NCBI RefSeq assembly: GCF_002999335.1 | Contig: NW_020312757.1 | Span: 100,044-164,043 of the forward strand | Direction: 5' to 3' | From: Cyclospora cayetanensis | Taxonomy: Eukaryota; Apicomplexa; Conoidasida; Eucoccidiorida; Eimeriidae | Length of the DNA stretch: 64,000 bases | Shown here: in pieces, positions 1 to 64,000 of the stretch | How the letters are laid out: each line of letters begins with the position of its first letter | How positions within the stretch are numbered: position 1 is the stretch's first letter | Notes under the pieces: generated by a model | The model's input: only the letters and a program-made list of their open reading frames with translations | Told to the model about the DNA's origin: nothing | The model's database searches: none | Made by a program: the position numbers and the translations under genes

Positions 1-1850
1 CGGGACCATCATTGCTTCATAGCACCTCTCTACGCCACCCCTCATCATACATTCCATTGTTTGCCATAGCCTCTAAACCACGAGAGGACCTATTCACGCT
101 CCAAGGCTCTTGAATTCTCCTCAGGGGCCCTCAAATGCCCTGGTGTTGTGCTCTAGCAGAGGAGCTACGACCAGTGGGACAGGCAGGAGCAGACGCTTTC
201 CCTACCATCTATTATAGGGTCTTCTCCTAAAGCCATGAGCCTCTGGATCCAGCAGGAGGCGATGCAAAGGCCGAGGAGGCTTTTGAGTCCTCTCCATACA
301 ACATTAGGTCCTGCCATCGTTTCTCCTAGGCAGCTCTGCGCAAGCTATAGCTGAAGTTCCATCCAGAATTTGATTGGGTCAAAGATGCAGTGCTCGTTCT
401 TCAGCCAGAGAAGAAAGGAAAGAGATAAATCGAGAGAGAGACCTGTAAGCGGGAAGGTAGGATTAAGAGCGGCTCGTTGTGTAGCTGTGCGCATAAAGGA
501 GCGACCGCCGAAGGAGCAAAGCGTAAAGTGCAAGAAAACATCCGGAAATAAAGCAGGAAATGTCTAATATCGATTCTTTCCTTCTCAGAAAATCGGTTTT
601 GTGATGCAGCAGCACGGCTGCCTTGTGTGCCAAGGGCGGGCGCCGCTGTACGGTCCACTGGTTCGACGACCGAACGAGAAAGCAGGGGAAGGCAAGACTA
701 AAGTGACCAAAGCACTGAGCCCGCGTAATTCCTTTGCTTGAGTGAGATTTGCAACAATAAGGAGCAACAAATCATGGCCACAAGTTCATAGGGTCACTCG
801 CCCCCTAGAAAAATGGAGACACCTACGAACTTCTTCCCGCAGTCTAGCCTCGGATTTGGCCGATTTTCCTGCTGTATCCTTTAAAAGACTATTATAAGCA
901 TTATTTACAAGGAAGAAGAAGCATGTATTCAAATGGGCCTCCCCTATCCCTTCAGAGAAGGCCGAGGGGTAGGGACTCGTCGCTTCAGCTTAAAGAGTCC
1001 CTTTATTCCACTTGCCCTCCTTTTATCCTCGTCGTGTCATCATACTAGATACAGAAAGTGCCTAGGCGGGGTGGGCGAGGTACAGGGTCTTCACGCACAG
1101 GGAAAGCGAGTGAGTGTCGGATGGATTGATGCCAGAATGATTGCTAGACGCCCTTAAGGGTAGCGCCCATTTGTGCTGTGTCCTTCTAACAGAGAATAAA
1201 AGCACAGGTTTATTTTAGGGCTATAACCTTAGTCGATGGCTACCTAGGTGTAGTCATGCAACGCAAGAGGCGAGGTGCCTAGTTGGTACTCCCGCCCTCT
1301 AGGCACTGCACATTTATACGGCGCAATCGAAGGGGACTGATACGGCATTATCCTTTTAGCTGATGCAAAAAGGCTCTACTTTTCCCGCTACTTGCCAAGG
1401 ATTCCTCAGCGAGCCGCGGACGGGCGCTCAATCCAAGGCAACCCCTCCTGCTCTTCCACTGTTCCTTCTTCAGTAGCCTTTGAGTAGACTTGGTGCGCGG
1501 TGAAGCTACCACGAGCCCATCTTGCCACTCTACATATAAGAAGAGATTGCAGGCAGATGCTATAGAGTACCAAGCGAAGCACAATCCATAGTCTACTGGG
1601 CGATCAGAAGCAAAGTCTACCCGATAATATCTATACCTTCCACAAGTGTATAACTGGATTTTGGGGAGTACTCTTGTTTCAAATGAGCACAAAACCAGAT
1701 GTGCGCGTCAGAGGGCTGTCTGTCACGTATGGTGCGCTTACATATCCTAGCGCTAGCTCGCAACTAGATCTATCTTCACCGCCTCCAGTCCCCTGAATAA
1801 TTGAATAACGACTTGGGAAATATTGCCTCTCAAATGAAATCAAGCTGTAG
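1..1850. other. Intergenic, no gene recognised
   Basis: I see no conserved protein motif on either strand. The longest open stretches, near 933-1157 on plus and 1348-1692 on minus, have ordinary composition, no recognisable domain and no convincing splice context. The right part must include the 3' flank of the COG7-like gene, which ends at 1851 on the minus strand. A neighbouring gene's end could lie here undetected. Confidence 0.4.
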
Positions 1851-4800
1851 TTAGCACGCCACAGGGCTGCGCGCAGTGCCTGAATTTTGTTCCGATGCTG
1901 TCCGCCCTCCTAGAAAGACCTGCTGCGCTGTGTTTACGACTTCTATAGCTACACCAGCTGCTCCAGTGACGGACCTGCCCCCCTCAGTGTCTGCCCCGTA
2001 AGTCTGGTTGGACCCTGACGTTTCCCATGACCCTTGCAGCTGCTGCAGCACCGCTTCGAGCTTCCTGCGCATGTAGGCAAAGCCCAGGGTACCCGGAGTA
2101 GTTCCCTGATCTACCGCGTCCTCTTGCACCCCGAGTGTCTCTGCTAGGCGCTGCAGGCACCCCAAGTCATTTATGACTATCTGCAGCCACGCGCCAGTCA
2201 ACGCACCCACATGGGCCCCACCCACTGGTTTGCCCCTCGGACCAGGAGCCCCTGAAGCTTCATCGTCAGGCTTCTGCTCTGCAGGAGACTCCGAAGCCTG
2301 TTGGAGACAGCTCAGCAATAGCCGTCCGTAACAACCGGCAAAGGACTGCAGCAGTAAAGTCACCCAGGAGGAACCTTGCTGCAGCAACACAACAAACCTT
2401 ACAAAGGACGAAAGCCGCGCCTACAGCAGCAAGCTGCTTCTCTCCTTGGCACGCAGCTACTTTGCTAGACCTCGGTTTTTACACGCACAACAAAAGAAGA
2501 GCATGCGCACACATGGACAAAAACCAGAGGAGACCATATCGCCTCAACAGGCGCAAGAAGTTGCGTGAGAAGACACAGGGATAATGAGGCGTTGCCTCTC
2601 GGTTTGTCTCTTCCAACTATCTTCATTCGATCCCAGTCCTAGTCCTTTGAATTGTCTCTCTGTCCCTGTACACCCCTCAGTACCCCGTGCTCCTCTTCCT
2701 TTCTCTGTGCTATTCTTACATCAGAGGGAGGCGATGAGTCTTCAAGCAGTGGCAGGAGTGTCAGCATGTACTCCCCAACAGCAGTGACGGCTGTGGAGGG
2801 GCTCGCTGCCCCTACCCCCGTCGTCTTCTCGTCGCCTTGGAAGCAGGCACTGGCATCACTGCTGCCCACAGCGTCGCTGCTCCCGCCGCTAGCAGCACCA
2901 CCTCCTGCTGGAGCTGATGCCGCTCCTGCAGCAAGGGCGTCACTGTAGCAAGTCTGCAGGAACAACTCAATGGGTGTGCAGCAACAGCTCACAACCAGCT
3001 CTTGCGATGCTGCAGTGAGGGCTGCGTGGGTACCATAAGACGTCGGCAGCAACTCCTCGGGACTGGGTTCTCCCCGCGAGCCAGAAAGGTTTCCCTGTGC
3101 TGCAAGCACAGCGGCGGCAGAAGGAGCCTCCAGGAAGAAGCCAGGCCTGTGGACACAGAGGGCAAGCAGGGCGCAAACCAGTGTACGCTGTCCATCTCCA
3201 ACTGTACCCGCCAGAGGGTTCGCCACCAACGACGCTGGAAGGCGGGCATCTCAGGTGCAGCCTCACTGCCTCTTCATTAAGCTCCACATATAATCGGGGA
3301 AGAAAATGGACTCTCAGGCAGAGAGGGGGAGCCTGTCACGCACCGTTCCATTAGAGCCTTTATGCAGAGACTCAGTCTGGTAGGTCTTCTAGACATAGGC
3401 GACAGATGGTCTTTCAAAAATGTGCCAACCTGAAGCAGCACCAGGTCATAAGCAGCGGCGCCAACACTTCGGTAACAGCAGAAACAGGGGTGCAGGCGAT
3501 GCAGTAGCAGAAGGATTGGGGAGGCCCACACACCTCATGAAGTTTATCGACAAATGAGGTCATGAGGCAGTGCAGCTGGAGGCAGGCTGAAAAGAGGGCC
3601 GAATCCCAAGGAATGGAATCCAAAGGGGAGCCTAGAAGTCGACCCCGCTGCTGCTGTTGCAGCTGCTGTTCAGACTGAAAAAAAGGCACAAAGACTTCCT
3701 TCGCTTCCTATATGCAAGCCATTACCTCCTCACTTCAAAGACACTCGTCTCCTTTTCCTCTAGAGAGAGAGAGCGTAAAAGAGCAAGAGAAAGAAAGAGA
3801 GTACGTGCACATTTGGATGTGTGATATGGGTCCTTCTTTGACCGGAAGATTCACCGTATGGCCTCGTAGTGACACGCCGAAAGCCCGGAGCTCTTAGGGG
3901 ACTATTTAAGCGCCTTTACTTTTTAAAACACCACTAAGGTACCCCAATGTCCCTCCTTAACACTTAGGAGCCGCGTTTGGGAGTGCCCGTGAGATTTTGG
4001 TGCGAGTGTGGCTCACCTTGAGCGCAACGGTGTGGTGGAAAGTGTTGATGCGGGGGCTAAGGGCATTGAGTGTCTCTACAAGTGCAGCATCTGCTGCTGC
4101 AACAATAAAGGGCGCTCCGGCTGCTCTGCCGCCTCCCCCGCATACAGGGACGAGGGACTCCAAGAGGCGGCTCACAGCTGCTTGAATCTCCTCTTCCATC
4201 TGCACTACTGCCTGAAGGGAAGCAGGAGCGTTGGTAGCAGCAAACGCACTGGTTTGCTAAAAAGATACCCTCACTCAAGGCAGCGCGGGGTAGCAGTGCA
4301 TCTGTGCAGAGAGATGGACTACGGCGCTGGGTTTTTGGCTACGGTCGAGATACAGGCAGCGCCGGCCCTTGCAGCAGCGGGGACAGCTGGATTGACTCTC
4401 AGTGCGAAGACAGAGGGATGTGTGGGATACGTGCCTGAGCGGGGGCTAGACGCTTTGCTGTTGCATGGGGGTGGGATTCTGCGGCAGGTGACAGACGGCG
4501 CGAGATACCAGCCCCATAGATCGAGAGGAGGGAAGGGGGAAGGAATTCAACCGAGCTGCAAAACTGCGAACATGCCACCACAGGCAACAAGACGTTCGAA
4601 CAAATTGCACAGAAAAGGAAATACGGAAGACAGAAGCAGGCACGAGCACGCTGAAACCGACAGACAGCTTTAGCAGGAGAGAGCGTTGCCGTCTCCGCTG
4701 CTGCTGCAGTTGCACTGTTCGCTAGCATGCGGAGAACCAGCAGTGGCCAAGCCACCACAAGAGGGGCAGGCGCGGAAGAGAAAGGAGACATACTTCGATC

Positions 4801-7800
4801 AAAGCAAGACGAGAGGGCAGGGTCGGAAGGGCAGAGAGGGGGGAAAAAGAGAACATGAAGGAAATAGTGGAGAAGTTCACCGCAAGGAAGCTGACAAATA
4901 AAGGAGAAACGCCTTCTAGGGAACCACAATAAGACAAGTAGGGAAGGTAAAGAGTTGATCGAATTAAAGCAGTGCTGCAAGGCAGTAAACAGCTCACGCT
5001 CTCCCAAAGATGAGGCTCCGTTGCTTCTGTCTCTGCGAAGGCCGGGGTTGCACTGATAAGTGTCGCTGTCACTTCGTAGGCTTCCATAAGCTGCTCAGCC
5101 AGCTGCGCCAATAACGTACACGACAAAAAACACGGCCTTGGCTAGTTGCCACAGCAGCGCATGCAATGGCGGGGGTGTTAGGTGAGGCGGGAGTGCCTGC
5201 AGTGGAGAGAGGGCCCGGTAGCAAACAGCAGAGCGAGGCTGAACGCAGCGGTGGGGGATTGAAGGTAAGGTAGGAGCTGCACACCACTCGGGAACACGAG
5301 AACGCACCTCCAAGCCATCCTGCCCTGCTGTTTCAGGCAGCAGATGCTGCTGCAGACGCTGCTGCGGTTGTTCATGCCGCAGCAGAAGGCGCTCGAGTGC
5401 CTCCAGGGGCACATCAGCGCCAGCGCCCATTGAGGCGAGAAGAAGAGACAACCATAGGCCTCGGTGCTTGGGATTCCAGGGCCCGTCCCCTTCTGCGGCA
5501 AAAGCAGAATCGAAAGCCTAGCAGGAAGAATGCGTACAAAAGAAGTATCTGGTAAAAGCCACCGTACGTAGAGCCCCAAAAGACCACCCGGCAGCCCACC
5601 AAGGGAGGGCCCCTCTCCAGCAAACCATCAGCCGTGCAGTCGTACTCCAAAACTTGGATCCTTGGCGCCGCGTGCACCCCTAGGAAAGAGCAAGGGCCCC
5701 TACACCGCCCAGTCGCGCCGAAACTGACTGGAATCCCACTATTCTCTCCCTCTGAACGGAAACTCTCCTTTCCTCGTGACGTCTCTCTGACCCTTGGTTC
5801 TTACCCGGGGTTATTTGGGCAGCGTACCTGTGTGGATATGGCTGAGATCCCCATAAGACGACAGAGGCTCCCGAAGGATGCGACTGTTGAAGGCAGAGGC
5901 ACTCTTGTGGGCGCCTGGGGCCGCTGGCTTCGCACTGAGCGCGGCGTCGCTCTCCCCCTTCCACGAGGCCTGCTGCCTCCTTGCTGTTCCCACAGAGGCG
6001 GCAGCCGCCCTAATGAACCCCGCAGTCTGCGCGGAAAATGCAGCAGCAATAGCTGATGCGGCTGAATCCTTAGTAGCAAGAAAGGTGCAGTGCCAGATAC
6101 CCACACAGCGGAATCGCACAGGGATAGCTCATGTAAAGGAAACGTCGAAGTCACACACACACACTCACACACACATGCATGCGCCCGCAGGCTGACCCCA
6201 GCACGCTTACTGTAGATAGAGAGCGCGCGCACTTGATTATGTAGTGCCTCGACAAGAGTAGCTAGAAGCTGGGCCCTAGACCCTTATGACACATCGGCGG
6301 CTCCTTCCTGGCTAGCGCTGCTCCTATTAGTACCTCTTTGTGTCCTACCTCCGTCACAGCCGCCCCTCCCAACCCCGCTACCCCTAGGAGTTTACAGAGG
6401 CTGACCTGTTCCACAGCCGAAGACCAGCGCTCTGCATAAGCCATCAGAGCCTCGGGTTCGGCGACGAAGCGTGCACTGGGCTGGAGAGGTTCATTCCTGG
6501 GGGCCCCCCTAGAGGCCCCCGGTCCGTCAAAGGCCTCCACACCCTTAAGAAGGCCTGCCTGTTCGTGCGGTAGGGTGGTTCCATCTTGTGCCTCGGTATC
6601 CTCAGCCAGTCCTGCAGGTGTCTGCCCCCACAAAGAGCGCCATTCCTTCTCTAAGAGGGCCTTCAGGGAGGCGGGAAGCTCCTTCAAGAGGATCTCCTGG
6701 GCCCCTAGCCGCTCAAAGGCGGCGACAGCGCAAGCAAAACCCTCAGTGCTTTTCTCCTCCACGGAGTCCTTCAAGCTGATGTAAGACAGACAAACATCGA
6801 GGGCAGCAGCACCAAAGGCGGAGGGCTTTTCACAACAAGCCGCAAACAGATGCGCCCTCCAGGAACTCTGTCACCCACATACCCCGCATACTACGATCTA
6901 GTGTGGATGCTTTTGAGTATGCAGGAATCTGCTATGTGAAGAAGCGGGAGAAGATGAAAGATGCGTTACAGGGACCCCCGGACTTCGGCAGATCTGCAAA
7001 GGAATGACTTCCTGCTGCCGCTTCGCTCGCGCGCGAGTTGCAGCTAGGGAGGGATGACAGAAGTCTGACGTCTGGCGAGCTCACAGCAGCGTTGATAGCG
7101 TCAGCACACGCTGCTCGAGCTTGTGCGCAGCCTGTAGTCGAGCTTCAAACTCGGGAAGAGAGGCGAGAAGAGAAGCCGCGCGGCGCAACGACGCAGACAC
7201 TGCGGCAGCCTCCAGCACGGCCCGCTGCTGCGAGGCCTCCCTCAGGCCGTTTGGACGCAAAGATTGCAACAACAGCTCTGCCTCCTGCACTCTAAAGCAG
7301 CACAAGAGACGCAACAAGAGAGAGAGAATGTGAGGAAGACAGCGGCAGTCCGGGAGAGAGACAAGACGCAATTTCGAACAAAGTCATATTCATCCGATTT
7401 GGAAAAAGTCACAGGTTCCCAAACAAGCTGTCCGACTAATAAAGTCCGAGCCTGTCAGCGAATCCGGTGAGCTGTCTGCGTGGTCTTGCAGCGAGGCCAG
7501 GCAGCTTGCAAGTCAGCTAGCATGCAGGCTCCCGCTTGAGAAGACACACTGTTTGCGAGATCTCTCACAGCATGCTGCATAGGGAGCGCGCTGGACACCT
7601 TACCTGAGGAATAGGACCATCTAGCCAGCACAGCTTGCTAGCTAGCTGGCACTTGCTCAGCTAAGATTGGACTACGTGAGCTTCGCTAGCTGGTGTATTG
7701 GGAGGGCAAGGGAGCCTGGAGAGAGAGGCAGTCGAGAAGGGTATCTGACCTGAAATGCCACCGGTGCAGCTCTGCGACGATCCTGCTGCAGTCTTCAAAA

Positions 7801-8661
7801 TGTTTCTTGATGGCGTGGAGGACGTATACAGCGCTAAGGCTTTCCTGAGAGCATCGGCCGCACCTTAAGAGACAGCAGCAACAGTGGCATCTCCCCTGTC
7901 CCATCGTTTTGTAGTGACGGAGCGCCAGAGCGAGAGTGTGACATCCCGAAGTAAGCTACAGCTATGCAGGGACGGAGAGGAGGGCAGAAGGCAGGGTATC
8001 AGTTGCTTACCTGCTGCGATGCTCCTCGAGCCTCTAAGCTAGAGAGGAGCTGCTCTGCCGCCTCCTGACAAGCTCGCGTGTCTGTAGCCAAATCTTCAAT
8101 TGAGGTGAGGGCCTCAGGAACGGCTTTGCTAAGCAGGGACGCGCTTGCCTCCGCGGCTTCCAGGGAATGCTAAGCGCAAAAGCGACACACGAGGCGCACA
8201 TACTGAATGCATAAGCACCCTGGCAGCAACAACGCACAGTCGTACAGCGGGGCTGCAAGCGACGACAGCAGGAGAAAGCGATACTCGGCACATCTAGAGC
8301 AACAACATAGACGGGTCAGAGAGCAACGAATAGGCTGACGGAGGGAAATATGGGGCAAAAGGGGGAGTTCCCTAGAGTGTGCTGCACCAGCTGCAAGCAC
8401 AGATGCCTTAGCTCGTTGTGCTGTGTGTGTGGCCCCCCTTACGTCTATCTTCTGTCTGAGTACTTCCTGCAGGGCCTCCAGCTGAAGCTCAAGATTTTCG
8501 GTGGCATCCACAGGGGCCTCTGGCCGTCCCCTATTCCGCCGGATTTCCTCGTCAATGAAGGCATATGGGTTGTCGACGGCAACGCTTGTTGGGTGCCCCT
8601 CCACGGCCTTGTCTTCTCTCTTGCCCAGAAGCGAGTCCTCCCAGACAGTGTCTTTGGCCAT
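1851..8661 (-). CDS. COG7: Conserved oligomeric Golgi complex subunit 7 (COG7-like), multi-exon
   Basis: COG7 is a lobe-B subunit of the COG tether that captures retrograde vesicles at the Golgi. The first five exons join in frame: 8661-8443, 8169-8011, 7844-7750, 7291-7085 and 6775-6406, each with GT/AG borders. Later coding blocks lie near 6090-5830, 5450-5310, 5120-5010, 4205-4015, 3690-3540, 3229-2680 and 2390-1851; their borders are less certain. The N-terminal exons are predicted helices in the order of human COG7 (for example VLHAIKKHFEDCSRIVAEL). Near the C-terminus, VGEYMLTLLPLLE parallels the human IGQYIMSLPLNLE block. The last exon has SSWVTLLLQSFAGCYGRLLL followed by INDLGCLQRLAETLGV, matching the terminal W...Y and DIDYLINVMDALGL helices. 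The first ATG at 8661 is taken as start, without proof. Family similarity is read by eye, so another CATCHR-type tether remains possible. Confidence 0.68.
6147..6185. repeat. CA/TG microsatellite in a COG7 intron
   Basis: A short run of CA dinucleotides with a few CT and ATG interruptions lies between coding blocks of the COG7-like gene. It is an ordinary intronic microsatellite. Confidence 0.75.
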
Positions 8662-11600
8662 TCTGAGGTCCTTCTCTGCTGCAACACCGCTCCCCCATAT
8701 TTATACATTAGGTTTATTGCAGAAGCTGATAGTCAATCTCCAAAAAAGACGAACGCCTGCCGAATTTTCCCAACACCAGGGCCCCCCTCCCCAGAGTCCC
8801 GTGCAGGCGGGTATCCGCGGCTCGTGCCTACAAGACTCATTTCATGTTATGAACGGCCTTTTTTTCCACAGAGCTCGCCGATTTAAGACGATCCCTTAAT
8901 TGCCCTCGTTCCCTCGACCTACCAACAAAGAGGGACCATGCGCACCGAGGCAGCGAGGTGCCCAGACTGCTCCTGCGGCACACAGTCTTAAGGCTTCACC
9001 GTTCGCGTGTAGAGACAGCTGAGGTGCTTGACCCTCTTGCTTCAGTAGCATAACAAGAGGCCTTCTGTAAGGCGAGTGGGAAAACGCTTTCCCCTCCCCT
9101 CTCTCCCCCTTCGCTGGGGAGGCTCGGGCTTCCAACGTCGTGCCTGTAGGCCGTGGAGACTCATTGTGCAGAAATTGCGCGCTAGCGGGCTTACTGATGC
9201 CTTTACACGCCTGTGCAAAGCTGCCCGTACATAGCTTTCGCAGCCCTTTGCCCCTCCACAGGTTTGGAAGTCCCTGCGGCACCACAGGAAACCGTTAAGC
9301 GGCTTCTTTCCCCTATGTCTTAAAGTGACGCCTTGCAGGAACAGTTTCGGTCCGATTAAGGCGCCTTTACTTGATATGCTGCTTTCTGGCTCCCTACATT
9401 CCTTTAAAGAGCTCTCCACACTGAACTCAATCCTCGCATTTGGTCCCGTGCAAGTTGTCCCACTCTCAGTTCATGAGCATCATCTTATTGCTTGGATATC
9501 CTCTCTCATCAAAGTCAAGAATTAGCGACACTCCGCTCTGCCCTGAAGTGAGTTATTCATCCTTGTGTGATGGATTTGGATGCGCTTTCTCATTGCTGTT
9601 GCTTGCCTCCGAATTTTTGCTGGTTAGGGGGAGCTTCTATCCTTTTGCGATGGGGTTCATATCGCCCCCTTCAGGTAGCATGCCTGCAGAAACTCCTCAT
9701 AGAGCCCTTTTACGCGGGGGGTTGGAGGAGCACTGCGCTATTCCTAACATGGTTTTCTATTATCACGAGATTGCACACACGTGGTGCTTCGCTTCCCTCT
9801 TGTCTTGCACGCATGAAGGTCACCCATCTGAGAAAAATCCCTTTTTCCACATGTATCACTACAGGAGAACGGAACTAAAATGCAAGCATGCATGCACACA
9901 TCTATGCTCTGGCACGTTGATGTATATGTATGGGAGTGAATGAAGCTGTTTTGTCGGCTAAAGCGGATAGATGCTTCACAACGATGCGTAATTGTGAGTC
10001 TGTGTAGCAGCTTTTGGCTGCTATTCTCTGTGTTCTTTCCGGCTGCTTGTAATGTTCTGGGGTCTGTCGATGTGTGAATTCAAAAAAGGAAGGGCCCTAT
10101 CGGCTGCCTGCGTACACTGCTCATCTTAACGCCATCGGAAATGAAAGCTTATGCAAATTCCCAAGGAGAGACACTGTCCACATGTGGAGATGAACAGCGA
10201 TTTACGGACCATAAGGCTAGTGGCAACGTTTCAAAGGAAATGATGTGGACATCTCATGGTCTGCTGCTACAAGTGCATCAAGGGTCAGTGTGGCTGCAAC
10301 TAGCTTGTAGCTACTGGAGGGGGATGTGCAACGCCCCACTGAATGTCTCCGTTGCGAGGCGCTTAATTCCTGAAGCGATGCAAACTTAGTAGGAAGTTAC
10401 TAATTGCCATAAAAAAGCGCTTGGTCCTCCCCTTGCTCGTGCCCTGAAACCTGTAAGATGAGGGGAAAGGGACAGCTGGGAGCGCGGGCTGCTACACCCT
10501 GTAAGCACAACGTGCATCATAGCTACTTTTCTACGTAACATGCAGCGTACACACACATTCGTTTCCTTGTATTAAGCTAAAAGCATCTTGCAGTAAGCAA
10601 GATATGCGAACATTTGAACTGGCTAGTTAAATCTTCACTAATTCTTGGTTAAATGTAGCCAGTGAAGTCGAAACTGGCTAAGTGTAGCTTGCCATCCACA
10701 GGGTGCGGCGCAAACGTCTGCTGCTGCATCACCTATACAACCCACCACTGTAGGGGTCTCATTACTGTTATCGTTGGCGCTGTTTGTGCTGTAACTGAAT
10801 GCTTTTGTTCCTACGGTAAACTTTTAGCTTGAATGGCTGTACCTAAGTGTAAGCAAGAGAAGGGGGGCTCCGGGCGCGATAACAAGGAAGAGAATGAGAG
10901 AAAGTGGCAGTCTTCCTGACATTTCGAGATCCTGTGGCAGCAGTGGCTGCAAGAACCCTTATGGGTGTGCTTTTATAGCTCAGTGTGCTGATGGACACTC
11001 TTCGGCTGCTGCTGCGTGGATCCTTCAGTATTACAACTCGCTGGGTTGCAGGTGGAGTGTGTAGGGTAGTGGGTGTCTTATTCTTGCTTTTATTCTGCGT
11101 AGGACCCTCGGATGCTGTTCAGGTATTGCCTGTTGGCAGCTTGCCAGAGGATTGCTATGCCCGTGGTGATGCCCATGTGTTGGGCTCCTTTAGCTTTTCC
11201 GCCTTTAGATGTGGAGTATTTACACCTTCATGCGCCTCTTTGTGGCTTCAGCCTTCTTCGAGCAAGTGTTTGGTTGGCAAAAATGCTTTGATTCACTCAT
11301 TACACCGACTGGTCAACGAGCCCTCTCGTCGCGGGCACTGAAGTGTACGGACACCCTATCACGCGAACAAGTAGGATGAGTCTGAGCAGAGCTGCGCCTC
11401 TTCTTCACATATGAGTGGTTATGACTCTCTCCGAATAGGAGCGAGTGTGTGGAAATACAGTGAAGGTCGCAGGGCCCCTATTTCTTGGCCCCTCGGTATG
11501 TACGCTTCCCGTTGTATTCGGCCGAACCTCCGCATAAGGGCAAGGAATGGGGGCCTAGCTGGGCAATTTGTTTTGTTGGGAGTGAGTTTGTCAGAGCCAG

Positions 11601-13460
11601 TGGTATGGCTTCTTTGAAGTGTGCTACGAGCCTCATGACGAAAGGCACCGCCTTAACAACCAGGTGGTGGCACTTCGTCGTGTAGATAGAACTGGGATAC
11701 GGTTCAATAAAGCGAGGTTGCCTTCGCGTTGCTCGAGAAGGAGGGGAGTTATGCGTGGATGCGATTTGTAACGGGTCTCAATGCAGCGACGGAAGCAACG
11801 ACGGCAGCACCAACCGTGGCATAAGCAAGTGGTGCTGAGGGTTTGAAACTATTACAGTGTTTTTCACACTTATAATCAAGGAAAATAGGGCGAAGTAAAC
11901 CACAAAAATAAACAAAGATCAGCTGTTTAGGGCTAATTTCCGACCAGTGCGTTGAGCGCCTTGGAGGTTTCACAGGTACAGGGGAAAGTCGTGGGTGCCT
12001 CGTTGCTGTAACTCGCATTGAGAATCCACAAAACAACATCCTAGGCCCTTTGTTCTCGTGTTAAGCTTAATGAGCAGGTTCTGTCTATTAATACCCTACG
12101 GCAGAGCTTGGAACTGTAGAAGGAAGTGCACGGCACTCCTGCCTGCTGCATCAGTTCTGCAGTGCATAGGCAACGCAGTGTCCTGTTGCGGGCTTCAGGT
12201 GTCCGTGCAGCTAAGTAGCCATGCATCCAACTTTAGTTCCTTTCCTACTGCGTGCACTGCTACACCGGAAACTAACAAAATGAAAGGGGCACAGCAGCAA
12301 CAGCAGTAGCAGCAGCAGAAGGCCTCAGGCTCGTGCTGCTAAGGCAAGTGTCACAACTGCATCAGAAACGAGAAACCAGCCGATTCCTGGCACTAAAGAG
12401 GCCACAATGCAGAGCCTGCTAATATTGATGCTGCAGATTACAGCTGCAGCAACAGCTGTTGTTGCAGCCGCTGCCTGCACTCCGGCCTCCCGACTAGACC
12501 CCCCCCTGCGCCAGCCCGAGACAGCCGTGCTGCGGCATCAGCGGCAGCAGTTGCCGCTCCTTGCCAAGGTGAATGCACATTCCCTGATCTGTCTCTTTTT
12601 CTACAACTGACGCAAAAGCAGCAGCTGTTAGTTTCCCAAAACAAGGGTTGTAAAAGCACGCGTGCCTACGTAAAGCCCGAGACAGCCGTGCTGCCCCCGA
12701 CCAGCGCCGCTGCCGCCTAAGGTGGATGTGCACCTTGAAGATAAGCTGTGGCCGCTCCCTCCGATTGGTTCTCGTGTAGCAACGTCCTGCCTTTAGCAAC
12801 TAAACCTCTAGGGTTGCTGCTGCGGCTCTGGGCGGGCAAACTGTAGGGCTTCTTCACTTGCTGCTGCCGCGCAGGCATCGCAGAAAGTGATGGCAGCGCT
12901 GCAGCTGCTTCAACACTCCACGTGATGGAGGAGGACTTCTCTCTCCTTTCCCTTCGTGGAGCAAGAGCCTTCATCTTGAGGCAGCAGGGGGTTGTTGCTG
13001 TGGAAGTGGAAGACGAAGAGCACCAGACAACTGCCGACCCTTGCTGTTGAGGCCGTCGCTACCGGTAGGGCTCGTGCCCTCCGCAGCACCAGTGCGGCAC
13101 AGCCTTCGTCAGAAGAAGACTGCATAGGCTTCAACAGGTTACAAGCTTTATTCACGTTTCTAAGTCGTAGATAGAGGCCGATTGTGGTACCAGCAAGACG
13201 CCAGCACGCACGGCAGGAGCGAAGCTTCGGGGTCTTTGCAAGGCGGCGAAGCCGAGCAACACCCCTCACGCGGCATCTGGCTGCGTTCGCCAGACCTCCG
13301 AGAGCATTTTGTGCACCACGAGCAGCAAGCACTGCTCATCGGAGCCGCTACTGACGCTGTTGGCATTGTAACTGCTGCTGCTGGTGTGGTGGCAGTGGTG
13401 TTAGCACCTGCGCCGTGTTACGGGGCCAAAAGCAAGTGATGCCAGCAACTGGAAAACGAC
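8662..13460. other. Intergenic region without a secure gene
   Basis: About 4.8 kb separate the divergent COG7-like and AP2 genes, so both promoters should lie here. I recognise no conserved protein. The left two thirds are rather AT-balanced and low in triplets. From about 12.2 kb CAG/CTG triplets begin, and they continue into the AP2 gene. The ORF at 10985-11341 is listed separately. Plus-strand frames upstream of 13461 are closed by a TGA at 13437-13439. Confidence 0.45.
10985..11341 (+). CDS. Possible small membrane or secreted protein, unrecognised
   Basis: This is a 118-residue open frame. Residues about 23-44 form one hydrophobic stretch (core VVGVLFLLLFCVG) after an Arg-containing N-terminus, followed by a Cys-containing tail with at least five cysteines. 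That arrangement resembles a signal anchor or signal peptide. I know no family for it, and its triplet content is not distinctive. It may be a chance ORF or one exon of a larger gene. Confidence 0.2.
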   Translation: MLMDTLRLLLRGSFSITTRWVAGGVCRVVGVLFLLLFCVGPSDAVQVLPVGSLPEDCYARGDAHVLGSFSFSAFRCGVFTPSCASLWLQPSSSKCLVGKNALIHSLHRLVNEPSRRGH

Positions 13461-16400
13461 ATGCTGCTCTGCGAACGCGAGGACCCCCCCAGAAACTCGA
13501 GCACTCACAGCAGTAGCAGCAGCAACAGCCGCCGCAGTGCGCTGGTGGACTGGCCAGAAACAGCCGCTGAAGAAGAGATTGCTGCTGCTGCCGCCGCAGT
13601 GATGCCGAGTCATGCCGAGTTGTCAGGACTCAATGTTGATGGGGAAACTGCCTCCCGCAAGGGTTCTCCGGCGGAGAGCCCTCGAGAGTCGTCTGTAGCG
13701 ACAGCAGCATTCCCAGTTTTTGTCGATTCTGACGCGAAACAAGGCTCAACAGACCAACAAGCAGGTGTACCTTGCCAGAGGTGCAGCAGCAGCACCAGGA
13801 GCTGCTGCTGCTGCAACTGCCCGCCACTGGAAGGCTCGACGAGCACAACTCCAGGCAATGCACATCCTGCTCTGCAGCAGCTCAAAGGGCCTGCCTCTCC
13901 CGACGGAGGAGGCCACCTGGCGCTCGGAAGCCAGCAGCGCGGATCCCTCCCACAGCAGCTGCACCCACAGCAGTCTGCTGTGCAGCAAGACTCGAGAAAG
14001 CGAAAACTTCAACACGTCGTCAACCCCCCTGGGAACAAGCGGGCTCAATGCGACTGGTTTGTGCCTCCGGCAGACTCTTCGAGGCCTCTCCAAACAACCC
14101 CTGCAGCGGCGGGTGCTGCCGATAATGAGGCCGGTGCTGCAGACGAGCAGGCTGCAATCGTCTTGTCTTCGGAAGCTCAGCCAAGCAGCTCTGCAGCAGC
14201 AGCTGAGCTGCACGTCCCTCCCCCGCCTCCTGGTGTCGCTGCCGTTGCCGCTGTGGCGAATCCCTGTCTCCCCACAAGTCAATTGTTGCGGCAAGAAGGA
14301 GGCGCGCCAGCAGCAGCGACTCGGCCTTGCTGCTCTTGGGCTGTCGCTGGCTTGCACGCTGCAGCTGCAGCAGCACTTGCTGCAGGGCTAGGAGCTGCGC
14401 CTTCCTGTGCTGTTGCTTTAGACGAGGTCGACTCGGGTGCCACTACGCAGTCCCCTGTCTCGCCGAGCAACAGCTGCTGCAGCAGCTGCTGCTGCAGCAC
14501 TGCCCCTTCAACCTCTTCTGGGAGCACCAGCTGCAGCAATACCAGATACTCGCTGCAACGGCAATGCGAAAGCAGCACCCTACCGGTTGCCGTGCTGCTC
14601 CTGCAACTGCAGTCGTACTTCATCGATTTGCTGCGTTATCTGCGAGACTCAGCAGCCGCAGCAGCAGCGGAAGCAGTGCCACAAGATGCCGCAGAAGCAG
14701 AGAAAGTTGCACGAGCGGCAGACACAAATTACTCTCATCACCTACAGGTCATCTTAGGGAGCTCTTGCAATGCGCTGCAACGGCAGAAGAAAAGCAGCTC
14801 CAAGCAACGTCAGCACCAACAGCAGCATGTACTGCCTGCCCTTGACTCAATAGAAGCAGGAGAGGGTTCAGGATCCTTGCGAATGCAGCTAGACGCCTCC
14901 GACGATGCGGCTGCTATAGCAACAGCACCAGGAGCAGGAGCAGCAGCAGCAGCAGCAGCAAAAAAGCAGCAAGGCTCTCCAGAAGGCACATGTGAACGCA
15001 AGCGTTCTAGCGAGGCTGCGGTGGAGCAAGTGGGTTCCTGTGTCTGCACCACTCCAGATGAGTCTCTTCTCCAGCAGCAGCAGCCAACGAAGAGGCTCAG
15101 GGACTGCAGGACGGATTTACTTGCAGCTGCAGTCACAGACCTAGCAGATCAGCAGCAGCAGCAAGAGCAGCAGCAGCAAGAGCAGCAGCAACAAGAGCAG
15201 CAGCAGCAACAAGAGCAGCAGCAACAAGAGCAGCAGCAACAAGAGCAGCAGCAACAAGAGCAGCAGCACACTGCTTGTGCTGAAGACACTCCACCAGCCA
15301 ACGCTTCGAAAGAAGATGCATCTCGAGAAGAGCGACCAACACTAAGACCTGACACTGAAGTTTCAGCATCGGTTGCGCCTTCAGTCTCTACTGTCCCCCC
15401 TTGCAACGCCAGCAGCAATCGGGAGCAGGTGAGTGCCTGGCAGTATGCTGCGGCGAAATTCCGCTGTCCAGAGCTGGATCAGCTGCCTCCTGCACTTTCG
15501 CCTTACATTTGTATCTTTTCCTCGCTGTTGCTGAGCGGTTCGGCCGAGGCTGCACAGGCGGCCGCGATCGCCGTCGCGACAACGGAGAAGTTGACGCTGC
15601 TGCGGCACCAGCAGCAGGAGGAAAGCAAGGAGCAGGAAGCGCGGCTGCTGCTGGAGCTGCAGCAGGCTCACAACGAGTTTCTGGCGCTGGAGCAGCAGCA
15701 GCAGGAGGTGCAGCAGTTGAGAGAGCGGCTCGCGAAGTACGAGGCTCTTAGGGGCACGACGAGTTTTAGGGGGGGCCTGAGCGGCGGCGATAGCAAGGAT
15801 CTTCAGGAGGCCAAGTCGAAGTGCAGCCACGTGTTCTCGCTGCTGACGCAGGAGGATGGTCACGCAGACGCGCCAGAAGCGGCGGCAACAGCCGCAGATC
15901 CTGCAGCGCCCCCTCGAGCCGCTTTCGATCCCAGCGGGGGGGCGACGTCTCTGGAGCACCCGCAGCAGGAGGCGAAGTTTCTTGCAGCAGATGGCGTGGA
16001 AGGCAGAGGGCCGATTTTGGGGGCCCTCAGTACCGGCGCCGCCAGTGCACAGCCTCGGGGAGCCGCCTTGGCTGTGGAAGAGGAAGAAGGCGCCGAGTCA
16101 GCGGAGACAGCCGACCACGGAGCTCCCTCCGGTCAGAGTGGTCTTCTTCCGAGTCTTTTGCGGCATGAGAGCTGGAGCCAAAGGGCCCCCCCCCAAGGAA
16201 AACAGCCGAGTGGAATGCGCGGGGGAACTGCACACGGAATTCTTGCTGCCCCAACAGACTTTTGTGTGGACCCCGCTGGTGCCCTCTTAGAGGACTCAGA
16301 CGTGTCTCCCCGCTACTGCCATAAGGGGGCCCTTGCATGCGACAGTGCGATGGCGGCAGCGTGTCTGGGAGCAGCAGCAGCTCCCCGTGCTGCCCCGGGG

Positions 16401-19400
16401 CCCCCCGCATGCGCTTCGCAGGAGGGCCCCCTGCATGCGGCCCCGGACGGTTCTGCTGAGTGGGGTTCGCATTGGGGCTTGCGGCGGTGCAGTCGAAGGG
16501 CGCGCGCGTTGCAGCAGAGCAGGGCCCTTCGAGCAGCAGCGGCTGAAGAAGCGGCAGCGGCTGCTGCTGTTGCTGCCGCTGCCGCTGCTGCTGAAGACGA
16601 TGCATTAGGGTCGGAGGGCAGCACAGATTCGGCTGCTGCATGCCGCAGCAGAGGGGCCCGCCAACAGCAGCAAAGGGCCAAGGGGTACTATGCTGGGGGG
16701 GCCTCTTCAGCAGCAGCGGGGGCCGCTGCTGCCGCTGCTGCCGCTGCTGCTGCTGCTTACTGTGCGGCGAAGAAGCGGACGGAAGGGGGGGGAGGGGGAG
16801 GATCGCATGCAGCTCTCGGCGGACTGGCCTGTCTCGGCGCCAAGCAGCGGCGAGAGCACCAGCAGCACCAGCAGCAACCGCAGCAACAGCAGCAGCAGCT
16901 CCACGCGGCCGTCCACAACAACGCAGCGGCTCTCGTAGCTCCAGCGGCAGCAGCTGCTGCTGCTGCCATCGGCGGCTCTGGCGCCTGCAGCAACGCCCCC
17001 GCAACTCTCCTGAGGTGCTCGCAGACGGAGAGGACAGGAAGATCACGGCGTCTCCCTGGACCCCATCGCTCGCGGGTGTCTTTCTTTCCAGAGGAGCATG
17101 AGGGCCTCCCCAGGAAGTGCTCCGTGGGGGCGGCTTCAGCGGCGTCTGCCGTGGCTTCCCTCGCTGCAGGTGCATCTTCTGTGGCGGAGACTCTGGTGAC
17201 TGCGAATGCTGACGCGATGGGGGAGAGGACCCTTTCATCGCATCATCTTGCACCGGGAGGAGGAGCGCCGTCTGTCAGCGACTCAGATGGGGGGTTGGGC
17301 TCTGCGGAAAGCCTCCGTTTGTGCGCGGGAACTTCTGGTGGTCTCGAAGAGCTCCTGGCATCCAGCAGACGCTTACAGCAGCAGCAGCAGTGCTCTGCTC
17401 TGGAAGAGGGATGCCGTGGTGGCTCTGGCTATGACGGCCCAGGCTGTCTAGAGGGGGGGGGAGGGGGCCCTCAGGGGCCCCCGTCGGGAGGGACGTCTCC
17501 AACGGGTCCAGGTGGCTGCATGGCAACCGGGCATGGGAGCTTCGTAGGGGCCCCTACGTCGATGTCTACTTCAAGAGTGGTTACGTCTCTGCCTGGTCCT
17601 GGAGGGGGAGGCCCTTCCCGTCTGGAGTCTCTTCCGGAGGAGCTGAGCGAGGAGATGAGGCCGATGAAGGGGGTGTATTTTGACAGGACGCAGAAGAGTT
17701 GGATCGGATCTTTCTACGAGGAGAGACGTCAGATCAAGAAGCGCTTCAAAGTTGCGACTTACGGGTATCACACGGCCAAGGCTCTGGCGATTAATGTGCG
17801 GCTAGGGTTCGAGCGGAAAGCCAGGATGCGTGGCGATGACAGCAAGGAGGCACACCCAGCAGCCCATGCGGAGAGGCTCCTAGCGGGAGCCACCGAGGCT
17901 GCCTTGGCAGCTGGGGAAGCAGGAATCGACTCGAACAAGGAAGCGCAGCTGCGCCTTCTTCTTCACAGTGCCGAGAGTGGATCGACTGCGCACCTCCCAC
18001 GCAGCGAGCTGCTGCAGCAGATCCTCAGGAGACAGCCCAAGGCCTACGAGGACAAGAAGCAGCAGCAGCAGCGAATAGCTACCGCCGCAGCCAGCACTGC
18101 AGCTTCAACCGTCCCTGCGATCCCGCGGACCCAGTTTGAGCTCCATAGAGGGGGGGGCAGCCTCGTAACTGCCGGGGGGCCCCTTGCGCATCAGCAGAGA
18201 TGGACTGCTGATGCAGGCACAGCTGTTGCTGCTTCTGCCGTCAAAGCCGAGAGCTCCACAGCCCTCATGAGGCACGAGAAGCAAGGGCTGCTGCTGCGCC
18301 AGAAACACCGAAGCAGCAGCAGCAGCAGCGCGGTAGACGACGCAAAGAACGGAGATGCAGGAACGACTGCCGGAGCGACTCCCTGTTCAGCTGTCACTGC
18401 GGCAGACTTCGCTGTAGCCGTAGCTGCACTCCGATGTAGCCTGGGCCCTCAAGAAGACGTCCTGCTGGCGCGCAAGCCCGCTGCCGCTGCTGCGACGCAG
18501 AAGCAGCTCGACAGACGCGTTGCTGCCTCAGCAGGAGCAGCAGCAGCAGCAGCGGCGGAATCCGAGTCTGCAGACACCTCGGAAGCTGCCGCAGAGGAAG
18601 ACTTGGATGAGGCTTTCAGGGCGGCTATCCGGGAGTCCAGAGATCCCACTTCGCTCTTTGCGCAGGCCCTCGACGTGTCCAACACTTCGCTTGCCTTCTT
18701 TCACTCGGCAGCTGCCGAATTGCAGCACACCAAGCAGCCGCCGAACCCCCACCTGGACTCGCCCCCTGCGGGAGGCGTCAAGGCAGCAGCTGCCACGACC
18801 ATTGTCTCCAAGCAGAAGCAGCAGGCTCTCAGACGATGGCGTGGAAGTAGCACCACGACGGGATCTCCATCGGCTGCAGCGGGTCGTGTCAGCCCCGTCA
18901 ACTCGCCCTCCTCCACAGCTGCAACGCCAACACGCAACGCAGTGGCTGCGGCTGGTGCTGGCACGGTGAGGCAGTACGAGAGACGGGATGAAGGGGAGCG
19001 GGCGGAGCCAAGTCCAGAGGAAGTCTCGGGAGGATCCTGGGTGCAGAGCCGCGCTGGTGCTGTCGCAGCAAAAACAGAGACAGCAGCACCAGCAGCAGCA
19101 GCTGCTGCTGCTGCTGCATCAGAAGATCCAGAGGGTGGCGTGGTTCTGTGGCAGAATCGAGGCTATGATGAGGGGGAGGAACCAGAAAGTCTTCTAGAAA
19201 AGGCGGCAAGGGGCCCCCCTCCCCCGAAAGCCCCCTGCGGCTCACGGAAGCCCCTTCCTCACGCTCCTCTTCGGTGGACAGAGGAAGGGGCCTCTCGAGA
19301 TGGCAACGGCTGCAAAAGAATCCCTTTAACGCGAGCTTCAGGAGAGGAGGGGCCTTGCGGTAGAGATGCCGGCAGTAATCATAGCCGCACAGCAGCTGAA

Positions 19401-20036
19401 GCAGCACGGCAACAACAACAGCAGAGGCTCGCCGACCTAGCAGCGGCAACCGCAGCTATCCGCCAGGCCCATGGATTCGGCGACACGGCTCAACTTCAGC
19501 AGCAGCTCTTCGAGCAGCTGCAGCAGCTTCAGAGAGAACAACAAGAGCAGATGCAGGCACACGCGTCTGAGGGCGATGCACAGCTTATGGGCATCAGCGA
19601 AGAGACGGCCTTACCGACTGCAATTGCAGCCGCAGTGGCAGAGGAACGGGATGCGGCCCTTAGCGAACGCGGCAGCTCCGAGGACCCGCAACAGCGTGTA
19701 ACTCGAGAAACTACCAAGCAGCAGCAGCAACATCACCACAACCACCACCAGTACCACAAACATCGCCATCTGCAAGATTTACGGCAGCAGCAATATGCTG
19801 CTGCTGAGACTCTCAAGAGTCTCTTGTCTGGGGCCTCCTCATCCCCGTGGCCAGCGCAGTCTCAGCGCAAAACTGACACAGCAGCAGCAGCCTTGTGTAA
19901 CAGCAACAGTGAGGCACAAGGCAATGCGAGTTTGGGGTCGCGCAGAACTCAGCAGCAGCTGCCTGCTGGAGCCAGTGGTGTCTCTTCAGCGCAGGAGGAG
20001 CCTCCCAGCATGGCGTGGAGGGGCACTGACTCTTGA
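13461..20036 (+). CDS. ApiAP2 transcription factor, single AP2 domain, very long and repeat-rich
   Basis: This is one uninterrupted frame of 2,191 residues. The AP2 DNA-binding domain lies at about residues 1400-1460: GVYFDRTQKSWIGSFYE, then RRQIKKRFKVATYGYHTAK and ALAINVR, i.e. three strands then a helix. ApiAP2 proteins are the main sequence-specific transcription factors of Apicomplexa and act in the nucleus. I see no second AP2 domain. The rest is low complexity: a Gln/Glu run at about 563-604, many runs of 5-12 Ala or Gln, Ser runs, and a His-rich stretch near residue 2090 (HHHNHHQYHKH). A basic RKRKLQHV segment near residue 178 could serve nuclear import. The start is the first ATG after an in-frame TGA at 13437; a spliced upstream start cannot be excluded. 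The stop is TGA at 20034-20036. Function beyond DNA binding cannot be inferred. Confidence 0.93.
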   Translation: MLLCEREDPPRNSSTHSSSSSNSRRSALVDWPETAAEEEIAAAAAAVMPSHAELSGLNVDGETASRKGSPAESPRESSVATAAFPVFVDSDAKQGSTDQQAGVPCQRCSSSTRSCCCCNCPPLEGSTSTTPGNAHPALQQLKGPASPDGGGHLALGSQQRGSLPQQLHPQQSAVQQDSRKRKLQHVVNPPGNKRAQCDWFVPPADSSRPLQTTPAAAGAADNEAGAADEQAAIVLSSEAQPSSSAAAAELHVPPPPPGVAAVAAVANPCLPTSQLLRQEGGAPAAATRPCCSWAVAGLHAAAAAALAAGLGAAPSCAVALDEVDSGATTQSPVSPSNSCCSSCCCSTAPSTSSGSTSCSNTRYSLQRQCESSTLPVAVLLLQLQSYFIDLLRYLRDSAAAAAAEAVPQDAAEAEKVARAADTNYSHHLQVILGSSCNALQRQKKSSSKQRQHQQQHVLPALDSIEAGEGSGSLRMQLDASDDAAAIATAPGAGAAAAAAAKKQQGSPEGTCERKRSSEAAVEQVGSCVCTTPDESLLQQQQPTKRLRDCRTDLLAAAVTDLADQQQQQEQQQQEQQQQEQQQQQEQQQQEQQQQEQQQQEQQHTACAEDTPPANASKEDASREERPTLRPDTEVSASVAPSVSTVPPCNASSNREQVSAWQYAAAKFRCPELDQLPPALSPYICIFSSLLLSGSAEAAQAAAIAVATTEKLTLLRHQQQEESKEQEARLLLELQQAHNEFLALEQQQQEVQQLRERLAKYEALRGTTSFRGGLSGGDSKDLQEAKSKCSHVFSLLTQEDGHADAPEAAATAADPAAPPRAAFDPSGGATSLEHPQQEAKFLAADGVEGRGPILGALSTGAASAQPRGAALAVEEEEGAESAETADHGAPSGQSGLLPSLLRHESWSQRAPPQGKQPSGMRGGTAHGILAAPTDFCVDPAGALLEDSDVSPRYCHKGALACDSAMAAACLGAAAAPRAAPGPPACASQEGPLHAAPDGSAEWGSHWGLRRCSRRARALQQSRALRAAAAEEAAAAAAVAAAAAAAEDDALGSEGSTDSAAACRSRGARQQQQRAKGYYAGGASSAAAGAAAAAAAAAAAAYCAAKKRTEGGGGGGSHAALGGLACLGAKQRREHQQHQQQPQQQQQQLHAAVHNNAAALVAPAAAAAAAAIGGSGACSNAPATLLRCSQTERTGRSRRLPGPHRSRVSFFPEEHEGLPRKCSVGAASAASAVASLAAGASSVAETLVTANADAMGERTLSSHHLAPGGGAPSVSDSDGGLGSAESLRLCAGTSGGLEELLASSRRLQQQQQCSALEEGCRGGSGYDGPGCLEGGGGGPQGPPSGGTSPTGPGGCMATGHGSFVGAPTSMSTSRVVTSLPGPGGGGPSRLESLPEELSEEMRPMKGVYFDRTQKSWIGSFYEERRQIKKRFKVATYGYHTAKALAINVRLGFERKARMRGDDSKEAHPAAHAERLLAGATEAALAAGEAGIDSNKEAQLRLLLHSAESGSTAHLPRSELLQQILRRQPKAYEDKKQQQQRIATAAASTAASTVPAIPRTQFELHRGGGSLVTAGGPLAHQQRWTADAGTAVAASAVKAESSTALMRHEKQGLLLRQKHRSSSSSSAVDDAKNGDAGTTAGATPCSAVTAADFAVAVAALRCSLGPQEDVLLARKPAAAAATQKQLDRRVAASAGAAAAAAAESESADTSEAAAEEDLDEAFRAAIRESRDPTSLFAQALDVSNTSLAFFHSAAAELQHTKQPPNPHLDSPPAGGVKAAAATTIVSKQKQQALRRWRGSSTTTGSPSAAAGRVSPVNSPSSTAATPTRNAVAAAGAGTVRQYERRDEGERAEPSPEEVSGGSWVQSRAGAVAAKTETAAPAAAAAAAAASEDPEGGVVLWQNRGYDEGEEPESLLEKAARGPPPPKAPCGSRKPLPHAPLRWTEEGASRDGNGCKRIPLTRASGEEGPCGRDAGSNHSRTAAEAARQQQQQRLADLAAATAAIRQAHGFGDTAQLQQQLFEQLQQLQREQQEQMQAHASEGDAQLMGISEETALPTAIAAAVAEERDAALSERGSSEDPQQRVTRETTKQQQQHHHNHHQYHKHRHLQDLRQQQYAAAETLKSLLSGASSSPWPAQSQRKTDTAAAALCNSNSEAQGNASLGSRRTQQQLPAGASGVSSAQEEPPSMAWRGTDS
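15149..15270 (+). repeat. (CAG/CAA)n GAG tandem repeat coding for a Gln-Glu run
   Basis: A 15-18 bp unit (GAGCAGCAGCAACAA and variants) repeats about seven times inside the AP2 gene and encodes QQQQE-type blocks. CAA/CAG interruptions keep it from being a pure triplet. The unit length is a multiple of three, so copy-number changes preserve the frame. Confidence 0.9.
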
Positions 20037-21986
20037 CGAGGCACACAAACTGTTCCTTTGAGGCAAGCCTCTTATTGTTCGAAGGGCCCTGCTCGCCGTT
20101 CTCGAGCGGTGTGGTGCTCGTATATGATTTACCTGTCCCAGGAACCTTTTGAAGTGCAGCAGAAACAAAGCCGGTTGTGCAACGTGAGTGTAGAGGCGTG
20201 TGTTTGTAGACACAGACCTCAACGTCCCTTTATGCCCTTCAGAAGTATGAAGACCAATGTGTGCCTCTCTCTCCGGCGCCCCTGACAAATTTCCTCCTGA
20301 GACCGCCACACACACCGCAGCTGAACGTTCACTGCAGCAGCACTTGATAAGAGCTGCATGCATGCAAGGTGCTACCACCTCCTTTTCGTATTTTGCGCTC
20401 GGGCTGATTGGAGCCTCGAGTTATATATTTAGAACATAAGTTGGCCTTCCAGAATCCCTAGGGTAGCCCCTATGCCGCTTCAACGAAGCTCCCTCATTTC
20501 GCACGCGTCTTGGCCACTCCCTCAAATAGTGCTCAGTAGAAGGAGACAGGCCGTAGCCGCGTGGTGACAGCTCAGAGGAAGGGCCTCACCCTGGGGCCTT
20601 TATCACTAACACTTTTTGCACACGCAAGTGCGCAGCAGACACTTTTCCTTCTAGAAAGAATAGTAGACCTTTTACGGGGTAGTGCAGGGCCAACCGACAG
20701 TGTTAACAGCCCCAAACCACTTCCGTCATGCGCTTACTGCATGCGTACTCGCCACGGTCCGTGGTGGGGGGGAGCGGGAGGGGAGGGGCGAGGCACACGG
20801 GAGAAGGGGTCGAGGGGGAAAAAGGCTTAGTCACGGCTGCTGGTTGGGGGCGGAGGGTAGTAGCGGGCACTCGACGCTAGTTGTGGAATCGTGAACCGTT
20901 TTGCCGCAGAGGCTAGTTCCATAGAACCAGAGGAAAGCTGCAAGGAACGCTAGGGACAATAGTATGCGTGATGTGGTCAAGCGAGATGCCCTGAAACCCC
21001 GCAGATACACCAAGGGAGGAGGGGTGGTGCTGTTCTGGTCCAGCATTCTCAACGACGCGCACTCTGTAGCAGCCTAAAGTATGCGTCTGGTGTTGCGTCT
21101 ATGGAAGGATTCTGTTTTTGCTCATCCGTGCACTCGCAAATTCCTGTCTTTCCTGCCAACCAAGAAAGTACCCCAATGTGTCCACTAATGTGCGCTAAGC
21201 GACTCGGGCTACTCCCGGAGAGTACGCAATGGAAATTCCACCCGTTGCTTCTGCAACCGCAGCTTGAGACGGGAAACTCGTAAAGCGAATGGGTCTATGT
21301 TGGGCAAGTGGCTCTCAAAAGAGAAATTTCAGCTTAAAAGCGTATGCGAGAACAGGAGGGCAGCAGTCGTGAAGTCTGCTAACGTTGAACCAGGAGATAT
21401 ACTGGGATGCGAAGAATTCATCCGCATAGGACAAACAGTCTGCCCCAACCTAAGCTGTACTAGCATCAAGATCCCGCGTGGTTTCTCAGATTTACCGCCG
21501 CTATGCTGGGAAGCTTACATCAGAAGGGACTCGCGAAGGCAGCACATAGTAGAAGACCGCCAAGCCTCCCTTCAACCAGGTAGCTGATGCCATAACCCCG
21601 AAACATGTCTGATCGCCGCCTGATCGTTTACATATCTCCCAGACCTCAAGGCGGTGGCCCCAAGAGAGCCATTTTACAGATAATCCTGGCCCTAAAGAGA
21701 AACTGAAAATTGATGCTGCGGCGTCTAACACGCCCTCGACCGCTGAGTAGATGTTCATACAGTGGACCGCTCGTCGTGGAGTGGTGTCCGTCGACGAAGT
21801 TGATGTTGGTGGCTGGCGGTGTCGCTGTAGCACGGCCATGGGAACGATGCACTCAAGGCCCCCGTCCATTTTTGCAGTAGCGCCATTTCTGGGTCCATAT
21901 AGCATGCGACTTATGCGCGGAACCAGACATAATTAAAAATTAAGACATGAAGTGATCACGCTGGTTACGGAGTGTACCTGCTAGGC
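20037..21986. other. Convergent intergenic region between AP2 and ABC genes
   Basis: This holds the 3' flanks of two convergent genes. A G-rich stretch lies at about 20764-20820 (runs of GGGG with GGAG). No conserved protein was recognised on either strand; the open frames are short and closed at both ends. Confidence 0.5.
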
Positions 21987-24900
21987 TCATCCCTCTTCCG
22001 TTGCGCTCAGCACGAGGCCCCGGTAGATACCATTGGGAATATTCATGAGCTGCTCATGGTTGCCCATCTCTACAACTTGGCTCCCCTCCGCGTTTTCGTT
22101 TTGAAGGACCATAATCTTGTCCGCTGTCCGGACAGTTGAAAGCCTGTGAGCTATTATGATGGTGCTTCTCTTTGCATCCTCAGCAACAAGTTTATCCAAT
22201 GTGGCCTGTACCTGCTTCTCGCTCTCTGCATCCAAGGCCGATGTCGCCTCATCCAGAATCAAGATTTTAGGATTCCTGAGGAGAGCCCTAGCAATGGCGA
22301 TACGCTGTCTCTGGCCTCCAGAGAGCTGCGCTCCCGCAGTTCCAACATTTGTGTTGTAGCCTTGAGGCAGTGCGGAGATGAATCCATGGGTATTCGCCAT
22401 ACGAGCTGCCTCCTCCACCTCTTCCTGTAAATAGAACCAGTGGAACAAGCACACGCATGTATGTGCATGCATACACAAGCACCAGAAGGCCGCTATAAAG
22501 TAAAGAAACGACGAACTGAGATCATCAAGAGGCACTTTCAAGCGCGCATCCATGAGTAAAATCGACCCGCCGCTTCATCCCTTCTCATGATCTCTAACTT
22601 GAAAACAGAAGGAACAGAACCGGGAGAACCTCCAGGGGGTCACCACCCCCAAAACTTCATGTGAAAAACTGGAAACTGTCACTCAATTGCCGAGCACGGG
22701 AGATGCAAAAACATACTGCACAAATATTTAGAACCGCTTGGAACCTCACAATTCAGAGCTCGTAAGTCCATGACAAGCTGCAATACACGAAGTCACTCCC
22801 ACCGCACACCCCAACCTTCATTCCTACAGACAAGCCGAAAACGGAAACACAGTGGAAGCAATAGCCCACCTGCGTGGCGTTGGGTTTTGAGTAACGAATG
22901 CAATCTCCAATGCTGAGGTTGAAGAGAACTGGCTCTTGGCTGACAAGGCCAATGAGAGACCGCAGGCGAATAAGGTTGGCGTCTTTCAAGTTCGTGGAGT
23001 CGACTAGGATACGCCCCACACGGTGTGCCTCCTTAGTTTTCGCTCTGTCTGCCTGCACTCTAGTGCTGTCGTCCAAATCGTAGTAACGCAGTAGCAGCTG
23101 CACAGCCGTTGATTTGCCGCATCCAGAAGCTCCAACAAGAGCAACGCTTTCTCCCGGCTGAATCGAGAATGTAAGATTTTTGTATACGGGCTGCTCCGGC
23201 CTATTGGGGTAGCAGAAGGAGACATCCTTGTACTCCACAGATCCGGTGAAGTTCTCCAGCATATCCCCGGAGCCGTCTAGGGCATCCCGCACGTCGATCC
23301 GTGACGGTCTGTCGATGACACGGAAGACATCCACCAGAGCCTTCTGTGCGTTTTTGGCATCTGCACTATACGTGGAGGCGACGCCCAGCCCAGTGGCGGC
23401 AAAAACGATGGGGAAAACAGTGTTCAGGACGGCAGATGTGCTGATTTCCCCTTCATTGGCGAGCTTGGTTCCGTACCATAGAGCCAAAGAAAAAACGAAA
23501 AACTGCATACTCTGGGAAATCCCCCAGGATATGCCAAAGCCGAATGCGGTGCAGGCCTTCTTGCCCAGCTCGCTTGTTGCTGCTTGCTCGTACAAATGGG
23601 AGAAGTGCCCCTCAAGCCCGAATGACATCACCACGCGGATGCCAGAAACGGCCTCAGCAAAGATAGCCGAGGCAGAGTCCTCTTTCTTCTTCTTTGAGCT
23701 GCCTCCCGCTGCATTGAGCGCTGGCCTGTTGAGCGCGTAGTCAACGGCCACAGCACCAGCAGATAAAATGAAGGTCGCGAGGAGGACTAGAGCAAGGCGC
23801 CAGGAGTACCAGAACCCGATCGCAATACCAACGGCAAAGGAGAAGAATCCGTGGAAAGCACTCACAAAGTTTCCAGTTGCGGCGGTGGTCACAGAAGCCA
23901 CATCAGCCGAAAGAATGGAGCACAGTATCCCCGTATTGTTTTTTGTGTCGTCAAAGAAGGCGATGTCTTGGTGCACAATGTTGGTGAAGGCCCGCTCTCG
24001 TAGTCGGTAAGAGAGACGGGCTCCAAGGTACTCTTTGCAATACTGTTTCAGAGCCTCGATGGGGAACCGCACGATAAAATAAATGAGTATGATAAGCGCC
24101 CAGAAGTCCGTCTCGTCCCTCAATTCCGCGGGATCTGGCTTGAACAGCACCGTGAGAAAGTTGCCCAGGAGAAGACCCATCAAAGGGAAGCTGGCTCCAG
24201 AGAGCGCAGAGGAGATAATCATCACCGTAAACATGAACCATTCGGGAGCCAGCATACGCACGGCGCGGCGAAGACGCGCTCTGCCTTTGGGGGGTGGAGT
24301 CAAGCCCTTATCCGTCAGTCGTGCCAAAAAACTGGTGGCATTGAGCCCCACACTTGACTCCATGAGCTCGAGAGCAGAGACACCGCCATCCACGGGCGTC
24401 GCGGGTAACAGCAAGTCATCATCTTCCGTTTCTTGATGTTCACAGGAAGGGAATCCTACCGCGGTGGTTGCGCCCTCAGCTGAATGACTCATAGAAGGGT
24501 GCTTTACAGGTGCCTGCTCCTGAAGGCCCTTACTTCCGTCTTGCGATTGGAAGAGATTATAGTATAGTCCCTGCGTATCCTTGAGAAGCTCGTCGTGAGT
24601 CCCCCTCTGCACAACTTCTGCACCATCGCCTCGGTTATCCAAAACAATGATCTCGTCCACCTTCTGAATTGTGGTCAGCCTGTGGGCGACGATTAGAGTG
24701 GTGGCGCTGGACGTGCTTATAACACCATCCAGCGCCTTTTGAACTGCCTTTTCGGACTTGTTATCCAGAGCAGAAGTAGCCTCGTCTAAGATAAGGACCG
24801 CGGGCTGCCGCAACAAGGCCCGAGCCAAGGCCACGCGCTGTTTCTGCCCTCCCGATAACTGAGCACCGCCAGTTCCGCACATTGTTTGATACCGCAAGGG

Positions 24901-26988
24901 CAGCTGATCTACGAACGCGGAGACATGAGCTTGTTGAGCCACGACTTCGAGATCTGCTAGGGTTTTGGCTTCAGGGCAACCCAGGCGGATGTTCTCTTCA
25001 ATCTAAGAGTGGACCCCACAAACCACACATGCACACATGTACGACCTGACGCCTTCATTACACGGCCTACAACAAATCCGTCCTGCGAGGTGTGCTGCGA
25101 TCGATCAGACCTACAAGAGGAAGGCTCCGAGAGCCTCGCAGCCACAACGGCCACCTCGTACACCCTGACTGACGAGGCCATCGGCATCGAAAATGATAGA
25201 GGAAGAAAGCATGCGCGCACAAAAGCCCTCTTCTCTAACATTGGGGAGCAAGGCAACCAAAGAAGGGAACAGAAATTGCGAACGAATTGACAGCCCTACT
25301 CAGACATAGCTCACAGTTGTAGAGAAGAGTCGAGGCTCTTGCATGACCACCCCGAGGCGCGACCGATACCATCGCGTATTCAGGCTCGTCAGATCCCTGC
25401 AGCTCCACAGGACAGACCAATGTGGACCCTCTGTCTTCAATCTAAAAAGGAAGGAAAGGTGGGCTGCCTTCCCCTAGAGGGAAGCAGGAAGCAAAAGCTC
25501 AAGAGGAAGGAGCCCTCTCATGCAGCTGTTGAGAAGCGAGGGTTACTTCGTTGCCACTCAGGTTGGGGGGTTGGGGGGTGGGCTGCTCGTCTGTATGTGT
25601 GCATGCAGCAGCTGTGCGTTCCCTCACCGTCCAGCAATTGAAATTTTCCCTTCGACGGGGTCATAGATACGCTGAGTGAGTTGCAGGATAGTTGATTTGC
25701 CACAGCCGGAGGGGCCAACAAACGCGACGGACTTCCCTGCTGGGATTCTTAGCGAAAAGTTTTTCAAAATGACGGCCCCTGGTCTCGACGGATAGGAGAA
25801 AGTGACGGAATCGAACACGATATCGCCGTCCAGAGCCACGTCCTTGTCTCCTGTGGGGTCTGTTGGGTCGATCGCTGAGGGCTCCTCAATGACTTCGTAT
25901 ATCGTCTCCGCAGATTTCACGGCCTTCATGAGCAGCGATATGTTCTCTGCTATGTTGCCTAGTGTGAAGGAAGCCATGAGGAGACAGACGGAAATCACAA
26001 ATGCCGACCCACCCTCGAACTCTGGCCTCGGCCACATCGAGGGGGGCTGCTGGAAGATGGCTTCGCCACCTGGTGGGAGACTCGCGATTATGTCTTCCAT
26101 GCCTCTTGCTACTTTGCCCCCGCTCAGATAGAAAACAAGCGCAAACATTGCAAAGACGGATGAGATGAGGCCTCCTATGCCCAGACCGGAGAGGAAGCCC
26201 CCCCAAATGCCGGCCTTCTCTGCCTCTCTGTTGTGGTGCGTGTATCTCTCGATAGCTACATTCTCCCCTCCAAAAGCAACAACAGTCCTCATACTGCTGA
26301 AGGTCTCCGTGGCTACAGATCCCGCCTCCTCCAGCGCTTTGTTCACCTTGGTCGAGGTTGTGCGCATTGCCCATCCAAGAACTGCTCCAGAGAAGGCCGC
26401 TGGCAAGAGACCGACTAGCGAGCACAGAGTGATGGACCAGCAGCTCATGAAGGCGATAACTATGGACCCAATAATAAGCACTACGTTCGAGGGAATTGCC
26501 ACGAGCTTCATGCCAATACCATCCCGCACGGATGCCAAACAAACATCCAGGCGCGCAGACAAGGAGGCAGCATCGTTCGTGTCGTACCAACTCATAGACT
26601 GAGACAGCACAGAATCCACGTACCGGCAACGCATGCGCGCCGTTACACGATCTGCACATATCTCCATGCACATACATGCAATTGCCTGGAGCACCAAAGT
26701 TACGCCCCCAGCGATAGCCATCTCCTTCACCGTGCCGCTCACATCCATGGTGGTATGTAGGTTGTTTATTGTGGACCCAAACGACCGCATGAAGTAAGGC
26801 AACATGCTGCCTGCGGCGGCCGCAAACAGGAAACTAATGCATAGAAGGAACAGCTCAAAATTGCTGGCCTCCTTAAACGGCAGGAAGACGCTGCCCCGCT
26901 TCAAGGCATCGGCGAATGACGTCGGAGCGATTCCCCTTTTGGGGCCCCCTTTTGGGGGACTCACAAGAGCGGCTTTTTCGGATGACAT
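21987..26988 (-). CDS. Full-length ABCB/MDR-type ABC transporter (P-glycoprotein family), four exons
   Basis: ABCB full transporters use ATP to move lipids, drugs or other amphipaths across membranes. Exons (minus): 26988-25628, 25396-25315, 25002-22870 and 22424-21987. All have GT/AG borders and compatible phase, giving 1,337 aa, close to the usual 1,250-1,400. Order: TMD1 (about 30-370); NBD1 with Walker [10 protein letters not shown] near 425, Q-loop VVMQEP, signature LSGGQKQR near 529, Walker [13 protein letters not shown] and H-loop AHRLTT; TMD2 (about 710-1010); NBD2 with Walker [10 protein letters not shown] near 1104, [13 protein letters not shown] near 1225, [12 protein letters not shown] and AHRLST. 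Both ATP sites look intact. Two insertions stand out: a Lys-rich SSKKKKEDS in TMD2, and about 18 residues ([15 protein letters not shown]...) between Walker A and the Q-loop of NBD2. The substrate is unknown. The start is the first ATG of exon 1, preceded by a 21-bp triplicate in the 5' flank. Confidence 0.95.
25559..25584. repeat. G-rich tract in ABC intron 1
   Basis: Plus strand shows GGTTGGGGGGTTGGGGGG followed by TGGGC. These are three or four G-runs separated by TT or T, a pattern able to form a G-quadruplex. On the transcribed (minus) sense it is a C-rich tract in the first intron of the transporter, just downstream of the exon 1 donor. Confidence 0.7.
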
Positions 26989-28040
26989 ATTGTCGCTCCT
27001 TCCTCTATATTTGTCGCTCCTTCCTCTATATTTGTCGCTCCTTCCTCTATATTTGCGTGTCTCTTTGTGGCTTCGTGTGGGTCTCGGATCTCGTGCCCTC
27101 CGTTACGGCTTTAGGCACCGAAGGCCTTTTCTGCCAAAAAACAGGCTAAATAGCTCGATATATAGAGCGAAAATCGATTAACAGGATGGGAAGCACGGCT
27201 TCCCAGATCCCCGAATTGATCTGCCAGCAGCCACGGGGCAGTGTTCTGCAGTAGAGAAGAGTGACCCAAGGGCCATTAACCGCTATGCGAAAAGCATAGT
27301 GGCGAGAAACACCAACGAATCACACTGTCCAGATGGGAAGCGATACAAAAGTACGTGCGAGTCGACCCAGAAAGAGATCCAGTGCTGCTCTAGCAGGCCG
27401 CCTGCCCCGCGAACTGATAGCCTGTCCCGGCTCACGAAAATGAAAAGAGCCAGACTCCCGACAAAACCGCCACCCTCTACGTGGTCGTGAGTTAAGTTCG
27501 AACAGACTTCGTGCTCAGTCGCTCCGAAAGGAAGGCGAGAGCTCCGCAGGGGCTGAGCCACGGGGGACGCTCCAGCAAGAATTGGTCGGGTGGGGCCTGA
27601 TGGGACGGGCTGTGTGCTGGATGCTCCGAGGGTCCTCCTGGTTGCAGAGAAATTCGATACGTACAATTGGCGTATTTAATCGCTAGGTGTGGCTTTATAT
27701 TGTTTCTTGATGCAGCAATAGTGCTTGGGGCCACAAAAAACCGTAGTGCTCCACGGCGTCCTATAGGAGCGATGCGAACATTCACAGCACGGTACCTGCA
27801 GAGGGCGCAGCTACACTTCCGTTCTTTGTATCTCACCAATTCTACCCGACTGAAATTAGTCGAGAATACTAAAAATGGCCTGTCTTTTCTTGAATTCTCC
27901 TTAGTGCCGACTCGCACTCGCTTGATACATATTTAGACAGCAGGGTTTCTGCCGCAGCGTTAGATACTTTTGTGAGCAGCTAGCTGAGAGTGCTTAAAGT
28001 GCAAAGAAGGTGTGCTACCACGCATCCTGGCATGTGTGTC
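26989..28040. other. Upstream flank of the ABC gene, no gene recognised
   Basis: The region holds the 21-bp triplicate and a small perfect hairpin at 27188-27204 (GGGAAGC, 3-base loop, GCTTCCC). The overlapping minus-strand frames between 27283 and 27917 show no family motif and no codon-like periodicity. Promoter function is expected by position only. Confidence 0.45.
26995..27055. repeat. Three tandem copies of a 21-bp unit upstream of the ABC gene
   Basis: The unit TCGCTCCTTCCTCTATATTTG is repeated three times with essentially no divergence, ending in TTTGCG. It lies 7-70 bp upstream of the transporter ATG, so it is 5' UTR or core promoter. On the gene's sense it reads AAATATAGAGGAAGGAGCGA, an A/T block plus a purine tract. 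Identity between copies suggests recent duplication or constraint. Confidence 0.9.
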
Positions 28041-28049
28041 TGCTCTCAT

Positions 28050-28460
28050 ACCGGAACTCTGGGAGGCGCGGGCAGGGGGAAGAGGAAGCCCTCGAGTAAA
28101 ACCACTCTATCACCCTCTACCAAGTTTGCTTTCAGTCTAAGGTTCAGTGTCTCCCTAAGGAGGCGTTAAAGAAAAGGTTTCAGATCAGAAATGGCTTGAT
28201 TCAGACGGTTTCCGCTATCTCACTGGCCGCGGATGCAGTAGAATGTCAAGTTTTCCTAAAACAGTGTCCTATTTTTCAACCAAATCATGTGGGAATTCAC
28301 TTGTTTGGTTTTTGTCGGCAGGAGCCTGAAGAAAATAACCCTGTGCAGAAGAAAGTTGGTGGCCTCACTCCCCGCTTCTCTCATGGCTCAGGAGCATCCC
28401 CTCCCACTGGTGCCACAGCAGTGTTATCACGGATGGGGAAATGAAGTTCGCTTCTGCTTC
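28050..28460 (+). mobile_element. Degenerate retroelement leader, third copy
   Basis: This stretch is collinear with the leaders of the two elements at 33.4-33.7 kb (plus) and 38.5-38.2 kb (minus). Shared landmarks in the same order are GGCAGGGGGAAGAGG, GTGTCTCCCTAAGGAG, CCGCGGATGCAGT and AGAAGAAAGTTGGTGGC. Spacing is conserved to within a few bases and point divergence is high. No intact ORF follows; sequence to about 29.3 kb may be further decayed element body. Confidence 0.55.
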
Positions 28461-30100
28461 CTGGTGCCATAGTGACCTGCCTACACATTGAGCATAATCT
28501 GACCCCTGCGACGCACTCTGAAGCCACAAGCTCCTTGGCGCATTCAAAAACATTTCATCGGCAAACTAATCCTGCTTTTCTACGAGCTGTGAAGCTCAAG
28601 GCCGACTTCTAAATATCCTTTTCCCCTAAACCATTGAGTCAGAAAAGGAAGAGTGGGGAAGGCTAGTTCATGCAATACAATCTAGGCCGTTAAGTTGTGA
28701 AATAACCACAATAAAGGCTATGCACACAACCGCTTGCGTCTTGCCGTATCCGTATTCCAGTGTAGCCTTTTTCGGCCTATCCACTCACAAAATACTAGAG
28801 CATTGGTGCTGTTCGCTGCATGAGATACCAGACAGCGAAAGTCCTTGTGCAGCTTTGTGGGTCCATGCGTTTGGGGCTAAATGGCCGAGCGTGATGGCTT
28901 TATTTAATCTCTTTCTCTCTTATGTCGTGGACCCCAGACACGTGCATACTGTTTCACATTTGTAGAGTGATATGTCTGAGCTCGAAGAGAAAACGTGGCC
29001 TCGGCAGACTCAAGGCTGCTAGAGGGTGGAGCGTTTCTTCTTCAGACCTCATGATGGCAGTGTACTCGCCACTTCTGCACAAGCTCAGCTGTTCGATCTA
29101 CAGGATTCGGCAGGAGTTAAGTATCAGGGGATGGGTTTAAAAGGCAGCAGCTCTACATTCAGGGTGCTCGCCTTCGTCGCGCTTTTCGGCCTAAAGATTT
29201 GTGGCCAGTGCGGCCTTCTTGTGCCCCCGAGACAAAACCATACACACAAGTAATGTTCTAACTCTAAACTATATATCGGCAAAAGACGACACCATTAAAG
29301 CCTATTTGAGCGTGCTGCAATTGTAATCGGCAAGCCATGAAAGGGATCAGCATGACAATCCTGCTGAGGATACCGGCACTGAAAAAGTTGCAATTGCAGG
29401 CGGTCAAAGCACGCGGTTTTAACCGGCAGTGCGAATTAGCACCCTCAAGGAACAGCATAAAAATTAGCCTGTTGCTACGGCTGGCAGTAAAGCTATTTTG
29501 CCTCTAACAACAAGTCTATGGTACCCCTGTGGTGGCACAGTGCATCACGCCTCTACATGCTCCCAAAGGCCCGCCGCTGTTGTCTCTGCCGCTTCAACTG
29601 CTCCAACCGTATGCGGGTAAGACGCCTCTCGTCCTCTTCACAAAACTGCAGTACAGCCGCAGCGTCAATTAAACAGAAACTACCAAGCGTTACACTATAC
29701 AAGAGGCATATGTGATATGGTTTACGGGCTGATGGGCTACGGCGTGTGGGCAGCCATTGTTGCCAAACTTTTTCCTCCTTCTTGTGTTAATGTGCTGCTG
29801 CCAGCCTCACCAGCAATCGCGTCTGGAGTCCCAGGATCTTGAGTGAATCCGAGATATCTGCACGGCCATATTTCCAACAATTAGGCCCACAGCTTTCAAA
29901 CCCTCATGCCTACGCGGTAAATCGATCATCGAAGGGAGCTAGGGAGTGGGATCTGAATACCAGGTGGCTGCTGCGCACCTGCTCGTGTGTTTTGCCTGAA
30001 CGACCGACAGCACAGCAAAGCACCTTCAGGCAGCCTCAATCATCAAGGAGAGTCCTAGCCATAGGCGCGGGCAGACATGAGAGGCAATCGTAGTTGCAGC
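28461..30100. other. Gene-poor, possible decayed retroelement body
   Basis: Only short open frames are present. The plus-strand frame near 29026-29253 contains a readable segment (SAQAQLFDLQDSAG) and may be retroelement debris following the leader copy at 28.05 kb, but I do not recognise it. The 3' flank of the rhomboid gene (minus) must lie at the right end. Confidence 0.35.
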
Positions 30101-32438
30101 TCACCAATCGGACGCGGAGAAGGTGTAGGAAAGGTTGAGAAAGGATCCCCAGCGGGGGTCTCCTTCGATTCGTCTCTTATATTCCGTGTAGAGCCAGCCC
30201 GCGGCGATACCTCCCAAGTGGCCCGGCCACGAAACGCCTCGCAGCAACATTGATATTCGCCCTCTCCCCACGCGCGAAATCAAGTAGCAGACGGCATTCA
30301 CCAGAAGGTTCAGCTGGGATAGCTGCAGCGCCGTCAGCATTAGCCCTGATAATAACGACACCACCTGTCACAAAACTGCACCAGATGCGCAACCGCGGGC
30401 ATATTGAGAAACGTACCCAGAAACAGGGAAGGCAGGCACGGAGGAAGTGGGGAGATGAATAGATTCAGAAGAGAGGAAGCAATAAGGTCGCGTTATCACC
30501 GCGTCCCTTGCGTCTGGATGAGACAACACGCCTTCAGTTGACGCAAAAGAGACAGCAGTAAAACCACTCACGGCAGCACTAGCAACAGCAGCAGACCTGG
30601 CAATGGAAGGATGGTCATGAAGGTGTCTCTGCTGCGGCAAACGCCTTCTACCCAGAGGAGACAGCAAGCAAGGCTGGAGGCTCCTAGAACGGGGAGGGGG
30701 CTGGAGATGACGTGCGTAGACACCCCAAGCAAGGATGATAAAAGCAGCAGCCCCCACACATCGCGCCCGCTCAATACAGACTCTAGCTGCTGCAATAGCA
30801 GCTGCAGTAGAAGGCAGTTCATCAGCAAGTGAGCCAAGCCCGCGTGACTCAGACCTGCGCCGCAGCAGCCTCTGCAACAATATCAGTAGCCCAAGCATCG
30901 AACCACCACACCTTAATAAGGCTGTACGCAGGAACCATTGGGGGGGAAAGGAAGGGGAATATATACAGGCCAAGGAACCAGGTTGTGGGGTTGCCATGCT
31001 TGATAAGAAGCAAGAAAAAAAAGTCCATTCATCTGAGATGTGTTCAGGCTGTTTGCTGCTAATGCTGTTTACGCTGCTTACTGGCAGTGAAGATCGTGTG
31101 GAGTCTGCCAGCCAGCAGGGCCTCACGGGAGGCCGCAAAATGATTCATCAACAGCCGCATCAGGTGGCTGCCCCACAGGCTGCTGCTGTTTGAGGCTGCC
31201 GCAGCAACACGCCACAAAAGAAAGATCCCCCCGCAGGAGTACAACAGCAGCTTAGACGCTTCGGCAGAACTGCTCCCCACACTCGGCCGTACGCACCCAC
31301 TGTCTTGCAGCTGATGGCGCTGATGCCACTGCTGCCGCACACTCATAGGTTCCGGTTGAGGCTTCAAGGGAGAAAATTCCACCAACGGGGTCCCCAGTGG
31401 GCCCCACACCCACCAAGGATCGTCTCTGGGGAATCCCAGCGCGATGCTGCCGTTCACATGACCACTTTCTTTGATGCTGCTTCTGCTACCGAGAGACGCC
31501 CACTCTGGCCAAAGCCAGGCAAAGCCGCCTCTCTCCGCAGCAGCAGCAGCTGCCGCAGCAGCAGCTGCTGCCGCTTCTGCTTCTACCCTGCGCTGGCGTT
31601 CTACAAGCCACAAGACGGCAGCCGTGCCGCTAGCTGCACACAGAAATGCTCTTAAGGACCAACCGGCACCTCCGCCGCCTCTGCCTTCTGCAGATGAAGC
31701 AGTCTGCTCTTGCTGCTTCCGTTGCTGCACGAGACGCTGCCTGTGCTGCGAGGCAGAAGGAAAGGGCGGCCTCAGAGAGGTCTGCCAGTGAGGCGCTACA
31801 GCCAAATTCCTACAGCCGCTGCTGCCGGGAAGCCAGATCTGCTTTGGGGTCTCCCAAGGAGGCCTCTTAACAAGTGCCCTGGGGTAGACGCTTCTGGCTT
31901 CGAATCGAAGGGCACCTGCATGCGATCTTGGAGAGGGCCCCTGGGGGCCCCCTTGAGATAGATGCGCCCTGCCTGGCTTTCCATGATGATGCGCGACGAA
32001 CAGTGAGGAGCCGGCAGGCATTGCGAAATGAGGCCTTTGAGGACCTTTGCCCATCGACAGGGAGAGGAAGGAGGATGGATCCGGTGGGTGTTCGTGCAGC
32101 CGTAAAGGCCCTGCAGCCACAGTAAATCCACGCCTAACGCCACCACGTGGAGCCCACAACTGAGTACCCCCAGTATGACCAACAAGCGCTGTGGGTGCTG
32201 CTGCCTTTTGCCGCGTCGCGACGAGCATCGCTACTGCTGTTGCCGCTGCTGGAATCGGCGTTACGCGCTCTATAAAACTGAAGGGGACACCGAGAATCTT
32301 GGTCTCCCCTGGGGCCAAGAGGGCCCCCGGGTGCTGAAAAGGACGCCACATGGTGAGCGTCCACTTTATTTTCTCATTTCCATTGGGTTTGCCCGATGGA
32401 TGAGGCAACCTCGAGTGGTTTGCTCGGGGTACAGTCAC
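30101..32438 (-). CDS. Rhomboid intramembrane serine protease, PARL/ROM6-like
   Basis: Rhomboids cut transmembrane segments within the bilayer using a Ser-His dyad. Exons (minus): 32438-31082, 30854-30597 and 30345-30101, with GT/AG borders and consistent phase, giving 619 aa. Exon 1 is mostly a long N-terminal extension. It has a hydrophobic segment (LRAFLCAASGTAAVLWLV), a poly-Ala run, and a further membrane segment with IFLLWR before LHTIFTAS. Exon 2 opens with LSHAGLAHLLMNC, the conserved H-x-x-x-N region, and reaches VLGASSLA with the probable catalytic Ser near 512. Exon 3 carries SWPGHLGGIAAGWLY with the catalytic His near 580. A helix ahead of the core, the N-terminal extension and the GHLGG form fit the mitochondrial PARL class (ROM6 in Toxoplasma). 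Mitochondrial targeting is inferred. The residue after Ser is Ser rather than Gly. An internal ATG about 30 codons in could be the true start. Confidence 0.85.
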
Positions 32439-33330
32439 CGCGAGGGCCCATTACCCCAGGACGAACCAGCAAAGCGGCGAGTTGCAGTCTCTACGTCTTC
32501 CACAGCAACTAAGTGACAAAAAATATTGGAAAGGGTGTTCTCTTGAACGTTAGTTAAGCCACACTGGCAATGATTGCAGCGGGGCTATTTCACGGACCCC
32601 AAAAGCCCACAACTGGGAGGCGTAGGTCTGGGGTGACCTATCCATACGGTGCAAGGGAATTAATTTGCCTGCGTGTTACTCTTGTGGCATGTTAATTCGT
32701 TCACATGGCTTGCGTCATTAACCCATAGGGGCGTAACATAATGGCCATCGTCACTCGAAGAGCTGGCCGTGGTGGAAGGGACCAAACAGTTAGGGTGTCG
32801 GCGCTTTGAACTCCAATTGTATATTGAGGAGGAAGGCATTGCTGCACCTGAAATCGCTACTTCATCAGGCCGCTATTTGAAGTTAATCGATGAGGGAAGC
32901 GGGGGTCCTTTCCAGCAGCATGGCTGTTCTTCTCTGCGCGCCCTTGAGAATGCAGAGTAAAACTGAACTGGAAGGGGGAAATCAGTAGGAAACAATGAGT
33001 AAATAAGGCTCGCATGCTGGTCATGCGGTGCTGCTCTTGGCGTTTTTGTACTTTGTCTCCACCGACCTTTGCCTCCATACTTCTCTCCGCATGGCTCCCT
33101 TTGTGTGCACTCCCACTCTAGCGGGTAAAGCTATGCTTCAACACTTTTTAATATACTAGAAATATTTTTGGATGCGGAATCAGCAAATACATTGAATCGT
33201 TGGCTTGTCTGTTGGTTTGGTTTTTTCTTGAAGATTAGCGTCAGCTCAATACAACATGCCGCAATGATGAGTGCATGCGCACTAGGTGCTGTATACAATT
33301 AGTTGGGCTGCTTGTAGTGCTTAGAGGGTG
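32439..33330. other. Upstream flank of the rhomboid gene, no gene recognised
   Basis: About 0.9 kb of AT-balanced sequence with few triplet repeats, lying between the rhomboid start and the first retroelement leader. No open frame here shows a recognisable family. Promoter function is expected from position. Confidence 0.45.
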
Positions 33331-33339
33331 CAGCAACAT

Positions 33340-36300
33340 GGACCTTAGCTGTCCTCATTCCCTCATGTCAGAAGCCTCAAGGGCACGTGCAGGGGAAGGA
33401 GGGAATACATCTGCGACACACTGCATGTCTATCTACTAAAATTGTATCAATTCTGAAGCTAAGTATCTCCCAATGGATACCTGAGATACAATGTTGCACC
33501 TCGTAGCACTGCATGGTTTGATGCAGCTGTTCCCCGCCGACCGCGGATGCAGTGAGATGTTAGCTTTCCCTCCAACAGTTCCCTAGTTTCCATCAAATCA
33601 TTTGATAACTAAATTATCTGACTTATTTGTGCAACAGTCTGGAGGGAATGTTCTCTTCAGATGGAAGTTGATGGCGCAGCGCCTAATCGGGTGGCAGAGC
33701 CCGGGTTGCATTCTAACATGAGCGTAGCAGCTCCACAGCTCATAGAAAAGCATCATTATTTAGCCGCTTAAATGTGTGTGAATGTGTCTATGAGTTTATG
33801 GCAGTCAAAAAGGTGTGCTGGTTGAAAGGGTGGTCGGCTACTCAAAGATTTTATGCGCCGGCGGCGAGATACCTCTCTTTGCAGCCACAGGTAAAGAGAA
33901 ACAAGTGCTCTTTGCGACATTTCCGCAAAAGGACGCCCTTCAGTATTGGCTTTATTGATATGAGGCATTCTTTTGCCTGCATTGTTTAATACCATTTGAG
34001 TCTTCATACAAGTCCTGACTCATCGGTCTTTGCCGAGATCTGCTCAACAACAAGTTTCGGGAAATTTGAGAAAGCATAAGCACGGGAAAATACCAGTACA
34101 TGATGCTGAGAAGTAAAACACTTCGGTTTGCAAAAGCTACGATGTACATAAACCGCTGCTATATCGAATATTTTCGTCGGGTGTAGCCCAAATTTCATAT
34201 CAGTTGGTCGCAGGCTTGGCAGCCATCCAACGATTAACAGCGGACCAGTGAGGCTTCCACAAATGCTGGACTACTCGAGGTTTCAGGAACAATTCAGCAC
34301 AAATTATGCTTCTCTGGCTGAGGAGAAAGAAGGCAATGAGGATTTAGAACTGATCGATGTTGGCGCTCTGAGAGCCGGCCAGCCTTAGGGAACCCGTGCT
34401 CCTAAGCAGCATCATAGAGCTCCCCAACAATGCAGCCAATTCTAATGTGTAAAGGCAAGTCATATGATTTGGAGCTGAAAGAGGCATGCAAAAGACCAAT
34501 TAAGTTGAACAATTGGACACGGACGTACGCTACTTGATGAGCAAAGGTGCATTAGGGAAAGAGCAGGCCTCTAACGCAGGCCGCGGCACAGTAAAGGGGG
34601 CCACAGAGGACAGAGCCTTAGTTGAACACCATCAACGAATCACCTTTGTGCTGGTACAAGCTCACATGCTCACACATCGGTTGCGCTACTTGCCACTGGA
34701 TGTGAAGTGGATATTCTTTCTAATGGTATGATCCAGAAATGCAGGCCGCTATTCACGCGGTGGAGCAGTGCCGAAGATTCAGGCTTGTTGTCAGGTGACA
34801 CAACAAGGAGATTGAAAAGGCTATGGTAACTAAAATGGCGCTTTTCATCGAAGTTTTATGGTATTAGCACGGATCAAAACCTGTGTGTAGGGCCCGTGCA
34901 CCATGACGCAGTACTAGATGTGCCAGGGGTGATCCAGAAGGAAGCTCCCATGGGACCACGGGTGCGTGCTGGGGCATTTCTTGTGCCTAGAGACGTTTGC
35001 GAAAAGCGCTTCTTGGTCTGTTCAGCAACGCCTATTTTATGTATGCCGTAGGGTGTAGAGTCGATGGCTCAGCAAGGTGAGGCCAGGCCGTCGTGTGAGC
35101 AGATCAACAGAGCAGTACGAGAAGACGGTTTTCAGCAGTTATTCCTCCCAGCTGGTTCTACTAAAGATCTAGTACTAGCAAACTCAATTGCCTATCCAGC
35201 CTACGAAACGCAGGAATGAGCAGCTACCAAGCAACACTTCGCAGATGTGCTAAAATGTGACTTGCCAACAGGCTGGCCTCCTGGTGATCGTCCAGCGCAC
35301 CGTGAGAAGCAGACCCCCATATCAGCACCAAATTATGCTCCACTGTATTATGAGCTGCCACAACATAACAAGGCTACTTAGCTGCAAGCGGAAGGTCTGT
35401 TGAAAACGGGCACAGTTCAGGTTGACCAGCGCCTGTGAGCAGAACCCAGTGTTGGCGACAGATGGCACAGCTTCGTTAATATTCAAGCTCTGAAAAAATT
35501 GCAACGAAACAGAAGTTTACGATGCCTCATATAGGCATATTACTTGACAAACCGTCGGAATCTACAATATACTCCACATTCGAAGTACACCAACGCCTCC
35601 TTACAACCATCCGTTCACCCGGATGGCAGACGCACAAGAGAGCTTCACAATCGCACTCGCAAACAAAAGCATACCTATGTGGCGTTTGGGCTTGTTAATA
35701 CCCCAGCTGAACTGTAGCATTAAGTATATTGGGGTTGTTGTGAGTCATTCAAGAAGACTGGATGACTGTTTATATTGTCAGCGACTCCGTATTCAGCCAA
35801 ACCTTCCAGGCACACTAAAAGCACGTTCTGCTTGTGCTTCAGCCAGTGCGGGGCAATCAGCGGTATGTAAAGGCATAAAAGGATTCGTTACCCTTCAAGA
35901 CGCTTGTGTTTCTAGAATTCTATGTTTGGGTTGCCAGAGATAAAGCATATCCGGCAACGATTAAAGCAATCAGGGCCTGGTCTCTATCTTTACGCACTTC
36001 CAAAGACTTTGAGAACTTCTATGGGCTGGCATCCAATTACCTGGCATCCATTCCTGGGTTTACACGGAACGCTGCTTTTTTGCCTGCTTTACATTCTAAA
36101 ACGCAGTCTGTGATCTGGACCTATGAGGCAGGTGCCGCGCCGAGGACAGTTGTCATCCGCCTTCCAACTACTCGTTATTAGCGTTGCCAGATTATGAGCC
36201 CCATTTCGTATCGACAGCCAATGCCGGTGACATCAGTGGGTGCAACTGTCTCTCCACAGGCTACAGGCTCTCCATGGCACTTACTTATTGCTTGTTATTC

Positions 36301-36990
36301 TATCGCTCTGCCGACGCCGAGCAGCGGAATCCAGTGCAGGAAAGTGAACGCTGTGATGGGAGGGGCGTAAAAAATGCCAGCACTATTTATATGGGCATTT
36401 TTTAAGCGTCCGGAAGTGCCATAAGCTTTAAGTCACCTTAGGAAAAGTGTACAGACTATTGATAATCCTAGATGTGTTTGCTGGAGTGGGTGCATCCTCC
36501 TTCATAACATTACAGTACAGTACATGAAGGGCATCATCAGCGTAGCCATAGACGCGCGCTCGCAACATCCTAATGATTTACTGCTGTGCAGCACAGCCGC
36601 TGCTGCTCGTGATAATTTAAAGTTTTATTCAAATCGCTTGGATCCTATGCCTTCGAAATCCATGCATCCGCTATCTGGGCGAAACAGAAATGGTGGCAAC
36701 ATGGCGCACTACCATGCTGAGGATGGCATGCTACGGTATAAAAGCGTAAGCTCTGCCACTTGTACAATGAGGCTGCTTTTCTAAATGTCGCTTTGCTCAA
36801 AGCGCAGATATATTGTTCCTTATGACCAAGGTGGGAATCACATCATGTTGGAGAATGTCCTACAGATTTTTGGTGGCCTGGGTTGCGTCCCCCTGGCTGC
36901 GGGGCGCACTTCCACGCCCAGCTTATCAGAAACCACAGCCGCCCAACAGTTGTCAACCAGACAATTTGCAAATTCTCTTGGTTCGTGAAA
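33340..36990 (+). mobile_element. Degenerate Ty3/gypsy-type LTR retroelement, plus-strand copy
   Basis: The leader (33375-33690) matches the minus-strand copy at 38.5-38.2 kb. The body at 34245-34735 matches the inverted copy at 37745-37205. Polymerase traces follow in order. At 35241-35420 there is a pre-palm block with LPTGWPPGD then a stop, like the L-P-x-x-x-P entry of gypsy reverse transcriptases. At 35700-35760 there is KYIGVVVSHSR, like the F-L-G-x-x-V-S motif. At 35930-36100 there is a connection block KAYPATIKAIRAW...FYGLASNY. A tail at 36520-36988 may be RNase H or the integrase zinc region. The element is broken by many stops and frame changes, so it cannot be active. Boundaries and target-site duplication were not resolved. 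Confidence 0.72.
34245..34735 (+). repeat. Left arm of an inverted retroelement repeat
   Basis: The reverse complement of 37205-37745 is recognisably the same sequence. Shared stretches include AATGCTGGACTACTCGA, GTCATATGATTTGGAGCTG, GGCATGCAAA, GACCAATTAA, TTGAACAA and AGGGAAAGAGCAGGC. Roughly three quarters of positions agree by eye, with small indels. This is the gag-pol junction region of the two oppositely oriented element copies. Confidence 0.85.
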
Positions 36991-37039
36991 GGATTTGAAC
37001 TTGTCTGACTACGAACTATAGTGCTGACCTTTTGGAGGT

Positions 37040-38490
37040 GAAGGGGTAAGATCGCATCTATTTCGTTGTCGACATGTTAACAAATATACCCATTTCATCT
37101 CTTACCCCATATGTCTTACTGCCAGAAAGTCTCAGAATTGAAACACATGTCTGGAAGTCCCGCAGATCACAGATTCTCTGATAGTTTCATTGCAAAGAGA
37201 GAAAAGGATTTCTAAGCATTCTCTTCCGATAAAAGGTCCACTTCACAACCAGTGGCAACTGGCGCCAACGATCCTTGGCCTATAACATGAGCGGCTATGA
37301 GCACAAAATTGACAGGGGCGACTTCTTCACTGTGCTGCAACTTGCGTTGGAAGCCTGCTCTTTCCCTAGTGCGCCTTCTTTGCTCATCTAGTAGCACACT
37401 TCCGCTGATCCTTGTCCACTTGTTCAAGTTAATTGGTCGTTTGCATGCCTTCGCAGCTCCAAATCATATGACATGATTTCCCGCAGTAGAACTCGCTGCA
37501 CTGCTGGGGAGCTCTCCAGGGGTGCTTAGGAGCACGGATTCTGTGTAGCTTTTGTTTCGTCCACCTTGGGACGTACGGCAAGGCCGGCTTTCATAGCCCC
37601 AACGTCGATCGGTTCTGAATCCTGACTGCATTTTTCCTTTTTAGCCGAAGACGCATAATTCGTGTTGAATTCCTCCCAAAGTTTCGAGTAGTCCAGCATT
37701 TATGAAAGCCTCACTGGTCGTCTGCTTAATCGCCTTTTGGTTATTTTACTCTGCGAGCAATTTAAACTTTTGGGCTTGATTTAAACCTCTGATAAGGGAG
37801 CAGTTCGTCTACATTGGGGCTTGCAACCAAAGTTTTATAGATCCGCGGGCTCTGGCTTTTTCATTTCCCTCAAAGCTTGCTCCTGAGCTGATCTTGGCAA
37901 AGGCCAATAAGTCAGGAGTTGTATGAAGACTTGAACCGAAGCAGAATATCCAGGCAGCCAAAAATGTTCGAGAGCCGTAAAACTACTATGGAGGTCTTCC
38001 TTTAGCAGATATGCAGTAAGTAGCACTCGCGTTTCTTTAGCTAAGAGCACACAGATAACTAGATGTCCAAACAGGCTAATCGATCCATTTTTTACGCGCT
38101 GTGGAGCCGCTGCCTTTACCTTAGTTTGCAAGCCGGACTCTGCCCCCCCAGCGGGCACTGCGCCACTAACTTCCATCTGCAAAGGATCTTTCTCCCAAAT
38201 GTTGGCAAGGAAAATCAATTTGTTGAGTAATTAAATGACTCGAACCGAGAAAGCTGTTTTTGGGAAAGCTGACAGCCCAGTGCATGCACAATCAGTGGTT
38301 GTGTGAGGGGTAGCTGTGCTGCATCGCGCACTGCTACAAGCCTTAGCGCTTCAGCTACTGTCTCCGTAAGGAGACACTAGTGCCAGAATCGATAGGAACG
38401 ATAGAAAGTCATGTTGTGTGTCCCAAATAAGCTCCCTTCTTCCCCTGCCTGCGCCTCGGGCTCTTGACACGAGGGGAGAAGGTCAGCTGG
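37040..38490 (-). mobile_element. Degenerate Ty3/gypsy-type retroelement, minus-strand 5' portion
   Basis: Reading minus from 38490, the leader (38480-38220) has the same landmarks as the copy at 33.4 kb, ending in CAGATGGAAGTTAGTGGCGC. An open frame of 127 codons (38218-37835) then follows in the expected Gag position. The 37745-37205 block matches the plus-strand copy. Sequence stops matching near 37040, so the pol part is missing on this strand. The copy was truncated, or the pol now assigned to the plus copy was split by rearrangement. Confidence 0.68.
37835..38218 (-). pseudogene. Gag-like fragment of the inverted retroelement
   Basis: A 127-codon frame directly after the element leader. 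It contains a helical C-terminal part (SFTALEHFWLPGYSASVQVF...), compatible with a Gag capsid region, but I see no CCHC zinc knuckle. Downstream the frame breaks at several stops before the block shared with the plus copy. Assignment rests on position within the element rather than on a motif. Confidence 0.4.
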
Positions 38491-41400
38491 GCTGCGCGTT
38501 GATGTATGCTCCAGACACTACCCGCATGCCCCAGCCCAGTGCATATAGTATCTAGAGCTCATGCACACAACATTAGGTCTTGAGCATCAGGATCACGCTG
38601 CAGCAAGTAACATGTACCGAAAAACATACCAAGCAATTAGTTCTTTTCTACTTCTTAGAATTATTCAGTTAAGGTTGCTAAAAGCGCTTTACTGTAGCAC
38701 AATCAACTACACTTCCTTGACACGTTTGCTCTGTTCCCATCGGCTTTTGCTTCTGACTCTGCCTCTTTCCCCTTTGCTAGAGAGACGTCAATTTGGTCTA
38801 CACTGTTTCGGCGCTAACCTTCATGCGCATAACCCTAGATGACTGCTAGTACAACAAATGCAGCAGCAACATTTGACACCAGAGCGCGTGGAATTGCCGC
38901 ATGGGCGGCAGAGCTGCGCCTTGCACTTTTTACCCCCTGGACTCAACCAAGAAGTGGTCATGAAGTAATTATTTGGATTGCTGCTCGTTCATCTTTTTTA
39001 TTGCAGACTAGCGCGTGTTCAATACCAAACGAATCAATGTTCTGTGCGCTAGATGATGTGTGCCACTAGCCGTGAAGGCTCGGTGTGCTAAGACGGTACA
39101 TCAGCGAGATCCCTATCTATCCCTTTCCCCTCATCTGTGAACCCTGGAAAGCGCCGCCAGGAAAAGGTCGCAGCTTTTATGGAAGGGCATTCAATAACTT
39201 TCCACTATGCTTGTACTGAAATCGGAGCCAAGTCACCCCCTTCGGGGCCTGTAGGTAGAGTGTTACGAGTCGTTACTCTCACTACCTACATCTGCTAGTA
39301 CACCTTTGAGCAAAGATCCAGACACGTAGCGTCATTTTACGTCCATGAATGCCGCTGCCAGAGATAGGTTGGTCATTTATCTTTCTTGCGCCCACGAACC
39401 CGTCCGCAGTCTACTTGTATCTGGTCGAGCAACATATATGCACTTTCTACAGAACTAGTACGTTTTCACCGAAAAATCGGTAAATAACTGACTCGCTGAT
39501 TTGGCAGTTCTTATCATGCGTTGCAATGAAGGATCAACTCAATACTAGGATGGGGGAAAGCTGTGCGCCCACACCCTAGGTTGGAATGCTCGACCGGGTG
39601 CCAACCCTCAGAGTGCTCGGAGAGTGGCAACATGCTGGCTAACTGACTTTTTTCTTTCAAGCAGGAACTTAATGGGGTGTTGAGTACAAGAAGGAGGGCT
39701 CTTTGAAGTTAACAAACCCTTCGCCATAAACATTTGATATGGATTTGGGGCTAAAGGCTTTCATACGGAGACCGTAGAAAGGGGCTCTACGCCATCCAAA
39801 GGAATCACACAGTATTCCAGACACTACGGTCTGTTGAGCTTGCCAAATTTACCTTCTTCTTGACGAGGTACCCCTGCCCTCGCAATAAGTCCGGATGATA
39901 CAATTTGGCTTCATGACATACTGATATCGTACTGAGTCGCTAGTAGTATTATACCTTGTGACCGCCTTAGGCAGCGATTCGCTTAGCGCTATAGTTCCCT
40001 GCAGTAGAGTCTAGCTTGGCGTGCTTCTCCATATCCTGAGGTTTGCTGACTTGTCATCGCAAGCCCGGCAGCAGCAGCATCAACAGCCGCAGAAGCGGAA
40101 ACAAATTACAGCGCCAAAAGACTGCCAGGTAGGCCTTAGCTATTCTGGGGGTCGCAAGAGGAAAACCGCTCGCGAGCAATTCCCATGTCTTTTATTGAGG
40201 GTTGTGCTCCTCATGTGCAGGTACCCTTAGGTGGGCCTGCAGTACTCGGCAATGGGCCTTGCGTTTTTTACAAATATCGCAATAGAATTCAAGTCTAAAT
40301 AAAGAACGACGATGGTTTCACTCGTCATCTCGCGTGAGAGATAGGTATTTTAGCCAGGGAGCCCTCCTGAAGAAAGGCACCCACTCGACCCACTGCGACT
40401 CACACTCGCTTCTGCCTTAGTTGACTCAAATGCTGTCAAACACTAGCAAGAGGTAATTAAACCACCTGGAACGGATTACACAGTTTTAAGGGTGCAGGTA
40501 TCATAGGCGATATCCCGCATCTACGACTTCAGGGCCCCCCTGTTGAAGTCCCCTCCGTCAGCTATAGACTGTGAAAAGCAGCGTCTCAAACAAAGCGCTG
40601 GGGGCCCTCCTAAGGGCCCCCTTCAATTTCCTTTTCCCATATGATATATCTCGTCTATATGCGACCATGGATGCAAGAATTTGATGTTTGGGATGACGGC
40701 TCCATGCCTGTGATGTCTGGCCGTCATAGGTCTTTCCCCCCAAGCCCCCTGTATCCCAGCCCTACTCCCGGCCACTCGTAGAGGCAATCTTCAGCCGTTG
40801 GCTCCGTTGATATGCCACGATATTTGCCTTGTTGGACTGTTGTCTGACACTTTAGCTAGAAACTTGGGTACGAGGGGTTGTGGACCCGCAGCAAGCCGCC
40901 GCGGGGAGCAAGGGCAAATGAGCAAGTGGCCTGACCAGTGGTGCAGCGACAAGTTGAGGCAACGAAAGCATCGGCAGCATCTAGAGGGGTTTCTAAACGG
41001 GTTTCAAAGTTACTTTCCATTCTCCTTTGAAACATTATGCAAACCACTTTAAATTGCTGTCTTCCTTCATGCACAGCATTCCGATGCAGTCTGCCTCCTT
41101 GCCTCTACATCCAGCCTCACAGCACTTCGTGCGGGGGAGGCCGAACGGTAATTGGGTTTATTTGGCGTATACCGGAAATTCCTTTCTACACGCACTTTGC
41201 TCCGCGGTACTGCGCTTACTGTGGAGGCTTCGAGACACAGGAAGGCTTGCATGCAAAGTGCAGGAGGCATCTACTGAGGTACTCTCCTGCCAGACCGCAC
41301 ACGATTCCCCTGCAGTTTCCGGCCACCCATGCATTGGAAACACAACATTCCTTTTCCCTACTTCCTTTTCAGATATGCCAAGAGGCTAGATGCTGACGCG

Positions 41401-41698
41401 ACAAGAATGCAGGATGCTGTGCGTTGATTGTACAGGTGACCTCAGAGGGGGAATAAAGACATAACCTGTCTCTTTTCTCTAGTGGTGGCGAAGAAAGACT
41501 TGGCGCGCCACAGACAGTAAAAGGCTGACGCTGCGCCGCTCTTGGCCTGCCTGAGTGTCTGGCCTGAGGCTGTTGAAAAGATTCTGACTGCTTTCTACAC
41601 TTCAGAGGGCGCACTACAGACAACGGGGGTACCCATCCCCAGGACCACTTTCGGCCCTTGGTGAATCCATAGCAAGAAGAGGATTCGCTTCCGCTCAA
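38491..41698. other. Gene-poor region, no gene recognised
   Basis: About 3.2 kb with only short open frames. It holds a GC hairpin at 40600-40622 (GGGGGCCCT, loop, AGGGCCCCC) and an imperfect hairpin at 39251-39291 (TGTAGGTAG ... CTACCTACA). The open frames between 41027 and 41785 show no family motif but could include 5' exons of the Gln-rich gene that follows. Confidence 0.4.
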
Positions 41699-44600
41699 GT
41701 GCTTCTTCCAGCGGTTATTGTGCTTTGCACTATCACCGCAGTGCAGAAGTGGGTCGTTACGTATTTGTTGTCGTGTAACGCCCAAGTGAGATTCAGGAGA
41801 ATGTTCAGAAGGCGTTCTTCCTCAGACCTCAAGCTGGTGCCTCTCGGGGACAGGGGAGACATCAGAGGGTCTTTCGATCCCGTTCTGGCGTACACTTTGG
41901 CCGGGGGGCTGCAAACAGAAGATTCAGACGGATCTTTCTCACAACTGCAATCTCAGGTATCTTCGGGAAGGGAAGACTCAGGGAACTTTGCGCAACGACA
42001 GACCCAGCAGCAGCAGGACGCGTTTACCGCCTTACTGCAGCAGGAGGATCAGCCCATCAGGAGATGCTCCAGCAGCTCGCAGTTGCTGCACAAACTACAG
42101 CAGCAGCTACAGCAGCACCAGCAACAACAGCAGCACCAGCAACAACAGCAGCAGCCAGGAAACCAGCAGCAAGTGCAAAATTTCTTTTATGGACAGCTTC
42201 GTCGTCGACCTAGCAGCAGTGACTCAAATGATACTGCGGCGTATGTGGCCGCTTGTGGCCAGGACACCACAATTTGCGGAGTTAGGAATGATGCAGAAAT
42301 GGTACCAGGAGCAACAGCAGCACCAGGACCATTCGGCATGAGAGGGTTGGTAGACCCAGTCCTGAAGACAAGTGTAAGTGTTGCTTCTGCTGGCATGTCT
42401 TTAAAGGCTGTATCATGCGCATGTGAAATCTACGCGTGCTTTCTTGCAAGACAAAGGTCCACCTCGCTCAGACTGCCGTGCATGCCTAAGTCCTTATGAA
42501 GCTTCACGGATTGGCGCCCTTTGCCTTTGCGGATCACCTTTAAGCGGGCGTGATTCTTGTTGCTTAGAAAATGTGGTTCATGGGTGCTGTGTCTGTGTGC
42601 TGCAGGGTAGGTACAACGACGAGATATTGCTGAGATGCCGTGGCTCCCTTGAAAGCGGCGGGACAGATTCAGATGCACTGAGCTCTTGCGCCCAGCAGCA
42701 CCCCATCCTCGGCACCACTTGCGGCTTCAACGCCAGTGGCATCATCTCCTCTGAAGAGGGATCGACCCTGCTGTCTCGTCGGTCAGTGTTACAGGAGCAG
42801 CACCAACAGGAGCACAATCAGCTACAACAGCCTGGCAGGCCGCAATTGTCAGAACGAAACACCGAGATGCAGCAGCGGATTCGATCTAACCTAGTTCACC
42901 AAAGCATCAATAATCAACAGGATATATCCCTGCTGCCAGCTGTCATGCCGGGGCCCCGTCTGATGCAACGGCAGGGGGAGCAGCAGCATGCAGGGCAACA
43001 GCAGCAGCTCCTGTCTTGGGCGACAACGGGACTTGCATATGACCAGTGGTACACGGCCTTACACCCCCAGGCGCAGCAGCAGCAGCAGGCGCAGCAGCAG
43101 CAGCCCCAAGATTGGCTGTTTCAAAACTCCGCGCTGGTGCAGCAGAGGCCGCTGAGATTATACCATTCGCCTCCATTAAACGAACTGCAGCACGTGGATG
43201 AAGACGCACGTAAGCTGACGAATGATCCATTGCAGCATCCTCGCACACCTGGACTGCATACAAGTGTGCAGCAGCAAGTGTTGGAGCAGGAAGAGCATGG
43301 CCTGCAGCAATACCGCCAGCAAAACTTGCAGGAAAATCAGCATCACCATCAGCTGCAGCAGCAACATGAGCCAGAACAGCTGCACCCTCTACAGCAGCAC
43401 CTTCTTCCACAAAACCACTTGGAGAGGCCGCAGATGCCCGAGAGAACGGGCACATTTGAGGGTGCGCAGGCTGCAATGGCGCATGGAACACCGCAGCAGC
43501 AGCAGCATCTGTTGTTGCTGCAGCAGCAGCAACTGCTGCTGCTGCAGCAACAGCAGCAACTGTGGTCTGCTGTGCCAACGAATGAGGAGCTCTCTCGTTT
43601 TGGTATACTACAGTTGCATCTGCAGGAGCAGCAGCTGCTGTCTCCTACACTGCCGCCTTACCAGACGATGCGAGAGCATCTGCTGGGCCCGATGGGGTGC
43701 GATGATTCGCAACAGATGCCGCAGCAGCATCCCCGTCAGCAGGGCACAGATGACTCCTTCTCGTCGCCTTCGCAGGTGATACAGCCGCCAGATCAGTATC
43801 ATCAACAACAGCAGAGGCAGTCCTCCCCGGCACCGGCCCTAAAGTTACCTCGGCCTTGCAAAGACGCCGCTAAACATAGGGGTCGAAGCCTCAGAGCTGG
43901 TGGCTTCAGGAGTGCGCCGGGCCCGAAGGAGATTTCCACTGCAGGTTGGTGGTAGTGGAACTAGTTCGATGAAGAGCAGTCTGCTGTACCTGCAGCTAAA
44001 AGGGGCGATTAGGGTGGCGGCGCGTGCGCCTGCAGTTAGATGGTATCCGTCGATGTGCTCTGGATCGTTTTAGCAGTCGCTGCTTGTGGAGAGTACTGAG
44101 GCTCTTCTATTGATCTGCCGCCGTTGCCATTGCTGGTGCTTGCGTTGGTGTGGGACTGCTCAGACGGGGCAGCGACAGAACGCAGGGGAGAAGACGAGTG
44201 GCTGCCTGGTGCTCCATGCTGGCCAGAGCGTCAAAGCAGATTGAACGAGTCACCTGCCCCTCAGGCAAGCGGCTTCGTGGAGGCCTGCACAGAGAGCAAG
44301 GGATTGGAGGGGGAGCCCGTATTGTTACCGTCCGGTGGGAAGCCATCCGCGACTTACTCGGCCCCCTCTTCCCCTGCCATGCCACCCGCAGGGAAGGCTC
44401 TGCCTCATTTGTCTTCGAAGCAGGAGCAGCAAGCGTCCATCGGCTCAGGAAGTGGCAACGATAAGAGCCAGAAGTGTGCAGCGCGTGCTTCGTCAGGCCC
44501 AGTGCTGAGGCAAGTGCCGGAGTTGACTCGAGGGGCTAAATGCGTCAGGGGTGCCCCCCGTGCAACAGTGCAGCAGCTGTATGGCCAGACATATGATCTC

Positions 44601-45783
44601 GAAGCCCTCGCCTTGCAGCTGGATCAAACTCATATAGACGACATAGACCCTGGCGACTTCGACAGGAGTTATCATCAAGGCAAACGATTTGCTGTGGGGG
44701 ACCTTGGCAGGAAACTCCTTCTAATTGTCGTTCGAGAAAAACTCGAGGTGCGCTAATGTTCTAGGGATATATACGGCTTATCACACATATATGAGCAGGG
44801 GCGTGAGTTTTCGGGTGTATTTTAGTCCTTCGCCCTGAATCTGAAATTCCTCCACAATTTTGGACAGGAATTTGAGACGCTCTCTCATATTTGTAACCCA
44901 GTGTGCTGATACTACGAAAGTCGACTTTCTTTTACGTATGCTGGCGTCTATGAGTGCGATAATCTAGCTGCACCCATACTGTTGTACGTAAAAAGATTTT
45001 ATGCACATATATATATATATATATGTACATACACCATACAGCCGCGGTCGTCTTCTCCTCATTCACCGCAGGTGCACACATCCGTTTTACAGTCATCTGA
45101 AGCCTCATCTTTCCCAGAAGTGCATTAGCCTGTATGCGATTGCGTTCTCGAATGCGTGTCAATGGTGTTGACGGGAGAAGGGGGTTTTCTGTATTCTGTG
45201 CTTTTGCCTCAGGCTGGAGCATGCGGCCAGCTCAAGTTTTTAACTCTTACTGACCTGTTTCGCCTCGCTCACGAATTAGGCCTCTGGGAGTTCGCTCTGA
45301 AGGTGGCTATGGCCTACAAGGCGGGTTCCCTCCGCATTCCAAAGGGGGCGCCTAGTAGCCTTAGTCCAGCTATTCCCGTGCTCCATGGAGAAAGCTTCTG
45401 TCAAAGCCCCACTAGCAGCAATAGCTCGAGCTCCAGCAGCAGTAAGAGCGGTGCTGGTGCCAACCAAAACGAGGACCGCGAAGCTGACATTGAGGCTCCT
45501 CGGGGCAGCAAGCGGCGCCTGCAGCCTTTGGCCTTAGAAAGTGACAGCAGTAGCAGCAATAGAAGGTCACGATCCCAGCAGTCACGGGAGCTGGAAGAGT
45601 CTCTCTTCACCGAGGGGAGTAGCAATTCTCTCCTCAGGAACCTAATAGGCCCGCAGGAGGAAAAGCAAGCCGCCGACAAGATGGTACAGGGCAGGCTGCT
45701 ACGAAATCTGTCCCGTTCTCCCGGCTCAAGAGGGCCAAATTCTACTCGAAAGCTGCAGAACGGATTTGCAGGTACCCCTCTTT
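41699..45783 (+). CDS. Gln-rich multi-exon protein of unknown function
   Basis: I do not recognise the family. Coding blocks join in phase: about 41699-42373 (donor GTAAGT), 42606-43946 (acceptor TGCAG), a block within 44124-44747 (donor after KLE), and 45213-45771. The first two are dominated by Gln with His/Leu (runs such as LQQQLQQHQQQQQHQQ), and an RRRSSSDLK segment sits near the start. The last two look more structured. They include DLEALALQLDQTHIDDIDPG and LGRKLLLIVVREKLE, which continues after the splice into FLTLTDLFRLAHELGLWEFA, then a Ser/Arg-rich tail. Those 100 or so residues are the likely folded domain. The Gln-rich architecture resembles coccidian transcription or RNA regulators, but no AP2, RRM or zinc motif was found. 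The true start and last exon are unsure; further exons may reach 46.8 kb. Confidence 0.5.
42070..43570 (+). repeat. CAG/CAA triplet-rich coding tracts
   Basis: Several CAG/CAA runs (about 42100-42180, 43075-43110, 43350-43390, 43490-43565) encode Gln runs in the unknown Gln-rich gene. Other frames read as Ser/Ala/Leu runs, which creates long spurious open frames on both strands. Confidence 0.85.
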
Positions 45784-47083
45784 GAGCTGTGCAAATGGGG
45801 TCAGATATGTGGTGCTGCTTGAACAACTGTGGCAGCACCTGCAGCAGCATCGCTGGTGTGCACTACTCGGATGTACATTGCCAGGTGCCTCTATCATTCG
45901 TGGAGGGATGACTTGGATGCAACAGCAGGGTGAACGAGCAAGAGTCTGTCTGTGGTTCTGTGTGCTTTTATTCGGGGATTCCATCCTTGCCCAGAGGAGC
46001 CACGCAGAGAATCCAGTGACTCCCTTTTTTATCCTCTACCCGCGAATACCCTTTCGGGCAGCGATGTCATGATGCGTCATGGTAGTCTGTTTTCCTTGTG
46101 TGCCTCTAAGTATTTTCGGTCCTGTTCATTCACCGCTGTATCCACGACTGGAGATCTTCAGGTACTTAGAGTCTATTGCCGCATCGAATATACTACTCAC
46201 TTGCGTGTATTTCTTGAAACTTCGCATTTCTCACTACCGCGGCTTGACGTTCGAATATTTGCTGAAATAAACGTTCATGCATGCGGTGAGGGCGTCCTGT
46301 AGCTTTCTCACGCCCACTTTGAATCCTTTCATCGGCATCGTGACACTCCCATACATGGGCTGCTGCCGCTTGTGCACAGCAGTGGCCTCTACAGATGTGA
46401 AAACTAGCTCAAGTAGCAGCATCAGAAGAGCGCTTGGTGATGATTTGTTGGCTGAATACGGAGAAGGCTGGATGGCTTTTCCAATGCCGACGTGTATGGG
46501 CAGCGCAGCCCAGGATGTTTGGTCCCAGTGCTTGTGGTGCTGCGTCTGTTGCTACGTACGTATAGCAGTAACTACAGCGTAACTTCCGCCTTGCCAAGGT
46601 GGCTATGATCAACAAGACAAATTTCTGCCCCTCGTGGGAGGCCTGTGGTGCCACAGTCTACAAACTTTCAACTTGCAGCCACCAGACGCGCTGCAGAAGC
46701 TGATAGCGATTCTGTTAACATTTGCGTAGGCCCTTTAACCATGGCCTGGAAAGAATCCGCAAAGAGCCTAAGTTTTACCAGTGCTTTTGAGGGGCACAAG
46801 CAGCCCTATACGTCATATGCTTTTCCATTTATTATAGGGTAAAAATACGGAGTGGTGAAACATTTGAAATGCCTTGCGTGTCTGGGCGCAGCAACTCACT
46901 CCTTGATACCAGACACTAGCAGTTGTTGCTAAAGGTTTACCGAGTTGTGGTAGTGTCTAATCTCTTGAGGAGAGGGTAATTCGCACTGTGGTAGTACACA
47001 CAGCAACACTGGATATAACCACGCTGCTTACAGTGCTTGTGACCTGACAAGAGCTCTATAATGCACAGAAATATTTCTGTGCT
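45784..47083. other. Between the Gln-rich gene and TAP42, no secure gene
   Basis: This may hold terminal exons of the Gln-rich gene: the plus-strand frame at 46277-46582 contains SSSSIRRALGDDLLAEYGEGW, which reads like coding sequence. I could not connect it by splice phase. The 3' flank of the TAP42 gene (minus) lies at the right end. Confidence 0.35.
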
Positions 47084-50000
47084 TTATCCCCTATTGCACA
47101 TCTTGTTGCCAGATCCCTTAGGATGCTCGTCCTGAAGTAACAAAGGCAGCAGCAGCTGGGGTGTACCAACAGCACAAAAACAGGGCATTAGCAGCAGCAG
47201 CAGTAGCAGCAGCAGTATGTCCGAGCAGCACAGTGGTAGCCGGATACTGGGGGCTGACCTTCCAGTCATCCCATTTCCTAGCCTCCATTTCCTTCTCTTC
47301 CTTCGCCTGCGCGACAGCCAACAAAAGCAGCCTTTTCAGCAAAAGGGTAGTGGGCACCGATGAAGTCATTTACACAGGGGCCGCACACGCAGTACAACTC
47401 AGCTACCGCTTGCATCCGCATGCACAAGGATCTGCGAGCTGTTTATAGTAAGTCACGTGATATAGGCAGCCTCACCGCTTGCCAAGCCTCCCCCGTCGGA
47501 AACTCCACGACTACCTTCGGTTTGGCAGCCCCTATTTTTTTCCTGAAGAGCAAAAAGCCTCACAACTGCCCTGTTAGCTGCCTTGCTGAGGCCTTGTCTA
47601 GCGCCTATATATATATATATATATATGTATGTCTGGAGCCAACGCGCTACACAGAAATCCGAATGGAAAACACCCCCTTTCTGCCACCCAGCCAGGCCAG
47701 ATGGCAGAATGTGCGTAGAATCCAGTCGGCAGACTCACGTTTCCGTTTCCATCTCAATATCGGCACATTCTGCAAGACTCATTGTCGGAAGGTCTAAGGA
47801 GACATCGGAGCACAACGCAATCAACAGCGGCACACGCAGTCCTACGCATCCTGTGGGGAGCCGACGGCTTCTTCGAACAGTTTTGCTACGTTTTCTGGCT
47901 GAAAACGCGCAGCTAGCTGCATGCATGCGGCCACGGTGACACGCCCAGTACAGAAGCAGTAGGCAAGCGGCTTGAGTTCTAGCAGCAGCGACAGACGTAG
48001 CGGCAACAGCCGCGGGGGCGATGCAGCAGGAAGCAAGATAAAGCAGAAAAAAGGAGCCAATGGGGAAAGAGGCGGAGAGGTGGTGGTTTCTCCTGACTGT
48101 GTGCAGGCTGGAATGCACGGGAGCGCAAGAAGTTGCGGACGTCCTCTCGGCTGCGCTGAGGCAGAATCATTCGCAGAAGTATGCGTCTAAGAGCATAAGG
48201 GGAGACTACTGGGGGTATTGGGAAAGGTGTAGCGGCTGAAAAGCTGAGACAGCAGCACCTGCCTCGCTTTTCAGTGCTCGTGGACGGCTCCTGGGGTTTA
48301 GCAGCAAAGTAGGGAGCGAAAGGATCCCCGAGACGGGATACCCTGTACGGAAGAAAAAGACTTTAAGGGGCAGCGTCTTAAATTGAGCCGCCGAGAAGTG
48401 TAGGCTCAGCGATGAGGGGAAATAGAGCTTACAAAAGTTTGAATCCAGGGTTTTGTTCTCGTCTGGGTGGCCTCTGCTTCTTTAGGTGCTGGTGCTGCTG
48501 CCGCTGAAAGACACCGCAAACAAATACAGTTTCTTCTGTGAATGCGCCGAAAAGCCTTGAAGGCTTGCACCCTAAATCACGGGGTGCCAACCTCAAGTCG
48601 TGGAGCTTGAAGCTGGGAGCGACACTGCAAGGAGCTCACAGCAGCGCGAGGCAGCAGCCGTCCTGTCGTGTGAAAGCCGCATCATCAGCAAAGGCGTCTC
48701 CTGAAGCAGCAGCATGCGACGCGTCAAGACTTTTGAGGCGGTGCTGCGTGTGGCTGCAAACTCTGGCCAGGTAAAAGCCGCAAAGTCTGTTTGCGCTCGA
48801 GCGCGAGTCCACCACATCCTGTTTATCCCGAGTTGTCGAACTGTAAGATAGCCATCATCGCACCTGTTTGATGAAATCCAGCTGCTTGAAGCTCTCCTTG
48901 GCACACCTGCAGCGACAGTGTTCGCGCGCAGCACAGGCAGCGCCGACGTGTGTGCTGCAGCTGCAAGAGCCCACCCCTGCAGCAGTGCAGGGAGGCGAAA
49001 AGAACAGCAAGGCAGGGAAGCAAGCAGACAGCACCAGACCCCTCAGCGCCTTACAACTGCAAAAGAGAAAGCGACAGACGTCGCTCCTCTTCAGAATCCC
49101 ACGACGCTTCTCTCGATGCCTTCTGAGAGAGCATCGCCTGTGGGGAGCAGCAAAAACGGAAACTCCAGAGCGCTAGAGTTTGCAGCAGTGCTACTGGAAA
49201 GGGAGAGGCGGCTCGGCACTTCTCCCGTCTGCAATTTTCCCAAGCGACAAGAGCACTTCAGTCTTTCGCAGACTCCCATCGCTCCCTCAGTGGCTGCTGC
49301 CTCTGCTCTGTGTCGACCGCTTCTGTCATTGCTCTTCTGCACGCACTTTGATGGCTGTGGTCAGCTGTTTTTCCTCCCGGGCTGCCTCGATCAGCTTTGT
49401 TCTGAGGAGTGGCACATCCGAAGACAAGAAACGGCCCATAGAATGCAAGCTTTACACGCTCGTTTGCCTGGTTTCACACGCAGAGCAGCAGCAGCAACAC
49501 AGACACCAGATACCTGCCTGCACGTGGCAGGATCCAAGTTCTTAGTCGATGAGGCTGGCGGCTTGCTAGGGTCGGCAACTGCATCCAGAAGACATTCGAG
49601 ACGATTACACTCATCTTTCCCAAGCAGCTCAGCGGACTCCAAAGACTGCAAATATTCCAACAGGTACATCTGTAGCAGCGACCAAAGACACACCACAAAA
49701 AAACTTGTCTATGCATATAGATGTACATATATTATATATGTAGACGAACTGCGCAGAGATATATACATATATATATACAAACACGTATATATATATATAT
49801 GTAGACGAACTGCGCAGAGATATATACAAACACGTATATATATATATATAGACGAACCGCGCAGAGATATATATATATACAAACACGTATATATATATAT
49901 GTAGACGAACTGCGCAGAGATATATACAAACACGTATATATATATGTAGACGAACTGCACAGAGATATATGCATATATATGTGGACGAATTGCGGAGAGA

Positions 50001-51011
50001 GCAGGGCCTGCTGCGTGTGAATTTCCGCTATGACTTTAGAAGCACGAACAGATCGGCAAAACGAGAGGCACGTGCGAGCTGTCAGTGTATCGCAGAGCCT
50101 GCTTGTGCTACACTCGAAAGCGCACCCCACGTGAGGAGCAGCCTCTGTGAGAGCGTGGTAGTCAGAGATCCTGGAGTTTTTGTCTTTGAATTTTTTCTGC
50201 TCCGAAGAGTAACGAGGGAGCTTACTTGAGACTCGCGCAGACGAGGCAGGCGGTCTGGTATCTGTTCAGGCCGTTCTAGCGCCATGATACCCATGCAGTG
50301 AGGCAGCAGGAGGAACCTGCGCGCCAAGAAGTTCATTTACGTCAATGCATGCATCGAGCTGTCAGATCAGGCATCTGAGCCGGGTGCTTCTCTGACTGCA
50401 TGGAATTGCGGCGTCTCGCTGTCTCGATGATGCGAGTGAAGCTCTGTTCGGGGGTACGCGTGAGTGAGAGCTAAGACGGTTCTCTGTGGAAGCGAGCAGC
50501 CGACGGCAGCACTGGCCTCCTTGTAGAGCCGCTGAGACATCAGACTGGCGGGGAAAGCTCGAGAGTGACAGCGCGCAGCATGCAGTAGAAGAGTGCGACG
50601 AAACACTTGCCTTAGGAGGGGCGTGGAAATCTCGGCTGCCGATTCGTTCAACGATATGAGGCGCAAGTGGCCATACACCTTGTATAGTAGGAGGAAGCAA
50701 CGGTACAGGTCCAAGCTCCATCTTCCCCCCGCCGCTTGTGATTCTCCGGAGGTGGGGGTGCTGCTGCTGGTGCTGATGTCTGCGACGCTGCTAAGGGAGA
50801 ATCCTGTCTCCTCTTGCAGCTGCGAGAGAAGCTCCTGGGGTGGCTGAAAGGGTTCATCGCTGCCGGTAAAACAGTCACCGCCCCAGCCTAACGAAGAGTG
50901 CTCCTGCAGGAAGGCTTTAAGGCATGCGTCGAACAAACTCCCGAACGCTGAGCCGCTTCCCTCCACGTGGGAGTCTTCGAGTGCTCCCGTCCCTGCTGCT
51001 GGTGTTGCCAT
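47084..51011 (-). CDS. TAP42: TAP42/alpha4 (IGBP1)-like regulator of PP2A-type phosphatases
   Basis: TAP42/alpha4 binds and stabilises catalytic subunits of PP2A, PP4 and PP6 and links them to TOR signalling. The call rests on the C-terminal exons (minus). 47793-47739 carries LDLPTMSLAECADIE, the LPTM motif. 47542-47476 carries KPKVVVEFPTGEAWQA. 47306-47259 carries KEMEARKWDDWK. 47131-47084 carries DEHPKGSGNKMCNRG and a stop. Together these give the family ending W-D-D-W-K-D-x-H-P-x-G-S-G-N. The N-terminal exon (51011 to about 50500) has LYKVYGHLRLISLNESAAEI, like the LDLFSRNEDLEEI helix of alpha4. Next come 50316-50226 (PHCMGIMALERPEQIPDRLP) and 49669-49514 (YLLEYLQSLESAELLGKDEC). Exons between 49.4 and 47.8 kb were only partly resolved. 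The last three exons are tiny (67, 48 and 48 nt). The gene is divergent from the coatomer gene. Confidence 0.8.
49739..49998. repeat. Minisatellite with AT-rich spacer in a TAP42 intron
   Basis: About six copies of GTAGACGAACTGCGCAGAG, followed by ATATATACAAACACG and a variable TA run, start near 49740, 49801, 49850, 49902, 49946 and 49981. Period varies from about 35 to 60 bp because the TA run changes length. It lies in the intron between the 50.2 kb and 49.6 kb exons. Confidence 0.88.
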
Positions 51012-52326
51012 CCTGCAAAGAAATCCGACGCTGCCGCTGAAGGGTGTTGCTGCGTGTGCGAGTGGTTTTATGGGGCCGGAAGGCTCGAATCAGAGACGGT
51101 TTTTGCAGCAGCTGCTGCAAAACTGACGGTGCTACGGTGTTGCTAGAGGCGATAGTGCAAGGTCCGAACAGTGTGTTACTGCAGCACGACTGTTGAGGCA
51201 TAGACACAAGGAAGAGGCGGACGCTGCAGTTCAAAGTGGTATTTTAACTCAGTTTTTGCTGCTGTTCACGCTGCTGCTGCTGCCGACTCGGCTGCCGGCA
51301 GCCAGATACTCTGTCTATACAGCGGGCTTCCGCGGGTAGAAAGAATAACAGAAGGGCCTAAACGGCGAAGTGTTTAAAAGCAAGCTCGAATCCTCCAGCC
51401 CTTAACAAAAGAAAGAGCTTCTGCAGACAGACAGGGGTGCTGCTTGCTGCAAGAGAGTTGCTGCTACTGCTGCAGCGGCACGCCATGGACAGCAGTAGCA
51501 GCAGCAGCAGCTGCTGCTGCTGCCATACGCGCCTCCCCCAGTAGTCGCCACAGCCGCATCAGGGGATGTCTTGGCGAGTACTTTGATTTGTGGTGTATCT
51601 CAACTTCGCGGAATATCTCAGTCTGCGCTGAATAAGCGTAGCAGCAACCGCCACGGCACAAGGGTCCTTGGACGAGCGGCAGCAGCAGCAGCTGCTGCTG
51701 CAAGTCCCTTCGCAGCAACAGTCATTCGATGACAGACACCTGATTTCTTTTCATGTTCTCCTTTCCCATAACACGTGAAAAGCCGCAACTGCAGTTGTCG
51801 CTGCTCCTGCTCTTGCTGCTATGATTGCTGCTGCAACCCGCGAGTGAGGACACGGTCGCTGCAGCAGACACACCTGCCGGATTTCTGTGGCTGTCTATAC
51901 ACCTCAATGAGCCCGCAGCGCGTTGCTGCCACAGAAATAGCACGAGCTGAGAGATGCCTTTGCGGCTGGCGCAGGAGTTAGCGCAGCGGTAATTCAGCGG
52001 CCACACGGAAAGCTGCAACGCCACCTGTGTGTCAACGCAACAGGCTCTCTCTCTCTCTCTCTCTCTTTGGGGTGGGCGGAACAAACTCCAATAAACGCGT
52101 CCATCCGCCCCCTCAGCGAGTTGGTGGTGCCGAAGAGTGGATGCGGCACCACTCCGCCGTCTCACAGTACACCGTAGGACCGGCAGTATACATTCAGTCC
52201 CGACTAGGAGTTGCGGCAACAGCACGATCTAGATCAGCGGCAACAGCAAGACCAACATCAACAGCAGCATTTGGCTGTGTGCTCTCCACCCGTGTGTGAG
52301 GCTGCTCTCTGTATCCAGCGAGGAGA
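51012..52326. promoter_or_regulatory. Divergent intergenic region between TAP42 and coatomer beta-prime
   Basis: These 1.3 kb must hold both promoters. They contain several CAG/CTG clusters (51440-51520, 51675-51720, 51780-51840) and a CT run at 52045-52068, about 260 bp upstream of the coatomer ATG. No canonical core element is recognisable by eye, and assignment as promoter is by position only. Confidence 0.5.
52045..52069 (+). repeat. (CT)n microsatellite upstream of the coatomer gene
   Basis: A near-perfect run of about 12 CT dinucleotides ending in TTTGGGG lies in the probable 5' UTR or promoter of the coatomer beta-prime gene. Confidence 0.85.
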
Positions 52327-55300
52327 ATGGCACTGGGATCGCGTTTGACACGTCATTTTTTTGCTCGTTCCGAGCGTGTGAAGGGCGTTGATCTGCATCC
52401 CTCAGAGCCTTTGCTGGTGTGTGCACTTTACGACGGCCACTTGAAGGTGTACAATTATTCCTCCTTGCAGCTTCTTGCAGAGTTGGATGCCTCGCCGTTG
52501 CCGCTGCGGACGGCGGCATTTATTCCTCGGCGAGACTGGGTAGCTTGCGCAGGAGACGACTGCACGATCCGCTGTTTCTCACTGAACACCCAAGAGAAGC
52601 TGCACGAATTACCGAATGCGCACAAGGATTACATTCGCCACCTCGCTGTCCATCCGTCGAAAGGTCTTGCTTTGTCTAGCAGCGATGACATGACAGTGAG
52701 GCTTCTGCGTGGAAGGGGGGGATACGACACCAGGGGGGAAGGAAGGGGGGATAAGATGCACCAGCGTCTTCTCTTGTGGAGAGCGAATGAGGCTCTGTGC
52801 TTGCGAAGGGGCTGATGAGACAGGGATGGACAGGGAAGGGGGAAGGGATTGGAGGCGGAATGCTGCTTCGTCGTACCCTTGAATGCTTCCAGGCTCACCA
52901 TGTATGACTCCTCAGATAAAGCTGTGGGATGTAGACGAGAACTGGAGTCGCCTCTGCTCCTTCGAAGGGCATGCGCATTATGTCATGCAAACGGCATGGA
53001 GTCCAAGAGATCTCACACTCTTTGCCTCGTGCTCTCTAGACCGGTTAGCTGAGAGCTGCTTCTTTGCATCCCCCAAATGACATGGAAATCCCCTTCTCCC
53101 GTGTTAGACAGAGAGGGGTTCCGCCACCAGCGGAGTCAGCGCACACTTCGCACGCAGCAGCAGAGTGCAGCGTACAGTTTGATGGCGAGGCAGGTGTTGT
53201 TTTTTCTTCTAGCGTAGGATTATGATGAGGAGGACAGGAGCAGGAGCAGGCTGTGAATGTGTATGTGTGTATGTGTGTGTGTGGCGGTGTTGTTTATAGA
53301 TCCATTCGCGTGTGGGGGATTGGATCAGTGGTGGGAGCTGGAAAGGCTTCCTCGGGGGGGGGCGGCAGCAGCACTGCAGTGGTCACGAATGCTCATTTCT
53401 CCCTCTTAGGCCATGAGCGGGGTGTGAATGCGATTGCATACTCAACCTCGTGAGCGCGATTTCTTTCCAGAGCACCTAGCCTCAGTGCTGTAGTACCTAC
53501 AGCAAACCCCGTAGCCGCGCGTCAGCGTCTGCGTCTCTCTCTACCCTGGATAGCGCTCTCGCACGCTGTGTCTTTAATGCAACTCCTCGAGCAGGCAGAG
53601 GGAGAGAAGGAGGAAACGGAAGGAAGGGCCTCAAATTCTCCCAAGATGCTGGCAGGCGTGCTAGAAAATATGCCAAATAAGGATTTTCCGGTTATTGCGT
53701 TTCTTTGCGTGATAGGGGAGAAAGGCCATACTTAGTTTCGGGAGCTGATGATGCAACAGTTCGCGTGTGGGACTATCAGACGAAGCAGTGTATTCAGGTG
53801 CTTTGCAATTCGTTTTGCTTTCTCTGAGCGTCTCGGCGCCCTCTCTTTGTTTCCCTTCGTTAGGAGTCTTCTTCCCGCATTCTCTGTGACAGAGCACGTG
53901 GCGGGGTGTTTCCAGGAACCCCCACCTCCTCGTCTGCAAGGGGTCGTTTATTTCTCTTGCTTTACTCTTCATCTCTCGCTCTCTCCACTCTCTCACTAGT
54001 ACTCTGTCTCTTTACTCTCTGTATCCCTCTGTTTCTCTCTGTTTCTCTACTCTCTGTCTCTGTATCTCTCTTTACTCCTTATCTCTCTCCCCCTCCCTCT
54101 CTCTCTTTACTCTCTCTCTCTCTCTATATATATGTATATCTCTTTACTCTCTGTATCTCTCTCTCTCTTTGCTCTGTGTATCTCTCTGTTTCTCTACTCT
54201 CTGTATCTCTCTCTTTCTCTACTCTCTGTCTCTGTATCTCTCTTTACTCTTTATCTCTCTCCCCTTCCCTCTCTCTCTTTATATATATATATATATGTAT
54301 ATACGTATATCTCTTTACTCTCTGTATCTCTCTCTCTCTTTGCTCTCTGTATCCCTCTCTCTCCTTGCCCTCTGTATCTCTCTCTGTCTCCCCACTGGGG
54401 AGCACAGTTTCGATATTTTGGAGCTGCATGTGCATGCGTTCTGTGGCGGTAGGTGTTGCGGGGACACAGCAAAAATGTGTGTGCAGTGCTGTACCCTTGC
54501 GGGGGGCCGCATGCGTTGCCTGTGATGTTTTCTGGTGGAGAAGACGGGAAGCTCTGTGTCTGGCATTCCTTGACGTACAAGGAAGAAGCAGGCATGGATC
54601 TTGCTCTTGATCGCATTTGGACTCTCTCTGCAAGACCTCCTGGAGGAGCAGCAGAGGGTGGTCTAGGAGGTCTTGTTGTTGCTGTTGGCAGCGATGCAGG
54701 CACCTTGGTGCTCAAGGTATGTGCGACTCAGCGAATGCATGCCAGACAGAGACACACACACACATACACGTACACATACACATACACGTACACGTACACG
54801 TACACGTACACATACACATACACGTACACATACACGTACACATACACCTAGTGAGAGTCGGGGCACTGTATTTCTGCCCTTGTTTGTCTCGAATAAAAAC
54901 GTCTCCCCCGTGCATGCGCGCCCGCTCATCCAGCCCCTCGTGAAGGCGCTTTTTAACGTTCTTTTCTCCACGATTCCTCCGATGCTCCTCCTTCTTTTGG
55001 AGCTGTTAAACTGCGAAATGCGCGCATACACTTTGCCGTGCTGCCGCCGTTGCGGGTAGCCGCGCGAACTACGCGTATGCATGCAGAGCAGCCCCCTTTC
55101 GCTGTATATACACACAGCACGGGCGACGGCAGCCCTAAACATCCATATTCAGGGGGTGCATATGCACATGCACATGCACATGCACATGCACATGCACATG
55201 CACATGCGCTGCAGATGGGCAAGGACGGAGCCGTGGTCTCCTCGCACGGGGGCAAGGCAGTCGTGGCGCGAGGATTTGAGCTGCTGCAGCTCAATTTAAA

Positions 55301-58300
55301 GCTTTTAGATGAACCTTTTGCTGACGGAGAGAAGGTGCAGTGCCCGGCAAAAGAGATTGGAAACTCAGGTTAGGATTCTCCCTTTACGGCGTTTCCCTCG
55401 AATTTCGATCAACATACTGACTCCGAGACTCAAGGCTTCCTTCCAAAGAGAGACACAACACAGCCCCACACAAAATTGCGAGCGCTCGCTCGCTCGCTCA
55501 CTCCCTCTTCGGGAACATCGTTTCTTTCTATAAGCGACTCTTTCGATATCAATGCCTTCCTTGCCCCAAGGATTCATGCATACCGGAGGCGCCATGTGCA
55601 ATCTTTCTGCAGACATCTTTCCACAAAGTCTCTCGCATCACCCAAACGGCAGATTTCTCGCAGTCATAGGCGACGGGGAATACGTCATTTACACGGCGCA
55701 GGTACTGGCTCGAGGCTGCTCTGGTGTATCGATGCTGCTTCGATACAGGCTTGATGCTGCTCTGGTGTATTGATGCTGCTTCGATACAGGCTTGATGCTG
55801 CTTTGCTGTATTGATGTTGCTTCGATACAGGCTTGATGCTGCTTTGGTGTATTGCTGCTGCTTTGGTGTATTGATGCTGCTTCGATACAGGCTTGATGCT
55901 GCTCTGGTGTATTGATGCTGCTTCGATACAGGCTTGATGCTGCTTTGCTGTATCGATGCTGCTTTGATACAGGCTTGCTGCTGCTCTGTTGTATTGCTGC
56001 TGCTTTGGTGTATTGATGCTGCTTCGATACAGGCTTGATGCTGCTTTGCTGTATCGATGCTGCTTCGATACAGGCGTGCTGCTGCTTTGCTGTATCGATG
56101 CTGCTTCGATACAGGCTTGCTGCTACTTTGGTGTATTGATGCTGCTTCGATACAGGCTTGCTGCTGCTTTGGTGTTGTTGTTTCTGCTGCTGCATTAAGA
56201 GGCTTTCCGCGGTGCATTTGGGGGCCTCTTCGATATGCCCTTCTCAAGCCCTCAGAGAGTCGCCAATTACTGAGCTTAGCTGCCTGCTGCAAGCATTTTT
56301 TCGCATGCATGATGCTCCGACAGGATGCATTTGCACGACTGCACGATGCTTGTCGTTAGATCCGTATGCAACGGGTGCAACTTCCTGCATGTTTGTCCTT
56401 ATGGGTGTCTGCATCTATATGTATGTACATGTATGATGCATCTGTTTTCAAAACTTGCCGGCCATGCATGTATGTTTCTGCATGTATGTTTCTGCATGTA
56501 TGTTTCTGCATGTATTTTTCTGCATGTATGTTTCTGCATGTATTTTTCTGCATGTATTTTTCTGCATGTATTTTTTCCTCCGTATTTTTCTGCATGTATT
56601 TTTCTGCATGTATGCTTCTGCATGTATTTTTCTGCATGTCTTTTTCTGCATGCATCTTTTTGCGTGTATTTTTCTGCATCATCCAGAGGTGTACATTTCA
56701 TGTTTTGTTCTGTGCATGCATGTGTCCAGGCGTTGCGAAGCAAAGCGTTTGGGCCTTGTGAGGCTTTCTGTTGGTCGTTGGAGAATCATTATGCCGTCCT
56801 CGAAAAGGGGAACAGGGTCAAGATCTATTGCAACTTTGAAGAGGTCAGTTGTGATGATCGCAAGCACCCCGCCAGACACGGGTGGAAGGCGAGTCGCTCG
56901 AAGGGACCGGCGTTTATCCGCAAAAATATTTTTTTTTTAGCGGGGAGGCGCTGGCCTCCATGCATGCAAATGCTGATTAGAAATGCCAGCTTCTGAGTGC
57001 AACAGGGCATATAGAGCGCTTGCTCCGTTTTCAGATTTGTGCTTCAGGCATACAACTTCACACCGCCGTTTGCAGTTGAGGAGCTGTTTGGGGGCTTCCT
57101 GTTAGGGCTGCGCAGTGACGACTCAATTTCCTTCTACGACTGGACTAGCTACAGGTAAATTGACAGTGCGTTGTTGAACTCTTTTGCATGTCGAATGAAG
57201 CCAAAGGCGTATGTGTGGGGCACATGTATCTCCGAGGGAAGGGAGGCCTAAGCGCTCGTCTGTGTGCAATCTGCGCTTACTACCCCATGCGGACTGAAGA
57301 TCGTCAGGTATGCTTGCAGCACTTGAATTGCCGTCCTATGCATTCGAACTCGGGAGAATGCGCTTGCTATCTTCTCAGGCTTATACGGAAGATCGAGGTG
57401 TTTCCTACTGCCGTGTATTGGGCACCTAACGGGATGCACGTAGCCATAGTTGCGCGCGACTCTCTTGCGGGAAGCGCAACGGCCAGCTCTGCAGGTCAGC
57501 TGTAAATTCAAGCAAAAGAATAATTCTTGACACATGGTACAGAAGACAGTGCACCAGAAGAGGGGCATGTCCTCCTTCTTCGCGCTGCTACTCTCCAGCC
57601 ACCCTCCGTCTTCTTGCCATCAAATCGCTTCTTCCGCTTCCCTATCTCATGCGCTCTCTCTACGGCCCCTTGCAACAAGACCTCAAGCTCCTCCATGAGT
57701 CTTTTTTAGAATACTTTCGTCTTGACACTTGGAGCCCTTTGATGCAGACACGCGTGTCACGCGCCTTGTCAGTCGTATCTTTCTGTCGGTCTGCTTTTAT
57801 GCGCGGGGGGAGAAGTCCAAAGAATTCAGGCTTTTCGTGCTTTGTTGCAGCTTCGGGGCACATGCGCATGCACATGCACATGCAGCAGATACAGCTGCAT
57901 GTGCATGTGCATGTGCATCTTCTACTCACGCTGTGTCGCTGCCTCTGGACTGCCGCAATTGCTGCCGTCCGTGTCGGGTTGCGTTTGTGACTGCTGCAGG
58001 GTTGGACCGTCTGTATATTCTGCGCCATGACAAGTTTGCAGTGATGGCAGCAAACACCGCACAAGCCCTTGAGGAGGAAGGCGGCATTCCAATTGCTTTC
58101 GAGCTTGTTCATCAGGTAACACCTTATCCGCGTGTTCAAATCGAGAACTGTGCAGCGGGAGATCAAGTCATCACCGGGGAGAGGGGCCATGAGGGAAGTA
58201 GATATCGATTCGAATATGTGTGTGGGCATGTATATATATACATATATATATATATATACATGCATATATATATATACATACATGTATGTACATACCTACA

Positions 58301-61300
58301 CATATACATCTATGTCCAAGTAGGTAAGCGACAGCTTACCTACTTGGAAATCTAGCCTTTAACGCGTCTCTTCCCGGTTCTCAAGCTATGAGGGCTGAAT
58401 TAATGAAGCTTTTGCATGCGTTGCTCTTCCTTTTTTATTTTTCAGGCGAACGAAAGCGTCAGCAGCGGCCTTTGGCTCTCAGACTGCTTTTTGTATATCA
58501 CGCGCAACTGCCGTCTGCGCTGTTACTGCGGGTGCCGCATCCAAACTTTGCACACGCTGGAAGCTCGCGAGTTGCGAATTCTTGCCGTCATTCCCGAGCA
58601 AAATAGGATTTTCCTTATCAGCCCAAGCCACGCCCTCTACGTCTACTCTCTGAACCAAGCCTCCATTCAGTATCAGGCAAGTCAACGCATCATCCGCAAG
58701 AGACGCAGCAACGCAAACTCCAATTGCATTCTCAAGGAGGGGGCGAGAAAGGAGGGAGGAGGGAAGCCTCTTTCGTGCCTAGAGAAAAAGATGGAGCGAA
58801 GAGGTCTCCTCAGCAGAGAAGCTGCTGCTGCCGCCGTTGCACGAGTTTCTAAGGACAGTCTCACACTTGCATTTCCACGTGATACGCATGTAGACAGCGC
58901 TCTACAATTTAGGATTAAGTGTGGGGAAGAAGGGATATGGCTTGCATGCATGATCAGGTGGCAGTAGCCAGAGGCGACTTGGAGAGTGCCAAGGCAATAT
59001 TTCCTCAGCTTCCCGTTGAAGCATATGACGAAGCGGCTAGAGCGCTGCAAGCTCACGGGTAGGGAGAAGAGTCTTGTTCTATTTTCCATGTAGCTGGCAA
59101 AGTGTAGCTACCCCTTTTTCTCCCCTGCCAGCTCCCCCGTGCGTTTACGTTGGATCTCTCTTTCTCGCGTGGTGGAGTGGACGAAAGAAATCGACAGAAA
59201 CGAATTTCTTCATCCCCAGCTCAGTTCGCACAAGGCTTTCATGCTTTCCCATGCAGCACGCATCGTCTCGTATGTATCAATTGCTATCCTCCGCTTCTAA
59301 CGCCCTGCTGCCATGTGTATGTATGTATGTGTGTGCTATGTGTGTATGTATGTATGTATGTGTGTGCTATGTGTGTATGTATTTGTACTGTATATGTGTA
59401 CTGTATGTATATATGTGTATGTGTGTGTATGTATGCATGTGTGTGGATGTGTGTTTTGCTACTCGTTCCTTAGAAGGTCGTCTTGTGCGTGTTTTTTGTT
59501 GCTTGACTGCTGCAACGCGGTGGCATGCATCGAGCTTCGGTTTTTCAAATGTTTTTGTTGCTGCTGCTGCTGCTGCTGCTGCAGCTACGCCGAAGAGGCT
59601 TTGGAAGTTGCTCGGGATGAACAACTCCGCTTCGAGCTAGCGCTTGCTATTGGAGCCCTCTCTCTGGTGAGTGACTCCTTCCATCTGCTGTCTCCTGTTT
59701 TTTGCGGTTGACGCGTGCTGCAAGTGAAGGAAGGCTCGCCTTTACCCTGCAGCTGGCTGTGCACTTGCATGCGGTCTTTAACTTTCCACACATGCAACTC
59801 TCCCTTGCGATCCTGTGGAAACTGCTGCTGCTCTCGCAGTGTGCTGAGTTGATTCGGAGCAGCACCAGCGCTCCCGCAGTGCAGAGACAGCGATGGGCTG
59901 CCGTTGGCGATGCAGCCTTGCAGAAAGGATATTTTTCTCTCGCTGCAGCAGCCTTCTGGGTAGGCAGACGTCCATACCAAACACATCTCACTTCCCTTTG
60001 AGTTCTTCCGAGAGTATTTGCACTCGTCAGCATAAAAGAAAACCGTCCTTCCTTGCGCGGCATCACCTTCGTCGAAGCCCCTTCTCCATTCCTTCTCCTT
60101 TTTTTCCTCTCCTTTTTTTCCTATCCTTTTTTCCTCCTCTTTTTCCTCTGCTTCTCCTTCTTTCTCCTCCGTTTTTTTCTTCTCCTTCTCCTTTCTCCCC
60201 TCCTTCTCCTTCTTTCTCCTGCTTTTTTTCTTCCCCTTCTCCTCCTTTTTCTCCCTCCTTTCTCCTTCATTCTCCTCCATTTTTTCCCTCTCCTTTCTTC
60301 TTCTTTCCCCTCTCCTCCTTTCTCCCCTCCTGTCTCCTTCTTTCTCCTCTCCTTCTCCTTCCTTCTCCTTTTTCCCTCTCCTTCTTCTCGTTTCTTTCCT
60401 CCTGTCTCCTTCTTTCTCCTCCGTTTTTTCCTCTCCTTTATCCTTCTTTCTCCTCCTTTTTTTCCTCTTCTTCTCCTTCTTTCTCCTCCTTTTCTTTCCT
60501 CTCCTTTCTCCTTGTTTTTCCCTCTCCTTTCTCCTTCTTTCTCCTCCTTTTCTTTCCTCTCCTTTCTCCTTCTTTCTCCTCCTTTTCTTCCTCTCCTTCT
60601 CCTTCTTTCTCCTCCTTTTTTTCTCCCTCCTTTCTCCTTCTTTCTCCTCTCCTTCTCCTTTCTCCCCTCCTGTCTCCTTATTTCTCCTTCTTTCTCCTGT
60701 CCACCTCCTCCTTTCTCCCTTCCTTTCTCCCCCCCTCCTTTCTACCCCTTCCTTTCCCCCTTCCTTTCTCCCCTCTCCTTCTCCCCCTGCAGAACTGTGT
60801 GATGACAAAGTTCATGCTGCAGCAGCAGCAGCCGCGAGAGAGGAGTGTATACATCGTTGTCTGTGCCTTGCCTTCAGGAGTGCAAGGACTATCCTAGCCT
60901 GCTGTTGATGTACAGCAGCAGCGGCGATGTGGAGCATCTTCGCCAGCTCGGTGAAGCAGCAGCTGCAGCGCGACAGCAGCAAATCGCCTTCGTGTGCTTC
61001 CTGCTCACGCATCAGCTAGGTGATTGTGTGAAGCTGCTACTGACGGCGGGTAGAGCTCCCGAGGCTGCTCTCTTTGCTCGCACGTACTGCCCCTCCGCTA
61101 TCGAAGACGTCGTGAAGGCTTGGAGAGAGGCACGAACTGACGCGGCAGAGGCGACTGCTGCTGCTGCTGCTGCTGCAACGCATACCGACACAAAGACTTC
61201 CTCCAAGACAAACAAAGAAGGCGTCGAGCAGAAACGAGTAATTCTTGCCTTTGGGAAAGTAGCACAGTTTGCTGAGCGTGCTGTGCTTTGTTTGCGGGGA

Positions 61301-63911
61301 AAAGATCTTGTGCTTATCCTGCGCTTGCTTTGGCGAAAGAGGCTTTCCTCCGTGTCTCCTCCAGCCCCTCTCCCTCCTCCTCTCCTCTCCCGTCCGGAAC
61401 CATGAGGCTTGCGATTTTGCGACGTGTCATTGTGCATGCAGACGGCAGTGCAGCTGCCAGCTTTTCCTTTCGAACGGCCTGAAGCATTCCCAAAGTTGGA
61501 ATTAGCTAAGCAAGTAAGGGGCGTCACACGCCACAGAGTTGGTTAGCTAGCTAGCTAGTCAGCCATAGCGCTTGGTGTAAGGGGGAAAATTCTATTATCG
61601 CTAATGGCGCAAGGCATAACGGCTGTTTCCACACCTCTCCGACTATACAGCATGAGCTGTAGCAGTACTTGTAGCTACACATGGAATTGTAGGTGTGGTC
61701 TTGATGCGGCACTATAAAAGGGCAGAGTTTTCTAGGCTCTTGGATCTTGCATTCGACAGACAGGCGGCTCGCTTGCTCTCGAACTGTCTATATTTATGGG
61801 CATAGTATGTTGTTTGAACGTAATAAATACGTGGCTCGCTTGCTCTCGAACTGCCTTTATTTATGGGCATAGTGTGTTGTTTGAACGTAATAAATACGTG
61901 GCTCGCTTGCTCTCGAACTGTCTATATTTATGGGCATAGTATGTTGTTTGAACATAGTAAATACGCGGCTCTCTTGCTCTCGAACTGCCTATGTTTATGG
62001 GCATAGTATGCTGTTTGAACGTAATAAATACGCGGCTCGCTTGCTCTCGAACTGTCTATATTTTATGGGCATAGTATGTTGTTTGAACGTAATAAATACG
62101 CGGCTCGCTTGCTCTCGAACTGTCTATATTTTATGGGCACAGTATGTTGTTTGAACGTAATAAATACGCGGCTCGCTTGCTCTCGAACTGCCTTTATTTA
62201 TGGGCATAGTATGTTGTTTGAACGTAATAAATACGTGGCTCGCTTGCTCTCGAACTGCCTTTACTTATGGGCATAGTACGTTGGCTGAGGTAACGTTCAT
62301 CTTGCAAGCGAGGCAGCTAGCTGCTTGCTTTTCTGCACTGGCGGATGCAGGCTGAATCTGTGCTATCCGAGTTCTACTGCCGTCAAGTGCCTGGATCCTC
62401 CTACTTGAAGGTACAGGATCTCCTCGAGGCAGATATCCTGCAGACTATCGAAGAAGGAGGCTCAGAGGCTGTAAGTAATGGCTTTGTTTACTGTTGTTTT
62501 TGACTGCTCTTTTGGGAGGCAACGGATGCGGATTATCAGCCTTTGCCTCATTGACTTAGAGGAGGCTCCTGTCAGACTTGCTGCTGCTGCTGCATTTGAA
62601 CCCTGTGTTTTCAGCTAAGAACCATGCTGTTGGAAGATTCTATTTCTTTCGCCTCCACTGAGCCGCCACATAACCAAACCCGTGAGTTCCTTCTTCCCCA
62701 CATCATGCTGCTGCTTGCGCTGCAGAGTTGCTTTGTTTCGTGCAGCTGGCGCTGCTGCAGCTGGCTCTTTGTCTACATATGTCGGCTGGTTGTTCTGCGT
62801 TCAGCACAAACAAACGGAGATACAGCGGACTCCTTGTCTTCGCAAGTCACTCCTGTAACAGGTGCAGTTCATGCCTGCTTCTGCTTCTGCTAATGACGTT
62901 GCTGCTTCTGCTTCTGCTACTGACGTTGCTGCTTCTGCTGCTGCAGCTGACGTTGCTGCTTCTGTTGCTGCTACTGACGTTTCTGCTTCTGCTTCTGCTA
63001 CTGACGTTGCTGCTTCTGCTGCTTCTGCTACTGACGTTGCTGCTTCTGCTGCTGCTGCTGACGTTGCTGCTTCTGCTACTGACGTTGCTTCTGCTGCTAC
63101 TGACGTTGCTGCTTCTGCTTCTGCTGCTACTGACGTTGCTGCTTCTGCTTCTGCTGCTACTGACGTTGCTGCTTCTGCTTCTGCTGCTACTGACGTTGCT
63201 GCTTCTGCTTCTGCTGCTGACGTTGCTGCTTCTGCTGCTGCTACTGTCGTTGCTGCTTCTGCTGCTGCTGCTGCCGATGGCGTTGCAAGTACTGCAACTC
63301 CAGAGTGTATACACCGGGCTTTCCTCCAGGGTTTTCTGGTGTATGTTGCAGCAGCTGTTGGGGGCCCCTCCCCTTTGAGCAGCGCAGAAGATGCAGCTAC
63401 GTGTCAGTCTCCTGAGGGGTGGAAGCAGCAACAACTACAGCAGCCATCTCTGCAGCAGTTGGAACCGGATGCATCAAAGCCGCAGCAGGTCGGCGTTGCA
63501 TGCATGCCCTCCGATCTGCAACATGACAATCCATCCTCTCCAGCAGGGAGTATGTCTCCTCTGTCCATGCTTGAGGCGCAGCGAACGCAACAGCAGGGGC
63601 AGCAGAACTTTTCGAATCCTTATTCGATGGCAGCCAATCCCTTTAGCCATGCAGAGCTCGTGAAGGACGGATTTTCTTTTGGCAGCAGCGGGCTGGAGGC
63701 GAGTTCTCAGCAGAAGCAGCAGGAGTTGCAACAGCAGGAGTTGCAGCAGCAGCTGCTGCAGCACCCAGAGCAGCTGCTGGCTCAGAGGCTGAAGGAACAA
63801 CAGGAGCTGCTGGAGGGGGATGCCAAGCGATTGAGCATTCCTGAATACGAGGAGATGGAATCTCCTGATGAGGGAGAAGAGGAACTACACTTCGGAGCTA
63901 CTGTTGCCTGA
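52327..63911 (+). CDS. COPB2: Coatomer subunit beta-prime (COPB2/SEC27), 21 exons
   Basis: Beta-prime COP is part of the COPI vesicle coat and reads dilysine cargo signals through its WD40 propellers. Exons: 52327-52695, 52916-53043, 53300-53449, 53716-53797, 54453-54716, 55215-55368, 55613-55701, 56730-56843, 57048-57154, 57379-57494, 58000-58115, 58446-58676, 58958-59058, 59585-59666, 59840-59959, 60878-61237, 61442-61513, 62351-62470, 62615-62681, 62805-62861, 63352-63911. All phases agree, giving about 1,152 aa (human 906). WD repeats open with [18 protein letters not shown] and include [19 protein letters not shown] and [13 protein letters not shown]. The second propeller has [20 protein letters not shown]. 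The alpha-solenoid has [11 protein letters not shown] and [16 protein letters not shown]. The end is Gln-rich then acidic ([14 protein letters not shown]). Exon 16's donor is ambiguous (61237 or slightly later). Intron 12 is GC-AG. The extra length sits in Ala, Gly and Gln-rich inserts and the C-terminus. Introns are loaded with satellites. Confidence 0.95.
53800..54400 (+). repeat. CT-rich low-complexity tract with TA runs in coatomer intron 4
   Basis: Irregular repeats of CTCTCTGTATCTCTCTTTACT fill most of intron 4, with two TATATATGTATA blocks (54126-54140 and 54283-54310). The tract is strongly polypyrimidine on the sense strand. Its right end grades into unique sequence before the exon 5 acceptor. 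Confidence 0.85.
54747..54848 (+). repeat. ACACGT/ACACAT hexamer microsatellite in coatomer intron 5
   Basis: About 17 hexamers alternate between ACACGT and ACACAT. All six frames stay open here, which makes spurious Thr-Tyr/His-Val type ORFs. Confidence 0.9.
55157..55208 (+). repeat. (CACATG)n hexamer repeat before coatomer exon 6
   Basis: About eight near-perfect CACATG (GCACAT) units end seven bases before the exon 6 acceptor (GCTGCAG). The repeat therefore replaces the usual polypyrimidine tract of that acceptor. Confidence 0.88.
55705..56180 (+). repeat. 41-bp minisatellite in coatomer intron 7
   Basis: Unit CTTGATGCTGCTCTGGTGTA followed by TTGATGCTGCTTCGATACAGG repeats about ten times, with some copies shortened or expanded by GCTGCTTTGGTGTATT blocks. 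Each copy ends in CGATACAGG, a splice-acceptor-like TACAG followed by G. It starts immediately after the exon 7 donor. Confidence 0.9.
56462..56690 (+). repeat. 12-bp TTTCTGCATGTA satellite in coatomer intron 7
   Basis: About 18 copies of a 12-bp unit (TTTCTGCATGTA, alternately TTTTTCTGCATG) lie downstream of the 41-bp minisatellite in the same intron. They end about 40 bp before the exon 8 acceptor. Confidence 0.88.
57862..57918 (+). repeat. Long inverted repeat in coatomer intron 10
   Basis: CATGCACATGCACATGCAG at 57867-57885 is exactly complementary to CTGCATGTGCATGTGCATG at 57895-57913, with a 9-base loop CAGATACAG. Pairing extends outward about four more base pairs with one G-T. This would form a stable hairpin in the pre-mRNA. 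Confidence 0.9.
58228..58315 (+). repeat. TA/CATA microsatellite in coatomer intron 11
   Basis: Alternating TATATA and CATACATG units run for about 90 bp and end at the perfect hairpin that follows. Confidence 0.85.
58316..58347 (+). repeat. Perfect 14-bp inverted repeat in coatomer intron 11
   Basis: CCAAGTAGGTAAGC and GCTTACCTACTTGG flank a 4-base loop GACA. The left arm contains AGGTAAG, a perfect donor-like hexamer, buried in the stem. It directly follows a TATA/CATA microsatellite (58228-58315). Confidence 0.92.
59312..59456 (+). repeat. TGTATGTA/TGTGTGCTA microsatellite in coatomer intron 13
   Basis: Two imperfect copies of a TGTGTGCTATGTGTGTATGT block are followed by TGTATATGTGTA-type sequence. 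A (GCT)n run precedes the exon 14 acceptor at 59564-59584. Confidence 0.85.
60085..60790 (+). repeat. 700-bp polypyrimidine tract in coatomer intron 15
   Basis: The sense strand is almost purely C and T: irregular CTCCTTCTTTCTCCTCC units, with nearly no purine over about 700 bp. The complement is purine-only. Long apparent ORFs on both strands are composition artefacts (Phe/Ser/Pro/Leu on plus, Lys/Glu/Arg on minus). Mirror-symmetric segments could form H-DNA. Confidence 0.92.
61766..62290 (+). repeat. 67-bp minisatellite, about eight copies, in coatomer intron 17
   Basis: Units start at 61766, 61833, 61900, 61967, 62034, 62102, 62170 and 62237 with GGCTCGCTTGCTCTCGAACT, then GTCTATATTTATGGGCATAG and TATGTTGTTTGAACGTAATA. 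Copies differ at only a few positions, including one with an extra T, so the array is young. Each copy carries an AATAAA hexamer (GTAATAAATACG). Confidence 0.95.
62870..63290 (+). repeat. GCTTCTGCTACTGACGTT array in coatomer intron 20
   Basis: Units of 18-30 bp (GCTGCTTCTGCTACTGACGTT with inserted CTTCTG triplets) repeat about 14 times. All unit lengths are multiples of three, so frames stay open on both strands. My splice model places the whole array inside intron 20 (62862-63351). If retained it would encode an Ala-Ser-Thr-Asp-Val repeat in frame with the last exon. Confidence 0.85.
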
Positions 63912-63934
63912 GCGACCCGGCTGCAGCCAGCCCT

Positions 63935-63956
63935 CTACAGTACACACACACACATA

Positions 63957-64000
<44 letters not shown>
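63935..64000 (+). repeat. (CA)n microsatellite at the window edge
   Basis: CACACA repeats with occasional TACACA interruptions begin about 25 bp after the coatomer stop codon and run off the window end. Confidence 0.92.

Follow-up and report, generated by a model that had tools for sequence, protein, structure and literature searches.

Facing remnants of a dead Ty3/gypsy-like retroelement family in Cyclospora cayetanensis share a bounded tract of raised identity, probably left by gene conversion

Sex-chromosome palindromes carry genes, and arm-to-arm gene conversion reportedly keeps their inverted arms similar. In plant LTR retrotransposons, gene conversion is described for LTR pairs in the relevant section of one account (PMC7251063). 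In Eimeria and Cyclospora, LTR Gypsy-like elements appear as fragmented and highly diverged in sections of three others (PMC9141347, PMC4851813, PMC7564333), and coccidian retroelements have so far been described mainly as degenerate fragments. Here, we report on a 64,000-nucleotide stretch of Cyclospora cayetanensis DNA (contig NW_020312757.1; the window), in which two long-dead copies from a single dispersed Ty3/gypsy-like family of this coccidian parasite genome, both decayed and designated A (plus strand) and B (minus strand), are convergent.

Self-comparison of the window revealed the inverted diagonal predicted in an earlier note, which had proposed two facing Ty3/gypsy-type copies at this locus. 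Arm A (33,263-34,740, plus) faces arm B (38,574-37,208, minus) in three inverted alignments, which pair 33,263-33,758 with 38,574-38,077 (E = 1.5e-47), 33,889-34,596 with 38,042-37,325 (E = 2.9e-86), and 34,640-34,740 with 37,312-37,208 (E = 2e-5). Global alignment gave identities of 65% for the outer arms and 79% for the inner tract, versus 38-44% for A aligned with shuffled B arms (20 shuffles). The "large decayed palindrome" of the earlier note is an inverted repeat but not a contiguous palindrome, since the arms are separated by a spacer of ~2.5 kb consisting of A's own polymerase region. Polymerase traces are confined to the plus strand, as had been claimed: pol-like sequence runs to ~37,171, and B ends before any pol. 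Mixed orientation is common in the family, both strands being represented within ~3 kb in 17 of the 72 fetched loci.

The suggestion of an old rearrangement gained support at the A/B junction. Copy A is truncated at 37,171, because 18 of the 22 loci reaching at least 36,950 extend at least 250 nt past this position and the window departs from them. In other loci, many of the sequences past this point can be aligned with one another, over up to ~1.2 kb. Copy B begins at most 36 bp from the stop of A at ~37,171. The LTR-like ends of A and B are 0.62-0.64 identical and recur as solo matches in other loci, several of which match only the LTR-like stretch of A (e.g., L013, L016, L018, L022, and L027); A and B lack 3' ends. 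The additional LTR-like copy C is unsupported as the 3' LTR of A, its identity to A's LTR (0.52-0.61) being within background.

Table. Positions of the retroelement features in the window
Feature	Position	Strand	Basis
LTR-like 5' end, copy A	33117..33500, approximate	+	Limits are where LTR-only matches of loci end
Leader and gag-position region, copy A	33500..34740	+	Colinear with other loci, e.g., L009, L028, L021
Inner high-identity tract, A side	34232..34592	+	Scan statistic, 360-column window
Decayed pol region, copy A, right end truncated	34740..37171	+	Colinear with other loci to 37,171
Reverse transcriptase region, copy A	35523..35872	+	RVT_1 of L001, L002, L003 mapped by DNA alignment
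Integrase H2C2 zinc region, copy A	36775..36944	+	Integrase_H2C2 of 8/9 loci mapped by DNA alignment
Junction, truncated A / truncated B	37172..37207	.	Plus homology ends at 37,171; minus homology begins at 37,208
Leader and gag-position region, copy B	37208..38340	-	Inverted alignment with A 34,740-33,500
Inner high-identity tract, B side	37325..37732	-	79.4% to A over 364 columns
LTR-like 5' end, copy B	38340..38712, approximate	-	L056 match extends to 38,712
LTR-like copy C	38899..39275	+	Matches L014, L028, L027

The family was identified through profile matches of other copies, which were transferred to the window by DNA alignment. RVT_1 scored above the Pfam cut-off in L001 (35.6 bits) and below it in two further loci (24.0 and 23.9 bits), and the matches of all three loci map to the reverse transcriptase region of A. 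The Integrase_H2C2 region, mapped in the same indirect manner, lies downstream of it, as in Ty3/gypsy. Pfam scans of stop-free window pieces (19 scans, one piece being scanned twice, and two pieces originating from B) detected no reverse transcriptase, RNase H, or integrase match. The reverse transcriptase profile sought by the earlier note was therefore recovered indirectly, from the RVT_1 matches of other copies, and not by direct scans of the window. The single match among these pieces was to HSP90, at chance level. Ten open frames of other copies contained weak RVT_1 matches in two cases and a weak RT_RNaseH match in one; a DUF5315 match in one such frame was also at chance level. A protein search with the 151-aa open frame of L049, which carries a weak RVT_1 match, returned none of the 50 scored candidates at an E value of ≤0.01. 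PF00665 (rve) had no match at an E value of ≤0.001 in the genome (one candidate scored); the copies have decayed, and A stops inside the integrase. All loci seen lack an intact copy. The gag designation in copy A is based on position. A zinc-knuckle gag, suspected by eye, was rejected, as no CCHC motif maps to the gag-position region; the motif pattern was found once, stop-free, in the tested loci and failed to map to the element. Decay may account for the missing knuckle. Affiliation to the chromoviruses, raised in the earlier note, was not supported, no chromodomain being tied to the family: eight matches were found in the genome, five of them in open frames of at least 582 aa, and none is within 10 kb of a family hit among those listed. 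A lacks its 3' end and is cut before the integrase C-terminus, where a chromodomain would lie.

Similarity between the arms is strongly uneven, owing to a bounded tract of high identity absent from the earlier note. Identity in this inner tract is 77-81%, depending on the alignment, versus 65% in the remaining arms. The scan gave 0.806 over 360 columns inside the tract versus 0.648 outside, with a statistic of 16.1, whereas none of 200 permutations exceeded 11.1, a test that allows for the picking of the segment. In one of the 104 control pairs, L011-L071, the statistic was nearly as high (16.0), and reflected a long weak difference, which is of another kind. The best 360-column window of A and B (0.806) lies ~10 sd above the control average, which was 0.610 (sd, 0.019) in 104 pairs, the highest of them reaching 0.653. 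The tract region is not generally conserved, since other pairs reach only 0.626 there (mean of 0.578 for 90 pairs); in 135 unlinked pairs, the mean was 0.575 and the maximum was 0.624. The B tract is 79.4% identical to A versus 62.9% to the best of 27 other loci. The two tracts are reciprocal best matches (242 bits). Among 8 scored candidates, the runner-up listed elsewhere in the genome for A reached 69 bits; for B, with 12 scored, it reached 75 bits. The tract stops short of the end of the homology, the ~150 bp beyond it being at background (0.598).

The outer arms are also slightly closer to each other (0.648) than to any of 15 sampled copies (maximum, 0.621). With B as the query, no locus provided a span of at least 600, and the 10 loci with a span of at least 300 had a mean of 0.575 and a maximum of 0.608. 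Common origin or earlier conversion may supply part of this similarity. Linked copies are not generally homogenized, since none of the six linked LTR pairs in opposite orientation at other loci (L013, L017, L025, L062, L064, and L068) exceeded the unlinked maximum of 0.662.

Control pairs were drawn from an incomplete sample of family loci. Loci of the window itself were excluded from the copy comparisons, except for the LTR/unlinked-pair comparison (135 pairs), in which the window was used. Duplicates (L060/L011; L028, L029/L057; L035/L049) were kept in the mixed-orientation count and left out of the scan, LTR, outer-arm, truncation, and 360-column-window comparisons; only L060 was left out of the 90-pair comparison of the tract region. 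L074 (duplicate of L073) was also left out of the truncation, 360-column-window, and later outer-arm comparisons, and L072 and L075 were also left out of the latter two. In a separate comparison, the ABC-transporter exon matched named Eimeria sequences at 54-64%, and its best match among the 120 of 1,209 hits listed was at 66%.

A second facing pair, on contig C326, displays the same pattern and is younger. Positions 322,090-323,740 and 332,334-330,684 are 97.2% identical over 1,652 columns, and the outer arms, in register, are 64.5% (502 columns) and 60.2% (359 columns) identical. The tract scores 2,766 bits against its partner, and the next best-scoring genome match scores 120 bits (69% identity). 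Here too, the outer arms are slightly more alike (0.631) than the sampled maxima of 0.600 (of 22) and 0.624 (of 29), and part of the similarity may again stem from common origin or earlier conversion. The two H2C2 matches of this pair each contain two TAG stops, which are presumably the same in both arms, given the 97% identity.

We consider it likely that A and B are old convergent copies whose inner tract later underwent ectopic gene conversion. Two copies of one dead family would have become convergent, and the intervening DNA, comprising the integrase end and 3' LTR of A and the pol and 3' LTR of B, would have been lost, probably by deletion, leaving the 5' parts face to face. One arm may later have served as the repair template for the other, e.g., by synthesis-dependent strand annealing, and conversion between the inverted repeats would have overwritten ~360-400 bp of the inner arm, thereby resetting its divergence before neutral drift of both arms. 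What was observed is the facing arrangement, the truncation of both copies, a raised identity that is bounded and in register between paralogous flanks and is specific to this pair in a region that is not conserved, the neutral character of its differences, and the younger example on C326; the conversion, its direction, the repair pathway, and the deletion of the missing ends are inferences. A bolder and rather doubtful extension is that facing dead retroelements of this coccidian were repeatedly rematched toward the spacer side by opposite-arm repair; such pairs would remain sites of recombination over long periods, and divergence would not reveal the age of remnants.

Template switching is normal in LTR retroelements and would also yield bounded, in-register patches if a later copy had been reverse transcribed from two packaged RNAs, the tract coming from the lineage of A and the flanks from another. 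This chimeric birth is unlikely, however, since none of the 25 other matches listed for the 2,471-bp pol of A is a close copy (the best-scoring is 77% identical over ~160 bp), the location of both observed patches in facing neighbors is left unexplained, and the presumably shared TAG stops of the C326 pair suggest copying after death. Inverted duplication of one insertion alone, whether segmental or by autointegration of one cDNA, would account for A and B being closer to each other than to any sampled copy in the outer arms as well, but arms of equal age should be uniformly identical and not differ as 0.806 and 0.648 (Fisher P = 1.6e-8, uncorrected although the scan chose the segment). A segmental duplication including host flanks was not supported, the alignments stopping at 33,263 and 38,574, with no inverted alignment beyond among the best 60 listed, and A being 0.40-0.51 identical to B over its outermost 170 aligned bases. 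Duplication is thus improbable as the whole explanation but may have produced the pair that gene conversion later altered.

Selection on the inner tract, whether for coding or for an RNA hairpin that yields double-stranded RNA, is very improbable despite exact inverted matches of up to 19 bp (others, 13-18 bp). Mismatches are evenly distributed among codon phases (28/121, 22/121, and 24/120, indels leaving the frame uncertain), and 25 differences would give wobble pairs versus 24 that would not, so that neither coding nor hairpin constraint explains the tract, the region of which is not conserved in other copies. The double-stranded RNA role envisaged in the earlier note was likewise unsupported by a six-frame search for Piwi, which gave no match and might miss a divergent Argonaute of the type described for Eimeria in part of a published account (PMC9353057). 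That A and B are chance neighbors of one subfamily without later exchange, the tract being a statistical extreme of ordinary clustering, fits the frequent mixed orientation and stands for the arrangement itself, but is close to excluded for the tract by its distance from the control pairs and by the repeated pattern in C326.

The elements are ordinary, and the modest novelty lies in the conversion tracts, within what is otherwise common transposon debris. A tract with a known partner, limits, and relative age would indicate that the remnants still recombined after death, and dating of such elements must allow for patchwise divergence. Conversion between inverted arms is the feature shared with sex-chromosome palindromes, which are reportedly gene bearing, whereas the arms described here showed no intact gene and were rematched over only a short tract. 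The Gypsy-like elements of Eimeria and Cyclospora likely belong to the same host lineage, and copies are diverged and fragmented here too; the sections considered of the three accounts (PMC9141347, PMC4851813, PMC7564333) cover content and coverage and contain no facing pairs or conversion tracts. One of these sections describes Cyclospora elements without a reverse transcriptase domain (PMC4851813), whereas one locus of the present family passes the RVT_1 cut-off. In plants as well, gene conversion is invoked where homologous retroelement sequences show patches of raised identity, in the section cited (PMC7251063); those patches concern the LTR pairs of single elements, whereas the tract described here is internal and is shared by two dead coccidian copies that are separate and inverted.

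The inverted diagonal claimed by an earlier note on this DNA is real: in the window (C376:100044-164043 of the searched genome, 43.2 Mb in 392 contigs), arms A and B align in opposite orientation (see the table). Their junction is confined to 36 bp, with A homology stopping at ~37,171 and B starting at 37,208. At least 250 nt beyond 37,171 are present in 18 of the 22 other copies that extend at least as far as window position 36,950, and many of these 18 continuations are mutually alignable, over up to ~1.2 kb. Only one of those copies, L023, matches the 1.5 kb of the window that follows 37,171, and its own continuation past the equivalent point is itself an inverted 5' end. Since other copies continue past 37,171 and the window does not, A has lost the remainder of the integrase and the 3' LTR. 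B has lost everything beyond the gag-position region.

Features of the window, with coordinates and strand
Feature	Coordinates	Strand	Remarks
ABC-transporter exon	25,624-27,102	-	best matches bearing a species name are from Eimeria (Eimeria intestinalis, 64%)
Arm A	33,263-34,740	+	inverted alignment with B
Decayed polymerase region of A	continues to ~37,171	+	family homology
Arm B	38,574-37,208	-	inverted alignment with A
Long impure pyrimidine tract, TCCTTC-type	60,090-60,775		
Tandem array	61,764-62,283		67-bp unit, 7.7 copies, 93% matches

The matches of the ABC-transporter exon point to a genome that is probably from a coccidian close to Eimeria or Cyclospora. The window also contains a second small facing pair, composed of pieces of the A/B family's leader and LTR, at 27,991-28,363 (+) and 28,523-28,596 (-), the minus piece being 78% identical to the A leader over 74 bp, and a decayed LTR-like fragment of the family at 10,345-10,578 (-), 62% identical to A. 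The segment 60,001-61,000 has a GC skew of -0.63 and an AT skew of -0.71.

The polymerase traces that the earlier note had placed on the plus strand were recovered by way of other copies but not directly, as domain scans of stop-free pieces of the window gave zero polymerase matches. RVT_1 was found in locus L001, where it passed the cut-off (35.6 bits), and in L002 and L003, where its score fell short; Integrase_H2C2 had 46 matches genome-wide, 45 of them above the cut-off. DNA alignment placed the RVT_1 matches at window 35,523-35,872 (3/3 loci) and the Integrase_H2C2 matches at 36,775-36,944 (8/9 loci tested; the exception, L077, gave no alignment across the domain). This order, with the putative reverse transcriptase upstream of the integrase, fits a Ty3/gypsy element. 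No rve match was found in the genome, no CCHC motif mapped onto the element, and none of the genome's chromodomain matches was tied to the A/B family, so that the element is at most a candidate chromovirus. Chromodomain matches in long open frames occur at L082-L085 (contigs C369, C73, and C223), and three of the eight genome matches fall in a 30-kb stretch of C73. Gypsy-like elements are already known in Eimeria and Cyclospora (PMC9141347, PMC4851813, PMC7564333).

Both orientations were present in 17 of 72 loci fetched by match to A or B or by family domains, mostly 3 kb long and partly overlapping (L011 and L060 represent a single place, and there is overlap among L028, L029, and L057); L077, also fetched, has no match to A and lies outside the 72. 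Mixed orientation is thus frequent in this family, and inverted order by itself is ordinary. A plausible reason for this frequency is that recombination would remove direct neighbors but leave inverted neighbors in place.

Identity between A and B is uneven along the arms. A scan for the strongest segment delimited a tract at A 34,232-34,592, with an identity of 0.806 inside versus 0.648 outside (statistic of 16.1; 0.77 to 0.81 in the tract, depending on the alignment used). In 200 permutations the statistic never exceeded 11.1, which disfavors a uniform age of the arms; Fisher's test of the tract versus the rest gave a P value of 1.6e-8, with no correction for the segment having been picked by the scan. 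One control pair nears the A-B statistic (16.0), owing to a difference that is weak but extends over a long stretch. For A-B, the highest identity in any 360-column window of the arms was 0.806, versus a mean of 0.610 (standard deviation, 0.019; maximum, 0.653) for 104 control pairs. Conservation of the tract region is disfavored because other copies show no raised identity there, with means of 0.578 in other pairs (maximum, 0.626; n = 90) and 0.575 in unlinked pairs (maximum, 0.624; n = 135). Genome searches were reciprocal, each arm finding the other at 242 bits, and the next match elsewhere scored 69 bits for A (8 candidates scored) and 75 bits for B (12 candidates scored). Mismatches in the tract are even across codon phases (28/121, 22/121, and 24/120), and, if the plus strand folded into a hairpin, 25 of the differences would still allow a wobble pair versus 24 that would not. 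Within the reach of these two tests, the tract is drifting neutrally.

Contig C326 carries two H2C2 loci in opposite orientation, 9.4 kb apart, with a tract (322,090-323,740 versus 332,334-330,684) that is 97.2% identical over 1,652 columns. A genome search with this tract found its partner at 2,766 bits and the next match at 120 bits (69%), with shorter, weaker matches of up to 82% over 71 bases, among the best 40 of 74 candidates scored. A control search with locus L040 (2,613 bases) revealed no comparable partner among the 40 of 157 candidates scored, the best-scoring other match being 67% over 619 bases. In both pairs the tract is on the spacer side, extending to the end of homology in C326 and ending ~150 bp short of it in the window.

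Duplication could also generate such a pair and is active here too, since recent direct duplications are present in family-bearing DNA on C292 and C168. However, the C326 outer arms are diverged yet alignable in register (64.5% over 502 columns and 60.2% over 359 columns), which speaks against that origin. They are little above background, the first piece giving 0.631 when realigned versus highest values of 0.600 among 22 loci and 0.624 among 29. On C292, L057 (G000:C292:2400-12197) contains a 3,066-bp direct repeat (1-3066 and 5234-8299; 99.97%) carrying family fragments, either a recent duplication or an assembly artifact. On C168, L073 and L074 (G000:C168, ~27.5 and ~46.5 kb) are direct copies 18.9 kb apart, 98.9% identical over all 3.1 kb fetched, and the duplicated stretch is therefore larger than 3.1 kb.

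Gene conversion between the facing arms would account for four features of the tract: its limits, register, partner specificity, and neutrality. In the window pair, the uncorrected difference is 0.206 within the tract and 0.352 for the rest of the arms (Jukes-Cantor, 0.24 and 0.48); by these figures, the conversion would be about half as old as the divergence of the pair. The corresponding Jukes-Cantor values for C326 are 0.03 and 0.48, pointing to a recent conversion; both ages are relative and not in years. All comparisons with other copies cover a sample drawn from the best candidates listed in genome searches. In that sample, none of six opposite-orientation linked LTR pairs in other loci exceeded the unlinked maximum; thus, not all linked copies undergo conversion. 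Outside the tracts, the partners in both pairs resemble each other slightly more than they resemble any sampled copy, and common origin or earlier conversion may be behind this closeness.

No match to Piwi was found in the genome in six frames, by a search that a split or divergent gene could escape; a Dicer-like protein and a divergent Argonaute have been published for E. tenella (PMC9353057). Among the paper titles listed in searches of an open-licence library on gene conversion, none concerned coccidian retroelements. In plants, conversion between the two LTRs of a pair has been described (PMC7251063).
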